Shown: positions 1 through 64,000 of the stretch, one piece after another | How the letters are laid out: each line of letters opens with the position of its first letter | Numbering within the stretch: the first letter of the stretch is position 1 | Assembly (NCBI GenBank): GCA_037349315.1 | Contig: JBAIAC010000216.1 | Coordinates: 496,001-560,000 of the forward strand | From: Chelydra serpentina | Lineage: Eukaryota; Chordata; Testudines; Chelydridae | Length of the DNA stretch: 64,000 nucleotides | Direction: 5' to 3' | Notes under the pieces: model-generated | The model's input: the letters and a program-made list of their open reading frames with translations, nothing else | Databases searched by the model: none | Told to the model about the DNA's origin: nothing | Made by a program: the position numbers and the translations under genes

Positions 1-2790
1 TGATCATGGGAGACTTCAACTTCCCAGATATAGATTGGAGAACAAGTGCTAGTAATAATAATAGGAGTCAGATTTTCCTAGATGTGATGAATTCCGTCAT
101 CAAGTAGTTGCTGAACCAATGAGGGGGGATGCCATTTTCGATTTGGTTTTGGTGAGTAGTGAGGACCTCATAGAAGAAATGGTTGTAGGGGACAACCTTG
201 GCTCGAGTGATCATGAGCTAATTCAGTTCAAACTAAATGGAAGGATAAACAAAACTAAATCTGAGACTAGGGTTTTTGATTTCAAAAGGGCTAACTTTAA
301 TAAATGAAGGAAATTAGTTAGGGAAGTGGATTGGACTAAAGAATTTATTGGTCTAAAGGTGGAGGAGGCCTGGGATTATTTCAGGTTAAAGTTGCAGAAG
401 CTATCAGAAGCCTGTATCCCAAGAAAGGGGAAACAATTCATAGGCAGGAGTTTTAGACCAAGCTGGATGAGCAAGCATCTCAGAGAGGTGATTAAGAAAA
501 AACAGAAAGCATACAAGGAGTGGCGGATGGGAGGGATCAGCAAAGAAACCTACCTTATTGAGGTCAGAGCATGTAGGGATAAAGTGAGACAGGCTAAAAG
601 GCATGTAGAATTGGACCTTGCAAAGGGAATTAAAACCAATAGTAAAAGGTTTTATAGCCATATAAATAGGAAGAAAACAAAGAAAGAAGAAGTGGGACCG
701 CTAAACACTGAGGATGGAGTGGAGGTTAAGGATAATCTAGGCATGGCCCAATATCTAAACAAATACTTTGCATCAGTCTTTAACGAGGCTAATGAGGATC
801 TTAGGAATAGTGGCAGCATGACAAATGGGAATAAGGATGTGGGGGTAGATATTACCATATCCGAGGTAGAAGCCAAACTCGAACAGTTTAATGGGAGTAA
901 ATCAGGCGGCCCAGATAATCTTCATCCAAGAATATTAAAGGAACTGGCACATGAAATTGCAAGCCCATTAGCAAAAATGTTTAATGAATCTCTAAACTCA
1001 GGGGTTGTACCGTTTGACTGGAGAATAGCTAATATAGTTCCTATTTTTAAGAAAGGGAAAAAAGGTGACCCGGTTAACTACAGGCCTGTTAGTTTGACAT
1101 CTGTAGTATGCAAGGTCTTGGAAAAATTTTTGAAGGAGAAAGTAGTTAAGGACCTTGAGGTCAATGGCAATTGGGACAAATTACAACATGGTTGTACAAA
1201 AGGTAGATCGTGCCAAACCAACTTGATCTCCTTCTTTGAGAAAGTAACAGATTTTTTAGATAAAGGAAACGCAGTGGATCTAATCTACCTCGATTTCAGT
1301 AAGGCATTTGATACAGTACCACATGAGGAATTATTGGTTAAATTGGAAAAGATGCGGATCAATATGAAAATTGAGAGGTGGATAAGGAACTGGTTAAAGG
1401 GGAGACTACAGCGGGTCATACTGAAAGGTGAACTGTCAGGTTGGAAGGAGGTTACTAGTGGAGTTCCTCAAGGTTCAGTTTTGGGACCAATTTTATTTAA
1501 TCTATTTATTACTGACCTCGGCACCAAAAGTGGGAGTGTGCTAATAAAGTTTCCGGATGACACAAAGTTGGGAGGTATTGCCAATTCAGAAAAGGATCGG
1601 GATATCCTACAGGAAGATCTGGATGACCTTGTAAACTGGAGTAATAGTAATAGGATGAAATTTAATAGTGAGAAGTGTAAGGTTATGCATTTAGGGATTA
1701 ATAACAAGAATTTTAGTTATAAGCTAGGGACACATCAGTTGGAAGTAACGGAAGAGGAGAAGAACCTCGGAGTCCTGGTTGATCACAGGATGACTATGAG
1801 TCGCCAATGTGATGTGGCCGTGAAAAAAGCTAATGCGGTGTTGAGATGCATTAGGCGAGGTATTTCTAGTAGAGATAAGGAAGTGTTAGTACCGTTATAC
1901 AAGGCATTTGTGAGACCTCATTTGGAATAGTGAGTGCAGTTCTGGTCTCCCATGTTTAAGAAGGATGAATTCAAACTGGAACAGGTACAGAGAAGGGCCA
2001 CTAGGATGATCCGAGGAATGGAAAACCTGTCGTATGAAAGGAGACTCAAGGAGCTTGGTTTGTTTACCTTAACCAAAAGAAGGCTGAGGGGAGATATGAT
2101 TGCTCTCTTTAAATATATCAGAGGGATAAATACCAGGGAGGGAGAGGAATTATTTCAGCTCAGTACCAATGTGGACACAAGAACAAATGGATATAAACTG
2201 GCCATCAGGAAGTTTAGACTTGAAATTAGACGAAGGTTTCTAACCATCAGAGGAGTGAAGTTCTGGAACAGCCTTCCAAGGGAAGCAGTGGGGGCAAAAG
2301 ACCTATCTGGCTTCAAGATTAAGCTAGATACGTTTATGGAGGGGATGGTTTGATGGGATAACATGATCTCAGTCAAAGGTCAATTAATTGCCATCAGTGG
2401 TAAATAGGACCAATGGTCAATGATGGGATGTTAGAAGTTACTACAGAGAACTTTTTCCTGGGTGTCTGGCTGGTGAGTCTTGCCCACATGCTCGGGGTTC
2501 AGCTGATTGCCATATTTGGGGTTGGGAAGGAATTTTCCTCCAGGGTAGATCGGCAGAGGCCCTGGAGGTTTTTCGCCTTGCTCTGCAGCATGGGGCACGG
2601 GTCACTTACTGGAGGATTGTCTGCATCTTGAAGTCTTTAAACCATGATTTGAGGACTTCAATAGCTGAGACATAGGGGAGAGAATTATTGCAGGAGTGGG
2701 TGGGTGAGATTCTGTGGCCTGCATTGTGCAGGAGGTTAGACTAGATGATCATATTGGTCCCTTCTGACCTTAAAGTCTATGAGTCTATGA
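1..2790 (+). mobile_element. LINE copy A, L3-like member of the CR1 clade, 5'-truncated by the window edge
   Basis: The element runs from an endonuclease remnant through a reverse transcriptase to a 3' UTR of about 430 bp. It ends in an 8-bp tail repeat (AGTCTATG, about 2772-2790), a 3' end of the kind used by CR1-clade LINEs for target-primed reverse transcription. The same 3' UTR recurs at 8951-9323, and its downstream part resembles 16460-16820. The tail differs from the ATTCTATG tail of the CR1s elsewhere in the window, so this is a distinct family. The clade is secure; the exact subfamily is not. Confidence 0.85.
3..2353 (+). pseudogene. Broken LINE ORF2: endonuclease C-terminus plus reverse transcriptase
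   Basis: ORF2 of a non-LTR retrotransposon nicks target DNA and copies the RNA into it. Positions 3-118 read an APE-type endonuclease stretch with GDFN; a frameshift near 118 moves to the frame that carries the rest. In that frame there are stops at 305-307 (TGA) and a double stop at 1928-1933, where the related copies read Tyr-Cys in PHLEYC. Between them lies a 534-codon open stretch with the RT blocks [20 protein letters not shown] and [11 protein letters not shown]. The catalytic box, FADD in the CR1 copies, is FPDD here (1550-1561). The C-terminal part (1934-2353) carries the QRRATRMIRG block. It is inactive, but the reading frame is old rather than shredded. Confidence 0.85.
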
Positions 2791-2871
2791 GTCCAGGAGC
2801 AAATATTTTTTAATAAATATGTCTTTTTCGGGGTAGTACTATATGTCTGGAGAATAGCTAACATCAAATTG

Positions 2872-3985
2872 TGACAGGATCCCTGGGTGCAGCCAGGGAC
2901 CATGGGACCACTGTGCCCCTTAACTCTCTCCAACCTAGGCTATCTCTCACAATGTCTTGCTAGTGACCATCAGAAAACCCCTCCAGGTGCTGTTATCACC
3001 GCACACCCAGCTAGATTGCATGAATGCTCCCAGAGCCACTCATGAATCACACAGAGAAAGGCACCAGAACCAAATCTCCCCAGCTCCCAGCACTGTACCT
3101 CAGGAATATGGCATCTTGCACTGCTCCAGACAAGCAATGCAGATTTATTAATTGAACTTCATCTGTGGAAAGTGGATATACACCAGCCTTTGCAAAACCT
3201 GAGCAGATTTGCCACACACTTCATATAAACACACTGGTAAAGATAAACAGTAAAACAAATTTATTGACTACAAAAGATAGATTTTAAGTGATATTAAGTG
3301 ATAAGCAAAGTCAGAGTTAGTTACCAAAATTAAAATAAAATATAAGCATGCATGCAGTCTAAACTCTCAACCCTATTAGACTGGGCAACATCAAGATTAA
3401 GCAGTTTTTCTCACCCCGCTGGATACTGCAGTCCTTAATATACAGTTTTGTCCCTCAAATCTGGGCCAGTCCCCTCTGCTGGAGTCTTCAGAGTGTCCTT
3501 GTTGCTTGCAGCATAGGCAGGTGAAGGAGAAAGGCCCAGAATGGATCCCCTGTGTTCGGTTTTATACCCTCAGTCCATGTGATTGGAAAACACAAGTCCA
3601 GGCATGTCTGGGGTCATTGCGGAGTCTCCAGGCAAGGTTGAGCAATTTCCCCTGGTTGAGGCTTCATGCAGGTGAGTCATTGAATTGTAGCTCCTTTGCT
3701 GGACAATGGTTGTTGATGGGTTGATTGACACCCCGCCCGGGAGTTGGTAACTTTCCTTGCTGTTGCCTCTGGAGAGATAATATATGGCTGATTCCCCAAC
3801 TTACAGCATGTTTTAGTGACAATCATACTACACAATTCTCATAACTTCATATGCATTAATGATATACATATATGGATAGAGAAATGACTTTCAGCAGATC
3901 ATAACCTCTCCCCTATTACCTTACAAGGTGTGCTTTATATGTAAGACCACGATTATATAAAAATGAGGAATATGGGGGGTTCCAG
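2872..3985. repeat. LTR-like interspersed repeat, family not certain
   Basis: The stretch starts TGTGACAGGATCCC and carries an A-rich block near 3240-3350 (ACAAATTTATTGACTACAAA) that resembles the 50937-52010 repeat in layout, with an AATAAA signal on the minus strand. No protein-coding block is visible. I read it as a solo LTR of an endogenous retroviral or gypsy-type element, but no flanking duplication was found, so the boundaries are approximate. Confidence 0.45.
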
Positions 3986-4015
3986 GATGCTCTCCCAAAG
4001 TATAGAAGAGCACAC

Positions 4016-5175
4016 ATACCTATATTTAAGAAAGGTGGGAAATGTGATATGGGCAGTTACAGACCTTTTAGTGTGATCTCAGTAGCAGGCAAGGTTTTAG
4101 AACAAATTGTGAAGGAAAGAATAATTAAATTAATAGAGGTAAATGGTAAAGGGGACGTAATTCAACATGGGTTTACCAAAGGTAGATCATGCTACAGACC
4201 CTAAACTGATTTCCTTCTTTGAGAAAATAACTAAATTTTTAGATAAGGGAAGTGCAATAGAGAGCAGAAGGCAACAGGTTGTGCTGAAAGGTGAATTACT
4301 AGACTGGCGAGAGGTTACTAGTGGAATTCCTCAAGGATCAGTCTTGGGACCAATCTTAGTCAATATTTTTATTTATGACCTTGGCTCAAAAAGCAGGAAT
4401 GTGCTAATGAAATTTGCTGATGGTACAAGGTTGCAAGGCATCATCAATATGCAGGAGGATCAGAATACTATACAGGATGGTCTGGATGACCTTAAAGACT
4501 GGAGTGACAAAAATTGGATGAAATTCAATAACACAAAGTGCAAGGCTTAGGATCTAATAATAAGAATTTATGCTATCAGCTGGGGGTTCATCAGTTAGAA
4601 GTGCTACAGGAGGAGAGAAACCTGGGTGTGTGGGTCGATCATAGGATGACTATGAGTCATCACTTGTGATGCAGCTGTGAAAAAGGCAAATGTGATTCTA
4701 GGATGGATCAGGTGAGGCATTTCCAGTAGAGATAGAGAAGTATTAATGCCATTGTACAAGGCACTGGTAAAACCTCATTTGGAATACTGTGTACAATTCT
4801 GGTGACCCATGTTCAAGAAAGATTAATTTAAACTGGAACAGATACAAAGAACAGCTACTAGGCTGATCAGGGGAATGGAGGACCTGTCTTATGAGAGGAG
4901 ACTAGAAGAGTTTGGCTTGTTTAGTCTAGCAAAAAAGAAGATTGAGAGGGGATATGATTGCTCTCTGTAAATACATTAGGGTGAAGAACACCAGGGAGAG
5001 TGAAGAGCAACTTAAGTTAAAGGACAATCTTGGTACAAGAACAAATGGATATAAACTGGTCATGAATAAATTCAGACTGGAAATTAGAAGAGGGTGTCTA
5101 ACCATCAGGTGGGTAAGGTTCTGGAACAACCTCCCAATAGGAGTTGTGGGGACAAAAAACGTAATTAGTTTTTAG
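4016..5175 (+). pseudogene. LINE reverse transcriptase remnant
   Basis: Several frames together read the RT palm and thumb of a CR1-clade ORF2: a KKGGK..YRPF block near 4030, QHGFTKGRSC near 4162-4192, [10 protein letters not shown] near 4322-4355, then the catalytic box as FADG (4413-4424), with the second Asp lost. Stops and frameshifts are frequent, for example after 4547 and around 4670. The C-terminal basic block continues to 5175. It is non-functional. Confidence 0.75.
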
Positions 5176-5218
5176 AGAGAGCTGAATACATCTATGAGTG
5201 CAATTGAATGACAGGGTG

Positions 5219-5804
5219 CAGGGCTGTAACGAGGGCAAGGCGAGTGAGGCACTCGCCTCGGGGCGCACTGCTGGCAGGGGCGCAAAAGCCTGCTGCCAGG
5301 GGCGCGCCTGTCCTCCCCCGCCGCCGAAGCCACCCCCGCTTACCTGCGGGAGGAGTGTGTGGAGAAAGCCCCCTCCGCCGAATTGCCGCCGACACCGGCG
5401 GACCCTCCCGCAGGTAAACGGAAGCGGCTTCGGCAGCAGGGCAGAAGTGCTGCTAATAATACCCTCTGCCGAAGCCGGGGGAGGGTATTATTAGCAGCAC
5501 TTCCGCCCTGCTGCCGAAGCCGCTTTCACTTACCTGCGGGAGGTCCACCGGTGCCGCAGCTTCCGTGGCAATTCGGTGGAGAGAGCCTTCTGCACACAGA
5601 GCGGCGGACCTCCCGCAGGTAAGCGGAAGGGACTTCGGCAGCTGCTAAAAATACCCTCCGCCGAACTGCCGCTGAAGCCGCTTCCGCTTGCCTGCGGGAG
5701 GTCCGCCGGTGCTGCAGCTTCGGCAGCAATTCGGCGGAGGGTAAGAGCCCCTAGGAATTTCTGCGCCCCTGCCTCGGGTGCAGAAATTCCTAGTTACGGC
5801 TCTG
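5219..5804. mobile_element. Non-autonomous hAT element built from GC-rich hairpins
   Basis: The termini are CAGGGCTGTAACGAGG and, on the other strand, CAGAGCCGTAACTAGG, matching hAT CAG..CTG ends. Degraded 8-bp flanks (5211-5218 and 5805-5812) lie in the LINE 3' UTR, which resumes on the other side. The interior holds no protein but two hairpins: arms 5404-5466 and 5481-5543, and arms near 5605-5630 and 5678-5703. Both use a shared CCTCCCGCAGGTAA unit. Confidence 0.6.
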
Positions 5805-6109
5805 ATGGGGTTGCTTGTGATGGTAGGGGGAAGGGCTCAACAGCCCTGGAGCTTGCTTCTGGTTTATGTCTTATGTTCCTAAAGCTCATGCTTCATGTTT
5901 CAGCTGGCCAGCAGCAGGGATCAGGAAGGGATTATTTCCCCGCCAGTGTATTCTGTTTTTTTTTTACCTCCTTCCTCTAAGGCTTCAAGGATGCCCACAG
6001 TTGGAGATGGGACATTGGATGGGGCAAGTCAGGACTCTGAGTTAGCACTGAACATTATCTCTCAGGTACTTGGCTGGCTGGTTCTTGCTCACATGCTCAG
6101 GGTCTAACT

Positions 6110-7500
6110 CAGGGGTCGGCAACCTGCGCCATGCGTGCCAAAGACAGCACGTGAGCCGATTTTTAGTGGCACGCTGCTGCCTGCTGGCCCCGCTCAGCCC
6201 ACTGGCGGCTGGGACCCAGGCAGGCAGCAGCGTGCCATTAAAAACCCTTCCCGGCCCAGCCCGCTCGTCTCTGCCACCTGCTCACCGCTCTTTCCTGCGG
6301 GGGCAGGAGGCAGAATTTTGGTCCTCCCAGCTTCTGCTGCAGGGCAGGCTCTGCAGGCAGCCAAGGTCCTCCTCCCCGGCCTCTTCCCTGAGCATGCTGG
6401 GTTCCCGCACCTCCTCCTCTCCCTCCCTGCCGCCGATAAGCTGATGGCTCTTGCGAGGAAGGGGGAGAAGCAGAGCCGCAGCACGCCGCCGCTCGCTGCT
6501 CCAGAGAAGAGGCAGGGACGGGGCCTTGGGGAAGGGGGTGGAATCAGGGCATACCCCCTCCAACCGCCATGAGCCGAGCCCACACCCCCAGCCCTCTGCC
6601 TTGAGCCCGGCACTCCCACACACTCCCCAGGGCTCTGCCCTTACCCCTGAACCCCCCTCACAAACACCCAGCCCTCTGCCCTGACCCCTGCATCCCCCAT
6701 GACCCCAGCACTGACTCCTGACCCCCTCACACACATACCCAGCCCCCCCACACCCCATACCCTGACTCCTGCACCCCCTCACACCTCCCAGCCCCCGTCC
6801 TAACTCTTGCACCCCCCCACATCCCCACCCCCACCCTGAGCACCACATGGGAGCTCCTGCACACACACACCCCACATTCCCACCTGCACCCCTAGCACCA
6901 AATGGGAGCTGTCCAGGTAAGCACTCCACACCCAAACCTCCTGCTCCCCCTCCCTCATTCTAGCTCCTGGCCAGACCCTGCACCCCAACCTGCTCCTTCA
7001 CCCCCAGCCCTGTTCTCAGTGCAGAGAGAGACAAAGAGAATGGGCTAGAACCAGGGAGAAGGTAGGTACCCACTCTTTGTGGGCAGGGCCCCGGCTGGAA
7101 GGAGCCAGCGGACAGAACCCCAGACTGGCAGCGGGATGCGCCGCTCAGCCCGCTGCCGGTCTGAGGTTCTGGCTGCTGGCCCGTTGCCTGCCGGGGTCTA
7201 AGCCATAGGCCCCGCTCAGCCTGCTGCCCGCCTAGGTGAATGGAACCACAGGCCGGCAGCGGGCTGAGCGGGCCAGCGGCGTAAGATCAGCATTTTAATT
7301 TAATTTTAAATTAAGCTTCTTAAACATTTTGAAAACCTTGTTTACTTTACATACAACAATAGTTCAGTTATATAATATATAGACTTATAGCGAGAGACCT
7401 TCTAAAAAACGTTAAAATGTATTTCTGGCATGCTAAACTTTACATTAAAGTGAATAAATGAAGACTCGGCACACCACTTCTGAAAAGTTGCCAACCCTTG
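6110..7500 (+). mobile_element. Non-autonomous hAT element, copy 1 of an inverted pair
   Basis: It starts CAGGGGTCGGCAACCT and ends CAACCCTTG, inverted ends of hAT type. The middle is GC-rich with degenerate CCCCAGCCCTCTGCC-like tandem units; the last 230 bp are AT-rich. There is no transposase. Its flanks do not match each other (GTCTAACT left, CCCTACAC right), but they match the flanks of the inverted copy at 16821-18189 in exchanged order. Orientation is assigned arbitrarily. Confidence 0.7.
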
Positions 7501-7866
7501 CCCTACACTTTGAATACTCAGCAATGCAAAGTGAGGGCAAAGAGGATGTAAAATGCTGCTGCCAGTGTGTGCAACTGGAGTTTTCTTATTTGGTAGCATT
7601 TTACTGCACTGACGCATTACTGTTGCTCCCCACTGAGCTGGGCTAGCAGAGGATGCTACAGTTCATGATTGTGATCCATTGGCAAAACTGCCAGGAGTGG
7701 TGCTGGGCAGGTGGCAATACTGGTCGGGAGTACATTGCATCAGCAGAGATTGCATGGAAGTGCGCACCCAAAGCCTGTCTTTAACCAGCAAATGAGCCCT
7801 GACTAATCACTCAATGACTAAAAAGAAATGTTTCTGTGCACTGCTGGGAATTGCCCACGTTCGGGG
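7501..7866. other. Unassigned spacer
   Basis: No reading frame, repeat end or tandem structure that I recognise. It begins with CCCTACAC, one half of an exchanged hAT target duplication. Confidence 0.5.
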
Positions 7867-8058
7867 GGGGGAGGGATAGCTCAGTGGTTTGAGCATTGGC
7901 CTGCTAAACCCAGGGTTGTGAGTTCAATCCTTGAGGGGGCCATTTAGGGATCTGGGGCAAAAATTGGGGATTGGTCCTGCTTTGAGCAGGGGGTTGGACT
8001 AGATGACCTCCTAAGGTCCCTTCCAACTCTGAAATTCTATGATTCTATGATTCTATGA
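7866..8058 (+). mobile_element. Tortoise-type tRNA-derived SINE with CR1 tail
   Basis: The 5' part is tRNA-like, with a Pol III A box TAGCTCAGTGG (7877-7887) and a B box GAGTTCAATCC (7920-7930). The 3' part (about 7965-8058) is the CR1 3' UTR end, finishing in ATTCTATG repeats. This chimera matches the known tortoise Pol III SINE, which borrows the CR1 tail for retrotransposition. Further copies on the minus strand lie at 44413-44590 and, as fragments, at 42895-42980 and 60593-60627. Confidence 0.85.
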
Positions 8059-8154
8059 ATGAACTGTGGGAAGCTTCTGCTGCTGTCCAGCATCATCTCT
8101 CAGCCCAAGACTTCAGAATCAGGGTCCAAGGAGTTGTCAGTGAGAGGTTGTTCA

Positions 8155-8246
8155 TGGAATCATAGAATCATAGAATCTCAGGGTTGGAAGGGACCTCAGG
8201 AGGTCATCTAGTCCAACCCCGTGCTCAAAGCAGGACCAACCCCAAC
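8155..8246 (-). mobile_element. Short CR1 3' end
   Basis: Reverse complement of the last 90 bp of CR1: ATCATAGAAT tail repeats, then the GGTTGGAAGGGACCTC block. It is severely 5'-truncated, as most CR1 copies are. Confidence 0.8.
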
Positions 8247-8950
8247 TGTTCCCTCTAGACAGTTGCTGGAGGTAATTTACCAACAAAAACTGTATGTCTA
8301 CACTATGAAATTAGTCCTATTTTACAGAAATCGATTTTTGGGAACTGATTGTATAAAGTTGAGAGCGTGCGTCCACACTAAGCACATTAAGTCGACGGAG
8401 TGAGTCCACAGTACTGTGGGAAGCATCGACGTTCCGAGCGGTGCACTGTGGGTAGCTATCCCACAGGTCCCGCAGTCCCCGCTGCCCATTGGAATTCTGG
8501 GTTGGGCTCCCAATGCCTGATGAGGCCAGAAATTTGTCACAGGTGGTTTTGGGTAAATGTCGTCAGTCAACCCTCCCTCCCTCTTTGAAAGCAACGGCAG
8601 ACAATCATTTCACACCCTTTTCCCTGGATTGCCCACGCAGATGCCATAGCGCTGCAAGCATGGAGCCCGATCAGCTCACCACAGCAGTTATGACCATTGT
8701 ATACACCTTGTGCATTATCGTGCAGTTTATGCAGAACCTGAAAAAACAGGCGAGGAGGTGACGGTAGCATGGTGACGAAAGTGATGAGGACATGGACACA
8801 GACTTCTCTCAAAGCACGGGTCCTGGCAATTTAGACATCCTGGTGGCAATGGGGCAGGCTCATGCCGTGGAACGCCAATTCTGGGCACGGGAAACAAGCA
8901 CAGACTCCCCCTTACTCTCACAGAGATTGTGGAGCACACAACAAGCAGCA

Positions 8951-9323
8951 ATGGCCAGTGATGGAATGTTAGAAGTTACTACAGAGAACTTTTTCCTGGG
9001 TGTCTGGTTGATGAGTCTTGCCCACATGCTCAGGGTTTAGCTGATCACCATATTTGAGGTCAGGAAGGAATTTTCCTCCAGGGTGGATTGGCAGAGGCCC
9101 TGGAGGTTTTTCGCCTTCCTCTGTAGCATGGGCAAGTGGGCTGGAGGATTCTCTGCATCTTGAAGTCTTTAAACCATGATTTGAGGACTTTAATAGCTGA
9201 GACATAGGTGAGAGGATTATTGCAGGAGTGGGTGGGTGAGATTCTGTGGCCTGCATTGTGCAGGAGGTCAGACTAGATGATCATAATGGTCCCTTCTGAC
9301 CTTAAAGTCTATGAGTCTATGAG
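8951..9323 (+). mobile_element. LINE 3' UTR fragment, same family as copy A
   Basis: Nearly collinear with 2413-2790, including the GAACTTTTTCCTGGGTGTCTGG stretch and the AGTCTATG tail at 9307-9323. It is a 5'-truncated insertion inside the Harbinger transposase gene. Confidence 0.8.
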
Positions 9324-9366
9324 TTTACTCACTTGTTCAGACCTCAGCAAAACCAATATTCCCATT

Positions 9367-9673
9367 AGCAAAAAGAAAATAAGAAAGAAATACTAGTGGC
9401 ACCTTAGAGACTAACAAATTTATTTCAGCATAAGCTTTCGTGGACTACAGTCCGCTTCGTCGGATGCATGGAATGGAACACTCAGTGAGAGGATATTTAT
9501 ACATATTTATACCTCTCACTGAGTGTTCCATTCCATGCATCCGACGAAGCGGACTGTAGTCCACGAAAGCTTATGCTGAAATAAATTTGTTAGTCTCTAA
9601 GGTGCCACTAGTATTTCTTTCTTATTTTCTTTTTGCTGACACAGACTAACACGGCTACTACACTGAAACCTGT
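9367..9673. mobile_element. Penelope-like fragment forming a perfect 126-bp palindrome
   Basis: Arms 9367-9492 and 9512-9637 are, by eye, exact reverse complements around a 19-bp AT-rich spacer; a 36-bp tail (ACGGCTACTACACTG) follows. A 13-bp duplication, CAATATTCCCATT (9354-9366 and 9674-9686), flanks the insert and lies in transposase codons. Each arm holds a hammerhead-ribozyme-like core: CCGACGA, a stem, GAAA and a short hairpin. The assignment to Penelope-like elements is inferred from this core and the mode of duplication. Confidence 0.55.
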
Positions 9674-9994
9674 CAATATTCCCATTGTTATTGCTGCTTG
9701 TTGTGTGCTCAACAATCTCTGTGAGAGTAAGGGGGAGACGTTTATGGCAGGGTGGGAGGTTGAGGCAAATTGCCAGGCCGCTGATTATGCGCAGCCAGAT
9801 ACCAGGGCGATTAGAAGAGCAGAGCAGGATGCGCTGCACATCAGAGAAGCCTTGAAAACCAGTTTCATGAATGGCCAGTGTACGGTGTGACAGTTCTCTT
9901 TGTTTCTCCTTGATGAAAACGGACCACTTGATCCACTCCACTTCACTTTAAGCCTACCGCCCTCCCCCGTTCGATCACCGCAAAGGCAATAAAA

Positions 9995-12078
9995 TCATTG
10001 TTGTTTCAAAATCATGCATTCCTTATTAATTAAAAACTCAAATAGGGGGATAACTGCCAAGGTAGCGCAGTTGGGGCAGTGGATGAGGGGAGGAGGGAAG
10101 GACAAGGCCACACTGCACTTCAAAACTTGTTGAATGCCAACCTTCTGTTGCTTATGCATTCCTCTGGGGTGGAGTGGTTGGGTGCCCGGAGCCTCCCCCA
10201 CCCCCCACGTTCTTGGGAGTCTGGGTGAGGAGGCTATGGAACTTGGGGAGGAGGGAGGGCGGTTACACAAGGGCTGCAGAGGCGGTCTGTGGTCCTGCTG
10301 CCTTTCCTGAACCTCCAGCAGACACCGGAGCATGTCCGTTTGATCCCACAGTAGCCCCAGCATTGCCTCCTGCCTCCTTTCATCTTGCTGCCGCCACCTC
10401 TCATCTTGATCGTCCCTCCTGTCCTCACGTTCATTTGCCGCTTTCTTGTACTGTGATATTGTTTCCCTCCACCCATTCTGCTGAGCTTTCAGTGTGGGAG
10501 GACTGCATGAGCTCAGAGACCATTTCATCATGCGTGCGTTTTTTTCGCTGCCTAATCTGCGCTAGTCTTTGGGACGGAGATGATATGGGGAGGGTTGAAA
10601 CATTTGCAGCTGCGGGAGGAAAAAAAGGGAGAGTAGTATTTAAAAAGATACATTTTACAGAACAATGGGTAGAGTCTTTCACGGTGAACAAAACTATTCA
10701 CATTACATAGCACATGTGCTTTTGGTACAAGGTCACATTTTGCATCTTATATTGAGTGCCTGTGGGTTTGGTGTGAGAGATCACACACGCAGGGCCGGGC
10801 AACAGAATTCAGCTTGCAGGCTGCCATGGTAAGCCATACTCTTTTGGCTTCTGCAACCTTCATAACAGCAGTGCTCTCCTTTCCCACACCAAGCAAAGCA
10901 CGTTGAAATGGCCATTTATTGCTGCGGTTTTAGGGTTAACATGCAGCAGAAACCCAACTAACACCCCCCGCCATCCAACTCTCTGGGATGATCGCTTCCC
11001 CCTCTTCCCCCACACCGCGTGGCTGGTATCAGGGAACATCCCTGATAGCCAAATGCGAACAGCTCGGCGCCAACGGAACCCCCCCCCACACACACAGCTT
11101 GGCTAACTGCGGGGAGGATTTCTTTTCAGCCACAGGCAAACAACCCAGAAGGAACGGCCACCTCTGAATGTCCCCTTCATAAAATTCCCCTATTTCAACC
11201 AGGTGACCATGAATTATATCATACGCTGCCAGACTTTGTTATGCAATGATACCAGACTACTTGCTACTGGCCTGGCATGGTAAAGTGTCCTACCATGGAG
11301 GACGGAATAAGGCTGCTCTCCCCAGAAACCTTCTGCAAAGGCTTTTAGAGTACCTACAGGAGAGCTTCATGGAGATGTCCCTGGAGGCTTTCCACTCCAT
11401 CCCCAAACACCTTAACAGAATTTTCCAGTAGCTGTACTGGCCACGAATGCATCCCAAGTCCTCAGGGCAACTTAATCATTAAAAAATGCTTGCTTTTAAA
11501 CCATGTATTATATTTACAAAGGTACACTCACCAGATGTGCCTTCTTTGGCTTCACCGTCTAGGATACCGCCTTGGGAGGATTGGGAGGGTATTGGAGTCA
11601 GGGTGAGAAAAACATCCTGGCTGTTGGGGAGAACGGTCTCTCCGCTTGCCTGTTGTGTGCTATGTTCAACCTCGTCCTTCTCATCCTCATCTTCCTCCTC
11701 CGCCAAATCCTCAGGCATGGCCAGCGAGAGTAACCCATTGCAGGAGTCCATGGACAGGGGTGGGGTAGTGGTGGCGGCACCCCCTAGAATTGCATACAGC
11801 TCAGCATAGAAGCGGCATGTCTGGGCCTCCGAGCGTCCATTTGACTCTTTGGTTTTCTGGTATGCTTGCCTGAGCTATTTAATTTTCACACGGCACTGTG
11901 TTGCGTCACTACTGTAGCCTCAGTTCATCATGGTCTTGGAGATGTTGGCATATATATTGGCATTTCGTCTTTTGAAATGTCGTTCTGATAGCATGGATTC
12001 GTTTCCCCATACAGCAATCAGATCCAGTACCTCCCGTTCAGTCCATGCTGGAGCTCTTTTTCGATTCTGGGACTGCAT
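9995..12078 (-). pseudogene. Harbinger Myb/SANT-like DNA-binding protein, decayed
   Basis: Exon 1 starts at 12078 (MQSQNRKRAPAWTERE) and carries a trihelix Myb/SANT-like domain that breaks near 11930; its acidic C-terminal part reads 11751-11600. A conserved GT donor (ATCTGGTGAGTG) follows near 11545. The second exon reads ANVSTLP...QRLAQIRQRKKRTHDE and a Gln/Arg-rich coiled segment down to about 10150. In Harbinger elements this partner protein binds transposon ends and aids nuclear import of the transposase. Several frameshifts make this copy non-functional. Confidence 0.7.
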
Positions 12079-12466
12079 GGTCAAGTGTGCTGATGAGCTC
12101 TGCATGGTCACATGTGCTGTTGAGCTCGCCACACTGGCCAAACAGGAAATGAAATTCAAAAGTTCCCTGGGCTTTTCCTGTATACCTGGCCAGTGCATCT
12201 GAGTTGAGAGTGATGTCCAGAGCAGTCACAATGGTGTACTCTGGGATAGCTCCCGGAGGCCAATACTGTCGAATTGCGTCCACACTACCCCAAATTCGAC
12301 ATGGCGACGTCGAATTCAGCGCTAATCCCCTCGTCGGGGAGTACAGAAATCGATTTTAAGAGGCCTTTAATTAGACAAAACGGCCTCGTTGTGTGGACGG
12401 GTGAAGGATTAAATCGATTTAATGCTGCTAAATTCGACATAAACTCATAGTGTAGACCAGGGCTAA

Positions 12467-12893
12467 AGTGAATTAAGTAAGTGGTAAGATGGTTTAAAGA
12501 TGTGCGTTATTTAGGGATTTGCACCAGTTTAACCGGAATGGTTTAAAATAGATTTATTGAAGCTGGTATAATTTTTCTCCAATCCCTTCCCTTGGGGAGA
12601 TCAATCCATAACCAAATGCAGCTCACTGCAGTGCAGTTTCCCTTCATTTTCAGCCAATTTTTTCTAAACACAATTTTACCCCAATTTTATTCCCCCTAGT
12701 TACATCGTCACTTATCAGCACTTCTTCCCCACCACACCCCACAGGATGTTTACACTCTTGTGATATTTGGAGACAGATACCTAGTAACTCTTATTGTCAG
12801 GGACAAGGTGGAGTGCACCTCTAAGGCCCAGCCCTTACCACTCCGGCAGGAGGCCAAGATACCTGAGCTGATATTTCCTGTCCTATGTGTGTT
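12467..12893. other. Unassigned spacer
   Basis: AT-rich sequence between the Harbinger end and a CR1 tail. I see no coding or repeat signal. Confidence 0.5.
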
Positions 12894-12977
12894 CATAGAA
12901 TCATAGAATCACAGGGTTGGGAGGGACCTCAGGAGGTCATCTAGTTCAACCCCCTGCTTTGGCAGGACCAACCTCAA

Positions 12978-15900
12978 CTAAATCATCCCAGCCAGGGCTT
13001 TGTCAAGCCTGACCTTAAAAACCTCTAAGGAAGGAGATTCCACCACCTCCCTGGGTAACCCATTCCAGTGCTTCACCACCCTACTAGTGAAAAAGTTTTT
13101 CCTAATATCCAACTTAAACCTCCCGCTCTGCAACTTGAGACTGTTATTCCTTGTTCTGTCATCTTCTACCACTGAGAACAGTCTAGATCCATCCTCTTTG
13201 GAATCCCCTTTCAGGTAGTCGAAAGCAGCTATCAAATCCCCCCTCATTCTTCTCTTCTGCAGGCTAAACAATCCCAGTTCCCTCAGCCTCTCCTCATAAG
13301 TCATGTGCTCCAGCCCCCTAATCATTTTTGTTGCCCTCCTCTGGACTCTTTCCAATTTTTCCACATCCTTCTTGTAGTGTGGGGCCCAAAACTGTACTCC
13401 AGATGAGGTCTCACCAGTGCCGAATAGAGGGGAATGATCACGTCCCTCGATCTGCTGGAAATGCCCCTACTTATACAACCCAAAATGCCATTAGCCTTCT
13501 TGGCAACAAGGGAACACTGTTGACTCATATTCAGCTTTTCATCCACTGTAACCCCTAGGTCCTTTTCTGCAGAACTGCTGCCCAGCCATTCAGTCCCTAG
13601 TCTGTAGCAGTGCATGGGATTCTTCTGTCCTAAGTGCAGGACTCTGCACTTGTCCTTGTTGAACCTCATCATATTTCTTTTGGCCCAATCCTCTAATTTG
13701 TCTAGGTCCCTCCCCTACCCTCCAGTGTATCAACCACTCCTCCCAGTTTAGTGTCATTTGCAAACTTGCTAAGGGTGCAGTCCACACCATCCTCCAGATT
13801 GTTAATGAAGATATTGAACAAAACCGGCCACAGCACCGACCCTTATAGATTCATAGATTCTAGGGCTGCATGGGACCTCGAGAGGTCATCGAGTCCAGCC
13901 CCCTGCCCTCATGGCAGGACCAATTACTGTCTAGACCATCCCTGATAGACATTTATTTAACCTACTCTTAAATATCTCCAGAGATGGAGATTCCACAACC
14001 TCCCTGGGCAGTTTATTCCAGTGTTTAACCACCCTGACAGTTAGGAACTTTTTCCTAATGTCCAACCTAAACCTCCCTTGCTGCAGTTTAAGCCCATTGC
14101 TTCTTGTTCTATCCTCAGGTGCTAAGATGAACAAGTTTTCTCCCTCCTCCTTATGACACCCTTTTAGATACCTGAAAACTGCTATCATGTCCCCTCTCAG
14201 TCTTCTCTTTTCCAAACTAAACAAACCCAATTCCTTCAGCCTTCCTTCATAGGTCATGTTCTCTAGACCCTTGGAGCACTCCACTTGATACCGGCTGCCA
14301 ACTAGACATGGAGCCATTGATCACTACCTGTTGAGCACGACCATCTTGCCAGTTTTCTATCCACCTTAGAATCCATTCATCCAGCCCATACTTCTTTAAC
14401 TTGCTGGCAAGAATACTGTGGGAAACTGTATCAAAAGCTTTGCTAAAGTCAAGAAATAGCACATCCACTGCTTTCCCCTCATCCACAGAGCCAGTTATCT
14501 CATCATAGAAGGCAATTAGGTTAGTCAGGCATGACTTGCCCTTGGTGAATCCATGCTGACTGTTCCTGATCACTTTTCTCTCCTTTAAGTGGTTCAGAAT
14601 TGAATCCTTGAGGACCTGTGCTATGATTTTTTCAGGGACTGAGGTGAGACTGACTGGCCTATAGTTCCCCGGATCTTCCTTCTTCCCTTTTTTAAAGATG
14701 GGCACTACATTAGTGTTTTTCCAGTCATCCGGGACCTCCCCCAATTGCCATGATTTTACAAAGACAATGGCCAATGGCTCTGCAATCACATCGGCCAACT
14801 CCTTTAGCACCCTTGGATGCAGTGCCTCCGGCCCCATGGACTTGTGCTTGTCCAGATTTTCTAAATAGTCCCGAACTACTTCTTTCTCCACAGAGGGCTG
14901 GTCACCTCCTCCCCATACCGTGCTGCGGAGTGCAGCTGTCTGGGAGCTGCCCTTGTCTGTGAAGACAGAGGCAAAAAAAGCATTGAGTACACTAGCTTTC
15001 TCCACATCCTCTGTCACTAGGTTCCCTCCCTCATTCAGCAAGGGGTCCACATTTTCCTTGACTTTCTTCTTGTTGCTAACACACCTGAAGAAACCCTTCT
15101 TGTTACTCCTAACATCTCCAGCTAGCTGCAACTCCAAGTGTGATTTGGCCTTCCTAATTTCACTCTTACATGCCTGAGCAATATTTTTATACTCCTCCCT
15201 GGTCATTTGTCCAATCTTCCACTTCTTGTAAGCTGCTTTCTTGTGTTTAAGACGAGCAAGGATTTCACTGTTAAGCCAAGCTGGTCGCCTGCCATATTTA
15301 CTTTTCTTTCTACACATCGGGATGGTTTGTTCCTGCAACCTCAATAAGGATTCTTTAAAATACAGCCAGCTTTCCTCGACTCCTTTACCCCTCATGTTAT
15401 TCTCCCAGGGGACCTTGCCCATCAGTTCCCTGAGGGAGTCAAAGTCTGCTTTTCTGGGTCTCTGTTCTACTGCTCTCCTTTCTTCCTTGTGTCACTATTG
15501 CATCCTCTACTATTTCTTCCCTGTTTGTGAGGAGCAGGTCAAGAAGAGCTTTTCCCCTAGTTGGTTCCTCCAGCACTTGCACCAGGAAATTGTCCCCTAC
15601 ACTTTCCAAAAACTTCCTGGATTGTCTGTGCACCGCTGTATTGCTGTCCCAGCAGATATCGGGGTGATTAAAGTCACCCATGAGAACCAGGGCCTGTGAT
15701 CTACTAACTTCTGTTAGTTGCTGGAAGAAAGCCTCGTCCACCTCATCCCCCTGGTCTGGTGGTCTGTAGCAGACTCCCACCACGACATTACCCTTGTTGC
15801 TCCCACTTCTAAATGTAATCCAGAGACTCTCAGGTTTTTCTGCAGTTTCATACTGGAGCTCTGAGCAGTCATAGTGTTCTCGTACATACAATGCAACTCC

Positions 15901-16031
15901 CCCACCTTTTCTGCCCTGCCTGTCCTTCCTGAACAGTTTGTATCCATCCATGACAGTACTCCAATCATGTGAGTTATCCCACCAAGTCTCTGTTATTCCA
16001 ATTACATTATAATTCCTTGACTGTGCCAGGA
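12978..16031 (-). pseudogene. CR1 ORF2 pseudogene
   Basis: Reading the minus strand, the endonuclease (16031-15470) has ITETWWDN and [11 protein letters not shown], followed by a frameshift near 15455. A 391-codon RT stretch (15422-14247) has [20 protein letters not shown] and [10 protein letters not shown], then the nested CR1. The palm resumes near 13844; the catalytic box reads FAND (13753-13764) instead of FADD. The C-terminal [10 protein letters not shown] block ends at 12978. The FADD change, the frameshifts and the insertion each suffice to inactivate it. Confidence 0.8.
13845..14265 (-). mobile_element. CR1 3' fragment nested in another CR1
   Basis: A 421-bp copy of a different CR1 subfamily (tail ATAGATTCATAGATTC) carrying the last 110 codons of ORF2. 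It is bounded by GACCCTT at 13838-13844 and 14266-14272, and the outer CR1 reads continuously across once one GACCCTT is removed. The duplication shows direction and order: the inner copy is younger. Confidence 0.85.
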
Positions 16032-16487
16032 CAGGTTGTTGCAAAGCACCTTTGTGGAGTTGCAGGGAAAGTATCCAGAGCCAAATGATCTTCAGCAAAA
16101 CCAGGATAAATAGGAAATGGGACCTACTGGAGGAAGTAGGAGGCTTCATATTTTCTGCCTTGTCCACTTCCATGTCTAGGAGACCTGATTAATGTCTGTA
16201 CTGGCCATTTCCCACCAACCTGCCCTTTATTGTTTTATAGAAGGTGCTGGCTTGGCCTCTGATCTCAGTGCCATACCTCTTAGCCCTTCGTCTTCTTTTT
16301 CTCCATGGCTCTAACAGCAGCTGAGGGAAATTTTAACTGCACCTGAGCAACCACTGCAGCAGCAGGTGGCATGTCAGTTTAACGTCTCATCTGACAGATC
16401 ACTAAGGTGGAAAGTACAGAGAGGGAAAAGCAAACACCAAATTCTTCTCCAGGTTCCAGATGAGTAAAAGAGCCATAGAGATTAAGG
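16032..16487. other. Unassigned spacer
   Basis: Short open stretches continue from the CR1 frame into this region but show no domain. No recognised repeat. Confidence 0.45.
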
Positions 16488-16820
16488 CCAGAGGAGACCC
16501 TAGATCATCTAGTCTGACCTCCAGTATATCACAGGCCGGCACTAATACATTAAACACAACAACAGATACGAGACCAAAGTAAATGAGACCCTCAGGAGAC
16601 TAGATTATTATGTGCAACAGGCAGAAAACAGGAGGGAGTGAAGTGCACCCATGCCTGAGGCCCCTGCAGTGGCAGGAGAATAATTGAGATATACCCAGCT
16701 AATCTTTGCAAGTGACCTGTACCCGCACACTGCAGAGGAAGGTGAAAAAGCCCCCAAATCACTGCCAATCTGACCTGGGGAAAAATTCTTTCCCAACTCC
16801 ATACTGGCGATCAGTTAGAC
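16460..16820 (-). mobile_element. LINE 3' UTR end, the displaced partner of LINE copy B
   Basis: In reverse complement it begins GTCTAACTGATCGCC, exactly the LINE 3' UTR sequence that should follow LINE copy B at 6109. It continues through the Phe/Pro-rich UTR blocks shared with 2500-2760 to a CTAGATGATC...CTCTATGG end. Its left end is approximate. Confidence 0.7.
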
Positions 16821-18189
16821 CAGGGGTCGGCAACCTTTCAGAAGTGTTGTGCCGAGTCTTCATTTATTCACTTTAATGTAAAGTTTAGCATGCCAGTAAT
16901 ACATTTTAACATTTTTTAGAAGGTCTCTCTCTAAGTCTATATATTATATAACTGAACTATTGTTGTATGTAAAGTAAACAAAGTTTTCAAAATGTTTAAG
17001 AAGCTTAATTTAAAATTAAATTAAAATGCTGATCTATTCCGCCAGCCCGCTGCTGGTATGGGGTTCCGTCCGCCAGCTCCTTCCACCCGGGGTCCTGGCT
17101 CAGCCGGCTGCCAGTCTGGGGTCCCGGCCCTGCCCACATTGAGTGGGTACCTACCTTCTCCCTGGTTCTAGCCCATTCTCTTTGTCTCTCTCTGCACTGA
17201 GCACAGGGCTGGGGGTGAAGGAGCAGGTTGGGGTGCAGGGTCTGGCCAGGAGCTAGAATGAGGGAGGGGATCAGGGTTGGGGCAGGAGGTTTGGGTGCGG
17301 AGTGCTTACCTGGGCAGCTCCCATTTGGTGCAGGTGGGAATGTGGGGTGTGTGTGTGCAGGAGCTCCCTTGTGGTGTTCAGGGTGTGGGTGGGGATATGG
17401 GGTGTGCAAGAGTCAGGACAGGGGCTGGGAGTGTGTGTGGGGGTGCAGGAGTCAGGGTTGGGGTTGTGCGGGTGTGGGGGGTGCAGGTGTCAGGGCAGGG
17501 GAGTGGGGTGGGTGAGGAGGGTTCAGAAGTCAGGGCAGAGGGCTGGGGATGTGTGTGTGGGAGTGCAGGAGTCAGGGCATGGGGTATGGGGGATGCCGGA
17601 GTCAGTGCTGGGGTCGTGGGGGGGTGCAGGGGTAAGGGCAGAGGGCTGGGGGTGTGTGTGGGGGGGTGCAGGGCTCAAGGTAGAGGGCTGGGGGTGTGGG
17701 CTCGGCTCATGGGGGTTGGAGGGGGTATGCCCTGATTCCACCCCCGCCTTCCCCAAGGCCCCATCCTTGCCTCTTCTCTGGAGCAGCGAGCGGCGGCGTG
17801 CTGCGGCTCTGCTTCTCCCTGTCCCCCTCCCTCGCAAGGGTCATCAGCTGATTGGCAGCAGGGAGGGAGAGGAGGAATGGTGGGAACCCAACATACTCAG
17901 GGAAGAGGCGGGGGAGTGGGGAGCTTGACTGCCTGTGGAGCCTTCCCTCCAGCAGAAGCAGGCAGGACCAAACTTCTGCCTCCTGTCCCCGCAGGAGAGA
18001 GCGGTGAGCAGGGGGCAGAGAAGAGCAGGCTGGGCAGTATTTTTAATGGCATGCTGCTGCCTGCTGGGATCCCGGCCGCTGGCCCCACTCAGCCTGCCGG
18101 CGGCCGGGATCCCAGCAGGCAGCAGCGTGCCACTAAAAATCGGCTCGCGTGCCGTCTTTGGCACGTGTGCCGCAGATTGCTGACCCCTG
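16821..18189 (-). mobile_element. Non-autonomous hAT element, copy 2 of the inverted pair
   Basis: It starts CAGGGGTCGGCAACCT and ends TGACCCCTG; the whole is inverted relative to 6110-7500, with the AT-rich end first and a GC-rich tandem interior. Flanks are AGTTAGAC (16813-16820) and GTGTAGGG (18190-18197). These are the reverse complements of the two flanks of copy 1, paired crosswise. Confidence 0.7.
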
Positions 18190-18266
18190 GTGTAGGGCAA
18201 CAATGAATCAGTCTCTCACTCTGTGAAATACTCTCTTTGCAGCACATCCCCACTTTCTGCCTAGAA

Positions 18267-18403
18267 CATAGGTGCTGGAACAAGGGGAGCTGGAGGTGCT
18301 GCCATACCCTCTGGCTTGAAGTGGTTTCCATCATATACAGTGTTTACAGTTTGTTTCAATGGCTCCCAGCACCCCCACTATACAAATTGTTCCAGCACCC
18401 CTG
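18267..18403. mobile_element. Small hAT-type MITE, 137 bp
   Basis: Termini CATAGGTGCTGGAACAA and, reversed, CAGGGGTGCTGGAACAA, flanked by 8-bp duplications GCCTAGAA (18259-18266) and GCCTAGAG (18404-18411). No coding capacity. Confidence 0.75.
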
Positions 18404-19019
18404 GCCTAGAGTCATTACATTTAAAGGTGTGCACAGAAAACAGTCATAACCACATAGACTGGATTTTGCACCAGCACCTGACTAGTATCTCATCTAGCTA
18501 GGCACCTAGCAATAGGGCACAGTGTTAACATTTTGGTTCCAATATATGAGAGCATCTAACCTGTGGCCTGAGAGACCTGCCATGCCATAAGCCAACTCTC
18601 AGCCCATCCAGTGGAACTGACTTGGAATGGGCTCTGGTTTTGGCTGCTATTAGCATTCAGTCCCCTCTGAGTCCTGCCCTGAGCAGAAGGGGGGCACTAG
18701 AACAGTTTGGGTCTTGGGGTCTTTGCACCTGCAGAGAAAGGAAATGTGGTTTCTTTAATGATATGATATATGCTCTCCCATGAGCACAGCACAGAAGGGA
18801 AGGTGTGTTCAGCCCTTTGTGCTTTCTTGCATATGTTACATTTCCTGCTTTGTTTTTTTCCTTTAACCCTCAGGACTCCGAGGCTACAAAGGCTCAACCC
18901 CTTTTCCTCTCCCTCTCCCAGTCATGCCCAATGGACACCCCACCTTCCACTTTCCCCAACACCCTCACACCCTCTTAACTCTCTTAGCCCAGTTCCAGTC
19001 TCATCTCATTTATATAGGC

Positions 19020-19130
19020 CCCCATTACCATAGTGTCAGGCACCTCTCAGGTACTGTGGATTTATTCTCACAACACCCCTGGGAGCTAGGTCAGTATTAA
19101 CGGATGAGGAAACTGAAGCACAGAGAAGTG
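19020..19130 (+). repeat. MIR/CORE-SINE-like fragment
   Basis: Contains the ancient SINE core pattern: TTATTCTCACAACACCCC, then GGATGAGGAAACTGAAGC and CACAGAGAAGTGA. The expected continuation (TTTGCCCAGTATCACAG, GTGGCAGAGCCAGAAAGG) appears only at 19570-19690, so an insertion of about 440 bp seems to split the repeat. Confidence 0.55.
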
Positions 19131-19723
19131 ATCAGCACTCAGACACTCCTATTGAGAAGCTCCACACTCATGGGTATCATAAGCTGGGGAAGGCTGTGCC
19201 TTCTCAAACAGCCAGGCATGACCCCGCCCATGCTCCGCCCCCCAGGTCCCCTCCTGCTTCCCACTGTGGCCCATTCTTCCTAGTTCACCCATGCAATGGC
19301 TTGGGCTGGGGCTGTGGGTGCAGCCCACCTGCCCGGTGCTCCAGGCCTGGCAAGGATGGGACCATGCCACCCACCCTCCTGGCACTCCGGGGCTGGGGGG
19401 GCTAGCCTGAGGTGGAGGCCAGCAGCAATGGTGGGGGGCTCAGGGCTGTGGTGGAGGGTGGAAGCCTAGGGCCTTGGCCAGAAGGGGCAGGGTTGGGGGT
19501 TAGCCTCCCCCAGCTGGTGGTCCATGCACCTCCAATGCTCACATCCCCTAATAGAGGCTGCTTGGTGCTGAGTACTTTTGAGAATTTGGTCCCATGTGAT
19601 TTGCCCAGTATCACAGATGGAGTTTGTGGCAGAGCCAGAAAGGGACCCCAGACTTCCTGAGTCCTAGTCCAGAGCTTTCATCAAAAGAGCAATCCTCTTG
19701 GAGGCAGCTCCTTGTTTTTCTTC

Positions 19724-19812
19724 TGGGGTTGGGGGTAATAGGAGCCTATATAAGAAAAAGACCCCAAAATCAGGACTGTCCCTATAAAATGGGGACATCT
19801 GGTCACCCTACC
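19724..19812 (+). repeat. Truncated MITE, same family as 20753-20877
   Basis: Shares the TATATAAGAAAAAGACCC core and the TCTGGTCACCCTA end with the complete copy 1 kb downstream; the left end is missing. Confidence 0.7.
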
Positions 19813-20752
19813 TTATGTTGACCTAGCTGTGTAGTTTAGATCAGCACTGACCTTTGCAGGGGCCAATCAGAGACAGCTGAGTCCATGAAGCAGATAGAAG
19901 GCAGTGTAGTGCACACATGGAAGGGGCATAAACCTGGAGTCCAGCCTGGAGGTGCAGCACAGAAAGTGCAGCTATGGGGAAGGAGATGTCACCTTTGTGT
20001 CCTCCATATTATGGGCTGTTCCAAGTCCATTCTGAGCTGCAGCACAGCACAGAATCCCTGAAGCACTATGTGCTACTATATCCACCTGTCCCAGAAATCC
20101 TACACACGGGCTTGTGATGGTGGCTGCTTAGGGCCACCATCTGCACTGGAGGAATTCTCCCTTGGCTGCTGTGACACATTAACAGCCCCTGTGTGCCACT
20201 GGAAGGGTGTTAGAATCTGTCCCTGGCTTTCCTGCATCCTGCTACTCTCTGAGGCCTGGGAAGGAGTGAACCTATTTCAGCCTTTCACTGCAGGGATTTC
20301 TGCTCATCCTAGTCAGGATTTGTCGACAACTAAGTTCCCTGTAAGATGTGTGGCTGTGCAGCAGACTATTTACCAGAACCTGCCCGGGGAATTGCCACAG
20401 CTGGGGAAGGGGTGCCCCTCCCCCAGCCCCCAACCTGCCACAGCCGGGGCGCCCAGACCCAGCCATTCCCAGACCTAACCCCTTATGACCTAACCCCTAG
20501 TTTCAGCCACGGCTGGGGTGGCCCGGGTCAGCCTCAGGCGTGGCTGGAGCAGCCTGGCCCCAGGGGTGGCAGGGGAGGCACTCCCAGATGTGCTCGGGGA
20601 GGGGCATCTATCCTGCAGCCCCAGCCCCAGAGCTACTGCCTCTCCCTCCCAGTTCAAGTGCTGCTGTGGGGAGAGAGCTGGGGGGAGTCCTCGCTCCCTG
20701 CTGTAGCCCCGGAGCACCCTTCTGCTCCTCAAACCCCTCACCACCTGCACGT

Positions 20753-20877
20753 AGGGTGACCAGACAGCAAATGTGAAAAATCGGGACAGGGGGTGGGGGG
20801 TAATAGGAACCTATATAAGAAAAAGACCCAAAAATCGGGACTGTCCCTATAAAATCGAGACATCTGGTCACCCTACC
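20753..20877 (+). mobile_element. Short MITE with TAGGGTGACCAGA inverted ends
   Basis: Terminal inverted repeats AGGGTGACCAGAC and TCTGGTCACCCT enclose about 100 bp without coding capacity, with TA on both sides. The family is not identified; TA flanks would fit a Tc1/mariner-like source. Confidence 0.7.
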
Positions 20878-22189
20878 TGCACCCAACCCGCTACCGCAGC
20901 CCTGAGCCCCTCATCCCTGGCTCCACCCCAGAGCCTGCACCCCCAGCCAGAGCCCTCACCCCCTGCACCCAACCCCCTGTCTCATCCCTAAGCCCCCTCC
21001 CACACTCTAAACCCCTCAGCCCCATCCCCACCACATGTTTTGTTATGTGCACCAATATGAAGGTGATGTGTCAATTGGTGCACATAACAAAATTCATTCT
21101 GCACATGGGTATGAAAAATTAGAGGGAACACTGGTTGACTGCATGAAATACCGTAAGAAGGAATGTTCTGAGAGTGTTTTTAAGTGACAGTGGCTCTCCC
21201 CCTCCACACTCACCATGTGACTGCCATCTCTTTGGACCCATTGCTAATGAAAACATGAGCCTGGCTACAAAGGGCACAAATCATAGAGAACTAGTTATGA
21301 AACATGCGGGTGGAAGTTTCCATTCCAGTGGAGTTTGAGGAGATAAGCTTCCAGTTTGTGGAGATAAGCTTATCCCCTTGCAGGGGCTTCAACTGAAACC
21401 ACTCAGCTGCCCCATAAACTGTCTTCTCATCTTACTTTCTTTCAGGCAGCAAATCCATGCTGTCCACTTACTCTTGAACCCCTGCTCCCTTCATTGGAGA
21501 TGTCCTCTAGCCTTTGATGAGCACAGTTTGGTGTAACAGCTCAGGAGTAGTGGGTTGTTGTAATATGGGTGGAATAATAAAAAAGCTTATTGGAAAAGTG
21601 GCTGTGAAATCTCTCATACATTTCCTGTGAGTTTGAAGTCAGGTCTCCCTGTGTGACATTTCATTCCTTCTCTCCTGCAGCTGTTCCTCATTTCCCAGCC
21701 ATAGATTTTTCCTATTTTGCTGGAACATTTGAGTGTACCCTTGGGGTTTGGAGAGGGGAAGAGTGTGTGGTGGGGAGTAAACAGCTGTACATGATTGTCC
21801 CCAGTACAATCCCACCCTCTCCCATCCCCTTTGCTGTTTGGTGCAGCTATATATAGCTTCAGACAGACCAAAACAATGGAGCAGGTCTGGGGTTAATAAT
21901 CAGAAAATGGAGATCAGCTGTGGCTGCCTCTGAGTTGGGCTGTGATTTGATGGGACTGAGGCCAGATGGGTTCCTCCTCGCAGCACAGCAGCCCACAGAG
22001 GACAGGACTTTGCAGGAGAAAAATAATTTGAAATACGAACATAGAAACAATTGAAACAGGTCCCTATCGTCACTGTCAGACAGGCTTTCAGTTTGGGCAA
22101 TGGGATGATACAGGGTGATGCCGTGGACAGGGGAGGTTGTAGCGATGACTAGAATCTTGAGTCCTGTTCTAGCATTCACTGGACACATG
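20878..22189. other. Mostly unassigned sequence
   Basis: After a Pro-rich GC stretch (to about 21030) and a hairpin repeat (21039-21145) no coding domain or repeat end is recognised up to the LTR fragment at 22190. Confidence 0.4.
21039..21145. repeat. Hairpin repeat followed by a possible hAT end
   Basis: TTTTGTTATGTGCACCAAT pairs with ATTGGTGCACATAACAAAA around a 17-bp loop. The following AAAAATTAGAGGGAACACTG has the CTG end expected of a hAT element, whose other end I could not place. Confidence 0.45.
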
Positions 22190-22371
22190 TGTAGCGGGGC
22201 AGTTGCCCCACTCCTGAAAAAAAGGTAGGCTTATTGGGTGTGGCTGCAGCTGTGACTGCTTCGCCAATCAGGCCACAGCTGGCCCTGATAAAAGGGCCGA
22301 GCTGGGTCAGGTCTCGGTCTCTCTCTCTCTCTCTCTCGCCTGCCTGAAGGAGGTGCAGAGGCAGCTGGTCC
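22190..22371 (+). repeat. LTR promoter fragment
   Basis: Starts TGTAGCGGGGCAGTTGCCCC, resembling the LTR start at 46361. It contains a CCAAT motif (GCCAATCAGG), a TATA-like GATAAAAGGG and a (TC)n run at 22314-22338. It ends abruptly; no internal region follows. Confidence 0.55.
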
Positions 22372-23180
22372 TAATCCCTTGTGATCATCTAGTCTGACCT
22401 CCTGTGTAGTACAGTGCCCCTCCCAAAATAGAGAACTTCCCCCCAAGTAATTCCTTTTGAACTAGAGCATGGCTTTTTTTTTTTTAATCCAATCTTGATT
22501 TAAAAATTTCCAGTGTTGGAGAATCCACCACAACCGTGGCAAATTGTTCCAATGGCTAATGGTTAAACATTTGTGTCTGAATTTGTTTCATTTCAATTCC
22601 CAGCCATGGGCTATTGTTACACCTTTGTCTTCTCCCATTGTCAAATATTTGTTCCCCATGGAGGTACTTACAGACTGTAAAGAAGTCACTCCTTAGCTTT
22701 CTCTTTGTTAAGCTACGGCCATGTTTACATGTACAGTGCTGCAGCTGTACCGATATAGCATCACTACTGCAGTGTGTCTGGTGAAGACGCTCTATGCCTA
22801 CGGGAGAGAGCTCTCCCGTCAGCATAAAAAAACCCAGTCCTGTGAGAGGCACAAGCTATGTTGATGGGAGAAGGTCTCCTACCGACATAGCACTGTGCAC
22901 ACTAGCACTTATGTTGGTGTAACTTACGTTGCTCAGGGGAGTGGAATAGTCACACCCTTGAGCGACTTAAGTTTTGCTGACATAAGTGGTAGTGTAGACA
23001 TAGCCTAAATAGACTGAGTTCCTTGAATCTATCAATACAAGGCATCTTTTATCATTCTCATGGCTCTTCTCTGAACCCTCTCCAATTTATCAACATCCTT
23101 CTCAAATTGCGGACACCAGAACTGGATGAACCAATGACAAATGCAGAGGTACAATAACCTTCCTACCCCTACTCAAGATT
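22372..23180 (-). mobile_element. Old CR1-like LINE 3' end interrupted by a MITE
   Basis: The reverse complement carries the CR1-type 3' end (GATCATCTAGTCTGACCTCC read forward) and a decayed ORF2 C-terminus, continuing after the MITE as ATTCTCATGGCTCTTCTCTG and GGACACCAGAACTGGA (23050-23125), the counterparts of the [10 protein letters not shown] and CVQFW blocks. Many substitutions place it among the oldest LINEs here. Confidence 0.65.
22716..23005. mobile_element. MITE of Harbinger-like type
   Basis: Imperfect inverted ends: GGCCATGTTTACATGTAC against GGCTATGTCTACACTACC, flanked by CTA on each side. It interrupts the LINE and has no coding capacity. Confidence 0.5.
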
Positions 23181-23394
23181 CCCCTGTTTATGCATCCCCT
23201 CTTTATGAAGCACCCATTTATGCATTCAGAAGTCTATCCAGGGATTTCTGAGGCCACTGGTGTGGGGTGGGCCTGTCTGCCCAATCACAGAATTTTATTG
23301 ACCTGAAAAAAACATTTTAGGATTTGGACATTTGTAATAAGACTCCTCTAGAGCTTCTCATGGGAGAATTTTCATACTATATGCAAAGAGGGAG

Positions 23395-23580
23395 GACATT
23401 GTCTCCCCCACAGGGTACACCAGGTACACTGAATGGGTATTGCCTCCCATATAGGGAACTGTGAATGGATGCAGCCTCCCTCGCTCAGTACCCTGCATGA
23501 ATTCTTCCTCCTCCACCAGTTACTTTGAATGGGCACTGCATGTCCAACTGATGTCCTAATCCAGCACTGCCTTCCCCATT
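23395..23580. repeat. Degenerate tandem repeat, left block
   Basis: Diverged units of the form GGTACACTGAATGGGTATTGCCTCCC, about 35-45 bp each. The same unit family resumes at 34750-35190, on the far side of the CR1. Confidence 0.55.
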
Positions 23581-23790
23581 GTCAGCCCTTATTTGTTGCA
23601 GCCTTCCTTACTGTAACTTTAGTGCCCTTGTGGCCAAGATGGAGTCTGCTCTGCAGGTAGCTCTGGCCAAGAGAAAACGCGCGCAGGAATACAGCAGGAA
23701 AAATCCCTTCCACCCCAGGGGCACCTGTTCCAAACCCCCCAGAGTGAACACATCCACCCACAGGAAAAGTACAATGGATATTCTACACCA

Positions 23791-23832
23791 GGGGGCGGGG
23801 CTAATCAATCAGGGAGGCCAGGGCTTTATAAA
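23791..23832 (+). promoter_or_regulatory. Promoter-like block in the CR1 5' UTR
   Basis: A GC box (GGGGGCGGGG, 23791-23800), a CAAT-like TAATCAATCAGG and a TATA-like TTATAAA (23826-23832) lie in the usual order about 450 bp upstream of ORF1. A second related unit around 24010-24200 aligns with the 5' UTR at 61600-61860. Function is inferred from motifs only. Confidence 0.45.
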
Positions 23833-24429
23833 GCAGTGCACAAGCGACCAGGGAGCTTTGCGACCAGGGGCTGCAAACAGGGGAGTTTGAGAGGGAGTAT
23901 GGAAGGGGAGTGCGAAGGGGGCAAGCTATCCTTGCCATTCCTAATTCTTTGTACCCAAACTAAAGGGAGAGACAGAGCAACCAGGTGGCTGCAGACGGGG
24001 GAGTGAGTACCTGTTGAGGGGGCAGTTTGGCACTTTGACCGTGTGCTTGAGTGTTTGATTTCCTGTTTGAATAGTGTGATTTGGGAGTGCTTCATTGCAG
24101 ACTCTTCTAAAAAGACTGTCAATCAGCTGTGCACCAGCGGAGCAGCGCATAGCAGAGAAGCAAACAGGTGGAGTTAGCCTGGGAGTTCGCCTGGAGAGAG
24201 CCTACTGAGGCATCCCCCTTGCAGGTTTCCCTGAGTAGCTTCTGCCACAAGTGAGGAAACTCTTCGAAGGAAGGAACTATGGAGGCTGAGCGATCCGCTG
24301 TTGTGACCTGCACAGGATGTGCCATGTTTGTCTTTCTTCCACAGGATAGAAGCGACTTTGTCTGTACAAAGTGCAAGCTGATCTCCATATTGGAGGAGAA
24401 GATTCAAGGTCTGGAGAAATGAGTATCAA

Positions 24430-24474
24430 CCCTGCATTCCATAAAAGAAAATGAGGAGTTCCTGGATAGACGTC
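24430..24474 (+). repeat. 45-bp target duplication, left copy
   Basis: CR1 ORF1 sequence from CCCTGCATTCC to TAGACGTC, repeated at 30214-30258 with one mismatch. It flanks the Gmr1-like element, whose usual duplication would be 4-6 bp. Confidence 0.85.
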
Positions 24475-24859
24475 TGTGACGGAGTAGAGAGCGAGATGGA
24501 TCTGGCTGAGGCTGTAACATGAGCCAGGACGGGGGTGGGGAGGTGACACCTTTGGCTGGGAGAATGGACAGGCTAGAGGAGGGGCCCCGGGGGAGGGGAA
24601 GAGAGGCTGCTGGAGGGTTTTGGCTTTTTGGTTTCAGTTTGAAGCTGGGTGGTGAAACGCAGGGAGCCCCAGAGCTGGGGTCTCAGCACCCTGCCCCCCC
24701 CCAGAAGGCCCAGCTGAGGGGTCCGGGTCATACTTACAAGCTCTGTTTGGACTCTTTCCTGACAACCCTAATAAACCTTCTGTTCTACTGGCTGGCTGAG
24801 AGTCACATTGAATCCCGGGAAGAGGGGTGCAGGACCTGACTCCCCCACACTCCGTGACA
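24475..24859 (+). repeat. 5' LTR of the Gmr1-like element, 385 bp
   Basis: Begins TGTGACGGAGTAGAG, ends ACTCCGTGACA. AATAAA at 24770-24775 is the likely poly(A) signal, in a block (CTAATAAACCTTCTGTTCTAC) shared with the LTRs at 54099 and 58291. Confidence 0.9.
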
Positions 24860-24861
24860 AC

Positions 24862-24879
24862 TGGTGGCAGCGGTGGGAT
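24862..24879 (+). promoter_or_regulatory. Primer binding site for tRNA-Leu
   Basis: TGGTGGCAGCGGTGGGAT, two bases after the LTR, is complementary to the 3' end of vertebrate tRNA-Leu (AAG/TAG isoacceptors) including CCA. It would prime minus-strand DNA synthesis. The element at 53624 uses the same site over 17 bases. Confidence 0.85.
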
Positions 24880-25114
24880 CTTCTGCACCCCATGAATGGC
24901 ACTTCCTGCAATAAGTGACTAGAGAACAGTACAACGAAGGGGGATTGACGGGGAGCAGGTTGCTGAAGAGGCAGAGAGAAGCGGTTTCGGGGGGCGGAGG
25001 AGTTACGCTTAACCCTGAGGGGTGTGACCAGTGAGAAGGGCTGGCACACTAGGGGTTCCTCCTGGAAGCCGTGGGGGCCAAGACCGCACAGGCCTGCAAG
25101 TGGCCAGCAGGAAG

Positions 25115-28100
25115 ATGTATGCTAAGCACCGTAAGAACGACCTGGTGGAGCTGTGCAGGCAGAGGGGGCTGCGCATTGGGAGGTCCACCAAAGACCAGCT
25201 GATTACACAGCTGGAGGAGAAGGATCGCTTGGACGACCCGATCCCTGCCCCTGGGGGAAGCCGCCCGACAGACGCAGCATGGGCCCCAGGGCCTGACCTG
25301 GCTGGGAGGGGTCAGACTGCTGCCGAGGACATCCCAAGACCCCTCTCACCTCTGCACAGGGGAGAGGTTGGGGAAAGCCCAGCAAATACCGAGGGCACCT
25401 TGACCCCGGCGGCCAGCAGGGGATCTTCCCGGCGGAGCTCCCCATCCCAGCAGTGGAGGCGGCTGGATTGGGAGAGGGAGATAAAACTGAAAGAGCTCGA
25501 GTTGAGACAGCAGGAACTGAAGGAGGAGCGGGAAGAACGGGAAAAACAACGTCAGCACGAGGAGAAACAACGTCAGCATGAGCTGGAGGAGAAGGAGAAA
25601 CAACGCCAGCATGAGGTGCAGGAGAAGGAGAAACAACGCCAGCATGAGCTGGAGCTGGCCAGACTGAGGAGCAGTGAGGCCCCGGCTGCGGTGAGTGAGG
25701 GGGAACCCAAGACTACAGGGAAGTTTGATTGTAACTTCCTGGCCCGGCGTAAGGAAGGGGAAGACATAGACAGCTTCCTGGCGGCCTTTGAGAATGCCTA
25801 CAGGTTGCACAAGGTTGACCCTGCAGACAAGATCCAGTATCTCACCCCCTTACTAGACCCTGCAAGCCTGGACGTGTACGGCCGAATGAAAGAGACGGAG
25901 ACTGGGGACTATGAACTGTTCAAAAAGGCCCTGCTCTGCGAGCTTGGGCTGACTCCCGAGATGTACCGTCAAAGGTTCCGGGATCAGCGAAAAACCCCTG
26001 AGATCACGTACCTACAACTGGCCAACCGGATACATGGATACGCCCGCAAGTGGACCGCTGGGGCCCAAACTATGGAGGACCTGCTCGAACTATTCGTACT
26101 GGAACAACTGTATGAACTGTGCCCATCAGACCTGAAGGTATGGTTGATGGACAAAAATCCAGGGAGCCCACAGCACGCAGGGCGGCTGGCCGACCAGTTC
26201 ATGAACAGTCGGTCAAGGGGTGGCAGGGAGGAATCCCAAAGGAGCAGGCCCACCCTGAGGCAGCAAGAGAGTCACCACGGGACCCACCAAAGGGGAAATA
26301 GGGAGAACCCCCTCCCGAGGGGAACCTCCGACACCAGAACCAACCGACCTGCTCGAGGGGACCAACGGGACATGAGCTGCTATCACTGTGGCCAGAGGGG
26401 CCACTTACGGTCCCAATGCCCCAAGATCAGAGACAGACTGAGCAGACCAAACTCACACCGGGTTAACTGGGTAGGGACCCAGCCGGACGAGGGGCCAACA
26501 GCCCAGAAGAGGGGGGCTGGCAGCTTATCAACGGCTCCGGAGGGAGGAAGGCCCCAGACCACCTCCTCGGGGGGGCTGGATGCCCCGGACTCAGGGTTCT
26601 CGGTTTATAGGGTGGCCGCGGGGCTGTCCCTTCGGAGAGAGTGCCTTGTTCCCCTGGAGATAGATGGGAGGAAGGTCACTGGATACTGGGATACGGGCGC
26701 GGAGGTGACGCTGGCCCGGCCCGAGGTGGTGGCCCCAGATCGGGTGGTACCCAACACCTACCTGACCCTAACAGGGGTGGGCGGGACCCCGTTCAAGGTA
26801 CCTGTGGCGAGGGTACACCTGAAATGGGGGGCCAAGGAGGGCCCCAAGGACATTGGGGTGCACCAGCATTTGCCCACTGAGGTACTGATGGGGGGGGACC
26901 TAGAAGACTGGCCCAGTGAGTCCCGGGACACCCTGGTCGTGACCCGTAGCCAAAGCCGGCAAGGGGCGCTACGCCCGGGCCTCAGAGAGGGTGCCTTGCA
27001 CGGGGCGCAAGACCCTGGCCCAGTGGGGAGGGAGTACCCCAGGACCAGGCACAGAGAGGCTGCGACCTCAGACACAGACAGCACGAGGGACCAGGTTCCC
27101 ATTCCTTCCCCAGCGGCTGAGTTCCAGGCCGAGTTACAGAGAGATCCCTCCGTGCGGAAGCTCAGGTACCTGGCCGACCGCAGGGAGGTGCGGACCATGT
27201 GGAGAGGTTGCCAGGAGAGGTTCCTGTGGGAGAAGGGGTTCCTGTACCGGGAATGGGCTCCCCCCGGTAAGATGGAGACGTGGGGGATCAGGAGGCAGCT
27301 GGTGGTCCCCCAGAAGTATCGCCGCAAGCTACTGTACCTAGCCCATGACATCCCTCTCGCAGGGCACCAGGGAATCCGGCGCACCAGGCAGAGGCTGCTA
27401 CAGAACTTTTACTGGCCTGGGGTCTTTACAACTGTCCATCAGTACTGCCGGTCCTGTGACACCTGCCAGCGGGTGGGGAAGGCCCGGGACAAGTGGAAAG
27501 CGGCTTTGAGGCCTTTGCCCATCATAGAGGAGCCCTTCCAGAAGGTGGCCATGGACATAGTGGGGCCTCTCAGCAAGACAACCCGGTCGGGGAAGAAATA
27601 CATTCTGGTGGTGGTAGATTTCGCCACCCGTTACCCCGAGGCGGTGCCTTTATCCTCCATTGAAGCAGACACCGTGGCGGATGCGCTGCTGACCATTTTC
27701 AGCCGAGTGGGGTTCCCCAAGGAAGTCCTGACAGACCAAGGGTCCAACTTCATGTCGGCCCTGCTCCGGTGCTTGTGGGAAAAATGTGGGGTCCGGCACA
27801 GCTGGGCCTCAGCATATCACCCCCAGTCCAATGGGCTGGTGGAGAGGTTCAATGGGACGCTAAAGATGATGCTGAAAACCTTTATGAACCAGCACCCGCA
27901 GGACTGGGACAAATACCTACCGCACCTGCTGTTCGCGTACAGGGAAGTGCCCCAGGAGTCTACCGGATTCTCGCCCTTCGAACTGTTATACGGCAGGAGG
28001 GTATGGGGGCCCCTAGACCTGATGAGAGACGAATGGGAGGGGGAGGCAGCCCCCGAGGGAGAGTCAGTGGTGGAGTATGTCCTGACCTTCCGAGAGAGAC

Positions 28101-29956
28101 TTACTGAGCTCATGGGCCTGGCCAAGGGAAATCTGGCTAGAGCCCAGAGGAAGCAAAAGGTCTGGTATGACCGCACGGCGCGGGCCCGCGCCTACGCCAC
28201 GGGGGATCAGGTGATGGTTCTCATTCCCGTGAGGAAAAACAAGCTGCAGGCCGCTTGGGAAGGCCCTTTCAAGGTTGTCAAGCAGCTAAATGAGGTAAAT
28301 TATGTGGTGGAGCTGTCTAACCGGGCACACCACTGCCGGGTCTACCATGTCAATATGATGAAGCCATATTATGACAGGGGGAATGTGGTGCTGGCCGTGT
28401 GTGGACATTGGGAGGAGCAGGGAAGTGACCCTCTAGTAGATCTATTCCCTGAGATAGGAGCTGGCTCCTCCCAAGGAACGATCCCCCTCTCTGATCAGCT
28501 AACCCCTGCCCAGCAAGCTGAGATCAGAGGGGTGCTGCATCGGTACCAACAGCTGTTTTCCAACCAGCCGGGTCGCACTAATCTGACTGTTCACCGGGTG
28601 CAGACAGGAGCGCACCAACCTATAAGATGCTCCCCGTTCCGAGTCACAGGGAAGACAGCTCGGGACCTGGAAAGAGAGGTCAAGGACATGCTGGCTTTGG
28701 GGGTGATCCAGCCGTCGTCCAGCCCTTGGGCCTCGCCGGTGGTGCTGGTCCCCAAAAAGGATGGGTCGATCCGGTTCTGTGTGGACTATCGGAAGCTCAA
28801 TGCCATCACTGTATCTGATGCCTACCCCATGCCCCGGCCGGACGAGCTCCTAGACAAGCTGGGAGGGGCTCGGTACCTTACCACCATGGATCTTACAAAG
28901 GGCTACTGGCAAGTGCCACTGGATGCAGATGCCCGGCTGAAATCTGCCTTCATTACCCCTCTGGGGCTCTACGAGTTCCTGACCCTGCCTTTCGGCCTCA
29001 AGGGAGCGCCAGCCACCTTCCAGCGCCTGGTGGATCAGCTACTGAAGGGGATGGAGAGCTTCGCTGTGGCATATATCGATGACATCTGTGTCTTTAGCCA
29101 GACGTGGGAGGACCATGTGTCCCAAGTTAAACAAGTGCTGGACCGACTCCGGGAGGCTGGGCTGACCGTAAAAGCGGAGAAGTGCAAGGTGGGGATGGCT
29201 GAAGTGTCCTACTTGGGACACCGGGTGGGGAGCGGCCACCTAAAGCCAGAACCAGCCAAGGTGGAGGTGATCCGGGACTGGCCCGCTCCACAAACTAAGA
29301 AGCAGGTCCAGGCCTTTATTGGGATGGCGGGGTACTATCGAAGATTTGTGCCCCACTTTAGCGCCATAGCCACCCCCATCACTGAGCTATGCAAGAAGGG
29401 GAAGCCAGACAAGGTGGTCTGGACCGAGGAGTGCCAGAGGGCTCTCTGTGCACTGAAGGAGGCTTTGATTAGGGGCCCGGTTCTGGCAAACCCAGACTTT
29501 GACAAGCCCTTTCTGGTGTTCACCGACGCCTCAGACATGGGTCTGGGGGCAGTGTTAATGCAGGAGGATGAAATGGGGCAGAGACACCCCATCGTGTATT
29601 TAAGCAAGAAGCTGCTACCCCGGGAGCAGAATTATGCGGCCATCGAGAAGGAATGCCTGGCCATGGTGTGGGCCCTCAAGAAACTAGAGCCGTATCTATT
29701 CGGGCGACACTTCACCGTGTACACCGACCACTCGCCCCTGACCTGGCTACACCAGATGAAAGGGGCCAACGCCAAGCTCCTGAGGTGGAGCCTGCTCCTG
29801 CAGGATTACGACATGGACGTGGTCCATGTGAAGGGAAGTGCCAACCTGATAGCGGATGCGTTGTCCCGGAGAGGGGGCCCTGAACTTCCCCAGGCCACTG
29901 GTCAGAGTGACCCCGCTCAGTTCAGTCTCGAAGGGGGGAGAGATGTGACGGAGTAG
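25115..29956 (+). CDS. Gag-Pol polyprotein, Gmr1-like order Gag-PR-IN-RT-RNase H
   Basis: An uninterrupted 1613-residue frame. I chose the ATG at 25115 because the related element has its ATG at the same place (54652); the frame extends 28 codons further up without an ATG. Residues from that ATG: SAP-like motif 8-37 (LVELCRQRG, KDQLITQLEE); Glu/Lys/Gln/Arg coiled coil 117-185 with an EKQRQHE repeat; capsid 200-365 with a SCAN-like half at 320-364 (LELFVLEQLYELCP); CCHC knuckle 422-435; protease DTG at 526; integrase zinc finger H744, H751, C781, C784; integrase D814, D874, E910 (D-D-35-E); GPF block near 1050; RT palm Asp 1259 and YIDD with Asp 1322-1323; RNase H D1471, E1511, D1538, D1581. 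All catalytic residues are present. The stop lies 13 bp inside the 3' LTR. Confidence 0.93.
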   Translation: MYAKHRKNDLVELCRQRGLRIGRSTKDQLITQLEEKDRLDDPIPAPGGSRPTDAAWAPGPDLAGRGQTAAEDIPRPLSPLHRGEVGESPANTEGTLTPAASRGSSRRSSPSQQWRRLDWEREIKLKELELRQQELKEEREEREKQRQHEEKQRQHELEEKEKQRQHEVQEKEKQRQHELELARLRSSEAPAAVSEGEPKTTGKFDCNFLARRKEGEDIDSFLAAFENAYRLHKVDPADKIQYLTPLLDPASLDVYGRMKETETGDYELFKKALLCELGLTPEMYRQRFRDQRKTPEITYLQLANRIHGYARKWTAGAQTMEDLLELFVLEQLYELCPSDLKVWLMDKNPGSPQHAGRLADQFMNSRSRGGREESQRSRPTLRQQESHHGTHQRGNRENPLPRGTSDTRTNRPARGDQRDMSCYHCGQRGHLRSQCPKIRDRLSRPNSHRVNWVGTQPDEGPTAQKRGAGSLSTAPEGGRPQTTSSGGLDAPDSGFSVYRVAAGLSLRRECLVPLEIDGRKVTGYWDTGAEVTLARPEVVAPDRVVPNTYLTLTGVGGTPFKVPVARVHLKWGAKEGPKDIGVHQHLPTEVLMGGDLEDWPSESRDTLVVTRSQSRQGALRPGLREGALHGAQDPGPVGREYPRTRHREAATSDTDSTRDQVPIPSPAAEFQAELQRDPSVRKLRYLADRREVRTMWRGCQERFLWEKGFLYREWAPPGKMETWGIRRQLVVPQKYRRKLLYLAHDIPLAGHQGIRRTRQRLLQNFYWPGVFTTVHQYCRSCDTCQRVGKARDKWKAALRPLPIIEEPFQKVAMDIVGPLSKTTRSGKKYILVVVDFATRYPEAVPLSSIEADTVADALLTIFSRVGFPKEVLTDQGSNFMSALLRCLWEKCGVRHSWASAYHPQSNGLVERFNGTLKMMLKTFMNQHPQDWDKYLPHLLFAYREVPQESTGFSPFELLYGRRVWGPLDLMRDEWEGEAAPEGESVVEYVLTFRERLTELMGLAKGNLARAQRKQKVWYDRTARARAYATGDQVMVLIPVRKNKLQAAWEGPFKVVKQLNEVNYVVELSNRAHHCRVYHVNMMKPYYDRGNVVLAVCGHWEEQGSDPLVDLFPEIGAGSSQGTIPLSDQLTPAQQAEIRGVLHRYQQLFSNQPGRTNLTVHRVQTGAHQPIRCSPFRVTGKTARDLEREVKDMLALGVIQPSSSPWASPVVLVPKKDGSIRFCVDYRKLNAITVSDAYPMPRPDELLDKLGGARYLTTMDLTKGYWQVPLDADARLKSAFITPLGLYEFLTLPFGLKGAPATFQRLVDQLLKGMESFAVAYIDDICVFSQTWEDHVSQVKQVLDRLREAGLTVKAEKCKVGMAEVSYLGHRVGSGHLKPEPAKVEVIRDWPAPQTKKQVQAFIGMAGYYRRFVPHFSAIATPITELCKKGKPDKVVWTEECQRALCALKEALIRGPVLANPDFDKPFLVFTDASDMGLGAVLMQEDEMGQRHPIVYLSKKLLPREQNYAAIEKECLAMVWALKKLEPYLFGRHFTVYTDHSPLTWLHQMKGANAKLLRWSLLLQDYDMDVVHVKGSANLIADALSRRGGPELPQATGQSDPAQFSLEGGRDVTE
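29931..29943 (+). promoter_or_regulatory. Polypurine tract
   Basis: AAGGGGGGAGAGA directly precedes the 3' LTR and overlaps the last gag-pol codons; it would prime plus-strand synthesis. The second element has GGAGGGGGGAGAGA in the same place (57802-57815). Confidence 0.85.
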
Positions 29957-30213
29957 AGAGTGAGATGGATCTGGCTGAGGCTGTAACATGAGCCAGGACG
30001 GGGGTGGGGAGGTGACACCTTTGGCTGGGAGAATGGACAGGCTAGAGGAGGGGCCCCGGGGGAGGGGAAGAGAGGCTGCTGGAGGGTTTTGGCTTTTTGG
30101 TTTCAGTTTGAAGCTGGGTGGTGAAACGCAGGGAGCCCCAGAGCTGGGGTCTCAGCTCCCTGCCCCCCCCAGAAGGCCCAGCTGAGGGGTCTGGGTCATA
30201 CTTACAAGCTCTG
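29944..30213 (+). repeat. 3' LTR, truncated to 270 of 385 bp
   Basis: Collinear with the 5' LTR up to TTACAAGCTCTG, then CR1 sequence begins at once. The poly(A) signal and 3' terminus are lost. Confidence 0.9.
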
Positions 30214-30258
30214 CCCTGCATTCCATAAAAAAAAATGAGGAGTTCCTGGATAGACGTC
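30214..30258 (+). repeat. 45-bp target duplication, right copy
   Basis: Second copy of 24430-24474 (one mismatch, A for G in the A-run), from which the CR1 ORF1 frame continues. Confidence 0.85.
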
Positions 30259-31123
30259 AGGATAGGCTTCAGCGAGCGCAGTGTTGTGAGGATTCAGAGC
30301 AGGCTGCGCAGCGGGGACAGAAGACCAGCGAGGATAATTGGCAGCATGTGACCTCCAGAAGAGGAAAGAGTATGAGACAAGTCCATGTACCAGAAACGCA
30401 TATTCAGATGAGCAACCGTTTCCATGTTCTCTCCACAGGCACTAGTGCAGAGAGTGGAGTGAATGATGCATCTGAGGGAACAGAGCAGAAGGAGACTACA
30501 CTGACTGGAAGGCATGAGATGCACAGTCCTAGGGATGGGGGTTCCACGGCCACCACTCCCAAGAGGAGGAGGAGGGTGGTGGTGGTCGGGGACTCTCTCC
30601 TCAGGGGGACTGAGTCATCTATCTGCCGCCCTGACCGGGAAAACCGAGAGGTGTGCTGCTTGCCAGGGGCTAGGATTTGTGATGTGACGGAGAGACTGCC
30701 GAGACTCATCAAGCCCTCAGATCGCTACCCCTTCCTGCTTCTCCACGTGGGCACCAATGATACTGCCAAGAATGACCTTGAGCGTATTACTGCAGACTAC
30801 GTGGCTCTGGGAAGAAGGATAAAGGCGTTTGAGGCGCAAGTGGTGTTCTCGTCCATTCTCCCTGTGGCAGGAAAAGGCCGGGGTAGAGACCGTCGAATCG
30901 TGGAAGTCAACGAATGGCTATGCAGATGGTGTCGGAGAGAAGGGTTTGGATTCTTTGACCATGGGATGGTCTTCCAAGAAGAAGGAGTGCTAGGCAGAGA
31001 CGGGCTCCACCTGACGAAGAGAGGGAAGAGCATCTTTGGAAGCAGGCTGGCCAACCTAGTGAGGAGGGCTTTAAACTAGGTTCACCGGGGGAAGGAGACC
31101 AAAGCCCCGAGGTAAGTGGGGAA

Positions 31124-33970
31124 GTGGGATACCGGGAGGAAGCACAAGTAGGTGAGTGCAAGAGGGGAGGGCTCCTGCCCCATACTGGGACAGCAGGACA
31201 ATCGGTGAGTTATCTTAAATGCCTATACACAAATGCAAGAAGCCTGGGGAACAAGCAGGGAGAACTGGAAGTCCTGGCACAGTCAAGGAATTATGACGTA
31301 ATTGGAATAACAGAGACTTGGTGGGATAACTCACACGATTGGAGTACTGTCATGGATGGATATAAACTGTTCAGGAAGGATAGGCAGGGCAGAAAAGGTG
31401 GGGGAGTTGCGTTGTATGTAAGAGAGCAGTATGACTGCTCAGAGCTCCAGTATGAAACTGCAGAAAAACCTGAGAGTCTCTGGATTAAATTGAGAAGTGT
31501 GAGCAACAAGGGTAATGTCGTGGTGGGAGTCTGCTACAGACCACCAGACCAGGCGGATGAGGTGGACGAGGCTTTCTTCCAGCAACTAACAGAAGTTAGT
31601 AGATCACAGGCCCTGGTTCTCATGGGTGACTTTAATCACCCCGACATCTGCTGGGAGAGCAATACAGCGGTCCACAGACAATCCAGGAAGTTTTTGGAAA
31701 GTGTAGGGGACAATTTCCTGGTGCAAGTGCTGGAGGAACCAACTAGGGGAAAAGCTCTTCTTGACCTGCTGCTCACAAACAGGGAAGAAATAGTAGAGGA
31801 AGCAATAGTGGATGGGAACCTGGGAGGCAGTGACCATGAGATGGTCGAGTTCAGGATCCTGACACAAGGAAGAAAGGAGAGCAGTAGAATACAGAGCCTG
31901 GACTTCAGAAAAGCAGACTTTGACTCCCTCAGGGAACTGATGGGCAAGGTCCCCTGGGAGAATAACATGAGCGGGAAAGGAGTCGAGGAAAGCTGGCTGT
32001 ATTTTAAAGAATCCTTATTGAGGTTGCAGGAAGAAACCATCCCGATGTGTAGAAAGAAAAGTAAATATGGCAGGCGACCAGCTTGGCTTAACAGTGAAAT
32101 CCTTGCTCGTCTTAAACACAAGAAAGCAGCTTACAAGAAGTGGAAGATTGGACAAATGACCAGGGAGGAGTATAGAAATATTGTTCAGGCATGCAGGAGT
32201 GAAATTAGGAAGGCCAAATCACACTTGGAGTTGCAGCTAGCTGGAGATGTTAGGAGTAACAAGAAGGGTTTCTTCAGGTATGTTAGCAACAAGAAGAAAG
32301 TCAAGGAACGTGTGGGCCCCTTGCTGAATGAGGGAGGGAACCTAGTGACAGAGGATGTGGAGAAAGCTAGTGTACTCAATGCTTTTTTTGCCTCTGTCTT
32401 CACAGACAAGGGCAGCTCCCAGACGGCTGCACTCCGCAGCACGGTATGGGGAGGAGGTGACCAGCCCTCTGTGGAGAAAGAAGTAGTTCGGGACTATTTA
32501 GAAAAGCTGGACGAACACAAGTCCATGGGGCCGGATGCACTGCATCCGAGGGTGCTAAAGGAGTTGGCCGTTGTGATTGCAGAGCCATTGGCCATTATCT
32601 TTGACAAATCATGGCAATCGGGGGAGGTCCCGGATGACTGGAAAAAAGCTAATGTAGTGCCCATCTTTAAAAAAGGGAAGAAGGAAGATCCGGGGAACTA
32701 CAGGCCAGTCAGTCTCACCTCAATCCCTGGAAAAATCATGGAACAGGTCCTCAAGGAATCAATTCTGAACCACTTAAAGGAGGGGAAAGTGATCAGGAGC
32801 AGTCAGCATGGATTCACCAAGGGCAAGTCATGCCTGACTAACCTAATTGCCTTCTATGATGAGATAACTGGCTCTGTGGATGAGGGGAAAGCAGTGGATG
32901 TGCTATTTCTTGACTTTAGCAAAGCTTTTGATACAGTCTCGCACAGTGTTCTTGCCAGCAAATTAAAGAAGTATGGGCTGGATGAATGGACGGTAAGGTG
33001 GATAGAAAACTGGCTGGATGGTCGTGCTCAACGGGTAGTGATCAATGGCTCCATGTCTAGTTGGCAGCCGGTATCAAGTGGAGTGCCCCAAGGGTCGGTG
33101 CTGGGGCCGGTTTTGTTCAATATCTTCATCAACGACCTGGAGGATGGTGTGGACTGCACCCTTAGCAAGTTTGCAGATGACACTAAACTGGGAGGAGTGG
33201 TTGATACGCTGGAGGGTAGGGATAGGATACAGAGGGACCTAGACAAATGAGAGGATTGGGCCAAAAGAAATCTGATGAGGTTCAACAAGGACAAGTGCAG
33301 AGTCCTGCACTTAGGACGGAAGAATCCCATGCACTGCTACAGACTAGTGACCGAATGGCTGGGCAGCAGTTCTGCAGAAAAGGACCTAGGGGTTACAGTG
33401 GATGAAAAGCTGAATATGAGTCAACAGTGTGCCCTTGTTGCCAAGAAGGCTAACGGCATTTTGGGCTGTATAAGTAGGGGCATTTCCAGCAGATCGAGGG
33501 ACGTGATTATTCCCCTCTATTCGGCACTGGTGAGGCCTCATTTGGAGTACTGTGTCCAGTTTTGGGCCCTACACTACAAAAAGGATGTGGATAAATTGGA
33601 AAGAGTCCAATGGAGGGCAACAAAAATGATTAGGGGGCTGGAGCACACGACTTATGAGGAGAGGCTGAGGGAACTGGGATTGTTTAGCCTGCAGAAGAGA
33701 AGAGTGAGGGGGGATTTGATAGCTGCTTTCAACTACCTAAAAGGGGGTTCCAAAGAGGATGGATCTAGACTGTTCTCAGTGGTAGATGACAGAACAAGGA
33801 GTAATGGTCTCAAGTTGCAGAGGGGGAGGTTTAGGTTGGATATTAGGAAAAACTTTTTCACTAGTAGGGTGGTGAAGCACTGGAATGGGTTACCTAGGGA
33901 GGTGGTGGAATCTCCTTCCTTAGAGGTTTTTAAGGTCAGGCTTGACAAAGCCCTGGCTGGGATGATCTAG
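31124..33970 (+). pseudogene. CR1 ORF2, complete apart from one nonsense codon
   Basis: A single frame stays open from 31124 (GTG; the true start is unclear, perhaps a non-ATG or reinitiation site 45 bp after ORF1) to the stop at 33968-33970, except for TGA at 33248-33250, where related copies have TTA (Leu). The APE-type endonuclease has [19 protein letters not shown] and GGSDHEM; the RT has [32 protein letters not shown] and FADD (33170-33181); the C-terminus has ATKMIRG. Length (about 948 codons) and motifs are those of a full ORF2. It nicks AT-rich targets and reverse-transcribes RNAs with the CR1 tail, presumably also the tortoise-type SINEs. Confidence 0.88.
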
Positions 33971-34063
33971 TTGGGGTTGGTCCTGCTTTGAGCAGGGGGT
34001 TGGACTAGATGACCTCCTGAGGTCCCTTCCAACCCTGAGATTCTATGATTCTATGATTCTATG

Positions 34064-34749
34064 ATATAAGAAAAGGAAATATTTATTTACAGAGGGATGA
34101 GAGAAGAAAAAACAACAAGGGGAAATATAGGAGGAGCAGTAAAATGGCTGCATCCAAACCAAGGCCCCACAGGCCCAATGGTAGCAGAGGCTGAAAGGGC
34201 AGACACTGAGCAATGTGTCTGCACACAGAGTTCAGGAGTCCTGAGCAAAGTTCCAATCCGGTGGTGAGTCTTGGGTGCTCCTGGTCGTCTTCGGCGCCCT
34301 CTTCTGCTGCTCTCTGCAAAGCCACACAGAGCGACCACCTCCCCACTTAACTAACTAACTAACAGCCTCCCTCCTTATTCCCAATGCAGAGTCACAAGCC
34401 CCAGTACTCACAGCCCCATGCAGCTCTGGCAGCAGTGATACAGATACTGGGTCCAGCTCCAGCCTGTCCTTCTCAGGCAATGCCCCCCTGGCACAGTGCT
34501 CCTCCTGGCTCCTGTCCTGGGGTGTTCCCGATCAGCCGCCCTGTCCTTCTTGGGCTTCAGGCAGGTTCTCTCCACCTCTCCTCTGAGGGACTGCAGACTG
34601 CAGCCCTTCTCTCTCTCCAGCTCCAGACCCACACCCTGCCGTTTCCCACCTTTTTCTCACTGCTCCTCCTCTCCTGTTAGGAAAAAGATTTAAAGGGGCC
34701 ATGCTCTCTAAACCTCAAAGGGACTACATTACCATGAGCCCTCAATTGT
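34064..34749. other. Unassigned, LTR-like in places
   Basis: Starts with an A-rich block (AAATATTTATTTACAGAGG) that on the minus strand has an AATAAA signal, and has an AACT run at 34346-34363. This hints at an LTR in reverse, but no ends or duplication were found. Confidence 0.35.
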
Positions 34750-35190
34750 TTCTGCCTTCCCCACTGGGCACCCTGAATGGGTGCTGCCTCTCTCACCCTG
34801 AACCCTAAATTGGTGCTGCCAGTGCCTCCCTCACTGGGCAGCCTGAATGGGTGCTGCCTCCCTCACTGGGAAACCAAAATGGGTACTCCCCCGACCTCCA
34901 AGTACCCTGTATGGGCAATGCCTCCCATCCCCTCCTCACCAGGTACATGAATCAGCATTGACTCCCCTACTGGGAACTGTGATGCAATGCTATCTCCTCT
35001 ACTGGGTATCCTGATTGGTGCTGCCTCCACCACTGGGTACTCTGAATAGGCAATGCATCTCAGCTGGGATCCCAGAATGGGTACTGACTCCCTTACTAAG
35101 AACTCCCCATCTCACCTCAATGGCTCTTACCCCAGATACTCTGAGTGGGTCCACCTCCTCTTTCTGTCTAGGGGTACTCTGAGTGGAGAG
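34750..35190. repeat. Degenerate tandem repeat, right block
   Basis: Ten or so diverged units of TGGGTACCCTGAATGGGTGC-TGCCTCCCTCAC type, about 35-45 bp each. Same family as 23395-23580. Confidence 0.65.
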
Positions 35191-35207
35191 GTGACATGTG
35201 GGGGGGC

Positions 35208-35262
35208 ATCATTCTAGTTTCTCAATCAAAATGTTGTGTGGTACCAAGTCAAATGCCTTACA
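35208..35262 (-). pseudogene. Fragment of LINE reverse transcriptase motif A
   Basis: Reads CKAFDLVPHNILIEKLE, the palm Asp block of a CR1-clade RT. Nothing else of the element is left nearby. Confidence 0.65.
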
Positions 35263-35764
35263 GAAGAAATAGTGTCAGAGTCATATATTAATGTCATGCT
35301 GTTGGGAGCGTCTCACAACTGTGATTGCCTACCTCAGGGCAGACTGTTAGAAACAGGGCAGATACCCCAAGCTGGTGGTGTGATAATTAGATTTCACCAA
35401 GCCAGTAACAAATATGAACTCCTGGATTGCTGTAACAGTCTTACCATGGAGTCAGAGAAAATTCAGCCAAAGCAAAAAGATTTAGACTTTTTCCAGGAAA
35501 TCTGTTCTCTTCCCTTACCAAACTTACCTTAACCAAAGTGACTTGTGATGCAGTGTCTCTCCATCCTGTACATTCAATGAAATTCACTCTCACACTCTTA
35601 ATAAACTCTTACCTACCTGACAAAGATTCAGTCCTAATATAGTTTATGGGCCATTCTCCTCCACAGTTTCCTCTGGAATAAAGGTGGTAGAATCAGCTTG
35701 CAAAGTAGTAGAATGGGCACTCACAGTGGGGGGTGTGAGTGCAGATTGTGGGGTTTTGGTTTCA
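35263..35764. other. Unassigned
   Basis: Includes AATAAA at 35600 and one open stretch (35236-35532) without recognisable domain. It may be leader or LTR of the Gag remnant that follows. Confidence 0.35.
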
Positions 35765-36480
35765 TATGGCCAGGAGCCCCACAGTGATGACAGACTGTCT
35801 CCTTTCCCTTAGGGCAAGAAGTTTTAAAATCTGACCTCCCTTGAGGTTTTTTAACAAAATTGGGGTCAGGTTTATTCTTGGACACCTAATCCCTTTTAAC
35901 CCGGGGGGCAGAGGGATTACCCTTCCCCTGGGGTTTAGGTCCCTCACGAGCCCTTGACTCAATATATATTCATCAGCAATTTCTGCTGCCTCCAAAACTG
36001 TGGAACTTTTTTTTGTCACAGATGGCAGCTTTTACCTTATCAGTGACTGTCCACAATAATTACTCTTGAGCCACCAAATCAAACAGCTTCAGCCCCTGCC
36101 CATTTTTTCATATAATTACACAATTTATGCAAATATTCCATGAGTGGTATTGTCAAACATTTCACGATTTCTATACTTCAACTGATAGGCCTCAGAAGTG
36201 ATATTAAATCATTTCAATACATTTTCTTTAAATTTCTTATACACCATAACATCACCCACCTCCATATCATTAAAAACTTGTGTGGCTTTCCCAGTCATCC
36301 TGGTTAAGAGGATGGGCACTCATTTATCCTCTGGAATCCTATGGATCCCACACAATCTCTCAAAGGTGGATAGGAACCTTCAATGCACTCAGTCTCTTGA
36401 TAAATTGAGAAGGCTTTCTCCCACTCCCTGCTGTTAAGAGGGGATGTATTCACAGGCTGCAGCAGATCCTTGCTCAGTTC
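35765..36480 (-). pseudogene. Decayed Gag with SCAN-like capsid and zinc knuckle (Gmr1-like)
   Basis: Reading the minus strand over three frames: a capsid stretch near 36250-36130 (AYQLKYRNRE, NYMKKWAGAEA), then STVLEAAEIADEYILSQG (about 36005-35950), the segment that in Gmr1-like Gags closes the SCAN-like half, and a knuckle CHHCGAPGH near 35790 whose last Cys is lost. Stops and frameshifts are many. The order and motifs fit the Gag of 25115-29956, but it is clearly another lineage. Confidence 0.6.
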
Positions 36481-36654
36481 CAGGACTTTGAGCTGAAGTG
36501 CATGAGCTCTTTCCTCAGCTGACAGCTGCTACGTGCGTCTTTGGTGATGTAATTAACTCTGCGGGCCATAGAGGGCTCCAGGTGTCCTTTTGCTTCCCTT
36601 ATCAATTTACCATATTTCCCAGCTGCTTGTATTTCTTACTATTAACTTCCCCTT

Positions 36655-36980
36655 TTGGGGGGGATGTGTTGCAGTACTGGGGTAAGGGGATACAGCAGAG
36701 GGGAAATGGTGCAGTACTGAGGGGAAGGGGATACTGCATTGAGGGGGAGATGATGCAGCATTAAGGTGGGAGGGAATGCAGCATTGATGGAGACAGGTGC
36801 TGTATTGGGGGAAGGGGATGGAGCATTGGGAGAAGAGGATGCAGCATTAGGGGGTGGGGAATGCAGCCTTGGGGCAGAGGACGCTCTATTGAGTTGGAGA
36901 GGCTGCACGTAACTGTGAGGGAGAGGAATGCAGCATTGAGAGGGAAAGGGGATGCAGCATTGGTGCAGGGGATGCAACAT
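36655..36980 (+). repeat. Degenerate minisatellite
   Basis: About ten units of GGGGATGCAGCATTGAGGG type, 25-32 bp each, purine-rich on the plus strand. Confidence 0.75.
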
Positions 36981-37443
36981 GGACCCGTGAATGCTGATAA
37001 TGGCATTAGGCAGCTTCCCACAGTGATCACTCTTGCCACCTCTCCCTTGTGCTGATTGGCTGTCTGCTCCAATCCCCTCCTGCACAGTATTTTCACCTCA
37101 TCCTAACTCCATCTGCCACGCATACCTTCTTACTTCCCCTTCTTCCTCCCCGCCAACTCCTCCTGCACTATCCCCCCTTGTCTTTTCATGGCTCCTCTCC
37201 CTTCCCTTGTTTCTCCATTTAACAATTCCCCACCCAGCAAAGCCCCGCCTAAAGAATAAAAAACTTGATGGCATTAAGGTGCCCTTGCTCACTCTGCATG
37301 GGTATCCTAGCCCTCTCTCCCAGCCTGTGTCTGCATGTCTATTTAGACTGTAAGCACTTTGGGGCAGGGGTTGTCTACAACTCTGGATACATGAAGCTCC
37401 TGGCATAAGGGAGCCCTTGTCTTGGTGGGTCCCCAGCCTAGGC
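36981..37443. other. Unassigned spacer
   Basis: No domain, repeat end or tandem unit recognised. Confidence 0.45.
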
Positions 37444-37451
37444 TTTACCAT

Positions 37452-38237
37452 CAGAGCCGGTGCAAGGAAGTTTTGCTCCCTAGGCGAAACTTCCTTCCAC
37501 CAGCTCTGAGCCCCGCCCCCAACTAATCCCGCCCCCCCCACCACAGCCAGTGCCCCCCCATGGCGGCTCCCCCCCCCGCCGGCAGCTCAGCCCCCCCACC
37601 CACGGCAGCCTCCCCCCGCCCGGGGCGCCCCCGCAGCTCCCGGTTCTGCTGCGGAGCCGGCAGGTGGGCGGCAGCCACGGCCAGCCACCCCCCCAGCTCA
37701 GCCGTGAAGCCGGCAGGCAGGGGGCAGCCGTGGCCAGCCGCCGCCCCCCCCCCCCGGCTCCAAACTCAGCTGCGGAGCCGGCAGGCGGGGTCAGCCGTGG
37801 CCAGCTGCCCCCCCAGCTCCCGGCTCAGCCACGGAGCTGGCAGGCGGGCGGCAGCTGCAGCCAGCGACAGCCAGCCGTGGAGCAGAGAGGGTGGGCGGCA
37901 GCCACAGTGAGCCGGGAGGGCAGGCGGCAGCCGCAGCCAGCCGCCCCCCTGGCTCCTGGCTCAGCCATGGAGCTGGCAGGTGGGGGGCAGCTGCGGCCAG
38001 CCGCCCCCCGGCTCCCGGCTCAGCCGTGGAGCTGGCAGGCAGGCGGCAGCCACGGCCAGCCACCCCCCCGGCTCCCAGTTCAGCCACGGAGGCGGCAGGT
38101 GGGCGGCAGCCGTGGCCAGCCACCCCCAGGCTCCCGGCTCAGCCGTAGAGCCGGGAGGGCGGGAGGCAGCCGCTGCCAGCTGCCCCCCGGCACCCTAGGC
38201 GACCGCCTAGGGTTGCCTAGTGGGCGCGCCGGCCCTG
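37452..38237. mobile_element. Non-autonomous hAT carrying a GC-rich minisatellite
   Basis: Ends CAGAGCCGGTGC and GCGCCGGCCCTG, flanked by 8-bp duplications TTTACCAT (37444-37451) and TCTACCAT (38238-38245). The interior (37650-38190) is a tandem array with units of about 65 bp around CGGCAGCCGTGGCCAGCC. It yields long Pro/Ala/Gly frames on both strands that I regard as non-coding. Confidence 0.8.
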
Positions 38238-38245
38238 TCTACCAT

Positions 38246-38706
38246 AATACTAATATAAATCCTATTTGATTTGAGAAACAGAGGAAAGTTATTATCAAGA
38301 GTAGTGTTTTCATAAAGGCACAGGACTCTATCTCTTGTGAGCACCCTTTAGCACGTGCAAAGTGAACTCACCATAGCAAGTCCAAGGCAGGTGAAGGCAG
38401 TACACATCACCACACTTTGTTCTGGCAGTTCCTTTCACTTCCCACACCCATGGAGTGACATTCTCAACAACACTTGCCCCACAAAGGACATGAGCAGCAA
38501 GGAGGACTTTTCTGAAAGGTAGTCTGTAGTAGTGCAGGCTTTAGTTTTCAATCAGTTAACCAGCTATATTTCACATAGCAATAGTTAACTATTGCCAGAT
38601 TTTCCATCTTGGAAAACCGCATGCTTTGGAAAAAGCTCAAGTCAGCAGGGCACAGGGTCATGTTTACTCCTCCTGGTCACTCACTTCCCCCTCCCCTCCT
38701 CGTCTG
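38246..38706. other. Unassigned spacer
   Basis: Between a hAT and the Harbinger TTA target site. No recognised feature. Confidence 0.45.
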
Positions 38707-39084
38707 TTAGCCCTGGTCTACACTACGAGTTTAGGTCGAATTTATTAGCATTATATCGATTGATCCGTGCACCCGTCCACACGACGAAGCCATTAACATT
38801 GACGTCTAGGGCTCTTAAAATCGATCTCGCCACTCCACCCCCAACGAGGGGATTAGCGCTAAAATCGATATTGCCGACTCGAACTAGGCTTAGTGTGGAT
38901 GCAATTTGACGGTATTGGCCTCCTGGATCTATCCCACAGTGCAACATTTGACCGCTCTGGACCGCAGTCTGAGCTCGAATGCTCTGCCCAGGTAAACAGG
39001 AAAAGCCCTGCGAACTTTTGAATTTCATTTCCTGTTTGGTCAGCTTGGTGAGCTGCAGGTGAGTGCAGATCTCATCAGCAGACC

Positions 39085-41071
39085 ATGATGGAGTCCCAGA
39101 ACCAAAGACGAGCTCCAGCGTGGACTGAGCGTGAGGTACGCAATCTGATCGCAGTATGGGGAGACGAAACCGTGCTAGCAGAGCTACTGTCCAAAAGAAG
39201 AAATGCCAATACATATGCCAAAGTCTCCAAGGGCATGCAGGATAGAGGCTACAAGAGGGACGCGCAACAGTGCCGCGTGAAAATTAAGGAGCACAGGCAA
39301 GCCTACCAAAGAACCAGAGATGCAAACGGCCGCTCTGGGTCAGAGCCCCAGACATGCCACTTCTATGACGAGCTGCATGCCATTCTAGGAGGTGCAGCCA
39401 GCACTGACCCACCCATGTGGTATGACTCCGTATGTGGAGCATCAGAAACCACAGAGGAGCATTTTCGGGGAGAGGAAGATGATGATAATGATGCTGAAAA
39501 TAGCGCACAGACACAGCAAGGAAGCGGAGAAGCCCTTTTCCCCGACAGCCAGGAACTGTTTGTCACCCTGGAGCCAGTACCCTATGAACCCACCCAAGGC
39601 GTGCTCCAGAACCTTGAAGGCGGAGAAGGGACCTCTGGTGAGTGTACCTCTGTTAAATTAATACATGTTTTATAAGCAAGCATGTTTAATGATTAATTCG
39701 CGGCCACTACAGCTACAGCTACTGGAAAAGTCTGTTAACATGTTCGGGGATGGAGTGGAAATCCTCCGGGGACATCTCCAGAAAGCTCTCCTGGATGTGC
39801 TCCCAAAGCCTGTGCAAAAGGTTTCTGGGGAGGGCAGCCTTATCCTGTGCTCCGTGGTAACACACTCTACCATGCCAGGCCAGTAGCACATAGTCTGGAA
39901 TCAGTGCTTTGCAAAGCATGGCAGCGTATGGTCCTGGTGTTTGCTGGCATTCAAGCAACATCCGTTCTTTATCTCTCTGTGTTATCATCAGAAGAGTGAT
40001 ATCATTCATGGTCACCTGGTTGAAATAGGGGAATGTCATTAAGGGGGCATTCAGAGGGGTCCGTCCCTGCTGGGCTGTTTGCCTGTGGCTGAACGGAAAT
40101 CTTCCCCGCTGTGACCCACGCGGTGGGGGGAGGGGGAGCAGCGAACATCTTGGATGTGTGTCTGTGTGTGTGTGGGTGTCGATTAGGTTCGCGCTGCATG
40201 TTAACCCGAAAACAGCCGCCCCTCCCTTTTCAATTGCCAACCAGTTTGAAATTGCCAGCCCAAACGCTGTTTGTTATGGGAAATGAGGGGGTTGCTCTTT
40301 GAAACCATTTCCACATGTTATGAAGGTTAAAGAAGCCTATAGACTGTGGCTTACCATGGCTGCCTGCAAGCCGAATTCTGTTGCCCGCCGGACCTGCTTG
40401 TGTGATCTCTCACACCAAACCGGCAGACCCTCAATATAACAGGCAAAGTGTAACCTTGGACCGAATGCACATGTGCTATGTAATGTTTGGAGCATTGTTC
40501 TCTAATATGTGTCTTTTAAACTACTCCTCTCCCATTTGTTTCCTCCCGCAGCTGCAAATGTTTCAACGCCACCCCTTTCATTCCCGTCCCAGAGGCTAGC
40601 AAAGATTAGAAGTAAAAAAAAAGGAATTGAGATGATATGTTCACAGAGCTCATGCAGTCCTCTCACACTGAAACTGCCCAGCAGAATGCGTGGAGGCAGA
40701 CACTGAGGGAGTCCAGGACGGCAGAATTTGATCGCGCGGACAGGTGGCGTGCTGAAGACAATGACTGGCGGGCTGAAGTGAGTAGGTGGCGTCAGCGTGC
40801 TGAGAGAAGGCAGGATGCAATTCTGAGGCTACTGGAGGATCAAACGGAAATCCTCCGGCTTATGGCTGAGGAAAGGCGTATGATCCAGGAAAGGCCACCT
40901 GAGCCCAGACCGCCGCTACAGCCCCTCTGTAACCAACAGCCCTCCTCCCTGAGTCCCATAAATTCATCACCAAGACGCCCAAGAATGCGTTTGGGCGGCA
41001 TCCGTGCACCCAACCACTCAAGCCAAGAAAACTGTCCAAGCAACAAAAGGCTGGCATTCAATAAGTTTTAA
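39085..41071 (+). pseudogene. Harbinger Myb/SANT-like protein, two exons, one frameshift
   Basis: Exon 1 (39085-39637) starts MMESQNQRRAPAWTERE and contains a trihelix Myb/SANT-like domain (residues about 8-95) and an acidic tail. The donor ACCTCTG|GTGAGT ends at 39637; the acceptor TCCTCCCGCAG ends at 40551; joining keeps the frame (S-AANVS). Exon 2 (40552-41071) is out of frame by one base after the A-run at about 40613-40640, where copy 1 reads RKKRTHDEM; beyond it a Gln/Arg/Glu-rich coiled segment and a Pro-rich tail run to the stop. Such proteins bind the transposon ends with the transposase. The splice model is mine, supported by the conserved donor in copy 1. Confidence 0.75.
39719..40240 (-). 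CDS. Unknown open frame inside the Myb-like gene intron, antisense
   Basis: 173 codons, open, of which the last about 95 (from MNDITLLMITQRDKER) look most protein-like; a CTATTTCAACCAG acceptor-like sequence stands just before that Met. It lies on the transposase strand, downstream of the transposase gene. The other Harbinger copy keeps the last 61 codons open at 11246-11431 with no indel. Between the copies I count about 7 synonymous and 19 replacement differences, which is near neutral, so selection is not shown. No domain recognised. It may be a third Harbinger exon or chance. Confidence 0.35.
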   Translation of the reverse strand: MAIEKGGAAVFGLTCSANLIDTHTHTDTHPRCSLLPLPPPRGSQRGRFPFSHRQTAQQGRTPLNAPLMTFPYFNQVTMNDITLLMITQRDKERMLLECQQTPGPYAAMLCKALIPDYVLLAWHGRVCYHGAQDKAALPRNLLHRLWEHIQESFLEMSPEDFHSIPEHVNRLFQ

Positions 41072-41355
41072 AGTGCTGTGTGTCCTTGTCCTTGTCCTTC
41101 CCTCATCCCCTCCTCCACCACCCATCCTGGTGCTTCCCTACCTCCACCATCCATCCCGGGCGACCGTGGCAGTTACCCCCATAGTTCCCCCTCTTTGTTT
41201 GAAGAATTAATAAAGAATGCATGATTGTTAAGCAACAATGACTTTATTGCCTCTGCAAGCGGTGATCGCGGGGTGGTGGGCAGGGCAGTTTGGTTAAAGG
41301 GAAGTAGAATGAATCAAGGGGCGGGGCTTTTCAGTAATGGGGAAAAACTGAACTT

Positions 41356-42651
41356 TCACACAGCATCCTGGCCATTCAGGAAACTGGATTTTAAAGCTTC
41401 CTTGATGCGCAACGCACCCTGCTGTACTCTTGTAATAGCCCTGGTGTCTGGCTGCGCATAACCAGCGGCCAGGTGATTTGCCTCAACCTCCCACCCCGCT
41501 ATAAACATCTCCCCCTTACTCTCACCGATATTGTGGAGCGCACAGCAAGAAGTAATAATAATGGGAATATTGGTTTCGCTGAGATCTAACCTAGTCAATA
41601 AACTGTGCCAGCGAGCTTTTAAACGCCCAAATGCACATTCCACCACCATTCTGCACTTGCTCAGCCTATAGTTGGAAAGGTCCTGACTACTGTCCAGGCT
41701 ACCTGTGTATGGCTTCATGAGCCATGGCATTAAGGGGTAGGTTGGGTCCCCAAGGATAACTATAGGCATCTCAACATCCCCAATGGTTATTTTCTGGTCT
41801 GGGAAGAAAGTCCCTTGCTGCAGCTGATGAAACAGACCAGAGTTCCTGAAGATGTGAGTGGCATGTACCTTTCCCGGCCATCCCACGTTGATGTTGGTGA
41901 AACGTCCCTTATGATCCACCGGTGTTTGCAGCACTATTGAAAAGTAACCCTTTCGGTTTATGTACTCGCTGGCTTGGTGGTCCGGTGCCAAGATAGGGAT
42001 ATGGGTTCCATCTATCGCCCCACCACAGTTCGGGAACCCCATTGCTGCAAAGCTATCCACTATGACCTGCACATTTCCCAGAGTCACAACCCTTGGTACC
42101 AGCAGCTCTGTGATCGCCTTGGCTACTTGCATCACAACAGCCCCCACTGTAGATTTTCCCACTCCGAATTGATTCGCGACTGACCGGTAGCTGTCTGGCA
42201 TTGCAAGCTTTCACAGGGCTATTGCCAGTCGCTTCTCTACTGTGAGGGCTGCTCTCATCTTGGTGTTCTGGCACTTCAGGGCAGGGGAAAGCAACTCACA
42301 AAGTTCCATGAAAGTGCCCTTATGCATGTGAAAGTTTCGCAGCCACTGGGATTCATCCCAGAGCTGCAGCACTATGTGGTCCCACCAGTCTGTGCTTGTT
42401 TCCCAGGCCCAGAATCGGCGTTGCACTGTATCAACAAGCCCCATTACCACCATGATGTCCACCTTGCGGAGGGGCCTTTTTTGAGAGAGGTCTGTGTCCA
42501 TGTCCTCATCACTGTCCTCAGGGCGCTGCCGTCGCCTCCTCGCCTGCTGTAGCTGTAGCAGCTCCTGGTTCTCATTATCCATATACTCCTGGACAATGTG
42601 CGTGGTGTTCATAACAGCGATAACAGCCACGGCGATCTGATCGGGCTCCAT
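41356..42651 (-). pseudogene. Harbinger (DDE_4 type) transposase with a single nonsense codon
   Basis: One frame from MEPDQ at 42651 to the stop at 41356, broken only by TGA at 42211-42213, where the sequence context (RLAIAL-stop-KLAMPDSYRS) expects a Trp (TGG). Downstream of it, counting from the Met at 42201, are Asp 64 (AIDGTHIP), Asp 152 (ILGDPTYPL) and Glu 188 (VVECAFGRLKARW), the full catalytic triad. The helix-turn-helix segment VANQFGVGKSTV is intact. N-terminal to the stop lies an acidic/Arg-rich leader. It would cut and paste the element at TWA sites. No introns are needed. Confidence 0.9.
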
Positions 42652-42894
42652 GCCTTCCCTGGTATGGTGTCTGCAGGACAGCAGAAGCGGCGGGTGGATA
42701 ACAATGGTGTCAGCAATATGGCGCCCGCATAAAAAAAGGCACGAAAGGATTTTGGGCTCCCCCCTCAGCAGGAGGGGGAAAGCAAGGTTTAGGCTCCTTT
42801 CCTTCTAACAGCAGATGGTACAATATGCAGGGAGCAAGGGTTAGGCACCTTCCCTTCTAGCTGCAGATGGTTCAATAAGCTTGATATCCCTCAT

Positions 42895-42980
42895 CATCTC
42901 CTGGCCCCCTCAAGGATTGAACTCGCAATCCCCGGTTTAGTGGGCCAACGCTCAGACCGCTGAGCTATCCCTCTGCCCGT
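42895..42980 (-). mobile_element. Fragment of a tortoise-type SINE (tRNA-like head)
   Basis: Reverse complement reads GGGATAGCTCAGCGG and GCGAGTTCAATCC (A and B boxes) but lacks the CR1 tail. It lies within the Harbinger subterminal region. Confidence 0.75.
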
Positions 42981-43599
42981 ATTATAGCGCGACTGAATCC
43001 CCACTAGACCTAATGTCCAGGTGTACGCTGGAGATGTATGGTAATTGTGGGCTGAGCAGGCTCCATGCTTGCCGTAGCAAACCTGGAAACCCCGTAAACC
43101 CCGGAAAAAAGGCGTGAAAAAGATTGCTTTCACGGAGGGAGGGAGGGACGTTTGATGGCTTGACGACATGTACCCAGAACCACCAGCGACAATGTTTTCT
43201 GCCCCATCAGGCTTTGGGATCGCAACCCAGAATTCCAATGGGCGGCGGAGACTGCGGGAACTGTGGGATAGCTACCCGCAATGCAACGCTCCGAAAGTCG
43301 ATGCTAGCCCCGATACTGTGGATACAGTCCGTCGACCTCATGGTCTTAATGCTCTTAAGTGGGGACACACACAATCTATTCCATAAATTCAGGTTTTAAA
43401 ATATCGACTTTTATAATTTCGACCTAATTCTGTAGTGTAGACGTACCCTTAGTTGTGCTAAGGCTGCTTACAAAGCCCTTACAGTTGCTTTCAGCAATCA
43501 GCATAACAATTGGTATTCCAGCGGTGGGCAGCGATTTAGGCATGTTACTGGGTTAACAATTTTTTTCCCTTACAATTATATGTCTCCCCCTTTACATTC

Positions 43600-44194
43600 T
43601 ATATTCCTATCATTTACAAATTTTATACTATTACGCTATCTTTGAAGTTCAGTACATGTCAGTCTAAGTGTCTCTGAATTGTACTGTATTTCTAATTACA
43701 TGACCCGAACACATAACAACTTGATTATCTGGCTGTCCATTAATTGCAATGACTAGATGTGGTTTATTTGGAATCGTTGAGCCATCTTCTTCTTGTTCTG
43801 CATCTGTCATCTGTAGAGTTTGCTCTATTGATTTTTCTTTCTGAGGAACAAACTATAGATGTTGACTGTTTCTATTGGACTCTCCACTGTCTGATCACAT
43901 GTGATCCGGGTGCTGAATTCTTTTTCTTTATGACAGCTGGAGTTGTCCATCCTTTTTCTTCATCTAGTTTGACACAAACATGGTTACCAGGTTCTAGACT
44001 TGGCAGTTCTCTAACCGAGTGACTCTGTTGTAAAAGCATTCATAAGCTCATTTAGCGGTTTGATTTGGCTAGTCTCTTCATGTTTGGTCACTTTGGAGAT
44101 AGATTATGTTCCAGATTTGGAACAGTAGTTCTGACTTGTCTTTCCATCAGGAGTTGTGCTTGACTATATCCAGTATATATAACTATTGGTGTTG
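43600..44194 (-). pseudogene. Gypsy integrase C-terminal remnant
   Basis: Starts YSQAQLLMERQVRTTVPNL, the integrase segment after the catalytic core, and continues to EPGNHVCVKLDEEKGWTTPA before decaying. It joins the core at 45111-45175 (KILQQDDSLLGLLNYR) once the solo LTR is removed. Confidence 0.65.
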
Positions 44195-44199
44195 ATCTG

Positions 44200-45110
44200 T
44201 GTCACGGACTCACAGGTCGTGCCCTCTCTTGCCCCGTGCAGTCCGTGGGGGGGTCCCCCTTTCAGTGCGACAGACCTTCTCGGGGGTCCACTCTCTCTCG
44301 GGGTCCAGCCCCTCCACCTCCTGGAGCCGCACCTCAGCACACCTGTCTCTCGCCGTGGGCCCCTCAGGGAGTCCACGCACTCTGGACCCCCGGGCCTCCG
44401 CCCCCGAAGGGGATCATAGAATATCAGGGTTGGAAGGTACCTTAGGAGATCATCTAGTCCAACCCCCTGCTCAAAGCAGGAGCAATCCCCAATTTTTGCC
44501 CCAGATCCCCAAATGGCCCCCTCAAGGATTGAACTCACAACCCTGGGTTTAGCAGGCCAATGCTCAAACCACTGAGCTATCCCTCCCCCCTGATGATGCA
44601 ACCCTGTTCTCTAGACCAGAGTGACTCTCCACCAGCGTAAAACAGGAGGGATTATTGAGCGTTGAACACAGCACAGGAACTCTGAGGGCCTCAGGCCTGG
44701 CCTCCCCCCAGCCCAGCACATCCAGCTCTCTCCTGTATCCCGGTGGGCTCTGCCTGCTTCCTCTCTCCAGCCCAGAGCCCCGCCTCTGTCCATTGTCTTC
44801 TCTCCAGGTAAACAGCCCTGTAAACAGGGTTGTCTGGGCCTCTTCTCTGTCTCTGGCCCCCTGTGGCTGGAACCGGTAGGTTAGGCCCCCGGGGCTCTTC
44901 TCTTCACAGCCTATTGTTCTCCCACTGGCCAGAACTGGGTCCCCAGTTCCCTCGCCAGTCCCCTGTAACAACAAACTCCCTCTCCCATCACCTCGTTAAA
45001 CCCGTAACACCCAGGGAAACTGAGTCCCACTCCCTTTGAATGTAACCCTAGGAACCAAGAAAACCCCCATAGGCAACAAGGAAAACAGGAAACTCCCCCA
45101 TGCCGTCACA
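44200..45110 (-). mobile_element. Solo LTR of a Gmr1-like family, containing a SINE
   Basis: Flanked by ATCTG at 44195-44199 and 45111-45115. On the minus strand it starts TGTGACGGCATGGGGGAG and ends AGTCCGTGACA, like the Gmr1-like LTRs here, and the block CAATAATCCCTCCTGTTTTAC corresponds to their AATAAACCTTCTGTTCTAC. A solo LTR arises when the two LTRs recombine and delete the interior. Confidence 0.8.
44413..44590 (-). mobile_element. Full tortoise-type SINE inside the solo LTR
   Basis: CR1-type tail at the left (ATCATAGAAT), tRNA-like head with B and A boxes at the right. Collinear with 7866-8058. Confidence 0.85.
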
Positions 45111-45520
45111 ATCTGTAATTCAAAAGACCAAGGAGTGAATCATCCTGCTGCAGGATTTTCTTGGCTATCTGCACAGCAATCATAGGATCATAGAACTGGC
45201 AGGGACCTTGAGAGGTCATCTAGTCCAGTCCCCTGCACTCATTGCAGGATTAATTATTTAGACCATTCTGACAGGTGTTTGTCTAACCTGCTCTTAAAAA
45301 TCTCCAATGATGGAGATTCCACAATCTCCCTAGGCAATTTATTCCAGTGCTTAACCACTCTGACAGTTAGGAAGTTTTCCCTAATGTCCAACCTAAACCT
45401 CCCTGTAGTGGGGTTGTCACCCGCTCCGAGCCTGAAAGGGTTACAGCCAGACCCTGGGAGAGGGAAGCAGGTTGCTCCAGAGCATGGAGAGCCTGTGGCA
45501 AGAAAGGGATTCCCTGCAGG

Positions 45521-46285
45521 CAGGGCTGGCTCTAGGCACCAGCAAACCAAGCACGTGCTTGGGGCAGCACATTTTCAGGGGCAGCAGTCCGGCCATTTTT
45601 TTTTCTTGGGTGGGCAAAAGGACTGGGTAAGGACTGGGACACTCGGGCTGGGGGCCGCCCTGCAGGGCACACGGAGCTGCCTGCAGGTGCCACAGGGCAG
45701 CCACTCCCCAGTGCCGCAGCCGGGGCTGGGCGAAGTGCCCGAGCAGCCCAGGGGCTGCAGCACTGCGGCCAGGAGCAGCAGCGGGGCCATAGAAGGGACT
45801 GGTGCCTGGGGTGCTGCCATGCGGGGCCTGCGTCCTGCTCTCCAGGGCTCCGCTCCCTCTGAGGCTGCCCTGCCCCAGCTCCTCAGCCCCCTGCCGGGGC
45901 GGTCCCCCCGGCTCTGCTCTTCCAGGTCCCTGCCGGTCCTGGAGGCAGGAGCCCCGGCTGGAGGGTCCCTGGGCTGAGGCGTGGCCCAGGAGCCCGGCTG
46001 CTTACCCCGACTCTGCCAGCGCCGGACAGGCTGGAGGTGAGAGGGGAGCAGGCAGAGTCAGCACTGCTGGGGGGGAGGCCAGGGCTGGGGCAGCAGGGGG
46101 TGCGGGGGGGGGGGCAGAGCCCAGTGCTGGGGCGGCAGGGAGTGTGGGTGAGGGAGGGCACTGGTGGGAGAGATGAGAGCCCAGGGCTGGGGCGGCAAGG
46201 GATGCGAGAAGGAGCCCAGGGGTGGGGTGGGGGGAGGCCAAATTTTTTTTTGCTTGGGGTAGAAATAAACCTAGAGCTGGCCCTG
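45521..46285. mobile_element. Non-autonomous hAT with perfect 8-bp duplication
   Basis: Ends CAGGGCTGGCTCTAGG and, reversed, CAGGGCCAGCTCTAGG; flanked by CCTGCAGG at 45513-45520 and 46286-46293. GC-rich interior with no convincing protein. It is the innermost layer of the stack. Confidence 0.85.
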
Positions 46286-46432
46286 CCTGCAGGCCTAGCG
46301 GCAAGGTAAGATGGGGCACTAGGGACACCCCCCGAGTAGCATTCTTAAGAGGAAGGGTGTGTAGTAGGGCAGCTGCCCCACCCTTATGAGCAATTGGGCT
46401 ACAGCAGGCCAGAGCGGCTGCGCGCACTGGCA

Positions 46433-46516
46433 GCCAATCGGAAAGGGCCTGTCGCGAGCCAATCAGGGCCAAGAAAGAGCCAGCCAATCAGGGCCAGGCT
46501 AGGCCCTATATAAAGG
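46433..46516 (+). promoter_or_regulatory. LTR promoter: CCAAT repeats and TATA box
   Basis: Three AGCCAATC(G/A)G motifs at about 46432, 46458 and 46482 precede TATATAAAGG (46508-46517). Spacing fits a Pol II U3 promoter. Confidence 0.6.
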
Positions 46517-47207
46517 CTGCCCAGCTTGGGAGCGGGCATTCTTCCTGGTGGGCAAGGGAGAAGGACTGACTCCTGTGATAATGGGTAGCACCTTGAGCAG
46601 TGCTGGGCAGGCTCGGGGGAGCAGGGAAGAGCTCTAGCTGAAAAAAGGGCTGATAAGGTGCAAGTGGGCCAAAGGGGAAGTGGCCCAGGGAACGTAGTCC
46701 TATGAGGGGAGAGAAGGAGGGCAGGGAGGCTGCCGCTAGAGGGTCCCTGGGTCGGGACCCAGAGTAATGGACGGGCCTGGCCATGGAGCAGTGGCTGAGA
46801 CAAACTGCAACTGGCCCTTGAGCAGAGGGGCTAGACTTTGTGGTTGTGGTTGGCTAGTGTGGCAGGAGCAAGTGAAAGGACTGTTACCCCCACTCCCCCA
46901 GAAGGGGGCGAGACTATACTATGGGGCACTACCGGAGGGCAGTGTCCTGAAGCGGACCTGGCCGAGAGGGGAGCAACGTAGGTCTGGGGAGCAACGCAGA
47001 GAAGACGGATGGGACAACACCGACAGAGGGCACTCTGTAGCTGACAGCTAATTCTTGGACTTGCCAGCAGGAGGCGCTGCAGTGGTGAGTCCCAACCTCA
47101 TCACACGTGGTGGAGAATGCAGGCATGCACAGTGCCCCCCGATGCAAGGGGGAGAAAGCGAAGACTGGGCGGATTGTGCCATATTGAGAGACTGAGAGAC
47201 CATAGGG

Positions 47208-47700
47208 GTGGGAAAAATGGACCTTTATTGGAGGGCCTGGGCGGCCCAGCTGGCCGAGCAGCACAGGGGGTTGTTCTGGCTGCCGTGGGGGTGGGCACCC
47301 AGACCAAATAAGAGATTCGACACCAAGGGCAGGAGGCTGGGTCCAGGATCTCAGAACTGTTTCGCCTGTGGGCAATGGGGACACTGCAGAAGGGAATACC
47401 CCTACTGGGATGGAGCAGGGAGGCCCCACCCAGAAAAGCCACCCCCTGTGAGAGCAACAGGGGGGGCCACAGACTTGTTGGGCTTGTGAGGTGCCTGGGC
47501 ACGAGAAAAAGGGATGCCCCTACAGGACTCACAGGGCCCAAGTTAGCCCTGAGGGAAGGGCTAGGCCCAAACCAAACAATGGTAGGGCCGGGGCAGGCGG
47601 AAGACAGAGTGCTTCCACTGCCACAAACAGGGTTATTTAAAGCCACACGGACCCCTGAGGCAGAAATGGGGGGTGCCCGAAACAAAGGCTCAGTCTGTGA
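47208..47700 (+). pseudogene. Gag remnant with two damaged zinc knuckles
   Basis: The first knuckle reads CFACGQWGHCRREY (about 47358-47400), with the last Cys changed to Tyr; the second, in another frame near 47610-47650, reads CFHCHKQGY, with His changed to Tyr. Downstream, tandem GTQT-type repeats follow to 47900. No protease or RT. Confidence 0.55.
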
Positions 47701-48647
47701 CTAGCCAACAGGAAGTAGTAGTGCAGGCCGAGGCACCCAGAGAGATAAGGGCTGGGGCAGAGAGGCCTCACCTTAACCTGGGAACCCACACAGGAGCCAG
47801 GAGGGCTACAATGGGGACCCAAACAGAGAGAGGAACCCATGTAGGACCAGGGCAGTCTACGGTGGGAACCCAGACCTTCGAGGTGGGGCTAGAGGGTTGG
47901 GGGTTCCCTGGGATGGGGAAACCCAGAGGCTGCGGGGCACTGCAGAGGGAAGAACCCTGAGAGAAGGGGCACCGGGGTCTGGGAGGGGACACGGGGCCAG
48001 TGGCAGGCGAGACACCGGCCAGCAGAGGGCGCTCCAGAGCTGGAGAAAAGTTAATTCACAGCCAGCCAGCAGGAGGCATGCAGCGGTGACTCCTTGCATC
48101 GCTACACTCCCTTGCTGCAATTTAAGCCCATTCCTTATTGTCCTATCCTTAGAGGTTAAGAAAAACAATTTTTCTTCCTCCTTCTTGTAACAACCTTTTA
48201 CATACTTGAAAACTGTTATGTCCCCTCTCATTCTTCTCTTTTCCAAACTAAACAAACTCATTTTTTTTCAATCTTTCCTCATAGGTCATGTTTTCTAGAC
48301 CTTTGATCATGTTTGTCGCCCTTCTCTGGACTCTCTCTAATTTGTCCACATCCTTCCTGAAATGTGGTGCCCAGAATGGGACACGATACTCCAGTTGAGG
48401 CCTAATCAGAGCAGATTAGAATGGAAGAATTACTTCTCAAGTCTTGCTTACAACACTCCTGCTAATACATCCCAGAATGATTGCTTTTTTTGTAACAGCG
48501 TTACACTGACTCATATTTAACTTGTGGCGCACTATGAACCCCAGATCCCTTTCCGTAGGACTCCTTCCTAGGCAGTTATTTCCCATTGTGTATGTGTGCA
48601 ACTGATTGTTCCTTCCTAAATGGAGTACTTTGCATTTGTCCCTATTT

Positions 48648-49075
48648 GTCCAATCTCAGCCTCTCCATTTGCTTGTGGGTAATGTGGGCTACTAGAAATA
48701 TGATCAAAATCATATTTCATTCAAAATTACTTAAATTCTGTTGCAGTGAATTGCAGTCGTTGTTCATCACTAGTTGTTCTGGTATATCAAAGTGAGCAAA
48801 AGTGCACTTCAGTTTCTCAATAACTCTGACTTGTTATGTCTTTCAAATACATTATTTCTATATACCTGGAAAAATAGTCCACAATGCCAGGTAATGATGT
48901 TCTCTGAATTTGCATTAATTTGTAGCTAGTCTCTTCCAAGGGCTCTCTGGTAGAGGTGTTTGTACACTCTATGGTTCAGCATTATTTATTTAATTGATTT
49001 GTACTGGATCTCCTCTCAAAAGTCCAATATCATCTAATTCTCCATTGAGTTCTTCCATCTCATTCACTAGGCCCA
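48648..49075 (-). pseudogene. Gypsy integrase core remnant
   Basis: Minus-strand frames read PLPESPWKRLAT, CKFREHHYL, VIEKLKCTFAHFDIPEQLV and DFDHISSSPHYPQANGEAE, which is the order of a gypsy integrase core. The final Glu remains; the second catalytic Asp is lost (LVMNND). Several stops. Confidence 0.7.
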
Positions 49076-49276
49076 TCATGGCTGCCACACTGAAGCTGAC
49101 AAGGTTGTGGTCTATGAATCTTTGATCACATGCACTCTGAATGCAAAGCTTTTGTCCTTGCAAGTTGTTTTGGTGGTGGACTGGCCCATGCGGTTCAGAA
49201 TACCCCCACGGCTAGTCAGAACTGTCGGGCAACTTCAGCACTGGGAGGAGGTGAAAGTAATTTTAAGTCCTTTTTG

Positions 49277-49320
49277 AGATGACTGTGACATCAACTCCTA
49301 AGTCAGTTTTAAAGGCAATA
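49277..49320 (-). pseudogene. Gypsy protease motif remnant
   Basis: Reads LNIHGKTIAFKTDLGVDVTVIS: a retropepsin site in which DTG has become DLG. Confidence 0.6.
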
Positions 49321-49661
49321 GTCTTGCCATGAATATTCAGTTTCACTCTCCACTTGTGTCATCACAAGTGATTGATTGTCTCCCCCTGACTGCTTTGGTG
49401 AGGCAAACAGCTGCAAAATGTCCATAATTTGTGCATGTATTAAACTGTACACTTCTAGTTGAATGTGTATCATCTCTTGGGATATGACTTTTTCCACAAC
49501 TTGTGCATGTAGGCTGGAATTTGTCCCTCTTAGCATTGGAGTTCTCTCTCCTTGCCTCAGGGGTCTCATGGTAATGGTTTTATCACTCATGCTGCATGCT
49601 GTTAACTTCTAAACTAGAATCAGGTTTGTCAAGTTGCTCTAGGTTTTGCTATCTCATAAGC

Positions 49662-50184
49662 TCAGACTGCTTTGCTTTCTATATAGCTGTGGTTAGGGTT
49701 AAATCTCTCTTCAGTTGTAGCTGCTGTGAAAGTGTCTTTGTTTTGTTTTTGTTTTAAATCTGTTAACCCAATAACCAGCCTGTTTCTGATAATTTCATGT
49801 TTTGTATTTCCAAAATCACAGTTTTCAGCTAATGAATGCAGAGCTCTTATAAAACATTCAACATTTTCCCCTGGTTCTTGAATTCTCTGGTGGAAACATG
49901 CTGTTATATAAACCACATTTCTCTGACGTATAAAGTATGCTTCAAACATAGCCAGAACCCTTTCATAGTTATCTTTGTGACCATCTTCAGTAAGTCAAAG
50001 GATTTAAAGATATACTCTGTCTACTTTCCCATAGCATAATTTAAAAAGGATACTTGTATATCTCCATTCAGATCCAGACTAACATGGCTACCCTTCTGAT
50101 ACTTGCAAAATATTGTTTCCAGTCTGTCCATCCTGAAGGTTTGTCAAAACTGAAGTTCTCTGGGGCATCGAAGAGTGCCATCTT
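49662..50184 (-). pseudogene. Gypsy Gag remnant
   Basis: The N-terminus (MALFDAPENFSFDKPSGW) starts near 50184. After a short insertion at 50058-50096 it reads YIFKSFDL, then a 95-codon open stretch with ACFHQRIQEPGENVECFIRAL and LAENCDFG, typical of canonical gypsy Gags. It has no SCAN-like signature, so it is a different group from the Gmr1-like elements. Confidence 0.7.
50058..50096 (+). repeat. Short Penelope-like 3' piece
   Basis: ATCCAGACTAACATGGCTACCC matches the 3' end of the 50803-50925 insert. It interrupts the gypsy Gag. Confidence 0.6.
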
Positions 50185-50429
50185 GATGAGATCCTGCAAC
50201 CTTTGTTGCTTTGTTCCTTCTGTTGCACCCTTGGTTGCTGTTTCTTCTATTTCTCTTCTTAGTTTACTTCTGACACCATGTCATGCTCCTCTATACCAGA
50301 TATGTACTGGTCACAGAGCTTGCTTATATACACCAGATGTGTTCATCATAAGTTCCTTTAATGCTTGGCATGGTCTGAGGCTCATTTAAATAAGGTATTT
50401 TACATACAATGCCACCTACTGGGTGAACA

Positions 50430-50789
50430 ATATAATACAGATTAGCATTCCTCTATAGTGCTTGCATTGGATGGGAGGCTGAGGTCTGGCATGGGTGTTT
50501 TTAACAGGGAAGACACTGGATTGGAGGGATGTGGGGCAGGGGCTGATGACCCAAACTGATTTTGAGGAGGGAAAGATAGAAAATCCTGAGAGGAAGAAGG
50601 GCAAATGGTGGATGGAACACACCTATGGAGTTGTAAAGAAAGGGAGGGCCCTTCCTCCCTCAGGTATAGCTGGTTCCACCTGGTTTCAAACACTGATGGT
50701 AAACAAGCTCAGGATCTGGACAGAAAATGGGAGTAGGCTTGAGCTAGGGAGTGAACGTCTGAGTTGAGACTCCAGGTGCTGGAGAAGTG
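50430..50789. other. Unassigned spacer
   Basis: No domain or repeat recognised between the gypsy LTR and the Penelope-like insert. Confidence 0.45.
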
Positions 50790-50802
50790 TCTCTAGTTCT
50801 TG

Positions 50803-50925
50803 CATCCGACGAAGTGGGTATTCACCCACGAAAGCTTATGCTCCAATACGTCTGTTAGTCTATAAGGTGCCACAGGACTCTTTGTAGCTTTTACAGATCC
50901 AGACTAACATGGCTACCCCTCTGAT
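50803..50925 (+). mobile_element. 123-bp Penelope-like insert with hammerhead-like core
   Basis: A perfect 13-bp duplication TCTCTAGTTCTTG (50790-50802 and 50926-50938) bounds the insert exactly. It opens with CATCCGACGAAGTGGG: CCGACGA (the hammerhead box CUGANGA with one change), a 6-bp stem GTGGGT/ACCCAC with loop ATTC, GAAA, then the mini-hairpin GC-TTAT-GC and TC. Stem I is not visible. It ends with GGCTACCCCTCTGAT, as at 9660 and 50085. Confidence 0.6.
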
Positions 50926-50936
50926 TCTCTAGTTCT

Positions 50937-52010
50937 TGTGATAGGTTCGGTCACAGAGATCCCCTTGGGACTGTCACCTGATGTGTTGAAATTACCTCTG
51001 CGCCCCTTTTCCCTGCCAGCTTGGGACTCCCGAACCGTGCCTTGTTGAGCCAGACACGCTAGCCTGATGCAACACAGACCCGGGGTCTGGGCAACGCCCC
51101 AAAGCTGCAGACTTTAACGAAAAACAGCTCGGCAGGTTACCTGTCTCCAGCATCCAGACACCCAGATCCCGATGGGACCCAAACCCCAAATAAATCTGTC
51201 TAATTCTGTATAAAGCATATACAGGATAAAGGTGTAAATTGTTCACCCTCTGTATCACTGATAGAGAGATGCACAGCTGTTTTCTCCCCCCAGGTATTAA
51301 TTACTTAGGGCTAGTCTACACTACCCACTGATTCGGTGGGCAGCAATCAATCTTTTGGGGATCGATTTTTTTGCATCTAATCTAGACGCGATAAATCGAT
51401 CCCAGAACGTGCTCCCCGTTGACGCTGGTAATACACCCCAACGCAAGGCAGAAGCGGAGTCGACGGGGGAGCGCCAGCCTTCGACATTGCAGCGTCCTCA
51501 TGGCAAGGTAAGTCGAGCGAGGTACGTTGACTTTAGCTACCTTATTCACGTAGCTGAAGTTGCGTACCTTACATCGACCCCATCCCCCGTAGTGTAGACC
51601 TGCCCTTACTCTGGGTTTATTAATAAAATCACTTTTGTTTATTAAGTATAAATCCTACTCTTTAAGCGGTTTCAAGTAATAACAGATAGAACAAAGTAAG
51701 TCACCAAGCAAAATAAAGCAAAAAACCGCAAGTCTAAGCTTAATATGTTAAGAAACTGATTACAGGTAATATCTCACCCTCAGATGTTCCAATAAGCTTC
51801 TATCACAGACTAAACTCCTTCCTAGTCTGGGCCCAATCTTTTTCCCCTGGTACAATCCTTGTTAGTTCCAGCAGACATCTCAGGTGCTAAGCAGGGGTTT
51901 TCTCATGATGGGCAACCTCGTTTGTCCTGCTCCACCCCCTTTTATAACTTTGGCACAAGTCGGGAATCTTTTGTTTGTGCTTGTCCCCACCCCGCCTCAT
52001 CAAGCAACTA
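50937..52010 (+). repeat. LTR-like interspersed repeat split by a MITE
   Basis: Starts TGTGATAGGTTCGGTCACAGAG; has AATAAATCTGTC and an A-rich middle (TTTATTAATAAAATCAC), with a TATA-like TTTTATAAC near 51940. It interrupts a CR1-like LINE, whose sequence resumes near 52040. A solo LTR is the likeliest reading; no duplication was found. Confidence 0.5.
51308..51605. mobile_element. Harbinger-type MITE, 298 bp
   Basis: TTA on both sides (51305-51307, 51606-51608); ends GGGCTAGTCTACACTAC and, reversed, GGGCAGGTCTACACTAC. The ends match those of the 38710-43448 Harbinger, a plausible mobilising partner. Confidence 0.9.
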
Positions 52011-52039
52011 GCCCGTTATTCCCAATTTTGTAGTTGTGA

Positions 52040-52312
52040 AGTTGATTTTTCCTTTTTAATTGAAGTACTTTGCACTTCTCTTTATTGAATTTCATCTTGT
52101 TGAATTCAGACAAATTTTCCAATTTGTTACGGACATTTTGAATTCTAATCCTGTTCTTCAAAATGCTTGAAACCCCCACCCCACCTTGGTGTCATCTGTA
52201 AATTTTATAAGCATGCTCTCCACACCATTATCCAAATCATTAATGAAAACTTTGAATAGTACCAGACCCAGGACTGACACATGCAGGACACCACTAAATA
52301 CATCCTCTCTGT
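52040..52312 (-). mobile_element. Old CR1-like LINE fragment
   Basis: The minus strand reads a decayed RT palm: SVLGLVLFKVFINDLDNGVES then IKFTDDTKVG, the catalytic box being FTDD. It lies immediately 3' of a younger CR1 tail. Confidence 0.7.
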
Positions 52313-53623
52313 TTTAATAGAATAATAGGGTTGGAAGGGACCTCAGGAGGTCATCTAGTCCAACCCCCTGCTCAAAGCAGGACCAACCTCAACTAAATCA
52401 TCCCAGCCAGGGCTTTGTCAAGCCTGACCTTAAAAACCTCTAAGGAAGGAGATTCCACCACCTCCCTAGGTAACCCATTCCAGTGCTTCACCACCCTACT
52501 AGTGAAAAAGTTTTTCCTAATATCCAACCTAAACCTCCCCCACTGCAACTTGAGACCATTACTCCTTGTTCTGTCATCTTCTACCACTGAGAACAGTCTA
52601 GATCCAGCCTCTTTGGAACCCCCTTTTAGGTAGTTGAAAGCAGCTATCAAATCCCCCCTCTCTCTTCTCTTCTGCAAGCTAAACAATCCCAGTTCCCTCA
52701 GCCTCTTCTCATAAGTCATGTGCTCCAGCCCCCTAATCATTTTTGTTGCCCTCCGTTGGACTCTTTCCAATTTATCCACATCCTTCTTGTAGTGTGGGGC
52801 CCAAAACTGGACACAGTACTCCAAATGAGGCCTCACCAGTGCCGAATAGAGGGGAATGATCACGTCCCTCGATCTGCTGGAAATGCCCCTACTTATACAA
52901 CCCAAAATGCCGTTAGCCTTCTTGGCAACAAGGGCACACTGTTGACTCATATTCAGCTTTTCGTCCACTGTAACCCCTAGGTCCCTTTCTGCAGAACTGC
53001 TGCCCAGCCATTCGGTCCCTAGTCTGTAGCAGTGCATGGGATTCTTCCGTCCTAAGTGCAGGACTCTGCACTTGTCCTTGTTGAACCTCATCAGATTTCT
53101 TTTGGCCCAATCCTCTAATTTGTCTAGGTCCCGCTGTATCCTGTCCCTACCCTCCAGCGTATCAACCACTCCTCCCAGTTTAGTGTCATCTGCAAACTTG
53201 CTAAGGGTGCAGTCCACACCATCCTCCAGATCATTGATGAAGATATTGAACAAAACCGGCCCCAGCACCGACCCTTGGGGCACTCCACTTGATACCGGCT
53301 GCCAACTAGACATGGAGCCATTGATCACTACACGTTGAGCACGACCATCCAGCCAGTTTTCTATCCACCTTACCGTCCATTCATCCAGCCCATACTTCTT
53401 TAACTTGCTGGCAAGAACACGGTGGGAGACTGTATCAAAAGCTTTGCTAAAGTCAAGAAATAGCACATCCACTGCTTTCCCCTCATCCACAGAGCCAGTT
53501 ATCTCATCATAGAAGGCAATTCAGTTAGTCAGGCATGACTTGCCCTTGGTGAATCCATGCTGATTGTTCCTGATCACTTTCCTCTCCTTTAAGTGGTTCA
53601 GAATTGATTCCTTGAGGACCTGT

Positions 53624-54188
53624 TGTGACGAACTAGGACTGTAGTTAAGGTTTCCCTGAGTACTGTGTGGGTGCCTCAGTTTCCCCTATGCGGTGCTTGA
53701 GTATCTAGGTGGTGGGACAACGGTGCATGATTGTTACAAAGCCCTAGAAGGCAGAGGCCTGGACACAGAGAAGGGCTCTGTCTCATGGCAACAGATGGCC
53801 CGGCCCCTTGCCCGGCAAAGGTGAGAGCTGAAGGTGTGAGAACAAAGGGATCAGGTGACCTCCTGGCCCGGGAAGCAGACAAAGGCGGAGGAGGGGCTGG
53901 AGAGTGGGAGTTGGAGGCGGGCCGGGAAGAGGCGAGCGAGGCAGACAGGGTCTGGCCTCCCTGCCCCGGTTGGAGCTGTGGGGCGAAATGCAGGGAGCCC
54001 CAGGCTGGGGTCTAAGCTCCCTGCCCCCCGGAAGGACCCGACTGAGGGGTCCTGGATGTACTGACAAACTCTGGTTGGACTGTGTTCCTGGCATCTCTAA
54101 TAAACCTTCTGTTCTACTGACTGGCTGAGACTCCCAGTGAATCCGGGGAAGAGGGGTGCAGGGCCGGACTCCCCTATACTCCGTGACA
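53624..54188 (+). repeat. 5' LTR, 565 bp
   Basis: TGTGACGAAC...CTCCGTGACA; AATAAA at 54099-54104. Its 3' third is related to the LTR at 24475; the 5' two thirds are not obviously so. Confidence 0.92.
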
Positions 54189-54190
54189 AC

Positions 54191-54207
54191 TGGTGGCAGC
54201 GGTGGGA
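54191..54207 (+). promoter_or_regulatory. Primer binding site for tRNA-Leu
   Basis: TGGTGGCAGCGGTGGGA, 17 bases identical to the site at 24862, two bases after the LTR. Confidence 0.85.
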
Positions 54208-54354
54208 CGTTCTGCACCCCGTGAACAGCGCTTCCTGCAGTAAGTAACTGGGGAGCAGTAGAACGAAGGGGGGCTAACGAGGACCAGGCGTGCTGAAGGC
54301 TCACGGAGGAGCGGTTTCGGGGAGCGGAGGAGCTACGCTTAACCCCTGGGAGTG

Positions 54355-54600
54355 TGTGACCAGCAAGAAGGACTGTGCAATGAGGGGGTTCCCCTGGGGG
54401 CTACAGTGAGCAGTCCCAGGGGCGGAGGAGCCTGCGGCTTGGCCCTGGGAGAGAGAAGGAATTTTGCAGGGACAGGGTTCCCCTGGGGGTGCCGTGAGTG
54501 GACCCAGGGGCGCAGGAGCTGCAGCTCGACCCTGGCAAAGAGGCGGTGACCTGGAGAAGGGCTGGCACACTTGGGGTTCTTCCTGGAAACCGTGGGGAGC
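54355..54600 (+). repeat. Tandem units in the leader
   Basis: Two to three diverged units of about 100 bp (GGGTTCCCCTGGGGG... CCCAGGGGCG.AGGAGC) between primer site and Gag; the 24.5 kb element has a single unit here. This could affect packaging, but that is speculation. Confidence 0.55.
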
Positions 54601-54651
54601 TAAGAGCACACAGGCCTGCGAGTCCACAGCAAACTTGGGAGCAGTGAAGTG

Positions 54652-57600
54652 ATGGCGTATCGCCTTCTCCTTAAGAAGAGCATTGTAACCCTGTGCAAAA
54701 AGAGAGGGATACCCATTGGAAAGCTCACTAAAGCCCAGTTAATCACGCGGCTGGAGGAAGATGACCATTCCAGGGAGCAGATTCCTGACCCCAATGGGGC
54801 TACAGCAGGATCTGGGAGCAGCTGGAGTGATAGCCTGGCATCCCCAAGAGTCTGGTCCCCAACCAGACGGGGGGTCTTCACGATCGGGTTCCCCAGCAGG
54901 GGATCAGAGACGGATGGGACTGGAGCTGAGTCCGAGAGAGCAAGAGGACGGTGAGAGACAGCAAGAGCCCGAGAAAGACCTACAGAAGAAGCAGCAGCGT
55001 GAACTTGCGGTGGTGGAACTGAGAGGCATAGGGGACTGGCCAGGGGTAAGTGGGGACAGATCCTGGGGTGCCAGCTCCGCAGGGAACCTCGATCCTAAAT
55101 TGCTGCCCCTGGTTAAGGAGGGTAGGGATGTGGAGGCCCACCTCACTGCCTTGGAGCAGGCTGGTGATTGGAACCAGGGAGACCCTGCGGAAAAGCCCCG
55201 GGATCTAACCCCCTTGCTGGGTCCCAAGGCCATAAACTCCACCAGCCAGAAGGGTGGGATGGTGGACGGATTTCCACTCCTGGCCCTGGACTCAAGCCCT
55301 ATGGACCCCCAGTGGAAGCGGAAGCTGATGGTCAATGGAGAGACATTCGGGGGGTGGCAAGACTCCGGGACAGAGAGAATTGTGGTCAGGCCCCGGGTGG
55401 TGCACCCCCACCAGCTGCTGGGGGGCTGTGTGACCTGGGTGAGGGTCCCAGGGACGGACCCATTCGCCCTGCCTATGGCCCAGATCCCTGTGCAGACCCA
55501 GGAGGGGTCGGGCTGGCTGGTGGTTGGGGGTCTCCAGGATATCAGCGGTGAGGTGCTGTTGGGGGGTGACTGTGTATCTTTGGGACAGGATCCAGGCCCT
55601 GTAACGGCCGAGGATTTGAATTTGAACTCAGGAAACCAATTGGCTAAGAGGGAAATGGTCAGTGAAAATGCAAATGACCTGGCTGGCAGGGGGGAGGAGC
55701 TGCCAGGCCCCGGTTACCTGCCTGCCTGTAACCAGACCCCTAGGGCGGGGTGGGTCAGAGAGATGCTCCCCACCCCCCTGCACACTGGAGAGGTGGCTCA
55801 CGCTGGCTCTGATGCTGTGACCAAAGCAGCGAGCTCGCTGCCTGGCCCCACAGGGACAGCCAGGGCAGCGCTGAGCCCGGGGGGAGCAGAGACCCCAGCT
55901 GAGTGGGGGAACACACAGGCAGGGCAGGACGGCTGCCAACCAGGCTTGCCTGGTCCAGAGGTGCTGCCGGGAAGTGATTCCACGGCAGGGAGGGAGCCAC
56001 CGGGGACAGGGCTCAGTGGGGCCGTGACCCCAAGCCTGGCCAGTGAGCTGCAGAGGGATCCCGCTTTGGAGAAGCTAAGGGAACTTGCTGGCCACAGCGC
56101 TGCAAACCCCCTTGGGGAAGACTGCAGAGACAGATCCCTGTGGGAGAAGGGATTCCTGTGCCGGGAATGGGCTTCCCAAGGGGAAGTAGAACTGCGGGGA
56201 ATCAGGAGGCAGCCGGTGGGGCACCCGAAGTATCATCACCGGCTATTACACCTGGTCCAGGGTAAGGGAGAAGAGCCCTGGAGGTCCCTGCCCATCAGGG
56301 AGGAACCTTTCCAGAAGGTGGCTATGAATGGGGTGGGCCCCCTCAGCAGGGCAACCCAGTCGGGGAAGAAGTACATTCGGGTGGTGGTAGATTTTGCCAC
56401 CCGCTACCCCGAGGCGGTGCCCTTATCCTCCATTGAAGCAGACACCGTGGCGGATGCGCTGCTGACCATTTTCAGCCGAGTGGGGTTCCCCAAGGAAGTC
56501 CTGACAGACCAAGGGTCCAACTTCATGTCGGCCCTACTCCGGTGCTCGTGGGAGAAATGTGGGGTCCGGCACAGTTGGGCCTCAGCATATCATCCCCAGT
56601 GCAAGGGGCTGGTGGAGAGAGTTCAGGGGACCATGAGGGTGATGCTGAAGACTTGCATCAATCAGCATCCACAGGACTGGGACAAGTACCTGCCCCACCG
56701 ATGGCACAAGGAAGTGCCCCAGGAATCACCAGGGGGCTTCCCTTTCAAGCTGTGGTATGGGAGGAGAGTAAGGGGACCCCTAGAACCGGTAAGGGACAAT
56801 TTGGAGGAGAATGGGGAAGACCCCCTGATGGATCTCTCCCCTGAGATGGGAGCCCATCCTTCCATCAGGTGTCCCCCAGTCAGAGTAACTGAGAAAAGAG
56901 CCCAGAACCTGGAGAGAGAGGCCAAGGACAGGCTGGCTTTAGAGGTGAACCAGTCATTCAACAGCCCAGGGCTGGCCAAGGTGGAGGCGATCAGAGTTGG
57001 GCCTGTTCCCCAGACCAAGAAACAGGTCCAGGCCTTTAGCGGGATGGTGGGATACTACCAGAGGTTTGTACCCCCTTTAGCTCCCTAGCTGCCCCCATCA
57101 CAGAGCTAGGTAAGAAGGGGAAGCCAGACGAGGCAGTCTGGACCGAGCAGGGCCAGAGGACTCTCTGTGCGCTGAAGGAGGCTCTAATCCAGGGCCCAAT
57201 AGATCGAGTAAACCCAGACCGGGCCAAGCCCTGTACAGTGTTCACCGAAGCCTCAGACACAGGGCTGGGCGCGGTGCTGATGCAGGCCTATGCGAAGGGG
57301 GAGAGATACCCCATCGGGTATCTGAGCAAGGAGCGGCTGCCCTGGAGGCAGAACGGTCAGGCCATAGAGAAGGAATGCCTGGCCATGGGGCAGGCCCTTA
57401 AGAAGCAGCAGCCGGATCTATTTGGGTGGCGCTTTACGGGGTATGGTCACCATTTCGCCCCAACGTGGCTGCATCCAGGAAAAGGGGCCGATGCCGAGCG
57501 GCTGGTGACAGAGACACGTGGTCAGAGAGGGGACCAGATCAAGAGGGAGGCTCTTAACCAAGAGAGCCCGAACTACAGCCCTCCAGACTGGAGCGCTGGG

Positions 57601-57777
57601 AAAAGACCTGATCTCAGCTTGAACCCCAGGGGTTTTGGGATGGGAAGAGGGCACGGGCTGCATAAACCTTCCCACATACGGCCTGCGGGTGCCATCAAGC
57701 CCACCCAACCTAAGGGAGCCCGTGGAACTGGAACGGCCTGGTGTGACCAGGTTCGAACTCCCCGGGTCACTGGCTAA
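54652..57777 (+). pseudogene. Deleted Gmr1-like gag-pol
   Basis: Starts at ATG 54652 with the SAP-like motif (IVTLCKKRG, KAQLITRLEE). A frameshift near 54900 leads to the frame 54761-57088, open for 775 codons: a coiled segment, the first capsid third (LTPLLGPK), protease with DSG at about 55360, then integrase with the first Asp changed to Asn (AMNGVGPL), second Asp (TDQGSNF) and Glu (GLVERV) kept. RT motifs up to YIDD are deleted (from VNQSFNSP directly to GLAKVEAI), with RT connection after. Another frame (57238-57777) has RNase H FTEASDTG, its Asp changed to Glu. The product cannot replicate itself. Confidence 0.85.
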
Positions 57778-57815
57778 AGTGACTCCGCTCAGTTCGGTCT
57801 CGGAGGGGGGAGAGA

Positions 57816-58380
57816 TGTGATGAACTAGGACTGTAGTTAAGGTTTCCCTGAGTACTGTGTGGGTGCCTCAGTTTCCCCTATGCGGTGCTTGAGTATCTAG
57901 GTGGTGGGACAACGGTGCATGATTGTTACAAAGCCCTAGAAGGCAGAGGCCTGGACACAGAGAAGGGCTCTGTCTCATGGCAACAGATGGCCCGGCCCCT
58001 TGCCCGGCAAAGGTGAGAGCTGAAGGTGTGAGAACAAAGGGATCAGGTGACCTCCTGGCCCGGGAAGCAGACAAAGGCGGAGGAGGGGCTGGAGAGTGGG
58101 AGTTGGAGGCGGGCCGGGAAGAGGCGAGCGAGGCAGACAGGGTCTGGCCTCCCTGCCCCGGTTGGAGCTGTGGGGCGAAATGCAGGGAGCCCCAGGCTGG
58201 GGTCTAAGCTCCCTGCCCCCCGGAAGGACCCGACTGAGGGGTCCTGGATGTACTGACAAACTCTGGTTGGACTGTGTTCCTGGCATCTCTAATAAACCTT
58301 CTGTTCTACTGACTGGCTGAGACTCCCAGTGAATCCGGGGAAGAGGGGTGCAGGGCCGGACTCCCCTATACTCCGTGACA
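57816..58380 (+). repeat. 3' LTR, 565 bp
   Basis: Identical by eye to 53624-54188 except T for C at the sixth base; AATAAA at 58291-58296. Confidence 0.92.
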
Positions 58381-59998
58381 CCTGTTCCATGATTTTTCCA
58401 GGGACTGAGGTGAGACTGATTGGCCTGTAGTTCCCCGGACCTTCCTTCTTCCCTTTTTTAAAGATGGGCACTACATTAGCTTTTTTCCAGTCATCCGGGA
58501 CCTCCCCCGATTGCCATGATTTGTCAAAGATAATGGCCAATGGCTCTGCAATCACATCGGCCAACTCCTTTAGCACCCTCGGATGCAGTGCATCCAGCCC
58601 CATGGACTTGTGCTCGTCCAGCTTTCCTAAATAGTCCCGAACTACTACTTTCTCCACAGAGGGCTGGTCACCTCCTCCCCATACTGTACTGCGGAGTGCA
58701 GCCGTCTGGGAGCTGACCTTGTCTGTGAAGACAGAGGCAAAAAAAGCATTGAGTACACTAGCTTTCTCCACATCCTCTGTCACTAGGTTCCCTCCCTCAT
58801 TCAGCAAGGGGCCCACGCTTTCCTTGACTTTCTTCTTGTTGCTAACATACCTGAAGAAACCCTCCTTGTTACTCCTGACATCTCCGGCTAGCTGCAACTC
58901 CAAGTGTGATTTGGCCTTCCTAATTTCACTCTTGCATGCCTGAGCAATATTTTTATACTCCTCCCTGGTCATTTGTCCAATCTTCCACTTCTTGTAAGCT
59001 GCTTTTTTGTGTTTAAGACGAGCAAGGATTTCACTGTTAAGCCAAGCTGGTCGCCTGCCATATTTACTTTTCTTTCTACACATCGGGATGGTTTGTTCCT
59101 GCAACCTCAATAAGGATTCTTTAAAATACAGCCAGCTTTCCTCGACTCCTTTCCCCCTCATGTTGTTCTCCCAGGGGACCTTGCCCATCAGTTCCCTGAG
59201 GGAGTCAAAGTCGGCTTTTCTGAAGTCCAGGGTCTCTGTTCTACTGCTCTCCTTTCTTCCTTGTGTCACTATTGCATCCTCTACTATTTCTTCCCTGTTT
59301 GTGAGCAGCATTTCAAGAAGAGCTTTTCCCCTAGTTGGTTCCTTCAGCACGTGCACCAGGAAATTGTCCCCTACACTTTCCAAAAACTTCCTGGATTGTC
59401 TGTGCACTGCTGTATTGCTCCCCCAGCAGATATCGGGGTGATTAAAGTCACCCATGAGAACCAGGGCCTGTGATCTAGCAACTTCTGTTAGTTGCTGGAA
59501 GAAAGCCTCATCCACCTCATCCCCCTGGTCTGGTGGTCTGTAGCAGACTCCCACCACGACATTACCCCTGTTGCTCACACTTCTAAATTTAATCCAGAGA
59601 CTCTCAGGTTTTTCTGCAGTTTCATACTGGAACTCTGAGCAGTCATACTGCTCTCTTACTTACAACACAACTCCCCCACCTTTTCTACCCTGCCTATCAT
59701 TCCTGAACAGTTTATATCCATCCATGACAGTACTCCAATCATGTGAGTTATCCCACCAAGTCTCTGTTATTCCAATTACATCATAATTCCTTGACTGTGC
59801 CAGGACTTCCAGTTCTACCTGCTTTTTTTCCCAGGCTTCTTGCATTTGTGTACAGGCTTTTAAGATAACTCACTGATCGTCCTGCTGTCCCAGTATGGGG
59901 CAGGAGCCCTCCCCTCTTGCACTCACCTACTTGGGCTTCCTCCCGGTATCCCACTTCCCCACTTACCTCGGGGCTTTGGTCTCCTTCCCCCGGTGAAC

Positions 59999-60598
59999 CT
60001 AGTTTAAAGCCCTCCTCACTAGGTTAGCCAGCCTGCTTCCAAAGATGCTCTTCCCTCTCCTTGTTAGGTGGAGCCCGTCTCTGCCTAGCACTCCTTCTTG
60101 TAACACCATCCCATGGTCAAAGAATCCAAACCCTTCTCTCCGACACCATCTGCGTAGCCATTCGTTGACTTCCACGATTCGACGGTCTCTACCCCGGCCT
60201 TTTTCTGCCACAGGGAGAATGGACGAGAACACCACTTGCGCCTCAAACTCCTTTTATCTTTCTTCCCAGAGCCACGTAGTCTGCAGTGATACGCTCAAGG
60301 TCATTCTTGGCAGTATCATTGGTGCCCACGTGGAGAAGCAGGAAGGGGTAGCGATCTGAGGGCTTGATGAGTCTCAACAGTCTCTCCATCACATCACGAA
60401 TCCTAGCCCCTGACAAGCAGCACACCTCTCGGTTTTCCCGGTCAGGGCGGCAGATAGATGACTCAGTCCCCCTGAGGAGAGAGTCCCCGACCACCACCAC
60501 CCTCCTCCTCCTCCTCCTCCTCCTCTTGGGAGTGGTGGTTGTGGAACCCCCATCCCTAGGACAGTGCATCTCATGCCTTCCAATCAGTGGAGTCACCA
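59999..60598 (-). pseudogene. CR1 ORF1 esterase part, one frameshift
   Basis: The minus strand reads RHEMHC, a run of eight Arg encoded by a (CCT)n microsatellite (60502-60533), GDSLLRGTE, HVGTNDT, then a one-base frameshift near 60243-60255, VFSSILPVA and DGLHLTRRG to the stop at 59999. The esterase catalytic blocks are all present. Confidence 0.8.
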
Positions 60599-60627
60599 AT
60601 GCTCAAACCACTGAGCTTTCCCTCCCC
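60593..60627 (-). mobile_element. SINE head fragment
   Basis: CAATGCTCAAACCACTGAGCT reads, reversed, as the A-box part of the tortoise-type SINE. It sits at the junction of two LINE pieces. Confidence 0.6.
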
Positions 60628-60630
60628 ATT

Positions 60631-61012
60631 GAACAGAGCTGGTCCCAAAACAGACCCTTGCGGAACCCCACTCATTATACCTTTCCAGCAGGATTGAGAA
60701 CCATTAATAACTACTCTGAGTACGGTTATCCAGCCAGTCGTACACCCACCTTATAGTAGCCCCATCTAAGTTGTATTTCCCTAGTTTATTGATAAGAATA
60801 TCATGCGAGGCCGTATCAAATGCCTTACTAAAGTCCAGGTATACCACATCCACCACTTCTCCCTTATCCACAAGACTCGTTATCCTATCAAAGAAAGCTA
60901 TCAGATTGGTTTGACATGATTTGTTCTTTACAAATCCATGCTGGTTATTCCCTATCACTTTACCACCTTCCAAGTGTTTGCAGATGATTTCCTTAATTAC
61001 TTGCTCCATTAT
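60631..61012 (-). pseudogene. L3-like LINE reverse transcriptase fragment
   Basis: The minus strand reads [50 protein letters not shown], open for 101 codons before a stop near 60704. It differs from the neighbouring CR1s and resembles LINE copies A and B. Confidence 0.75.
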
Positions 61013-61077
61013 GAATCCTAGCCTCTGGCAAGCAGCACACCTCTCGGTTTTCCCGGTCAGGGCGGCAGATAGATGAC

Positions 61078-61599
61078 TCAGTCCCCCTGAAGAGGGAGTC
61101 CCCGACCACCACCACCCGCCTCCTTCTCCCTAGGACGCTGCATCTCATGCCTTCCAATCGGTGGAGTCACCTTCTGCTCTCTTCCCTCCGATGTATCATG
61201 CACTCCACTCTCTGCACTAGTACCTGTGGAGAGAACATGAAAACGGTTGCTCATCTGAATCTGCGTTTCTGGTACACGGACTTTTCTGGTACTCTTTCCT
61301 CTTCTGGAGATCACATGCTGCCAATTTTCCTCACTGGCCTTCTGTCCCCGCTGCGTAGCCTGCTCTGAATCTTCAGAACATTTTGCCCGCTGAAGCAGGT
61401 CATGACGTCTATCCAGGAAATCCTCATTCTCTCTTATGGAACGCAGGCTTGATACTTGTTTCTCCAGACCTTGAATCTTCTCTTCCAATATGGAGATCAG
61501 CTTGCACTTTGTACAGACAAAGTCGCTTCTATCCTGTGGAAGAAGGACAAACATGGCACATCCTGTGCAGGTCACAACAGGTGATCGCTCAGCATCCAT
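61078..61599 (-). pseudogene. CR1 ORF1 N-terminal part
   Basis: Starts MDAERSPVVTCTGC with the two CxxC pairs, a Leu-rich coiled segment and a linker, open for 173 codons, then shifts frame near 61125 (the esterase motif GDSLFRGTE continues in the next frame) and ends at 61013. It shows Gln where the 24419 copy has a stop. Confidence 0.8.
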
Positions 61600-61862
61600 A
61601 GTCTCTTCCGTCTAAGAGCTTCCTCACCTGTGGAAGAAGCTACTCAGAGAAACCTGCAAGAGGAAAGCCTCAGTAGGCTCCCTGCAGGCGAACTCCCAGG
61701 CAAACTCCCTCTGTTAGCCTCTCTGCTGGTTCGCAGCTGACTGCCTTTTTATAACAGTCAGGCCCACCTGGAACAAAGCACCCCCAATTCACACTTTTCA
61801 AACAAGCAATCAAACAATCAAGCACACGGTGAAACTGCCAAACTGTCCCCGCAACAGACACT

Positions 61863-62662
61863 CAGGCCTTGGCTACACTTGCAGATGTACAGCGCTGTTA
61901 GTTAAACCCGTGTTCGTACAGCTGAGTAGGGAAAGCGCTGCAGCCTGTCCACACTGGCAGCTGCCAGCGCAGTAAGGTGGCTACATTTGAGGCATTTGCA
62001 GCTGTATTGGGAGCGGTGCATTATGGGCATTCAAGTGGCTGCAATGTGCTTTTCAAATGGGGGTGGTGAGGGGGACTTTGACAGGGAGCGTTTTGGGAGA
62101 GAGAGTGGGTTTTTGGAATCTCCACAGAGTGTCAGCTCATTCCCACACCTCCACATCCCCTGCCCCTCTTTCAATCACTGAAAGCAAACAGCAGGGGCTT
62201 TGTTTGTTTTTAAAGAGCAGATAAAAGAGGAAACGGAGCCTTCCCCCTCCCCCCTGCCGTTCTTCTCCCCCCCCACACACACACCGTCTCTGTCCAAGGC
62301 AACTTTGCTGCCGGCATTCCTAACGGAGCCCCCCCCCCCCCCCCCAGCCTGCAAACAGTAGCTGTGTTTGGTTTTTTGTAAAACACCTCAACAACGGAGC
62401 TCTGAACTCCAACCCGGAAGTGCCGTTTCAAAACAAAGGCAGCTTCCGGAGATCAGTAACTGCATTGTTCCTCGGCTACACTGAAAGACAAATGTTCCAC
62501 CCACTTCGCAACAGTTGTTATTCCTCTCGGGGAGGTGGAGTACATGCAGCGCTGTATCTGAGGAGATACAGCGCTGCACGTGCCTTGCAAGTGTAGTGTT
62601 AGTGAGTTACAGCGCTGCAGGCAGTTTTATTGCGCTGTAACTCGTAAGTGTAGCCAAGGTCT
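61863..62662. mobile_element. Non-autonomous hAT, 800 bp
   Basis: Ends CAGGCCTTGGCTACACTT and, reversed, AGACCTTGGCTACACTT; 8-bp duplications CAGACACT (61855-61862) and CAGATACT (62663-62670). Subterminal ACAGCGCTG repeats occur on both sides; a poly-C run stands at about 62333-62356. No coding capacity. Confidence 0.85.
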
Positions 62663-62756
62663 CAGATACTCACCAACACAGTCCCCCTAATGCAGCACTT
62701 AGCATACCTCCTCTCAGACAGATCCCAGGCAAACTCCCTCTGTTAGTCTCTCTGCT

Positions 62757-64000
62757 GTTCCTGCATTACAACTGCTTCCACACCACGTATCTGTGGTTAC
62801 TAGGAAAGGTTTGTCAAAGTCCGGGGCCCTTAGCACAGGGTCAGACATGAGTGTCACTTTAAGCTGGTTAAAGGCCTTCTGACACTCCTCAGTCCACTGA
62901 ACCGCATTTGGCTGTTTCTTTTTGGTCAGGTCTGTCAGTGGGGCAGCAATTTGGCTATAGTGCGGTACAAATCGCCTACAATATCTGGCCAAGCCTAAGA
63001 AGGATTGGACCTGTTTCTTTGACTTTGGGACAGGCCACTTTTGTATAGCATTCAGTTTGGCCTGTAAGGGGTTGATAGTTCCTTGACCCACCTGGTATCC
63101 AAGGTAAGTCACTCTGTTTAGGCCTATTTGGCACTTTTTAGCCTTAACAGTTAGTCCTGCCTCCCTTATGCGCTCGAAGACTTTACGGAGATGCTCCAGG
63201 TGTTCTGCCCATGAATCAGAAAATATGGCCACATTGTCAAGATAGGTGACTGCAGTTTCCCTGAATCCTGCTAGGAGACTATCTACCAGTTTCTGGAATG
63301 TGGCGGGTGCATTCCGCAGCCCGAGAGGGACTACATTAAATTAATACAGCCCGACATGGGTGATAAAGGCTGACCTTTCCTTGGCGGATTCATCTAGCGG
63401 TACTTGCCAGTACCCCTTGGTTAAGTCTAAGATAAAGATGAACTGAGCACGTCCCAGTTTCTCCAATAGCTCATCTGTGCGTGGCATTGGATAGTTGTCT
63501 GAGCAAGTCACAGCATTTAGCTTAAGGTAGTCCATGCAAAAGCATATTTCCCCATCCGGTTTGGGAACTAGAACCACTGGAGATGCCCATGCACTGTTAG
63601 AAGGGCAGATTAAACCCATCTGTAGCATGTCCTGGATCTCCCATTCTATAGCAGTTTTGGCTTGAGGAGCCACCCAGTAAAGTTGGGCTCTAATTGGGCA
63701 GCATTACCTGTGTCAATGGAGTGGTATGCTGGTTCAGTCCATCCTGGGGTGGCTGAGAACATCGGTGCAAAGCTAGTGCACAGCTCCTTGATCTGCTGTC
63801 GCTGCATAGGTCCGAGAGTCATTGAGAGGTTCACCTCTTCCACACCACCATCACTTTTCCCTTCGTAGAAGACACTTTCAGGTCACTCAGTATCATCTCC
63901 TCCCTGGGCTGTAAACTGACAAACCTTTAGTTCTCTGGAATAAAAGAGAATTAACATGGTACACTTTAGGCTTGAGGTTTGAGGTGGGGAATGCTATGAG
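62757..64000 (-). pseudogene. Third Gmr1-like pol: integrase end, RT and RNase H start
   Basis: From the window edge on the minus strand: KVYHVN (about 63967-63950), the block that closes integrase in Gmr1-like pols, then a linker MEEVNLSMTLGPMQRQQ, and after a frameshift near 63670 the RT: SPVVLVPKPDGEI, LDLTKGYWQVP, a stop at 63341-63343, LGLRNAPATFQ, and the active site as YLDN (63233-63244) for YIDD, then PVPKSKKQVQSFLGLARY and RNase H up to DFDKPFLVTTD. It is truncated at 62757 against CR1. Integrase preceding RT supports a Gmr1-like order; the sequence is a distinct lineage from the other two. Confidence 0.75.

Follow-up and report, generated by a model that had tools for sequence, protein, structure and literature searches.

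Inverted homologous copies of a transposable element that recombine with each other invert the DNA between them and leave exchanged target duplications and chimeric copies, as is stated for the transposon Galileo (PMC2775673). In the Galileo inversions 2z3, 2j and 2q7 of Drosophila buzzatii, homologous DNA transposons are found in opposite orientation at both breakpoints (PMC2775673), as is the case at the turtle locus described in this work. The L1/Alu recombination-mediated inversions that distinguish human and chimpanzee likewise involve inverted copies of the same family in a vertebrate, and comprise 49 loci ranging from 166 bp to 81,189 bp (mean 5364, median 1452) (PMC2603318). In Atlantic cod, hAT-derived MITEs, with mean lengths near 1.3-1.4 kb in one family, are located at vertebrate inversion breakpoints, for which ectopic recombination is proposed (PMC12368964). 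In maize, reversed-ends transposition of Ac, an element characterised by an 8-bp target duplication, generates inversions whose breakpoints carry hAT elements, together with 8-bp duplications, as here (PMC8225341). The same source sets this process against recombination between inverted copies, in which the inner duplications become inverted and the flanks end up non-identical (PMC8225341); the latter is the pattern at this locus. For turtles, six recent horizontal transfers of a hAT element have been reported (PMC11008031). In the open-licence literature, no title or abstract opening among the matches listed referred to a turtle inversion between hAT copies.

The window, which is the whole 64-kb stretch of DNA analysed, contains two hAT-like copies in opposite orientation, and the segment between them is inverted relative to the order in which a LINE tail was intact (Table 1). 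Ectopic recombination between the inverted hAT copies is quite probably the best explanation of this arrangement.

Table 1. Position of the features of the inverted locus in the window.
Feature	Position	Strand	Details
Target octamer x, outer copy, GTCTAACT	6102..6109	+	left flank of copy 1
Octamer CCCTACAC, reverse complement of target octamer y	7501..7508	+	now on the inner side of copy 1
Octamer AGTTAGAC, reverse complement of x	16813..16820	-	inner side of copy 2
Target octamer y, outer copy, GTGTAGGG	18190..18197	+	right flank of copy 2
hAT-like element, copy 1	6110..7500	+	1391 bp; superfamily name assumed
hAT-like element, copy 2	16821..18189	-	1369 bp; orientation opposite to copy 1
Near-identical stretch, candidate place of exchange	6947..7075	+	129 aligned columns, 1 mismatch against 17141-17269
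Truncated LINE (presumably CR1-type) 3' tail, 5' part, left outer flank	6040..6109	+	start approximate; MAFFT with two other tail copies; BLAST from 6071
Same LINE tail, 3' part, inverted	16470..16812	-	low end approximate
Segment inverted with respect to the intact LINE tail	7501..16820	.	9320 bp; crosswise octamers and LINE join

All four termini of the two copies carry CAGGGGTCGGCAACC-like short terminal inverted repeats, a type of end motif which we take to be typical of hAT elements, the superfamily name being our assumption. The 8-bp target duplication, as in the hAT superfamily, is present once the inversion is undone. Compared across its own element, each octamer pair has mismatches at 5 of the 8 positions, for copy 1 as well as for copy 2, while the crosswise pairs, reverse complemented, have none at x (0/8) and none at y (0/8). 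The preliminary description had reported hAT copies with exchanged octamers at these positions, and it is borne out by eight matches of eight crosswise, twice, against three of eight, twice, for the own flanks. The octamer GTCTAACT occurs once per strand in the window, at the outer x site and, as AGTTAGAC, on the inner side of copy 2. The y octamer is present at six window sites over both strands, the other four being 15595, 31701, 33567 and 59369; as it is not rare in the window, what makes it informative is that it directly abuts the element ends. In a BLAST comparison of the joined flanks the crosswise match extends past the octamers by one base at x and by three at y. These extra matching bases are coincidence, the limits of the octamers being set by the element ends.

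The probability that two octamers of the window are reverse complements of each other is 3.0e-5, and that for both pairs is 9e-10, figures which ignore any target preference of the element. If the two hAT insertions were unrelated and their original duplications had decayed, both crosswise matches would have to arise by chance, at about 9e-10, and the same join that pairs the x octamers restores the LINE tail. On these two grounds chance agreement of the octamers was rejected; no support was found for such a coincidence, whose probability is negligible.

The LINE tail, which we take to be of CR1 type, is split between the two ends of the locus. Its left part is recognised by BLAST from 6071 and, in the MAFFT alignment, perhaps from about 6000-6040, and it extends to 6109; the inverted part runs in the MAFFT alignment from 16812 down to about 16470. 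In order to examine the junctions, the four flanks were joined in all six pairings, each join was compared with the window in which the flanks had been masked, and a junction was considered crossed if a match ran at least 15 bases past it on both sides. Only one of the six joins, in which the left flank of copy 1 is followed by that of copy 2 in reverse (the x join), crosses its junction. It aligns across the junction to 2463-2607 (76.0%, E 1e-22) and to 9016-9126 (75.7%, E 5e-16), the latter being itself located within the inverted segment. None of the other five joins crosses its junction, the matches of the LINE part ending at or short of it and in one case 1 base beyond; nothing in the masked window matches the crosswise y join. 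In a three-row alignment the x join, '..cacatgctcagggtctaactgatcgcca..', has one octamer only and is in register with '..cacatgctcggggttcagctgattgcca..' and '..cacatgctcagggtttagctgatcacca..', so that the restored x site is continuous and has no visible gain or loss of bases. Since the x join restores the LINE, the LINE was once whole, a hAT element inserted into it, and of the two orders the present one is derived. The y site in its uninverted state should be regarded as a prediction, as no sequence of the window matches the joined y flanks.

The statement of the preliminary description that 7501-16820 was flipped thus holds, on the evidence of the crosswise octamers and of a LINE tail that is restored by the x join only. 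Its account of the LINE 3' UTR, which was said to end at 6109 and to resume inverted over 16820-16460, is correct as to the continuation and needs adjustment as to the limits, which are 16812 to about 16470, since a start at 16820 counts in the second octamer. It had further stated that all junctions are visible; this applies to the x junction but not to the y junction, for which the window contains no comparable sequence.

Relatives of the split LINE are present elsewhere in the window. A reverse transcriptase domain (RVT_1, E 1.4e-33) is found at 326-1927; downstream of it lies another tail of this family, with its end near 2790. The LINE copies at 12893-16032, 31271-34056, 52317-53623 and 58380-59806 are about 94-97% alike over long stretches; the first of these, located in the inverted segment on the minus strand, has a reverse transcriptase match.

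The inverted segment also includes, at 9354-9686, a SINE-like insertion (the family assignment is our assumption) built round a palindrome, whose arms lie at 9367-9492 and 9512-9637, with complementarity at 126 of 126 positions and a 19-base spacer between them. The direct repeat CAATATTCCCATT flanks the insertion at 9354 and 9674. The whole looks like a single retrotransposition event in which the inserted sequence would have been duplicated in inverted form. Next to it, 8905-8952 and 9690-9737 are inverted duplicates of each other (48 bp, 98%), located where a LINE tail (8949-9324) has its 5' edge; this tail sits inside a degraded repeat that is related to 38707-43336. Relative to its neighbours, the piece at 8905-8952 matches the degraded repeat in reverse orientation, as though template switching had copied it at the insertion of the LINE. 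By eye, the frame list contains at 41356-42651 frames resembling a Harbinger-type transposase, pieces of a repeat related to which occur within the inverted segment, and at 25031-29956 a single open frame of 1641 aa that resembles an LTR retrotransposon polyprotein.

Comparison with the whole window and alignment to each other identify the two hAT-like copies as inverted homologues along their length, and the self-comparison of the 64-kb window detected only these two members of the family. In a global alignment they differ at 154 of 1268 aligned columns (12.1%), or at 118 (9.3%) if CpG differences are excluded, with many indels amounting to 224 gap columns; the longest exact stretch common to both is 67 bp. 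Dating from these differences was left out, because with two copies ageing and subfamily differences are inseparable, and because the alignment is poor in two stretches (columns 591-770 and 1096-1275). Eight frames of at least 110 aa overlap the two copies; six were searched and none has a Pfam match at E 0.001, which fits non-autonomous elements, expected to be without hAT transposase. The element-end pattern was found in two stretches of viral contigs, and as blastn aligns neither to the window at E 1e-3, both are taken as chance; a longer version of the pattern has no match in prokaryote genome contigs, and a LINE pattern has none in viral contigs. These collections being viral and prokaryote, misses in them are uninformative about the host.

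The most similar part of the two copies is the stretch of 129 columns with one mismatch listed in Table 1, which was selected post hoc, after inspection of the data. When the positions of the differences were shuffled, a 129-column stretch as good was reached in 2 of 5000 shuffles, and in 40 of 5000 once the two poorly aligned stretches were omitted. This stretch may mark the point of exchange, or it may simply be a better-conserved part of the family; it is a plausible crossover substrate.

These data bear on a different origin of the locus by hybrid-element insertion, in which two copies at one site are involved, only one insertion site exists beforehand and the second octamer pair is made by the event itself. 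Such an event needs no second prior insertion, and its outcome is described as strikingly similar to that of ectopic recombination, except that the copies are identical (PMC2775673). Here the copies carry the differences and gaps given above, yet 16 of 16 octamer positions are unchanged. The probability of this at the divergence of the copies is 0.13, or 0.21 without the CpG differences, which is weak evidence, and ageing could have made identical copies diverge, so that the hybrid-element origin is weakened only. Even the ageing of identical copies, however, would rarely yield one 129-column stretch so much more alike than the rest, and altogether we judge this origin to be distinctly unlikely.

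An error of the assembly could also give the same picture, if the segment between the inverted repeats had been misoriented and the true chromosome were uninverted. A flip of this kind should leave the same crosswise flanks, and in the human-chimpanzee comparison one inversion locus between inverted repeats was dropped as an assembly error (PMC2603318). The window, however, contains no Ns (0), and the copies, which share no exact stretch above 67 bp in their alignment and have many indels, should be placed correctly by long reads. An artefact is unlikely.

With recombination between the inverted copies as the preferred reading, the order of events would be as follows. The CR1-type LINE tail would have been present first, and one hAT-like element would have entered it, duplicating GTCTAACT. 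A second copy of the same family would have inserted about 9.3 kb away in the opposite orientation, duplicating GTGTAGGG. Later, homologous recombination by the host machinery between the inverted copies, with a crossover inside the elements, would have flipped the 9320 bp between them and left each element flanked by one octamer of each target. If inverted copies recombined inside the elements, both present elements should be chimeric, each combining parts of the two original insertions. Recombination between inverted copies predicts octamers that match crosswise and a LINE tail that the x join makes whole again, and it is supported by both; these features are read directly from the locus, as are the opposite orientation of the copies and the single octamer at the restored x site. 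Two separate insertions before the event, a crossover within the elements and the original form of the y site are what we infer. The preliminary description had called the pattern exactly what recombination between inverted hAT copies would leave. The octamers and the LINE do fit, but the word is too strong, because a hybrid-element insertion or a flip of the assembly, neither of which it had considered, would look alike.

Instead of a reciprocal crossover, template switching between the inverted copies during replication might have produced the inversion. Highly similar stretches in inverted copies at a distance of 9.3 kb would presumably be suitable substrates for this, and the same flanks would be expected. 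The x junction has neither extra nor missing bases and a single sequence cannot separate template switching from crossover; we consider the former very improbable. Reversed-ends transposition was rejected, as the copies are inverted and not direct, both octamer pairs are crosswise and the LINE has no visible loss at x. When aberrant transposition involves copies at separate sites, deletions or duplications result (PMC2775673); nothing of the kind is visible at x.

If recombination between the copies made the inversion, the flip might be reversible and still segregating: the copies could recombine again, both orders could coexist and the inversion could have arisen more than once. We regard this as quite improbable.

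At this locus one sequence, without an outgroup, provides both the fact and the direction of a rearrangement, by means of the crosswise duplications and the split LINE. This suggests a scan of single assemblies for transposons whose target duplications match only crosswise with those of an inverted neighbour, which could count inversions and flag flipped contigs.

Among the described systems, the Galileo inversions have exchanged target duplications as found here, and the uninverted 2z3 chromosomes have a single target copy per breakpoint (PMC2775673). They differ in that Galileo belongs to the P superfamily and makes 7-bp duplications, while the elements of this work are hAT-like, with 8 bp, and enclose 9.3 kb; furthermore, 2z3 could be set beside uninverted chromosomes, and chimerism of its copies was demonstrated (PMC2775673), whereas the present inversion is known from one sequence. 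The size of 9.3 kb falls within the range of the human-chimpanzee L1/Alu inversions, which differ in being due to retrotransposons and in having been detected by comparison of two genomes (PMC2603318). In Atlantic cod the elements form tandem accumulations at the breakpoints of large inversions, and the evidence is of another kind, given that the term 'target site' is absent from the main text of the article (PMC12368964). Reversed-ends transposition of maize Ac differs in beginning with direct copies, in making a new duplication and in losing the fragment between the copies (PMC8225341). The locus described here is thus a new, clean and unusually readable instance of a known mechanism, and not a new kind of rearrangement.
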